This document shows positions 1 to 27,636 of a stretch of 27,636 bases of DNA, piece after piece. The notes under the pieces were generated by a model. It was not told the DNA's origin, ran no database searches, and saw only the letters and a program-made list of their open reading frames with translations. Within the stretch, counting starts at the first letter, position 1, and every line of letters begins with the position of its first letter. Both the position numbers and the translations under genes were made by a program. The stretch is taken from positions 1-27,636 of the forward strand of contig MU602987.1 of assembly GCA_025201865.1 (NCBI GenBank), written 5' to 3'. This stretch comes from Ramicandelaber brevisporus (Eukaryota > Kickxellomycota > Ramicandelaberales > Ramicandelaberaceae).

Positions 1-248
1 AGCACGGCGCCAATCTGCTCGCGCAGCTCGGTTGTGGGGAATCGGGTCAGCTGGAAGATGTAGCGCAGATGCCGGAGCTGGAATGCCGTTGTTGTGCTGC
101 GCTTGGCTTTTCTGCTTGCGGCCGACTGGGGGCTCACATTGATGAACTTGTTAGCAGAGCCCTCGTCCGACGAGCTGCTGCTGTTGCTGCCGCTGCGGTG
201 GCGATAGCTGTGCTGCGGTGGTTGTGGCTGATGTGGTGGATGCGACAT
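1..248 (-). CDS. Homeobox transcription factor, N-terminal part (cut by window edge)
   Basis: The minus strand opens with ATG at 246-248 and stays open for 82 codons to the left edge. The first 45 residues are low complexity (His/Pro/Gln, then a Ser run and an acidic DEG patch). From residue 46 the sequence starts a homeodomain: a basic arm (RKAKR), then a helix-1 pattern with F-Q-L-R-H-L and I-F, the loop T-R-F-P, and a helix-2 pattern T-E-L-R-E-Q-I. This matches the first two helices of typical (non-TALE) fungal homeodomains; helix 3 with the WFxN motif would lie beyond the window. Such proteins bind DNA in the nucleus. The target genes cannot be inferred. The ATG is the first in this frame that gives an intact homeodomain. 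Confidence 0.8.
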   Translation of the reverse strand, partial: MSHPPHQPQPPQHSYRHRSGSNSSSSSDEGSANKFINVSPQSAASRKAKRSTTTAFQLRHLRYIFQLTRFPTTELREQIGAV

Positions 249-820
249 TGTAGATACCATTCTGGAGGTTTGGATGTGGAAAAGTGAATGCTGTGCTGCT
301 GGCAAGTAACAAGGAAAAGAACAGAAAACAACAACAACAACAACCAAAGTTGGAATTGGAAAGATTCGCAGTGGGTAAACGACAGGGTTTGTCAGTAAAG
401 AATCAGATGTGATGACAGAGCACAGAAAGAAACAAAAGATGAGGCGTCAGCAACATCAGCATCAGCGGCGGCAGTTCGCCAAGAAAGGTGCCGGCGTGTA
501 TTTGTAATTTGGACGAAATTGATTGCATCCGCTGGTTTTGGTTGAGCAAGGTAAGGCGATTCCACTGTAGAGACAGGACAAGGGTGCACGCGCAGCAGCC
601 GGGACGGGTACAGGCGACAGGAGAGAAACAGACGGAAGACACCCGCGCCACGAGTGCTCGCATTAACGGAGGTCCTGCTACGCCGCTGCCAGTGTGTCGA
701 CAGTGGAATATTGCTGATGGGAGGAGTTGGGTTCTGCACCGGCGAGCGCTTCAGTCGAAGTCAGGAATAGAACTTGACACTTACTGCCAGTCGGTCGGTC
801 GATCGATTGATGGGGACGAG

Positions 821-848
821 GAAAAACAAAAACAAAAACAAAAATAAA
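821..848. repeat. (AAAAAC)n microsatellite
   Basis: A run of AAAAAC-type units ending in AAAAAT. It lies in the noncoding upstream region. Confidence 0.8.
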
Positions 849-1312
849 AGCAGCAACTGGGAAGGATTGCGAGTGAGTGAGCGTGGATTGAGAGTGTGTG
901 GATTGGATGGGCGAATGCCGGAAAAAGGCAATGTGCTGCTGAATCGAGGAAGCTGTGGTAATCAAAATGGCACCGGATATGTATGTGGAACAGCGAGCGG
1001 ACCCGAGAGCACAACACGTGGAACGCGAGATAGAGAGAGCGACAGAGAGAGACAGAGAAAGAAAGAAAGAAAGAAGAGGAAAAAGGACAGTGTGGTCGAT
1101 GGCGCACAGAGCAGGCAGCTGTTCGCTGGTTCTCGACTGGTGGTGGCTGGCGAGTTAGATGCGAGCTAATTAATTTGTATTGAAGACAGACAGAATGAAA
1201 GACAGAAACCAAGCGAGCTCGGCGAACAGAAGGAAGCCGAGAGTGGTGACTGTGCTGCTGACGCTAAATGGACTGCGAAAACGTTGCAATCGAAGGGGAT
1301 ATTTGTGTGTGT

Positions 1313-1393
1313 GAGTGCAAGTGCGAGTGCAAGTGCAAGTGCAAGTGTGTGGGTCATCAAACACAGTCGCAGTCGCAGTCGCAGTCGCAGTCG
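1313..1393. repeat. Two adjoining hexanucleotide repeats, GTGCRA and CAGTCG
   Basis: Bases 1313-1348 are built from GTGCAA/GTGCGA units. Bases 1364-1393 are five exact CAGTCG units. Both are multiples of three, so they leave frames open on both strands and create false ORFs. Confidence 0.85.
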
Positions 1394-1490
1394 CCATCGC
1401 TGAATGGTAAATGCTCCGAAAGTATTGCAAGTCCGAAATTGCTCGGGCCAGAGAGCGCTCGGTGATGAAAGCGGTGCGTCAATGAAGGTT

Positions 1491-1517
1491 GCTGAGTATG
1501 CTGAGTATGCTGAGTAG
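1491..1517. repeat. 9-bp tandem repeat, 3 copies
   Basis: Three units of GCTGAGTAT, the last ending in G. Confidence 0.8.
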
Positions 1518-1840
1518 AGACGGGGGGTGCGGCGATGGTGGCAGCTCGATTGACAGCGCGTCCGCAAATGGGGGCGGATGCGAGGATGCGAGGTGATTGA
1601 CGAAAGTCTGAGCACACAAGCCACCCGAATATGGGCGAAACGCTGCTCATGAACGGCAGAGTGCGATACACGTACGTTTATGGTATGGGATATGGCTGGT
1701 GCTGTCGATGTATATCGAGAGAAAAAACAACAACAGCAACAACAATGACGAGGATATATGAGGGATATTTGCGATATGACGAGTCAGTTGGAAAAGACGG
1801 AAGGCCGATCGCGCTCTTCAACAACGTTCCACTGGGGTGG

Positions 1841-1848
1841 TTTATATA
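1841..1848 (-). promoter_or_regulatory. TATA box candidate
   Basis: The minus strand reads TATATAAA here, a strong TATA-box match. The nearest recognisable start downstream on this strand is the homeobox ATG, about 1.6 kb away, which would imply a very long leader or an upstream intron. It could also be a chance match. Confidence 0.35.
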
Positions 1849-1980
1849 GACTCGCAGATGATGATGGAGAAATCGAAGGATACTGGCAGCTGGAGACTGG
1901 CCGAATCAAAATATACTACGCAGGCAAAAACAAAAAGAAGAAGAGGAAAAAAGAACAGGGCGGATAAAACGCCAAGAGCC

Positions 1981-2007
1981 GATGCGTGCGATGCGTGCGA
2001 TGCGTGC
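1981..2007. repeat. 9-bp tandem repeat, 3 copies
   Basis: Three exact units of GATGCGTGC. It lies upstream of the TATA candidate as read on the minus strand. Confidence 0.85.
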
Positions 2008-2640
2008 AATACGAGTGCGATATGTGTCGTAGTTTGATTGACGAGGACGTGTGGACTTTCTGCAAAGTGCTGACACACACACGCACACAGACGCACGCAT
2101 ATTGCAAACAAACGCCGATTCGTTGGGCTTGGACCGTGTACTGGTAATCAAAACTTCTCTCATTTGCATAAAACGACTGTCCCTTCGACCGAATGTGATT
2201 CGCAGACTCATAAATCAAGACGGCGAAAATATTGGCTGGCGGCGATGCAATCTATTCACCGCCTCAATGGTAAGCCAGGGGAAAGGGAGAAATGGAAAGA
2301 GATGATGGCTCTGTTGAGCGCCAGCTAATGGCAGACAGACAGAGAAAGAAAGAAAGAAAGAGATGTGTGTAGTGTAGTGGAGTGTGCGATCATATCCGAG
2401 ACGGCGAAAAAAAACACTCGCGATGAGGCACACTTGGTAGTGTCGATTGGTTGATTGGTAATGATGATCAAACACAGACATTCATTCGCAGATTCCTAAT
2501 ATAGATCAAGTATGATAATAATCATGGTTTTAAATAGTAATTATTATAGATAGATAGATTATGGTAATCAAAACACACAAAGCATAACAAATAAAGTCAG
2601 TAAACAACTATTTATAGTACAAGTACATGTAAGAGTACAC

Positions 2641-4079
2641 TTGGCTCGATGAGGACGGATGGGGCTCAGACATCCAAGGAAGAAATTGGGCTGTCACAGA
2701 CAGACTCTGCACATCAACAGAGGCATATTGCTGTCGAGCAACCCATGCCACAAATCATCCAAGCTTCCAGCGGCTACATCAAGTGCGGTACTTTCTGGGA
2801 GGCAGGAGACGAATCTACAACCGCCCACCCGGAATCCTACAAGAGATCATGCCAGACTGGATGGGTTCTTGAACGCGCAGCAATGAGATTGCCCATGACA
2901 GCACCTCCAAGTCGAAGGCATACTAGCGCCTGTCTTCAGTGGAAACTGCGAATAGGAAAAAAGCATCATCATCGCGGACAGCCATCCTCATCGAAAAGGG
3001 AATCTTGCAGCACAAGAAACAAAGCAGGAGCAGAGGGGACATACCATTCAGGTTATAGCTATAACCAATCAGCCAATCAGCCAGCTAGTCTTGATAACTG
3101 TACTACAGAATATACACACATATTGCAAACATAGAATCAAATGAAAGAGACACAGCATGTCAGTATCAATGTCTGCACAAAAGCAAGAGGCTAAACCAGA
3201 GCAAGCAATAGTAAATTGACAATGGATGGAGGTCAGACCTGGATCTGTTGAGAAATTGTACTGGCAAGTACGAGCTGTGAGACCAAAAACCAAGAGTGCC
3301 GAAACACACATTGGCGGCCAACACAACCAAGGGGTCACCATGGTCGATATGTCGGGGAAAGAAATTGTCATCACTCCAGACATCCATTGTCAGCAAATAA
3401 TAGTAATAGCAGTATTAGTTGTAATACAAGATAAACATACCATTCATGTCAACATCTTTTGAGATGTGAGTATAATACAAGTCTATACAAATATGAGAGA
3501 ACACAAGTGATAACAACAATGTCAATACAAATTGTGCGATACCTAGTTGGTACTCGAGTCAAAATGACAATAAAACATGGGCAATGCAGATGATCAGTGA
3601 ACCTTGACTCGTCATTCAGCCCGAAGACTTTCAGACGGCAATTCCTATCAATGTTATTATGTCAAGTTGGTTGTCATCATATCCGTTGCCATAGCACAAG
3701 GCATACAGCCAAAGACGCGGATAGCGAGTGCAACATACCATTCTGCACAACACACATAGAGCACACAGAACACACAGCAAGTAACAAAACAGGCAATACA
3801 CAAACAAACTGTCAGCACAAAACTGCAGATTCTCGATAAGAGCACCCTTGGACTGAAACTTGTTCTTTGAATCAAAGAAAACAAGAATCAGTCCAAGGAA
3901 GGAGTTGGTATCCGTCACTGGAACACTGTCTTTTGCGCTGACATAAGTCCTACTTTTACCGTGCTTGACCACAGTGTTTCATCATAATGTTTTCGCAAAG
4001 AACAAGAGATCAAAAGAGAATGCGTGTGTTACGTGACAAAGTGAATCATACCTTCGTGTGGTAGAGTGGGCACAAGTAA
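2641..4079. other. Stretch without an identified gene
   Basis: I could not identify a gene here. The best coding-like patches are 3226-3390 on the plus strand (codon use looks ordinary and balanced) and 3795-3972 on the minus strand (about 59 codons, Lys-rich, opening after in-frame stops). Neither begins with an ATG that fits an exon model, and neither resembles a family I know. Three copies of an 11-mer that reads GAATGGTATGT on the minus strand could be intron donors, but I could not connect them into a reading frame. A multi-exon gene or a gene relic is possible. Confidence 0.4.
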
Positions 4080-4740
4080 TTGTGGTTGTAGTGTTGGAAG
4101 AGGAAGTGAAGTGAAGTGAACCAAAGTACAGTGGAGTGGTTGTGGTGCAAAGTACTGTGTAGTGAAGTAGCGAGGCGCAGAGGAGTGCAGTTGTCTCGTT
4201 TTGCTAATCTACTTCTCTATTTCACTGCAACTTCCAACCACAAACACAAGTAGTTGCTGAGACAAGTGCAGTGAAGTAGTGCAGGGAGTGCATATGAATT
4301 AGCGAGGCGCAGGAGTGTTTTTGTGGAGAATGCAGCAAAGTGCTGTTGCTGGGGAAAATGCAGAGGAGCACAAATGAGGTGGTTGTGTTAGTTGTAAGGA
4401 GAGAGGTACAGGAAAATGAGAAAAGTGCAGCGAAGTAGCTGAGGGAATGCTCTGTAAAGTAAAGTGCAGAAAAATGGAGTGGTGATTATGGTGTGTTGGA
4501 AGTAGATCAGAAGCAAAGTGGACAGTGAAGTGCAGTAGTTGTGCTGTTGGAAAAGTGCAGAATGAGACAAGTGCAGTGAAGTTGTTGTAGTGTTGGAAGG
4601 GAAAGAAACGGAACGAAGTGCAAAGAAAAGTGCAAAGAAAAGTGGTTGTGTTGGAAAAGCGGCGGAAAACGTAGAAGTAGTTGTGCTGTTGGAAGTAGTT
4701 GTGCTGTTGCTGAGGAAAGAAGGACAGAACATGAAACAGC
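4080..4740. repeat. Degenerate minisatellite-like region
   Basis: About 660 bases are composed of recurring words in changing order: GTGCAG, GTGAAGTAG, GTTGTGCTGTTGGAA and AAAGTGCA. No fixed period can be seen by eye, but the vocabulary is very restricted. The plus strand is G/A/T-rich with few C. ORFs on the minus strand here (Phe/Thr/Ser-rich) are translated repeat and are not annotated. Confidence 0.6.
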
Positions 4741-6185
4741 TCTCCATGAACCAGCTTTGTACTCTGCACGCTCTCAGCCAGCAGCGTTTTTTTCGTTGTC
4801 TCCTTTTTTCGCTGTTTCTTTTTTTCCCCGCCGATTTACACAGTCGATCTGTGCAAAATTTTCATGGCATTTAACATGGTTATCCTCGGTTGCGTGTATT
4901 AAAAAGAATCAAATTTATCAAATATTGACTACAAACACTCATCTAAAACCACATTGTTAGTATAAAACCCCATCATAATTCATGTTTCTATGACCAGTTT
5001 TACCACCTGCATCGATTGGCGACGTCAAGAACAGCGGTTTTCTAGGACCATTTCTGCGATATCGGCTCAAAAAGAACAAAAAACGGGTGTATCGGCGACT
5101 AATGCACGTAGAAAGATGCGGAAAGAAAGCCAGATATGCTTGAGGATCGAATGAACCAGGGCCAAGTGTCGATAAGCGGCGATGTGTGCGTGTTTTGGAG
5201 CTGTCCCAGCAAGTCGCGCGGCCGTTGATTTTTGCACAATTTCGGCAACGCGAAAATGCGTCGGTCACATTATATGGTCAGTAGCGTCGCCAACCACCTA
5301 TAATCACACACACTGTCACACTTGTTTCTAGGTAATTCGACACCGTAGAATCACATGGCGGCGTCAGAATAGTGTCTCAAGAAGGTGTAATGTAAGCTAC
5401 TCACAGTTGAATATTGAGGTTTGGGAGAAGTCGACTAGCGAGACAAAGAATGAACCGATTTCAATGCGAGAACAGTGCCTCGTGTACTCTGGGACATACT
5501 CTACAACTTTCTCTAATCTCACTTTAACAATAGTGGTCATCCTGAGGGTGTTCCAATATGACCTTCTGCAAGCCATGCTCATCGGCGTGACTTGAGCGAT
5601 TCGACTGATTTTTTTCAGCAAAGTCGAACAAGTCCAGCCTGCTTTCCACTCGATTTTTTTCAACTCTTTTTTTTATTCTTTGCGGTCGACGATGATCACG
5701 ACGAACGAGTGAACGGACGACAGCGACAGCGGTGAACAACGGTGCGAGCGGCAGCTACAGTAGCGACTGACGATGTTTTGCAGAGGAGACGATGACGACG
5801 GAACGAGTAAAGTATGAAAGACGAGATGAACGACGGCAGATCGAGACACAGCGAACGAACAAGCGACATATTGAATGAAAAGAGTAAGTGAACACGGGAC
5901 AGCGCGATGGCTTGCAGCACATCCATCACTCGGAGTTGACTCTCGCTGACTTGCGATGGACTAGACGGCACGGCTGAATCAATTCCATACATGCCTGGCA
6001 CATTTCTTCCCTCGAGCTATAACGAGCTTTGACATCCTTCCTCTCCGAATGTATCCAGACAATCGACCATTTCTCCCCTGACTAATCGACTCCATTTGAT
6101 ACGTGTCAAATTGAGATGAAGCGGCGGTCGTGGCCCATTCTCGGCGATGCTGTCGGCGACATTGCACATCCGGCGGTCGTGATTC
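4741..6185. other. Stretch without an identified gene
   Basis: Several ORFs of 60-100 codons overlap on both strands and none is recognisable. Plus-strand pyrimidine tracts lie at 4787-4830. The longest plausible plus-strand frame is open from 5332 to 5597 and has no ATG until 5464. Minus-strand frames around 5700-6180 are also open but would need frameshifts or introns to join. A small spliced gene is possible; nothing firmer can be said. Confidence 0.35.
4961..4967 (+). promoter_or_regulatory. TATA box candidate
   Basis: TATAAAA on the plus strand, about 130 bases after a T-rich pyrimidine block. No convincing gene follows, so it may be a chance match or mark a short or spliced transcript. 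Confidence 0.25.
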
Positions 6186-6530
6186 TCAAGATGGTTTCGC
6201 ATGGCCTGCGTCGCTTGGTTGCCATGTGGTGTTGTGTGGCTGTCGGTAGTGGTCGTGGTGGTGGTCTGGCTGCCTCGGCTGGCTCGTGGCTCTGGCCTGG
6301 TTCCAACGTGTGGTGGTTCGGTGGGTCGCTGTGGTGGACTGTGTGGGCTGGTGGGCCGTTCTGGTGGTGCTGGTGTACCTTCTGAGGTGCACCGCACTGC
6401 CTGGAGCCGCCTGCCTGCCGCCGCCTGGGCCAGCCTGCCTGGGCGGACTGGTCTGGGTGTCAAGGTTGGATCGTGGATTACTGGCGCTGCAGGCATCGTA
6501 GAGGGTCGTGGGTGGGTCCATTGGACTCAT
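6186..6530 (-). CDS. Hypothetical Pro/Thr/His-rich protein, doubtful
   Basis: This 114-codon frame starts at ATG 6528-6530 (MSPMDPP) about 65 bases downstream of a TATAAG sequence at 6595-6600 on the same strand. The product is low complexity: Gly/Gln-rich in the middle, then Thr/Arg/His/Gln-rich. The DNA is clearly more GC-rich than its neighbours, with strong G/T bias on the plus strand. A second minus-strand frame covering 6017-6496 is also open, so a frameshift or an intron near 6200 could join the two. No family is recognised; it may equally be noncoding GC-rich DNA. Confidence 0.25.
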   Translation of the reverse strand: MSPMDPPTTLYDACSASNPRSNLDTQTSPPRQAGPGGGRQAAPGSAVHLRRYTSTTRTAHQPTQSTTATHRTTTRWNQARATSQPRQPDHHHDHYRQPHNTTWQPSDAGHAKPS

Positions 6531-6606
6531 CAATGTCCCCTCTATGCAGCCATGTGCTGTGCTGTGCTGTGCGTGCCTGCCTGGCCGAGCTAAACTTATA
6601 TCTCGT

Positions 6607-6813
6607 TTAAGCTTTGAGTATGTTATCCGCCTCAATGAGGGCTACATTTTTGTCCCATGGTGCGAGTGTGGTTTGCTTATGGTTTGAAGGAGTGGGAGTA
6701 GGAGTGGGAGTGGGAGTGAGTGATATGGTGTCTTTTCCCTCAGAAAATGCGTATGCAAGGGTCCGAGTAGTTTTATAATTGGAAGTTCGACACCATATAC
6801 GGTCAGTAATCAT
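6607..6813 (-). CDS. Hypothetical short ORF, 68 aa
   Basis: ATG at 6811-6813, stop at 6607-6609. The middle is a Thr-Pro dipeptide run encoded by an ACTCCC-type repeat (about 6692-6720); the flanks are non-repetitive. It lies just past the stop of the HLH/homeodomain ORF on the same strand, so it may simply be part of that transcript's 3' region. No family is recognised. Confidence 0.2.
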   Translation of the reverse strand: MITDRIWCRTSNYKTTRTLAYAFSEGKDTISLTPTPTPTPTPSNHKQTTLAPWDKNVALIEADNILKA

Positions 6814-6878
6814 AATAATTAAAAAAAAAACAAGATATTCAGTCTAAAAGAAAAAGATGAAAAAGATGACTTGTGGTA

Positions 6879-8377
6879 TTATGTGGAGGCTGATATTCTC
6901 TTCTTGATTTGTTTCTGAGTATTTTTGAACCAACTATTGATCTTTTCGACTTCCACACCAGCCACTTTAGCCAATGCACATCTCTTCTCATTTGATGGAT
7001 AAGTACCTTTCTCATGTTTCAGTATCCATCTTGTGACATACATCTTCATCTTTGGGTGCATATAGCTATTGCCTGGAGGCCATACACCATCTTCAGCTGG
7101 TATTGTGTCCAATATTGCCACTGCTGCCGATATTGTCAAGGTGGCGTCACTGTTGAGCAAACTGATAACATCAATTGCCTCCTGTAAGAGAAGACACTTG
7201 GTAAATGACTGGGTACCTGGCAGTACATTTCGAAGTTGTTCAATTGCATGATTGAGCTTCTCTTCAGACGATTGATCAGTGGCTGCAGCTGTAGTTGTAA
7301 TGGTTGTAACCGATGATGTGGTACTATATCTAGTTGAGAGAATTTGCAGAGTTTTCTGAACAATCTTGAGCCGAGTCAGTGAATGAGTCTCATCAATCAA
7401 TCCACGTAGCTGATTAATGAATAATCCAAGAATTGCATCATCTCTTTTTTGACAAACATTAGTGTGATGATCAAGCACGTGTTTGATTAACGATGAACTG
7501 GGCAGCGGTTGTTGAACCTTCTGCTGAGCTTGCTGAATCTGATGCCGCTGTTGTTCAGTTTTGCGTGGCTGTGAGGTTTTAATCTGATCAACAACCGTAT
7601 CAGTCAATGGATATTGTTGCTGAACCTGCTGAACTCGCTGAACCTGCTGAACTTGCTGCTTCTGTATGGATGACGATGGTGAGATTGAGAAGTCAGATGG
7701 AGGAGGTTTTGGGAACGATTCTTCAGCAATTTCAGATCCCTCAAGAGGCAAAGATGTCGCAATTGATACTGATGGTGCAGATTGGCGTGGTTGTTGTTGC
7801 TGATTCTGACTCTGATGTTGCTGTTGTTGCCACTGAGATACAGGTGTCAATGTTGCTGCCGCGGTTGATGTGGAAACAGGACTGCTTGTGGTATTCTGTT
7901 CTTGATGAGAACACGAATGTGGCAACTGCTGTTGATTAATATCGAGTGATGAGTCAATATGGTAATCGTTGCCGCAGTTGCTGGTATCGACTATCTGTTG
8001 CAGCTGCTGTTGTTGAACTTGCTGTTCCTGCTCTGAAGTTGATATCGTAGATAGGAGATTGTGTGATTCGATATATTTAATGGCATCCAGCAGTAGTTTC
8101 GGCCTGGGTGTTGATTGAGTGCCCGGTATCACGTCTCGAAGTTGCTTGATTGCATCATGAAGCTTCCACGTAGATATTGGAATTGTGGTTGGTGAGATTG
8201 TTTGCAGAGCTTTCTGAACCACTTTGCGCTGACTCAATGAAGGTGGTGCATCAATCAACCCGCGCAGTGTATCGACAAATGTTTTGAGTTTGTTCCTGTA
8301 TTTGTTAGTATAAACTTTCAACTTTTCATGGTCTATCTTTTTTCTCGTTGACACACTTTGTTGCTGTAGCTGTGATG

Positions 8378-8408
<31 letters not shown>

Positions 8409-8411
8409 AGA
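6879..8411 (-). CDS. HLH-like / homeodomain protein, 5'-truncated copy of the mosaic family
   Basis: The frame is open from 8411 to the TAA at 6879-6881 but contains no ATG until just before the homeodomain, so the start is missing. In order it encodes: a Ser run from a TCA repeat; a basic segment STRKK; an HLH-like module (L-H-D-A-I-K-Q-L-R, a loop with P-G-T-Q, then L-L-L-D-A-I-K-Y-I); a long Gln/Ser/Pro linker; a second HLH-like module with the same pattern (L-N-H-A-I-E-Q-L-R, P-G-T-Q, L-L-L-Q-E-A-I); and a C-terminal homeodomain with TYPSNEKR and the helix-3 motif WFKN followed by basic residues (about 6888-7080). The Y-P-S loop suggests the TALE (KN) class. Bases 8000-8372 are, by eye, about 90% identical in inverted orientation to 15283-15650. 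A nuclear DNA-binding role is inferred; the piece may be a pseudogene. Confidence 0.7.
8374..8408. repeat. GAT/TCA triplet repeat at the head-to-head joint
   Basis: An interrupted (GAT)n run. On the plus strand it encodes an Asp run leading into the oxygenase ORF; on the minus strand it encodes a Ser run leading into the HLH/homeodomain ORF. It is the exact meeting point of the two truncated ORFs. Confidence 0.85.
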
Positions 8412-9435
8412 TTATGTTCCAGAGAGTGATGACGATAGCGAGAGTGATGGTGACGACGATGAAAGTGACGATGAGGATGACTGCGGCAATGTTGGCATTA
8501 GCGGTGTGACATATTTGGTTCCTGAGCTGTGCAAGATGAATGTGTACAAGGAAGGCGACATGTTCCGCCCTCATGTAGATACGATTACGGATCCTCGCTT
8601 GGTGGCTTCGCTGGTGCTTTGCCTGCCATCCCCTTTCACCGGAGGTGAGCTCACTGTTTCGCATGGCGACGACAAGCATGTGGTCAAGTTTGGAGGCTCT
8701 GGTGTCGATGCAAATGAGGATGAGGATGAGCAATGCAACTGGGCAGCCTTCTACACCGACTGCGTCCATGAGATTCTGCCAGTAACTTCCGGCTACCGTG
8801 TCACTGTCACGTACAACTTGCTGGGTGTGAGAGATGGTATCCAGCGCTCTCCGCTGGTCATCGACTCGCCTATCATCTCTGTCTTTAGAGCGGTGCTTGG
8901 ATCAGGTTTTAAAGGTAAGCTTGCTGTTCCTGCCCAGCATGCGTATCCACACACATCTGGTCTCAAGTTTGAGCTGAAAGGAGCTGATGCCGTCGTGTAT
9001 TCCGCAGCCAAGAGTCTCGACCTCAGTGTCAAGTTGGTTCCATTTTCCACCGACACGGACCTGCTAGAGTGCCTTGATCCAGACCGTGACGTTGACGATT
9101 TCCACGAAGGCGAAGATGATATTCAGTATAGCGATGATGAGAACGCCAATAAAAATGACGAGGGTGAAGACGATAACAATAATGGTGGCCGAAATCATGG
9201 CAAACGATTTAAAATCGGCGGGTTCTACTATAAGAACTTTTCGAGAGTTGACATGCTCACCACAGGTGGCGACTATGGTAGCCGATTTGAGAACATTCAT
9301 GGATCGAAGCGTATCGTTTGGATTCCGGCACGCGATCCGTTTAACGAACAAGTTAGTCATGGTGGATATGCGTATGGAAATGAACCCACTGCGACGCTTT
9401 GGTATACCCAAGTCGTCATTGTTCTCACTATCTAA
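8374..9435 (+). pseudogene. 2-oxoglutarate/Fe(II) oxygenase (prolyl-4-hydroxylase-like), truncated at both ends
   Basis: An acidic Asp/Ser/Glu stretch leads into a Fe(II)/2OG dioxygenase core. The metal ligands are visible: HxD in FRPHVDT (His at 8572, Asp at 8578) and the distal His in DCVHEI (8767). The 2OG-binding Arg follows in SGYRVTV (8797). The strand LVLCLPSPFTGGEL is typical of the fungal members. The frame opens at 8314 but has no ATG before 8536, inside the fold, so the real start is missing. The C-terminal part has an acidic insert and ends at 9433-9435 right after a conserved-looking YGNEP...LWYT segment; from memory, relatives continue beyond this. The active site looks intact, so a functional product spliced to another exon cannot be excluded. 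Confidence 0.65.
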
Positions 9436-10426
9436 AATAGATAAGCTAGATTATAAGTTCATCTTTAAACGTAGCAATCGTCATTTAGAACGACCAGGCA
9501 GCGACTCGGTCCTACGACATACTCCCACGAGCCAGGCACGACGCTGGCTGTGCGGCTGTTGGTCGATATGTCCCGGTACCAGTAGCACTTGTTTGGCAGC
9601 TCGTGTACAACTCCTGTAGCTCGGGTGGCAGTGGCGGCAGCTTCGCGGCTTTGCCTGGCGATGCCTGACCTGCGACGATTCCCAAATGATGAGGTGCCAG
9701 TTCACTGAACACCTACTGCAAGCGGAATTGAATCGTCCTGCTCGAGGTCAATGTGGCCGGACTCAGCTGAAGCAGTTGCAGTGCGGGTGTTTCTGTAGCT
9801 GTGCGTACGGCGTCATGTGCATGTCACTGTCACTGTCGTTGTTGTTGTTTTGTTTTGTTGTGACTCTCGAAAGAGAAACGATGAAGAAACAAATCTGCTA
9901 GCAAAACCTCCCACTTCCACGTTTCATTTCTATCAGATTGCTCGTTTGAAGTATGAGCGATGGCGAGCCACCACAGTCGACTTAATCACCGGTTTGCAGC
10001 TGCCCATCTTGTGTTTCCAACAGCGAGGTCGTCACTATTTCCGTCTGACACCCTGCCAGCTTCACCTCTATCAGCCAGTCCACGGCGAGGAGCATACCTG
10101 TGCAAAGTCCAGTCGAGTCTGCTCATTATGGCATCGTAATTCCAGCAGCGCGCCAATGGCAAGTGATGACAGCTATCTTGCACTCCTGAGACGGCTGTCG
10201 ATGTTGCTGGTCTGCATCACTTTTTGTTTGGATGATCATTATCGACAGTAATGAGGTGATTTGTCTTCAGTGTTGCTTGTTGCTTTTTGGAATGTGGCGG
10301 TTGATTGAGGCAAGGAACACAATGCTTAATTGACAAACGAAAAGACAAATGGACATATCAGCATACACCGTCGATCACTGACCCGGTCTTATGCGCCACT
10401 TTGTCTCTTCATTGCATTGCTCTGAG
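9436..10426. other. Stretch without an identified gene
   Basis: Short frames are open on both strands (minus 9512-9712, Pro/Leu-rich; plus 9900-10250) but start without ATG or inside other frames, and none resembles a known family. The minus strand near 10096-10103 reads CAGGTATG, which could be an intron donor. This may hold relics of the missing 3' part of the oxygenase gene or of its former neighbour. Confidence 0.35.
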
Positions 10427-10429
10427 AAT

Positions 10430-10491
<62 letters not shown>

Positions 10492-10495
10492 AAAC
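10427..10495. repeat. AAC/CAG triplet repeat in the leader
   Basis: (AAC)n followed by (CAG)n and then AAC/AAA units, just upstream of the SR/USP/EEP gene start. It is open in all frames, so it wrongly extends the ORF upstream. Confidence 0.9.
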
Positions 10496-10565
10496 AACTT
10501 GTTCCTTCTTTCTTTCTCATTCATCGCAACAATATCACTACTCCAAATTGCAACAAACACATTCA

Positions 10566-13324
10566 ATGAGTGCTCATTCTCGTCCACATCGCTCTCGCTC
10601 GCGCTCATCTGTGCGTGATTCACGAGATAGGCGACGCCGTGATTCTCGTCCACATCGCTCTCGCTCACCTGTGCGTGATTCTCAGCCAGCTCACTCCAAA
10701 CTAATCAGCGCTCCAAATGTCATTGCGATCGTGGTACTCCTTGCTCGAGACACTGAGTGGATCGATACTCTCAATGTTGTATTAAGGGAACTCAAAGATA
10801 TGGAATTGGACCGGAAAGAGATCCTATGGCGAGACTTGCTTGAAGCGTTTTTAACACTAGCGAACCAGCTCGTATATCATTCATTCGATGTAGCGAGGCT
10901 TGCTTCCTCAATTCAGTCACTCAGTCACAATCACATCAACTCATTTATCAGCTTGTTGGATAAAGCGAAGCAACAATCTTCAGGGAAAAAAGGTATCATC
11001 TATATTCTACTCCGTTCTTTTGGTAAAAGTGCATGTAATGTTGGTATGGCTGACACCTACAATCGCCAGTTTTGCTTTAAGGCTCAGAAACTGTATACTT
11101 GCAAGTGTGAGAATGGCAGGCTTGTTAACATGGATTACATTGGTATTAAAGTATCAGGCCACTGTGACTTAGAGAAAATGGTGACTGGTAAATCATTGTG
11201 TGCAAAGAAGTGCAGACCAGGTGGTTTGAGTTATAGATATCACTCTGCTCCAACCACCCTTTACATCAGAATATACAATGAAAGCTCCCTTGAGATGACC
11301 ATCAATGGTACAATAACTATCTCAGATGTAAATGGCATTAAGCATAAGTACAAATTAGATACACTGAGTTATCACGATTCACGTTTTGGACATCTTGTAA
11401 CTGCCATTTATCAAAACAGTCAGTTGTTCCAACTTGATACCAGTGGTACCTACCAGCCAGTCCCCGGTGATTTACTCAATCGGGATGTCTGTACAGGTAT
11501 CCACTATGTTCGATATAAGCGTGCCGAACACGACAACAATAACACCAGCAGCAGCATCAGTTACAGTGGATTGACTTCAAATGTATCACCAGCAGACAAT
11601 ATGTCAACACCAAATTCACAAGCAACAGAAACAGCAACACAGCATTCAACCAACTCGCATGGTTCAAAGTCACGCCCAGTGCCATACAATGCTGAAATTC
11701 CATCGCACTCTCTGCCTCCGCCAGCTATCATTCCATCTGTTTCTTCTGATCAACAGGAACGGCAGCAGAAAGAGCAGTCCAATGGCACACCAATAGCCTC
11801 AACTCAAGCTGTGCCTGCGAAACGCAACCATAACAATGCATTTGATGATGCACCACTCTCGCCTCCTTATCCACCATCAGCAGCAGAGGCAGCAGCAGCA
11901 GCACAGGCAACATCAGCAGCATCAGTATCAATTACTGCCACATCTGTTGATTCTAACCTAGACATGGACGAACTAGACTGTATGTTTGGTCATGGTTGGA
12001 GATACACTCGATCAGTACCTCCTCCATCCACCTCATCAACTGATACTCCCAATGATCATATCAGCATGAATTCTGTTAAAAAGAAGCGCAAAATTGTGGA
12101 TGCAGCTTCATCCAGTGATCCATCCGCTGTTAACACTGCTACTGCTGCTACTGCCTCATCACAAACTGAATCATCTGTTCCTCTGCTGCTTGGTGAATCA
12201 TTTACAACATTGGATGGAGGGAGCATCTCATTTGATGAACTGTCATTGGAAATGCAAAATTACTTGGAAAAACACACAGATTTGACAATGGAGCATCAAC
12301 AATGCATCATTAATACATGGCTGTTAATTGATAAGAGACAGAAAGAAGAAATCAGCAGTGATGCCGCTAATTTACTTCCACAGCAACAGCAGCAACAGCA
12401 ACAAAGAATAAGAGCAGCAGCAGCATCGTCAAAGTCATCCAACAAAGAATGCATTATATTCGACCAGCCGGCTCCAACAGCCAATTCCGACACTGTAATT
12501 GTGGATAAACCAACACTAAAAGTATGTACAATCAATCTCAGACATGTTAATGGCATTACATTCATCCAATACATCAATCATTACCTCAACAAGTATCCAA
12601 TAATAGCATTCACAGAATTCAGTAGCGAGATGATGGATGGTATCAAAATGCATTGTAAGAGTATAGCTTCATCCGGTAATAATAACAATAGGTATGAAAT
12701 ATATGGTCATGGAAGAGTAGCAATGCTGGTAAACTGTGCCAGTATTAAATCAGTCATTGATGTAGAGCTAAAACAATACTTTGCTGGTTTCTGTTCAAGC
12801 ATGCCACTTGCAGCTGATACGGACATTGCAGCTCACAAGGGCGACTTCGCCAACAGGTTTGCAGTTTACAATGTCAAAATGAGTAATGGAACAATGCAAT
12901 CAATAGCCATCGCCTATTTCCATTCTGATTGGTCTAAAAATGCATCTATTCGTATTTTGTTTGGTAAATACATTGAGTATTGTTTAACCAGAATTGAACT
13001 TCATCCGTCGCGAATGGTAGTTGGCGACTTCAACAGTGTGGGCAGTTGGATGGATAGAGCCAGAAACGCACGATTACCCACTGCAAAAATAGAAGACCGT
13101 AACAGTGAAGAGTATCAATGTTGGTTAAAGAAGCATAGAGAAGAATGCAAACATCATCGTGAATCAGTGCTCTTGCCACTGTCGCGCGCTGGATTCATTG
13201 ATGGCATCCACCTTGCACGCTGCATTCAAGGTGAATCTGTTGACATCAGTAACATTAGCTTCCGCTTTTCGTATTATTATCAATTACACCCTGTCTCAGC
13301 TCTGGACTTGGTCTTTCTACCACC
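10566..13324 (+). CDS. SR-rich / USP-like / EEP-domain protein, 3' end in assembly gap
   Basis: The start is ATG 10566-10568; upstream the frame is only triplet repeat and leader. Residues 4-40 are an SR domain with two near-identical copies of a SRPHRSRS...VRDS unit. Residues about 160-320 resemble the C-terminal half of ubiquitin-specific proteases: CxC (11100, 11106) and CxxxC (11199, 11211) as a possible zinc ribbon, then FGHLVTAIY with the catalytic-type His (11391), an Asp (11436) and a final YVRYKR strand. The N-terminal Cys box of USPs is absent. A Ser/Thr/Gln-rich linker follows, with an SV40-like nuclear signal KKKRK (about 12078) and a Gln run. From residue about 650 an EEP domain starts (NLR, FTEF, GDFN at 13023, LDLVF), running into the Ns. 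No introns. Function unknown; host gene or mobile-element gene are both possible. Confidence 0.75.
11927..13324 (+). repeat. Duplicate unit A, left of gap (1,398 bp)
   Basis: Collinear with 13455-14852, same length, no indel seen. The first 121 bases are identical and the last 361 differ at one base (13072); the middle carries roughly 60 substitutions by eye, many of them changing amino acids. Confidence 0.9.
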
Positions 13325-13454
13325 NNNNNNNNNNNNNNNNNNNNNNNNNNNNNNNNNNNNNNNNNNNNNNNNNNNNNNNNNNNNNNNNNNNNNNNNNNNN
13401 NNNNNNNNNNNNNNNNNNNNNNNNNNNNNNNNNNNNNNNNNNNNNNNNNNNNNN
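13325..13454. other. Assembly gap, 130 N
   Basis: Unsequenced. The two flanks are the end of one copy and the beginning of another copy of the same 1,398-bp unit, as expected when two overlapping but diverged contig ends are placed side by side. The true distance, and even the existence of two tandem copies, is uncertain. Confidence 0.95.
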
Positions 13455-14852
13455 ATCAATTACTGCCACATCTGTTGATTCTAACCTAGACATGGACGAA
13501 CTAGACTGTATGTTTGGTCATGGTTGGAGATACACTCGATCAGTACCTCCTCCATCCACCTCATCAACTGATACTCTCAATTATTCTTTCAGTATGACTT
13601 CTGTTAAAAAGAAGCGCAAAATTATGGATGCAGCTTCATCCAGTGATCCATCCGCTGTTAACACTGTTACTGCTGCTACTGCCTCATCCCAAACTGAATC
13701 ATCTGTTCCTCTGCTGCTAGGTGAATCATTTGCAACACTGGATGGAGGGAGCATCTCATTTGATGAACTGTCATTGGAAATGCAACATTACTTGGGAAAA
13801 CACACATATTTGACACTTGAGCATCAACAATGCATCATTAATTCATGGCTGTTAATTGATAAGAGACAGAAAGACACAGTCAGTGGTGATGCCGCCAATT
13901 TACTTCCACAGCAACAGCAGCAGCAGCAGCAAAGAATAAGAGCAGCAGCATCATCGTCACAGTCATCCAACAAAGAATGCATTGTATTCGACCAGCCGGC
14001 TCCAACAGCCAATTCTGACACTGTAATTGTGGATAAATCAACACTGAGAGTCTGTACAATGAATCTCCGACATGTTAATGGCATTGCATTCATCCAATAC
14101 ATCAATCATTACCTCAACAAATATCCAATAATAGCATTCACAGAATTCAGTCGTGAGATGATGGATGGTATCAAAATGCATTGTAAGAGTATAGCTTCAT
14201 CTGGTAATAATAACAATAGGTATGAAATATATGGTCATGGAAGAGTAGCTATGCTGGTAAATTGTGCCAGTGTTGAATCAGTCATTGATGTAGAGCTAAA
14301 GCAATGCTTTGCTGGTTTCTGTTCAAGCATGCCACTTGCAGCTGATTCTGACATTGCAGCTCACAAGGGTGACTTCGCCAACAGGTTTGCAGTTTACAAT
14401 GTCCAAATGAGTAATGGAACAATGCAATCAATAGCCATCGCCTATTTCCATTCTGGTTGGTCTAAAAATGCATCTGTTCGCATTATATTCGGTAAATACA
14501 TTGAGTATTGTTTAACCAGAATTGAACTTCATCCGTCGCGAATGGTAGTTGGCGACTTCAACAGTGTGGGCAGTTGGATGGATAGAGCCAGAAACGCACA
14601 ATTACCCACTGCAAAAATAGAAGACCGTAACAGTGAAGAGTATCAATGTTGGTTAAAGAAGCATAGAGAAGAATGCAAACATCATCGTGAATCAGTGCTC
14701 TTGCCACTGTCGCGCGCTGGATTCATTGATGGCATCCACCTTGCACGCTGCATTCAAGGTGAATCTGTTGACATCAGTAACATTAGCTTCCGCTTTTCGT
14801 ATTATTATCAATTACACCCTGTCTCAGCTCTGGACTTGGTCTTTCTACCACC
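13455..14852 (+). repeat. Duplicate unit B, right of gap (1,398 bp)
   Basis: Second copy of unit A, offset by 1,528 bases. It keeps the reading frame open through the whole EEP domain. Confidence 0.9.
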
Positions 14853-15235
14853 CCATTTGTTATCTGGAGCAGCCATCCAGTATGGACCTGACGGAGGCAT
14901 TATACCATTTTTGGATCACAGCGCAGTTAGTTTACACTTGCCATCGCCAGCTACTAGTGTTGATGATACTCTTGGTGCAATCGATATTCCATCCTGCTAT
15001 CTGGAGGCACTACCAATCCCTACCATCATGCCAGATATACATGCACCTGCTGACTTTCACACAGTGACTAACACGTTCAGGTTCGATATTAATGGCAGTA
15101 ACTTGGGTGGTATTAGTATGCATGCATCCATCTCTCGCTCTTCTATTCAGCACATACATCCACCACAATCAGTTGCGAGCTATCTGTTCTTAAAAGGGAT
15201 TACCAGACGTAGCAATGGTGCAGTCCGATCATCAT

Positions 15236-15280
<45 letters not shown>

Positions 15281-18200
15281 TATCTCCACCACAACTACAG
15301 AAACAAAGTGTGTCAACGAGAAAAAAGATAGACAATGAAAAGTTGAAGGTTTATACTAACAAATACAGGAACAAACTCAAAACATTTGTCGATACACTGC
15401 GCGGGTTGATTGGTGCACCACCCTCATTGAGTAAGCTCAAAGTGGTTCAGAAAGCTCTGCAAACAATCTCACCATCCGCAATTCCATCTCCCGCTAGGAA
15501 CCTTCACGATGCAATTGAGCAATTTCGAGATGTGATACCGGACACTCAATCAACACCCAGGCCGAAACTACTGCTGGATGCCATTAATTATATCGAATCA
15601 CACAATCTCCAAGCCACGATATCAACTTCAGAGCAGGAACAGCAACAACAACAACAACAACAACAACAGCAGCAGCAGCAGCTACTGCAACCACAAGACC
15701 AGCAGCAGGCCCAGCTCTTTGGTACACTTGGTTCGTTCTCAGGTGGCCCATATCCTGCACTGTCGCTAAACACAATGGACTTGACTAGCATGTCGCAGTT
15801 CATTCAGCCAGTGTCTGCTGTATCTGTTGCAAGCAGCATGAGTATTGTGTCTGACAACATGCTCTCTCCAAACGCTACGTTTTATGGTGGTGCTGGTAGC
15901 AATGTAAACCCAAATGTGGCTTCAACTCTGCTGTCTGCTCAGCTCTCGGCCGCGACTGGCGCCACGCCGTCCGTGCTCAATCTGAACACACCAACGCCTT
16001 CGGCTGCTGGTCGCAAGCCAGCCCATATCCGCAGCTCGACTGCGCACGACGTTCCTGCCTCAGCGGCCAATTCCACCTCCAAGCTGGTTAACGCCGAACT
16101 CGCTGGTGCATATGCAGGAAGCGTCATGGCGGCCAAGGCGTTCGCTGGCAGTGCAAGCCCGTGCTCAGGGGTGCGCTCAACTTCTCAGAACTTGCAAAGG
16201 TCCATCTCGCCTGCAACTGCTCTCAAGGCATCTCCGGCTGCAGCTGGTAGTAGTCAACAGCAGCGCAAGTTCTCTGTGAACACATTCCAGTTTAAGGATG
16301 GCAATCTGACTCCATTGCTACCCAACACGAGCGCATCAGCTACTGCTCCAGGTACCAGCGCACTGCAAACTATTATTAATGACGACAAGGCACAGAGCAC
16401 TCCACCACTGTCATCAATTGCCACCTCAAACAGTAACTTGCTGACTGCGGCTACACCGATCCCAGTGATTGGCTTCTCTGCTGATGCATCTGCTGCCGCT
16501 GCCGTGACATCTGCTCTGATGACCAGCTCAAACAGCGCAGCTGCAGCAAGCGGCGGATTGAACCTTGGACTTGGATTGAATCTTGGATTGCCAGCCAGCC
16601 GTACAACTAGCTTATTGGAGCCATCGCCACTCATTTCAGCCGGTAACGCAGGAATGAACCGATCACTGTCAGTGATTGGCGAGACTATTCAGCAGCAATT
16701 GCAGACTCAAAATGACTTGCAGGCTATGCTACAATCTATTTCTGGACAGCAACAGCATCCATCTGCGTCTTCTCTTGTACTGCCAGCCTATGGCCAAGCT
16801 GGATCATTCCTCTCCACTCAGCTGGCTACACCTGCAAGCAACAGTAGTGCTAACATGCTTGCCCACAGTGCAGCAGCAGCAGCAGCAGCAGCAGCAGCTC
16901 ACATGCGTACACCAAGCGATGGACTCGGCATATCTGGCACAACACCAACAGCAACATCAACAATGATTCCCAGCGGTACTGTGAGTGTGTGTGGATTTAC
17001 ACCTGAAGCCAGTGCTGGTTCAGCAATGTTTTTGCCTGGCGGACAATCTGTGGACGAGGTTGCATCTGCTGCAGTCGCTGCCGCCATGGCTGTGACAAGT
17101 GTCCCATCAACTGTTCCCAGTGGCACTGCAAGTGATTTTGGTGGCTACTCAGTGTATGGCGATGTATTTGGAAACGCAGTTAGCAATGTATACACCAAGC
17201 CCGAAGTGATTAACGAGGACTCTGAAATGATTTTTGGTTCAAACAAGAGCAGCAACATTGATTACTTGGTCAATCCATCTTATGCTGATTCTAACTTTGC
17301 AAACATCATTATTGATCATCATGATCCAGCTAGTATGATTAACATTTCTGCGCAAAGCACTAATCAACTAGCAGTTGGTGGAAGTGGAACTAGAGCCGGA
17401 CGTGGTGGTCGTGGACGTCACCGCCGTACTAAGAGTGCATTGGCCACAACAGATGATGGAACTGAGCTAATAACAATGGGAGGCACAGATGGAACACCTC
17501 TGCAGTACAAGTGCCCGCATCCAGATTGTACAAAGACATTTACTCGTCAGTTTAACCTACGATCTCACTTGGCATCGCATTCATCCCAGAGACCATATGG
17601 CTGTCCTCATTGCGAACGCACATTTAGCCGTAAACATGACCAGCAGCGCCATGCCAGATTGCACACTGGATATAAGCCATATACATGCCCTGGATGCCAA
17701 GCTGGATTCTTCCGCACAGATGCACTGCGTAGACATTTGAAAGCCACTCCTAACTGCCAATCAGTAGTTGATCAAATGGATGAGCCTCTATTTAAGAAGG
17801 CGAGACGTGGTGGTTCTAAGGCTGATAACAATGGCGATAACAGACACCGTAGCGATAGTGGCGCCAGCAACACCTCACTCTCTGACATTGCATTGAACCA
17901 GATCAAGTACGAGTCTGACTCGCAGCCAATCAATTTGTTTGCCATTAATAGCAATATGGGTGCATTTAATACTCAGCTGCAGCAGCATCACCAGTATCAC
18001 TTTTCAGACACTGGACTGGAAGTACCCAGCGTTCTTATGCCACATGAGCATCGTCGTACTAGCTCCGGCCCTGAATTCCATGCCAATGCCGAGCAAGGAG
18101 AAGCACAATCTCACGGAAAATCAGAGTTTGCACCAATTCCGTTATACCATCCCCAGCAACTCCAGCAACAGCAGCAGCAAGTCCAGCAGCAGGCTCAATT

Positions 18201-18477
18201 AATGTATTCTCATTATCCGGCTCTTCAAGTTGCTACTTCCCAGATTCCATCTCAGCTCCAATCCATGAACATTGCTGGAACTGCTGATTTCAATCCCAGT
18301 ACAAGTGATTTCTACAACTCTTTGGCTAATTCGGCTAACCTTGGTGACATCATCAACCATCACAATGCTGGTAATGGCACTAGCATGGTGTTGGACATGA
18401 CCACAGCAACTGCCACTACTTTGAGTCAATCGCCCTCCGATGTGTTTGGATTGATGCGTGATGTGTCCCAGCATTAG
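13455..18477 (+). CDS. EEP / HLH-like region fused in frame to a CRZ1-like C2H2 zinc-finger factor (5' end in gap)
   Basis: One uninterrupted frame of about 1,670 codons. Part 1 (13455-15690) belongs to the mosaic family: the nuclear signal KKKRK, a Gln run, and a complete EEP domain with Asn 14062, Glu 14143, YFH (His 14449), GDFN 14551, Asp 14833 and DH 14914; then a Thr run and one HLH-like module (about 15300-15620) ending in a CAA/CAG tract. Part 2 (about 15690-18477) is a CRZ1-like transcription factor: a long Ser/Ala/Thr/Gln-rich region, a basic RGRHRRTK patch, and three fingers at 17512-17580, 17602-17664 and 17686-17757, the third of C2HC type, in the order and spacing of calcineurin-responsive CRZ1. 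Part 2 could also start on its own at ATG 15775. CRZ1 factors move to the nucleus when dephosphorylated by calcineurin. Whether the fusion is expressed, or is a misjoin at the CAG tract, is open. Confidence 0.7.
15238..15279 (+). repeat. (ACT)14 microsatellite, encodes Thr run
   Basis: Fourteen exact ACT units between the EEP and HLH-like modules. The inverted copy has a TCA/GAT tract at the equivalent place. Confidence 0.95.
15640..15681 (+). repeat. CAA/CAG tract, encodes Gln run at the fusion point
   Basis: (CAA)n then (CAG)n. Similarity to the minus-strand family copy stops in this tract, and CRZ1-like sequence begins after it. Confidence 0.9.
15754..15771 (+). other. Candidate calcineurin-docking motif (PxIxIT-like) PALSLN
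   Basis: PALSLN fits the relaxed PxIxIT pattern (P, any, hydrophobic, any, hydrophobic, polar) and sits just before the possible internal start of the CRZ1-like protein. A second candidate, the LxVP-type LEVP, is at 18016-18027, after the fingers. Both are short motifs and could occur by chance. Confidence 0.35.
16869..16898 (+). repeat. (GCA)n tract, encodes Ala run
   Basis: A triplet repeat inside the CRZ1-like part, read as poly-Ala in frame. Confidence 0.85.
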
Positions 18478-18896
18478 CCATTGACTACTCCGCATACACA
18501 CATACAGACATTCCATCCTGTACCCAAATTTATTTTATATACCCTTTCCCGCCCTTTAAATCTCTTGTTTTCGACTGTTGTTTTTTCATTTATGTTTTTG
18601 TGTACTTTTGTTTGCCTCTTTCCATTCGTTCATTTTTATACCGGTTTACTCATTTTTTATTTTAAAGGATCTTATACAATCCATGTTTAACAACTTATGT
18701 TATGTATCCGACAACAGCAAGGCAGTCCGAAGCATCTAACCAAATCGAATATACTTAGTGCATGATTAAACTGTAAACATTAATTAGTATGCAAACGACG
18801 AGTTGTTTAATCAGAATCATCTGGCAATCGCATATTGAAAGTGTCAAATTGTTATGGAAGAGACACTGCCGTTGTTTCTGGCTGATGGATATTATA
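18478..18896. other. 3' flank of the CRZ1-like gene
   Basis: AT-rich, with T-rich blocks at 18530-18660, consistent with a 3' untranslated region of the plus-strand gene meeting the end of the minus-strand zinc-finger fragment. No clear polyadenylation signal stands out. Confidence 0.5.
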
Positions 18897-19562
18897 TTAA
18901 TCACTATAGTCACTCAGCACTAATTCATCGCCATCATCGTAATCACATTCGCTATTATACTGATTGGTAGAGTCATTTGGCATAATACTGTCTGTATCTG
19001 TGTCCAGCCGAGTAATGAAAAAGCACAAAGTGTGTGCTTTACCAAAAAGCAATCGCAGTACAAGAGCAGGAACCGTCGACAGTTGTTCACCTCTATGCTC
19101 CCTACAGTGATGATGACTCCTAGACATTTTAGTGGAACAACAATAGCCACAATCGGATAAAACACACAGCCAACCTTGAATAATATCTGGATGCTGCAGC
19201 TGACTGGAGTGATTGATTGATGCCGCGAGATGTGGATTGCTGGTATGTTGATTGATATTGGGATCGGCATTCGCCTTTACTGCATTTTCTGGTAGAAACT
19301 CACCATCAATTGACTTCTCAGTATATCCATGTTTTTGATGCAAATGAGTTAGTCGTAACAAATGAACAACCCAGTCGTAATGTGATAGCCACAACGAACA
19401 CCATCCACATAAAATCCATCCACCTTTAGATAGTGAAACGTGGGCCGTGTCTTCTTGGTAACTTGCTGCTGCTGTTACTGTCAGTTGACAGCTGGGAGTT
19501 GCATACTTTTTATCATTATTCTTTCCCGCGAGTTTGCTCTCTGTCACACGAAATCGCAACCT
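18897..19562 (-). pseudogene. Two-finger zinc-binding protein fragment (DUF3505-like)
   Basis: The frame is open from 19562 to the stop at 18897-18899 (about 221 codons) but has no ATG before the second finger, so it lacks a start. It contains a first finger with C-G-W-C followed by paired His residues (HLLRLTHLHQKHG), a linker, a second finger with Cys residues in SDCGYCC and His residues in SHHHCREH, then a hydrophobic strand pair (LVLRLLFGKAHT, FFIT) and an acidic tail. The order finger, linker, finger, then a short beta segment resembles the fungal DUF3505 class, often found near helicase or mobile-element genes; this is from memory of the family and not certain. Its 5' end reaches the upstream region of the divergent RGP1 gene, which leaves no room for a promoter. 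Confidence 0.45.
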
Positions 19563-19605
19563 CTATTCTTATACTTTTTTTTTTTTGCCTCTTCTTCTCT
19601 CGACG

Positions 19606-21159
19606 ATGACTGTGTCGATCGGCATGCGCTTCAGCCGTCCTGATGACACGTACTATGCCGGGGAGAGACTAGTGTGCTATGTAACCTTCACCAGCACTGC
19701 TTCGAGCACTTCTCCTCGGCCGTCAGTCTCTGCGCCGATTGTTGCTGCCAGAACATCGTCAGCTGACCCAGCTGCGACCCTCAAGCAACAGCCACAGCAG
19801 CAACCACAGCAACCACAGCAGCAACCACAGCAGCAACCACAGCAGCAACCACAGCAGCAACAGCAACAATCATTGCCACGGGGATCATCATATCTGTCAG
19901 GCTGGCTACCTTCTATTCTAACTAGTGGATTCAATTCTAGAACCAGCGACTCGAAGAATAGTGGCAGTGACAGCCAGTCTCATGTATACGCAACAGATGG
20001 CCAGCAACATCCAGCCCAGGCACAACAGCCACCTTCTCAGCCACAGCAGAGACAGCCTGGTGTTGCAGACTCTGATCAGACATCGCCCATCGATCAGTTA
20101 GAATCACCAATTGACTATCTAATGAAGAATCGGCCTGCTTCAGCTGCTCCAGTTCAACAATTTGACCACTCCCATCAGCAACAGCATCAGTACCAGCAAC
20201 AGCAACAGCAACGGACCACGCAAAATGGACAGATGCAAACTCATCAAGCATTGCCATTGAGACAGCAGATGAAGAAACAAATGTATGGATCACCACCTGA
20301 ACGTATATTGTGGGGATTTGCACAGGCTGTCGGCCAAATGGCTGTAGATCCACGATTTGTGTCGACGATAATGCTGGACGGAATCTTTGATCATCAAATG
20401 TATGGCAGTGCCTCTTCTGTGCACAGTAGCGCTCATGTGCATGGTGGAGGCTCACTGGGCATCCCAATCACTGCTGCATTGCACTCACCTGGTGTGAATA
20501 GAAGAACAAGGAGTGGTTCACACAGTTCAACCAGGACGAGTGAAACAGCCGAGGATGATGGACAAGATGAGGAAGATAGGTTGGTGGCAACATATCCAAC
20601 ATGGTCAAACCCACCAGCATTAATGTTTTGCGATCTCGAATTACACGAAGGTGAATCAAGAACTTTCAAGTACGAAATTGACATCCCTCACAGACTGCCT
20701 CCAACCTATTCACCCGAAAAGGCCACCGCAGCAAAGTTTATTTATTCGCTCACAGTTGTGGCTCAACAAGGTTCACTCAAAAAGTCTGCCTCAGTATCAG
20801 TGTCCAAGACATTCAGAGTGTTACTCTCTAGGGACATTCTGGAACCAATGGTCACTTCAAGAATGCAGCCAGCCAGTGCTAATAATGTATATGATGGATT
20901 ATATGATGTACTGACGCCAATTCTATCAGTCAAAGACAGCTCTTCAATATCGAATCTGTCAAATGCCTCATTATCAACCGAAATCAGTGCACAAAGCAAT
21001 CTATCGCAAAAGCGGCAGTCTATTGCAGGTCCAGTCGATTTGAAAACGAATCCATTCTTTAAAGATATTTTGGCATCCTTACACTCAAAACGAAGGCCAA
21101 AATCGCCACAACGAAAGTCATCTTTACCTCTGTCACCTTCTTCAGTAGTCTCATTCGAT

Positions 21160-21198
<39 letters not shown>

Positions 21199-21996
21199 AC
21201 TTTCAGCGGCGATGATAATGACACAGATGAAGATACAGACGACATCGATGACATTGAGAAACAAGACAGTAGACCAGCTGAAAGCTATGCATTGTCAGTA
21301 TGTCGACGAAAGCTGCCAATATCGTTTGCACTCAACAGTGCGGATGGCCGACGAGTGGGTGTGCTGCATCTGCCAACCCAATTCTTCACCACTGGTTCGT
21401 TGATAGAGGGTGTGATTGATCTTGGGTGCGGCCAAGTGCCATGTTTCCACATATCCATTTGGCTCGAGAGCTTTGAACAGCCTGCAGCCATCAAACCAAC
21501 TACCAGAACCACATCACCTCGAGCGTCCATTTCGAGTGATTCCCCAGTAATGCCAGCAGCATTAACAAACGGATACACTTCACCTCGGAAAAGACGCACA
21601 TCCAGTGTTAGCGGCAGTCTTTTTGTTGGATCCAGTGATGCCGCCACAGTTGCGGAACTTGCCGTTCGATCTCGTCAAGTTCATGCAGAACACCACGAAT
21701 CATGTCGGTTTGTCCACAAATTGGCATTCATGCTACCTGTTCCGATAGATGCAGTGTCGGAATTTGTGACAAGTTGTATCGATCACAAGTGGCAGCTGCG
21801 GGTGGAGCTTGTCGTTGATGCAACCAAGCCGCTTTCATCTCCATCGTCACCACCAATATCTCCGTCACTTCACCAGGCCAGCCAAGTTGTACGGCTAACA
21901 AGACAATGGGATGCACCTGAGCAAGTTAGCGTCGCCAAGCTAAGGTGCAATCTTCCCGTACATGTGTTAGCCATACCGCCATCCTCTCTTAGATAA
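19606..21996 (+). CDS. RGP1: RGP1-like protein, partner of RIC1 in Golgi Rab6/Ypt6 activation
   Basis: ATG 19606 is the first in frame, after a T-rich leader; 796 residues. The N-terminus (RFSRPDDTYYAGERLVCYVTF) is the first arrestin-like strand pair. Diagnostic RGP1 segments follow: LMFCDLELHEGESRTFKYE, IPHRLPPTY, KFIYSLTVVAQ, then HHESCRFVHKLAFMLPVP, HKWQLRVELV, QWDAPEQV and NLPVHVLAIP near the end; each matches the order in human RGP1. RGP1 with RIC1 forms the exchange factor for the Golgi GTPase Ypt6/Rab6, in retrograde traffic. The protein is about twice the human length because of a Gln-rich insert (residues about 65-260), Ser-rich loops and an Ala run (about 21160-21198). No introns. 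Confidence in the family is high. Confidence 0.88.
19788..19872 (+). repeat. CAACCACAGCAG repeat encoding a Gln/Pro run
   Basis: Imperfect 12-bp units of the type CAACCACAGCAG, about seven copies, within the RGP1-like ORF. The number likely varies between strains. Confidence 0.85.
21160..21198 (+). repeat. (GCA)n tract, encodes Ala run
   Basis: About eleven GCA units ending in GCAACAACT, within a Ser/Asp-rich loop of the RGP1-like protein. Confidence 0.9.
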
Positions 21997-22337
21997 ACCT
22001 CTTTGTTTTCTCCTTCTTTTGATATATATATATATAACTTTGCTTTCACTGTATATTCTGTCTGAAGTAGAAAGGCTGTTTACTTGTGCTCTGTTCCGTT
22101 CTGGGTGTGGACGACCACGGTGGTCACAACATTGCAACAGTGGTCCATGGCGTAGCGTCCATTCATTGGAACGAGCTCGTTCGCGTTGAGTGGCTGCCGA
22201 TCCCAATTACTGGAGTGGCCGTATACGATACGCAATCTCAGCACTGAATCTCCAGTACATCGCTATAAGCATCCTTCATACTTGAAGCTCCGTTAATGTT
22301 AAAACTTAGAGTAAGTATAAAATGTTAATAGCATTTG
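21997..22337. other. Intergenic stretch between convergent RGP1 and subtilase genes
   Basis: It holds a short (TA)n at about 22021-22036 and the 3' ends of both genes. A plus-strand frame from about 22085 to 22245 reads like ordinary protein (HNIATVVHGVASIHWNELV) but has no start and no family I know, so I do not call it. Confidence 0.5.
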
Positions 22338-25142
22338 TCAAGATGGTGCGGGGCGGACAATTGCTATTTTCGGAAGCAAAACAGTCTCGTAATCTTCATC
22401 CTTGTTGACATTCCCAAACGGCTTGAGTGCTTCAATGCGAATCTGATACTCGCCATTTGGCACTTTGCTGGCTTGACTTTGACCTCCTGCCTGAATCACT
22501 AGACCATCCCATTCATACTGGTAGCAGAACCTTGGATCACTATCGGTACAACGTGTGGAATACTCTATTATGCCATCCTTGTCAATGAAACCAACACTCT
22601 TTTCGCTGCTGTTGCTGCTGCTACCACCGCCGCCACCATCACTCTTACTGGCATCCAGCACGCGTACTCTGAGCATACGAGTAGGGTGAATCAGCCGAGC
22701 ATAGATGCTTACTGTGCTATTTCCGACCATGGTGAACTTTGGCGGATTATTTGGATCAACTTCTCCCGGTATTATAGCCTTGTTTTTGGCATTGTCAAAG
22801 AGGTACGGAGCACTAGAAGACGACGGATCAAGAATCGGAAACTTGCGATAATCACCCAGCAGACCTGAATATGGCACGCGAACCGCACTGGGCTTGACAG
22901 TGTATGAACCTTTACCATCAGCGCTTGGAATCTTGAATGACCTGGCCCGATGTGGAATAAACTCAATGTATCCTGAGAAGACAAAGAGTTGGTCCTTGGA
23001 TAATCCACCCGGCTCTGTAAACCGCACTTCGACACTCTTCTTTCCCTTTGGGGGAACAATAATCCTCTTTGGAAAGACCTTGATCTGGGCAGAGTTGGGT
23101 GAGAATTCCGGCTTGGTCAAGAACTCACTGTCGGAACCAAATGGAGCAGCTGATTCTGCTGGCTTGTGACTGACTTCGTAAGATATCTTTTCAGAATGAT
23201 AATTGTGGACAGTGAGTTTGTAAACTCGATTCTCGCGTGGACCACCAACTACCGAATCATTAAGTGCCAAGCGACCCGGCACGACCATCGTACGAGAGGC
23301 CAAGGCATCTAGTACATTGATCATGCCACCACCTTGGCGCGCTACAGTTTCAATGCCGGCTTCCCCTTCCTCGCCGTTAGAATATCGCTTACGTGGACTT
23401 GCCGTGGCAATGAGACGCGTAAAGAACTCGGCATAGGTCGTCTTCTTGTCCAGTACTTGTTTTAATAGCGCCAGACTGCCAGACACATATGGAGCGGACA
23501 TGGAGGTACCAGAGAAGATTGCATAGCCTGGGCTCATACGCAATGGCACTGTTGAGAATATTGCTCCTCCAGGTGCACCAACTTCAGGTTTCAGTTCGAG
23601 CAGTGTTCCGGGGCCGTAGCTACTAAAATACGAAACAGTGCCGGCAGTGTCCAATGGATGCGACACGGTATCATCAGTGTCAGAAATCGTGACATCCTTG
23701 CCATCGGCTTTGCCAGCATTAATGATACTCACCATCTGCTCACCATAATGCTGAGTAATCAAGTAAATGGCCAGACCAAAGTTTCCACCGATTGGTCCCC
23801 ATGTCAATACCGGCCTATTGTTATAGAAGATGATGCCAGCTGCGCCATGGTCTGTTATAGCAGCCTTTGCCTTCTCTTCAAATTCACATCCTCCACGTTT
23901 GATCAATGCAATCTTGCCCTTCACATCCATGGTAATCGGACCACATGCTTCTTTATCACCATCTGCGTCAACAAGCTCGACAATTGGGATATCTTTCCAA
24001 CCACCAGTCGCCTTGGGGTTGAGCGGTATATTATGTCCGAACCGGCTATTTGGATCGCTTGAAAGCTTGAATGATTTTGTAAAGAAAGCCGCTGTGTTGT
24101 CGAATGATGCAACAGATAGCACATCACGTCCAATAGATGGTCCAGCAATTTCCCAGAGTCCATGGTCTCCACTGTTTCCCGCCGATGCTACCACCATCGT
24201 TCCCTTCTGCGTAAGGAGCGATGCAGCATGACTGACGGCTCCACCCTCCCAACCAGCATTCGCACCGAGTGACAGATTGATAACATCCATTCCGTCGTTA
24301 TGTGCACGCTCCATTGCTGATATGATGGCATCGTCGTCAGTAGGTCCTGTTTCGGCACAACTAAAAACCTTGTATGCACCAATCGTTGCGCCAGGTGCCA
24401 CACCTCGCATTCCGTACTTGTTGTCAAACGCAGCAATGGTACCTGCAACGTGCGTGCCATGACCGCTGGAGCATCTGTCCTGTGGATCTGGGCTAGGTTT
24501 CTTGACTGGGCTACTACCCGAAGAAAAGTCATCGCCGACAAAGTCATAGCCAAATTTAACGCGGCAGCCAGGTCCGACACCGACAGATTGGCAGCCACCG
24601 AAAGCAGGATGAGTGTAATCGACTCCAGAATCTATCACACCAACTTTGATTCCAGTGCCGTCATAGCCAAGAGTATCGTGCATGATGTCCACACCAGTCA
24701 TGCTGTGCACGGTGTTTGGCGATGTGTCCATTCCTTGCATTTCAACAAATTGCGAGTTGCCGGAATTCGCACTAGCAGCCTTGTGTTCGAAAGTTCTTGC
24801 GTCGAGAACCTTGGGGGCATTGTGAGCGTATACATTATGGACTTCCTTCACACCATATATACGGCGCAGCTCGGAGCGAACAGAGGCAGAGTGGACATTC
24901 AGGTTACTACCATCATCATTATTGACCTGAACATAAACACCAGGAAAGATGCTGTACCGATTCTTGATTTGGATGGAAGTCGGATCAATGCGTTGTTCAA
25001 ATTCTTTAACAGCATTGTCGAATTCAGGTGTGCCATTTTCAGCATCAAACTCGATTATGAATCGATTTGGACGACGGATAGAAGCACCCGATGCTGAAAT
25101 CACAGTAATTGAGAACACTACTAAACTCCAGTTTACCCACAT
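22338..25142 (-). CDS. Secreted subtilisin-like serine protease with PA domain (S8)
   Basis: ATG 25140-25142 is the first in frame and gives a signal peptide (MWVNWSLVVFSITVISASG). 934 residues: an I9-type propeptide (about 28-108), a peptidase S8 domain with Asp171 (GVIDSGVDYTHP), His228 (GHGTHVAGT), oxyanion Asn323 (ASAGNSG) and Ser547 (SGTSMSAPYVSG), a PA domain inserted between His and Ser (about 385-480; RGGCEFEEKA, GAAGIIFYNN), and a C-terminal Fn3-like region. All catalytic residues are present, so it should be active. It cleaves extracellular protein, for feeding or host contact. No introns. It resembles the Vpr-like extracellular proteases of fungi and bacteria. Confidence 0.93.
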   Translation of the reverse strand: MWVNWSLVVFSITVISASGASIRRPNRFIIEFDAENGTPEFDNAVKEFEQRIDPTSIQIKNRYSIFPGVYVQVNNDDGSNLNVHSASVRSELRRIYGVKEVHNVYAHNAPKVLDARTFEHKAASANSGNSQFVEMQGMDTSPNTVHSMTGVDIMHDTLGYDGTGIKVGVIDSGVDYTHPAFGGCQSVGVGPGCRVKFGYDFVGDDFSSGSSPVKKPSPDPQDRCSSGHGTHVAGTIAAFDNKYGMRGVAPGATIGAYKVFSCAETGPTDDDAIISAMERAHNDGMDVINLSLGANAGWEGGAVSHAASLLTQKGTMVVASAGNSGDHGLWEIAGPSIGRDVLSVASFDNTAAFFTKSFKLSSDPNSRFGHNIPLNPKATGGWKDIPIVELVDADGDKEACGPITMDVKGKIALIKRGGCEFEEKAKAAITDHGAAGIIFYNNRPVLTWGPIGGNFGLAIYLITQHYGEQMVSIINAGKADGKDVTISDTDDTVSHPLDTAGTVSYFSSYGPGTLLELKPEVGAPGGAIFSTVPLRMSPGYAIFSGTSMSAPYVSGSLALLKQVLDKKTTYAEFFTRLIATASPRKRYSNGEEGEAGIETVARQGGGMINVLDALASRTMVVPGRLALNDSVVGGPRENRVYKLTVHNYHSEKISYEVSHKPAESAAPFGSDSEFLTKPEFSPNSAQIKVFPKRIIVPPKGKKSVEVRFTEPGGLSKDQLFVFSGYIEFIPHRARSFKIPSADGKGSYTVKPSAVRVPYSGLLGDYRKFPILDPSSSSAPYLFDNAKNKAIIPGEVDPNNPPKFTMVGNSTVSIYARLIHPTRMLRVRVLDASKSDGGGGGSSSNSSEKSVGFIDKDGIIEYSTRCTDSDPRFCYQYEWDGLVIQAGGQSQASKVPNGEYQIRIEALKPFGNVNKDEDYETVLLPKIAIVRPAPS

Positions 25143-25801
25143 ACTTGGTGAAGTGTGTACGATTTGAGGATGAATGGTAATGATAAATGGTAATTGAAGT
25201 GTAAAGTATAGATCAAGACCGTTAAGGGAGATCGTTGAGAAAGACTGTTCAGGCACTTTTAAGACGGTTTGATCAAATTGGCGATCATCCACCTTTATTG
25301 CCTTTCAATTTAGGCAACGTTCAATGTAATTCGGATGGTAATATACATAAAAGGTTCACTGACAAAAGCTCAGATTGCACTTGTTGACGTCAGATAGATT
25401 ATGTTTCAACAAAATGAATAGCTACGCAGTCAATCGAATGGTCTACGAGCAAATCATCTCTCTTTTTGTTAATTTATTTGAAAGGTCAATTGGTCACCGA
25501 CAGTTGATCTGCGTAAATTACATCCAGTGTTTTGGCAGGAGATATTCATAATTGGGTCAATATGCAAATCACGAAAGTCGCGGAATGAACGAGGAGCGTC
25601 GAGATGCGCAGTCACAACGTACGTTCTCATTGGAAGGTTAGTTGCACGTATATTCATCCACCGCACATTGCTGAACGCTACAGTCAATGTCGGTATGAAT
25701 TGGATACTATGATAGACACTCGTTCATCTATCTCTCCCCCATTCTAAATGTTTTTTTAATTTGAAGGAATTACATGATACTGTTATCTATCAGCTGGTTC
25801 C
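25143..25801. other. Upstream region of the subtilase gene
   Basis: About 660 bases without a convincing gene. The overlapping frames at 25469-25712 have no usable start and no family. The subtilase promoter should be here; no standard TATA box is obvious. Confidence 0.5.
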
Positions 25802-26008
25802 TCAATCGTAACACTTCACGGACCGGTACTCACAGCAGAGTGTGCCAACTACTGGAGCTTTGCAGGCAAACCCCCACTTGCATTTGGATTGTCGTGCCAC
25901 CAATCCATCTAGATACCCGATTCCTGTATTCACATTGCAGTATGCGCCGACATATGTTGCACTTGCGATAGCGCCATACAGCAGCACTATAACACCGATG
26001 GTCTTCAT
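25802..26008 (-). CDS. Small secreted cysteine-rich protein, 68 aa
   Basis: ATG 26006-26008, stop 25802-25804. Residues 1 to about 22 form a signal peptide (MKTIGVIVLLYGAIASATYVG). The mature part is about 46 residues with six Cys (one near the start, C-x4-C around KCKWGFAC, an adjacent CC pair, and one near the end), enough for three disulfides. Its TATA box lies about 130 bases upstream. Size and Cys content fit small secreted effector-like or antimicrobial peptides, but I do not recognise a family, so no activity is assigned. Confidence 0.7.
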   Translation of the reverse strand: MKTIGVIVLLYGAIASATYVGAYCNVNTGIGYLDGLVARQSKCKWGFACKAPVVGTLCCEYRSVKCYD

Positions 26009-26135
26009 GTTGAGGTTTTAAGAAGAAGGAGGAAAAAAAAACAACGGTGAGCAGGAGTTTCTCAAGAAAGAGTGAAAAAGGGGGAAGAAGTGACAAACGT
26101 CAATCCATCACGTTGGATCTAAATTGCGCCAATCA

Positions 26136-26145
26136 CTTTTTATAC
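26136..26145 (-). promoter_or_regulatory. TATA box of the Cys-rich peptide gene
   Basis: The minus strand reads GTATAAAAAG about 130 bases before the ATG, and a GATTGG (inverted CCAAT) follows 5 bases later. The position suits a core promoter. Confidence 0.55.
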
Positions 26146-26207
26146 TGACAAAGTACGATACTCTTTTACTGGATATTACGAGGGATACACTTATATTAGA
26201 AGGTGAT

Positions 26208-26618
26208 TTACACAAAGTTTGCGACGATCAATCCAGTAATTGCAAACGGAGCAAATCCAAACGACGCAATGACTGCAAGCTGGCTTGGCTGCGCTCCCGA
26301 GCTGGCAGAGAGAGTTGTGCCCGAAGAACCATCAGTAGCTGAGACCAGTGCAGAGCTTGGCATGGACGGCAGCGTGCCAACGTCAGACGGAAGTGAAGGT
26401 GGAATTGATGCGGAGGCTGTGCCAGATGTCACACTAATGTTATCGGGCAGAGAAACACTTGGTGGCGAAGTAGAGGTTGCCGAGGAAGGCGAGCCAGAAG
26501 TGCCGCCAGAAGCCGAGCTGCCACTAGTACTGGAGGATACTGGCTGACTCGAGCTTGGAGCTTGGGCAGCTGTCAAAGCAGCCAGCAATGATAACATAAA
26601 GGCGATGGAGAAACGCAT
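26208..26618 (-). CDS. Ser/Thr-rich GPI-anchored cell-surface protein, 136 aa
   Basis: ATG 26616-26618, stop 26208-26210. Residues 1-19 are a signal peptide (MRFSIAFMLSLLAALTAAQA). The body is almost wholly Ser, Thr, Gly, Ala and Pro, suited to O-mannosylation. The C-terminus is a hydrophobic segment (LAVIASFGFAPFAITGLIVANFV) after a small-residue stretch, the usual GPI-attachment signal. It is likely displayed on the plasma membrane or wall. The sequence is too low in complexity to name a family. Confidence 0.75.
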   Translation of the reverse strand: MRFSIAFMLSLLAALTAAQAPSSSQPVSSSTSGSSASGGTSGSPSSATSTSPPSVSLPDNISVTSGTASASIPPSLPSDVGTLPSMPSSALVSATDGSSGTTLSASSGAQPSQLAVIASFGFAPFAITGLIVANFV

Positions 26619-26647
26619 AGTTGTGCAGGAAAAAATGGGGATCAAAG

Positions 26648-26702
26648 GATGAGAGATGAGATGAGAGATGAGATGAAAGATGAGATGAGAGATGAGATGA
26701 AA
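26648..26702. repeat. GATGAGA-type minisatellite in the leader of the surface-protein gene
   Basis: Imperfect units of GAGATGA/AGATGAAA, about seven in 55 bases, between the TATA box and the ATG. On the sense strand it is a CT-rich CATCTCAT series. Confidence 0.85.
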
Positions 26703-26754
26703 AGCACAAATGATACGGCCGGATTAGACTGATGCTACTATGTTTCCAGTCCAT

Positions 26755-26762
26755 CTTTTATA
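26755..26762 (-). promoter_or_regulatory. TATA box of the surface-protein gene
   Basis: The minus strand reads TATAAAAG about 140 bases before the ATG, nearly the same spacing as in the neighbouring peptide gene. Confidence 0.6.
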
Positions 26763-26933
26763 TTGCGTACGCACACCATTGATCTTTTTTTGCTTTTCTC
26801 TTTTTACGATACTGTCCTTGCTGACCTTCACCGTGTTGCCTTTAACGGGGAATGTGGCGAAACATTCGCATTCGTGTCTACTTTGACTTCTCCCAAAAGA
26901 AAAAAACTAATAACAACAATAACTGACACACAC

Positions 26934-27636
26934 ATGAGCCGAACCGCCGAGATCATCACGCTTCAGTTTGGCGTAACCGCCAATCACGTAGGAGCGCACG
27001 TCTGGAATCTGCAAGAGTCGTATCCAGAGGAGCTCAGCGAGCGCGGCGTGGTTGATCACGAGGTTCTGTATCGCCGCGTCGAGCAATCAAAACATCGATC
27101 GCAATATCAATTTGACGAGCCATCGGCATCATCGAGTGCGCCGCTGCTAACGCCAAGAGCGCTTATATTTAGCAGAAGCCGTGGTGAGGTTGGCGGCTTT
27201 GGAAGTTGGGGTGACGTTGCTCGCTCTGGTGCCACAAAAACCGCAACAACAACAGCGGCAGCAACAGCAACAGCAGCAGCAGCAGGTAATGAAAAGGTAG
27301 CATGGAGTGGAGAGGTTACGCGACACGATCTGTATCAGCAACAGGAGCAACAGCAGCAGCAGCAACAGTCATCTCGGACCGAACTACATGGCGCCAGCGG
27401 TGGCAACAGCGCCAAGAACAGTGTTGGTGATGATATTCAACTGTGGACCGACTTCTTCATGCCACACGCACCGAATCCTAGTCGAATGCTCGTATCGATG
27501 GGTGATCTTGGTGCATCTGTCGCAAGCACGCGCCGCCTTCTCTCTCAATCTCATCAGCATGATCAAGGCTTTGACGATTACAGCAATTTAGACTCAATTC
27601 TGTCAGGTGACAACGAGCAAATGTCAGCACATGGTG
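26934..27636 (+). CDS. DML1: DML1/Misato-family protein, N-terminal part (cut by window edge)
   Basis: ATG 26934-26936 follows an A-rich leader; the frame is open to the right edge (234 codons plus one base). The start EIITLQFGVTANHVGAHVWN is the Misato segment-II tubulin-like beginning, and TPRALIFSR is the next conserved strand. After a Thr/Ala run and a Gln run comes DDIQLWTDFF, matching the W-x-D-F motif that opens the following conserved block. The family is needed for mitochondrial DNA inheritance and morphology in yeast and for division-related roles in animals. The repeat-encoded inserts make it longer than usual at this point. Family call is firm; the C-terminus is outside the window. 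Confidence 0.85.
   Translation, partial: MSRTAEIITLQFGVTANHVGAHVWNLQESYPEELSERGVVDHEVLYRRVEQSKHRSQYQFDEPSASSSAPLLTPRALIFSRSRGEVGGFGSWGDVARSGATKTATTTAAATATAAAAGNEKVAWSGEVTRHDLYQQQEQQQQQQQSSRTELHGASGGNSAKNSVGDDIQLWTDFFMPHAPNPSRMLVSMGDLGASVASTRRLLSQSHQHDQGFDDYSNLDSILSGDNEQMSAHG

Follow-up and report, generated by a model that had tools for sequence, protein, structure and literature searches.

The LINE-1 and TRAS1 endonucleases have the EEP fold, which also includes enzymes with RNA, adducts of proteins, lipids or phosphates as substrates. USP folds without the catalytic Cys exist as well, in PAN2 and USP39; PAN2 is also joined to a nuclease, which is of the DEDD type, unlike the EEP described here. 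Homeodomains are textbook conserved DNA readers, in which Asn51 is nearly invariant. No natural protein in which a pseudo-USP is combined with an EEP nuclease and a homeodomain is known to us, and a search of the open-access literature, a limited test, found none.

The window analysed here, 27,636 nucleotides of one scaffold of the poorly known soil fungus Ramicandelaber brevisporus, carries two overlapping partial copies of a gene from which such a combination had been proposed in an initial annotation.

Intact genes and the copies in the window

Elsewhere in the R. brevisporus genome, the gap-free frames C435 (1207 aa) and C246 (1184 aa), both without N, run in the order USP-like domain, EEP nuclease, homeodomain, and so do the annotated proteins P0007 and P0009. 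All three parts are thus found in one frame in four distinct genes, and the proposal of an undescribed family uniting them in one protein holds: rather than always lying in separate genes, the modules stand together. EEP and homeodomain also share a frame at further loci (C359, C47, C252, C7 partly, P0002 and P0004), and at C68 one frame encodes the end of the EEP, an HLH-like module, a linker and a second HLH-like part, with no homeodomain match. Of the full architecture pieced together by overlap, intact frames bear out the order of USP-like domain, EEP and homeodomain; the exact set of HLH, poly-Gln, HLH and homeodomain joined to an EEP was seen in one frame at none of the family loci. The SR stretch is absent from C246 and short in C435 and P0007, and copies differ from one another by shuffling of modules. 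In three protein searches, relatives came from R. brevisporus only; the third, which used an alignment from the EEP to the end and was aimed at other species, returned six proteins, all from R. brevisporus.

Within the window, open reading frames, Pfam and structure searches place the modules where they had been annotated. The front part of a family gene (10566..13324, plus strand; ORF and structure model) comprises an SR-rich start, a USP-like domain, a linker and an EEP, in a frame (10566-13322) ended by an assembly gap of 130 N (13325..13454). A second front copy (13455..15690, plus strand; ORF and structure model) holds a linker, a complete EEP, the first HLH-like module and poly-Gln, with EEP and HLH-like module in the frame 13456-15690. 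The back part lies on the minus strand (6879..8411; open frame of 510 aa; Pfam), where the frame 6882-8411 encodes a first HLH-like module, a Q-rich linker, a second HLH and a TALE-like homeodomain; it has relatives at C68, C359, C7, C199, C435, C47 and C252. The similarity of about 350 bp at about 90% reported between the two copies proved to be 388 nt, inverted and 90% identical, and corresponds to the first HLH-like module, at 7995..8382 on the minus strand and 15282..15669 on the plus strand (the latter with a Pfam HLH match at E 0.022). The two copies may once have been one gene.

The sequence around the gap is repetitive: 11927-13324 recurs as 13455-14852 across the 130 N, with 60 differences in 1398 bp. 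Accordingly, the front copy consists of two overlapping contigs, and the repeat is probably a false or allelic tandem duplicate. The minus copy starts inside a (TGA)n repeat (8373..8416), at the exact point where a 5′-truncated oxygenase gene is cut relative to its C323 paralogue, a possible chimeric join. At the other end, the family frame meets a C2H2 zinc-finger gene in a CAA/CAG (poly-Gln) repeat (15638..15695, plus strand) and continues into it past 15690. This join is probably chimeric, because the N-terminus of the zinc-finger gene itself lies at the end of contig C100, and its 3′ part and neighbours match C28:1-9994 with 1 mismatch in 2331 and 1 in 794 bases compared (two stretches, L053 and L061, with about 6.9 kb between them outside the comparison). 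The EEP-HLH-poly-Gln-C2H2 frame (13129-18477) was rejected as a single gene on the same grounds, but this reading keeps some probability because a zinc-finger piece of 97.9% similarity also stands at the end of C435, where poly-Gln connects it with a family tail; that piece may be an allele, a chimera or a genuine capture. Genes have probably been shuffled at trinucleotide repeats, whether in the genome itself or in its assembly. Two DNA searches, in which only 38 and 39 candidates were scored, failed to recover the known C28 match, and no absence is claimed from them; an Rfam search of the window gave no matches.

Taken alone, the window copies are therefore weak evidence, given the N-gap, the overlap of 1.4 kb that is repeated on either side of it, and the joins that fall within triplet repeats: the modules are in place, but the frame is broken by the gap and probably by chimeric joins. 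The whole multidomain architecture could, by extension, be a short-read assembly artefact in which unrelated genes were joined in triplet repeats. While this has a good probability of being true for the window joins (8373-8416 and 15638-15695) and the gap, it is extremely improbable as an account of the family, since outside the window the module order is found again at no fewer than four loci that have all three parts and at further ones that have two; the proteins there are 35-80% identical, and linkers that are not repeats are conserved.

The EEP and USP-like domains

We modelled the stretch 14029..15636 (plus strand) as EEP, linker and HLH-like module, the EEP being about the first 310 residues. 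Foldseek against the PDB gave 67 matches at E<=0.001 for the EEP, and 48 of the best 50 of these are named as EEP-fold proteins; the remaining two listed (7nzm_D and 9nb9_E) are presumably chains of phosphatase complexes that hold DNase I. Structure prediction thus strongly supports the annotated fold. The best match is TRAS1, and the highest identity among the matches listed is to LINE-1. The full set of motif residues claimed for the domain is likewise retained: N, E, D-x-N, D and D-H, which we take to be catalytic, are invariant in every row covering them (18 rows, several partial). Purifying selection acts on the EEP (omega 0.24-0.35).

Neither PF03372 nor PF14529 is among the Pfam matches to the family frames, and a PF14529 profile search of the genome found no match. 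A sequence search of solved structures gave useful scores only for homeodomains and MYC2-type HLH, and none for EEP or USP. The missing Pfam EEP match reflects the limited sensitivity of the models and does not speak against the fold. Because EEP members act on such varied substrates, the fold leaves the substrate unfixed.

The USP-like domain as modelled (292 aa; 10686..11561, plus strand) also finds its fold among solved structures, more weakly than the EEP does. All 50 structural matches listed are USP-family proteins or complexes holding one, among which the best E is 1.9e-4 and 6 reach E<=0.001; the model is poor (mean pLDDT 48), and Pfam has no match to this part. The zinc Cys pattern CxC...C...CxxxC is kept and the position of the catalytic Cys is E. 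In the aligned Cys-box stretch, placed by eye, none of the 13 rows (10 loci) has a catalytic Cys, which is why the domain looks like a pseudo-USP whose catalysis, judging by these residues, has been lost; the catalytic His occurs in 6 of the 11 rows covering its position. PAN2 is not among the USP structural matches listed, which excludes nothing, and protein families absent from the structural matches listed were in general not counted as excluded.

These domains could belong to a nuclear protein that regulates RNA or DNA repair, in which the EEP acts like CCR4, TDP2 or ANGEL and the HLH/homeodomain tail serves as a fast-evolving protein- or DNA-binding accessory. TDP2, APE1, PDE12 and ANGEL2 are indeed among the structural matches of the EEP, some copies have an SR-rich start, and PAN2 offers a precedent for a pseudo-USP with a nuclease. 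We nevertheless consider such a regulator distinctly unlikely: identity is higher for LINE-1 endonucleases, and a multi-copy, species-restricted family with positively selected reading positions is unlike housekeeping deadenylases or repair enzymes.

A selfish homing or retrotransposon-type element would instead have taken its EEP from a non-LTR retrotransposon; its homeodomain would pick insertion sites, and diversified readers would colonise new ones. By first Foldseek match and by identity, among the matches listed, the EEP is nearest to LINE-type endonucleases. The copies are dispersed over 14 contigs, fragments counted, and their frames have no evident introns. C435 and C199 have in common a 3′ flank of about 1.1 kb ending at the same A-rich point, and in the window, C435 and C199 alike, the gene is followed, at a distance of about 1 kb, by a dispersed repeat. 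However, Pfam scans found no reverse transcriptase in family frames, and the five RVT_1 matches of the genome (C37, C426, C56, C117 and C384) fall on no family contig, so the idea that the family forms the front of a LINE encoding its own reverse transcriptase was rejected. In the flank parts examined, whole copies are bordered by neither terminal repeats nor target-site duplications, and the shared flanks, up to 1.1 kb, show no sign of target-site insertion. Flanks shared beyond the gene, together with a neighbouring oxygenase gene that is also duplicated in C323, fit segmental duplication. On balance, a selfish element is unlikely.

Selection on the homeodomain

The second HLH of the minus copy (residues 377-422 of the frame; 7146..7283, minus strand, computed from residues) matches Pfam SAC51 bHLH (E 1.2e-7) and HLH (E 5.3e-6), the Pfam match starting inside the HLH; such matches are weaker or absent in other copies. 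The homeodomain (6918..7028, minus strand; helix 3 INSWFKNTQKQ) matches Homeobox_KN at E 7.1e-5, with 23.0 bits against a cut-off of 24 on the minus frame and 28.6 bits, above the cut-off, in the genome search. Seven of the 11 Homeobox_KN matches in the genome are family copies, all seven above the cut-off. Like TALE homeodomains (PBX, MEIS), it is longer by three residues between helices 1 and 2 and carries WF in helix 3, which, with the Homeobox_KN match, confirms its annotation as TALE-like; the best solved match is PBX1 (E 7e-6, profile of A2). Unlike them, the family homeodomain is hypervariable at positions 46, 47, 50, 51 and 54 and has mostly lost Asn51, which is plain in 2 of 11 rows and ambiguous in one. 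Because of this loss, some copies may no longer bind DNA.

Positions 47, 50, 51 and 54, which we take to be base-contact sites, are under positive selection, with omega of about 7 (LRT p 1e-6, six copies; likelihood p-values are optimistic because the only six DNA copies are related by recombination). One reported fit (three sites, six copies) came without reported convergence. On a list of 13 presumed contact sites omega is 2.9, the excess being not significant in 1 of 15 pairings (P 0.129). Beyond the four positions, 46 varies most and 29, 41 and 43 rank high; a gap at position 50 was counted as a letter in the entropy test. The homeodomain statistics exclude P0001, P0003-P0006, P0008, P0010 and P0011, which have no homeodomain tail or represent the same locus as a DNA copy, as well as the window minus copy and C246, whose tails are too divergent for safe alignment.

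Omega is 0.91 in the HLH region and 1.09 for the homeodomain overall; in the rest of the tail it is 0.92, near 1, which also fits weak constraint. These values, and the loss of Asn51 in most copies, are what relaxed constraint on a decaying tail would produce if only EEP and USP mattered. Under relaxation, however, the reading positions would have omega 1 rather than 7. Apart from the four positions, moreover, the homeodomain has fewer amino-acid changes than expected (259.7 versus 358.6 simulated under neutrality), and 22 of its 55 columns show no amino-acid difference among the six copies. Relaxed constraint is accordingly very unlikely, and plain decay of the tail was rejected on the omega at the reading positions and the below-neutral change elsewhere.

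Proposed mechanism and known systems

The EEP is strictly conserved and the presumed DNA-reading residues change fast, as if each copy had its own moving target. The likeliest mechanism, to which we give about an even chance, is a DNA endonuclease that a diversifying HLH/homeodomain tail directs to its targets as part of a genetic conflict; the same holds for the explanation as a whole, in which the family is a species-restricted, multi-copy set of large proteins. The earlier idea of a targeted endonuclease of a mobile or domesticated element gains strength from the selection pattern, although no mobile-element hallmark has emerged.

The proteins would probably be nuclear, given the SR-rich start of several copies, an AT-hook-like motif, the HLH and the homeodomain. 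The pseudo-USP, presumably a protease no more, could serve as a scaffold or as a ubiquitin/SUMO reader. The EEP would act as a metal-dependent phosphodiesterase, and in all likelihood as a DNA endonuclease like those of the APE/LINE-endonuclease type. The proteins might pair through the HLH region, and the TALE-like homeodomain, through its hypervariable recognition positions, would guide every copy to a different DNA target. Family expansion, module shuffling and positive selection on reading positions suggest a genetic conflict system, which may cut or nick DNA at ever-changing targets (mobile elements, satellites or rival nuclei) in defence; alternatively, the cut sites may benefit the gene itself.

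More tentatively, and as a doubtful possibility, these could be natural homeodomain-guided nucleases of an early-diverging fungus: a nuclease cassette that can be interchanged and comes in three old EEP classes would be flanked by scaffold and reader modules that can be exchanged, and the DNA-reading code of the homeodomain would be under strong positive selection. Such a programmable-nuclease-like system would evolve by exchanging modules at triplet repeats, and would serve in an arms race against mobile DNA or one between nuclei.

What is new here is the purifying selection on the EEP, the positive selection at homeodomain positions 47, 50, 51 and 54, and the module shuffling. The family EEP has GDxN, then DR, and a final DH in common with the LINE-1 and TRAS1 endonucleases; it differs in having no reverse transcriptase, in its fusion to pseudo-USP, HLH and homeodomain, and in its identity to them of less than 20%. 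In this homeodomain the scaffold is fixed, and change is greatest at the base-contact positions, among them Asn51. If the copies do cut DNA at different sites, they would form a natural set of differently aimed homeodomain-based nucleases, an arms-race case in a poorly studied lineage whose logic would be comparable to that of PRDM9 or KRAB zinc-finger proteins, which likewise appear to combine a conserved effector with positive selection on residues that meet DNA. For PRDM9, one report describes selection on the protein-DNA interface (PMC2779102). In that system DNA is read by zinc fingers and a methyltransferase is the effector; here the corresponding parts are a homeodomain and a nuclease. 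The homeodomain of Drosophila OdsH (Odysseus) is also fast-changing, but its base-contacting residues are described as conserved, with an exception in D. mauritiana (PMC10917504); in the R. brevisporus family, by comparison, the base-contact positions are what varies, and a nuclease is attached.

Window content and assembly seams

The window is scaffold C299 at its full length, in an assembly of 17.9 Mb and 510 contigs. We found the modules named by the initial annotation by ORF analysis, sequence comparison and Pfam: the plus-strand front parts lie at 10566-13324 and 13455-15690, and the minus-strand back part at 6879-8411. Pfam also identified a 2OG-Fe(II) oxygenase at 8314-9435, which is truncated, a C2H2 zinc-finger gene beyond 15690, Rgp1 (19489-21993) and a subtilase (22341-25304).

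Three seams in the window are suspect. The gap of 130 N (13325-13454) carries the same 1398 bases on both flanks, with 60 differences, as two contigs placed end to end would give. At 15690, the zinc-finger part on the 3′ side is native; C28:1-2331 and C28:9200-9993 match window 17644-19974 and 26843-27636 with one mismatch each. The zinc-finger N-terminus is found at the end of contig C100, running to the same poly-Gln as in the window, and C100 matches window 15655-15901 at 98.4% (4 mismatches, some within the repeat). The start of the minus copy lies within a (TGA)n repeat, at the point where the oxygenase is without about 150 residues present in its C323 paralogue. Because all three seams fall in a triplet repeat or gap, the window by itself is insufficient for the full architecture, which had been derived from the overlap of its two partial copies.

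Oxygenase paralogues lie beside family genes in the window and on C323 (4517-5998), with a further paralogue on C474 (90%). A dispersed repeat at window 5323-5866 has matches on C3, C32, C38, C170, C199 and C435; in the window, C435 and C199 it sits about 1 kb 3′ of the family gene, and it could aid ectopic recombination. A second, large dispersed family (window 18876-19481, 70-75% DNA identity to about 40 genome places) apparently holds zinc-finger-like minus-strand frames (18897-19562).

Family copies elsewhere in the genome

The rival for the architecture is that it is an artefact. Pieces of the family, fragments included, are found on at least 14 contigs (C299, C323, C435, C269, C246, C252, C47, C359, C7, C68, C188, C170, C199 and C34). 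On C435, an N-free frame of 1207 aa encodes USP-like, EEP, AT-hook-like GRP, HLH-like and Homeobox_KN modules, the last at 20.4 bits, below cut-off, in the Pfam scan of the frame and 25.9 bits in the genome search. The N-free frame on C246 (1184 aa) holds USP-like, EEP and Homeobox_KN (38.5 bits), and that on C269 (1219 aa) USP-like, EEP and an HLH-like tail with no homeodomain match. C47, C252 and C7 have EEP (partial in C7) and homeodomain in one frame, adjoining N-runs, and C359 has its parts in two frames with an insertion between. Two annotated proteins, P0007 with 1151 aa and P0009 with 1228 aa, repeat the full module order. An SR stretch can be recognised clearly in P0003, P0009, C323, C188 and the window; in C435 and P0007 it is short, and C246 has none.

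Several copies have features of their own. The insertion of about 0.2 kb splitting the C359 EEP (about 5554-5760, minus strand) has GT...AG ends and, by eye, a 7-bp direct repeat, ATCTACT, on its flanks; the annotation of P0003 splices it out, and it looks like an intron created by a small inserted element. On C435 (8614-9999, minus strand), a copy of the window's zinc-finger gene (97.9% identity) is connected by a long poly-Gln run to a family tail without homeodomain: the family may have captured a zinc finger, this may be an allele, or the contig may be chimeric. An otherwise unrelated frame on C34 (1-3519, minus strand, 1173 aa) carries the family's Q-rich linker between poly-Gln runs, resembling that of the window's minus copy. 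P0004 has an F-box-like start (Pfam E 0.0088) on an EEP without its first strand and may be a gene-model fusion.

Three protein searches found no homologues outside R. brevisporus (Kickxellomycotina). The homologues numbered 6 among 7985 candidates scored, 5 among 2042 and 6 among 7996, which together are 11 different proteins, all from this species. Because a match must have 5-residue words in common with the query and be of similar length, remote relatives in other fungi could have escaped. Among the literature listed as naming the genus Ramicandelaber, no title concerns a USP-EEP-homeodomain family.

Spread of copies and exchange of modules

Flanks are shared between copies: 1.1 kb on the 3′ side of C435 and C199 (83.5%), and on the 5′ side 1.1 kb of C269 and C323 (87%) and 0.7 kb of C323 and the window (88.5%), which also have the neighbouring oxygenase in common. 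These similarities fit duplication of DNA segments. A rival is that the family is a selfish element; the few boundaries inspected showed neither terminal repeats nor target-site duplications of a whole copy. Between oxygenase and family gene, C323 has a plus-strand frame (2688-3437) whose product, by eye, resembles the last part of a LINE reverse transcriptase; C269 also has about 0.5 kb of this flank.

The EEPs form three classes, with synonymous distance between them saturated (dS 1.6 to not computable), and the USP-like and tail modules around divergent EEPs are recent. For example, dS is 0.38 for USP and 0.24 for the tail between C435 and C47, and 0.55 and 0.22 between C435 and C359, with EEP saturated in both. 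C269, C435 and C246 have one EEP class in common, yet their tails differ. Modules have therefore been exchanged. The inter-module linkers are Gln-rich (C435 runs at 388-391, 516-521, 952-956 and 987-992), and exchange may take place in these repeats.

Selection on the modules and the homeodomain

Pairwise NG86 omega is 0.18-0.34 for EEP within classes, 0.35-0.69 for the USP-like module and 0.59-0.93 for the HLH and homeodomain tail. Purpose-written codon maximum likelihood (GY-type, F1x4, IQ-TREE topology) gave 0.352 and 0.243 for EEP in two trios, 0.91 for tail HLH plus middle and 1.09 for the homeodomain. Rival readings are an RNA or repair enzyme, and relaxed decay.

Positions 47, 50, 51 and 54, which we take to be base-contact sites, were picked beforehand from knowledge of homeodomain-DNA complexes. 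Across six copies their omega is 7.1 against 1 (codon maximum likelihood, LR 23.65, p = 1.2e-6), and 5.8 without position 50 (p = 2.4e-4, convergence not reported for this fit). Restriction to the four copies that have no gap near position 50 gave 14.4 (p = 1.4e-7) and 16.0 (p = 3.1e-5). For sixty random four-column homeodomain sets, each fitted from one start with 60 iterations, the median omega was 1.11, the 90th percentile 2.26 and the maximum 5.28. In neutral star-tree simulations, run 2000 times for each of 8 settings, P ranged from 0 to 0.0095. The four positions exceed neutral expectation in all 15 pairings of the six copies (P < 0.001 to 0.036), and a wider list of 13 contact sites does so in 14 of 15, with P up to 0.129 in one. 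The most changeable position is nonetheless 46, and 29, 41 and 43 also rank high, which counts against a narrow reading limited to the four. Twenty-two of 55 homeodomain columns show no amino-acid difference in the six copies, and W34-A-K-I-A38, I45 and W48 do not vary across nine rows.

From its resemblance to PRDM9 and its contrast with OdsH, we propose that the family may encode a homeodomain-steered endonuclease engaged in a conflict. PRDM9 has the same pattern of a constrained enzyme with a diversifying reader (PMC2779102). OdsH also has a fast homeodomain; its base-contact residues are reported to be conserved except in D. mauritiana (PMC10917504), and to that extent the present family differs from it.
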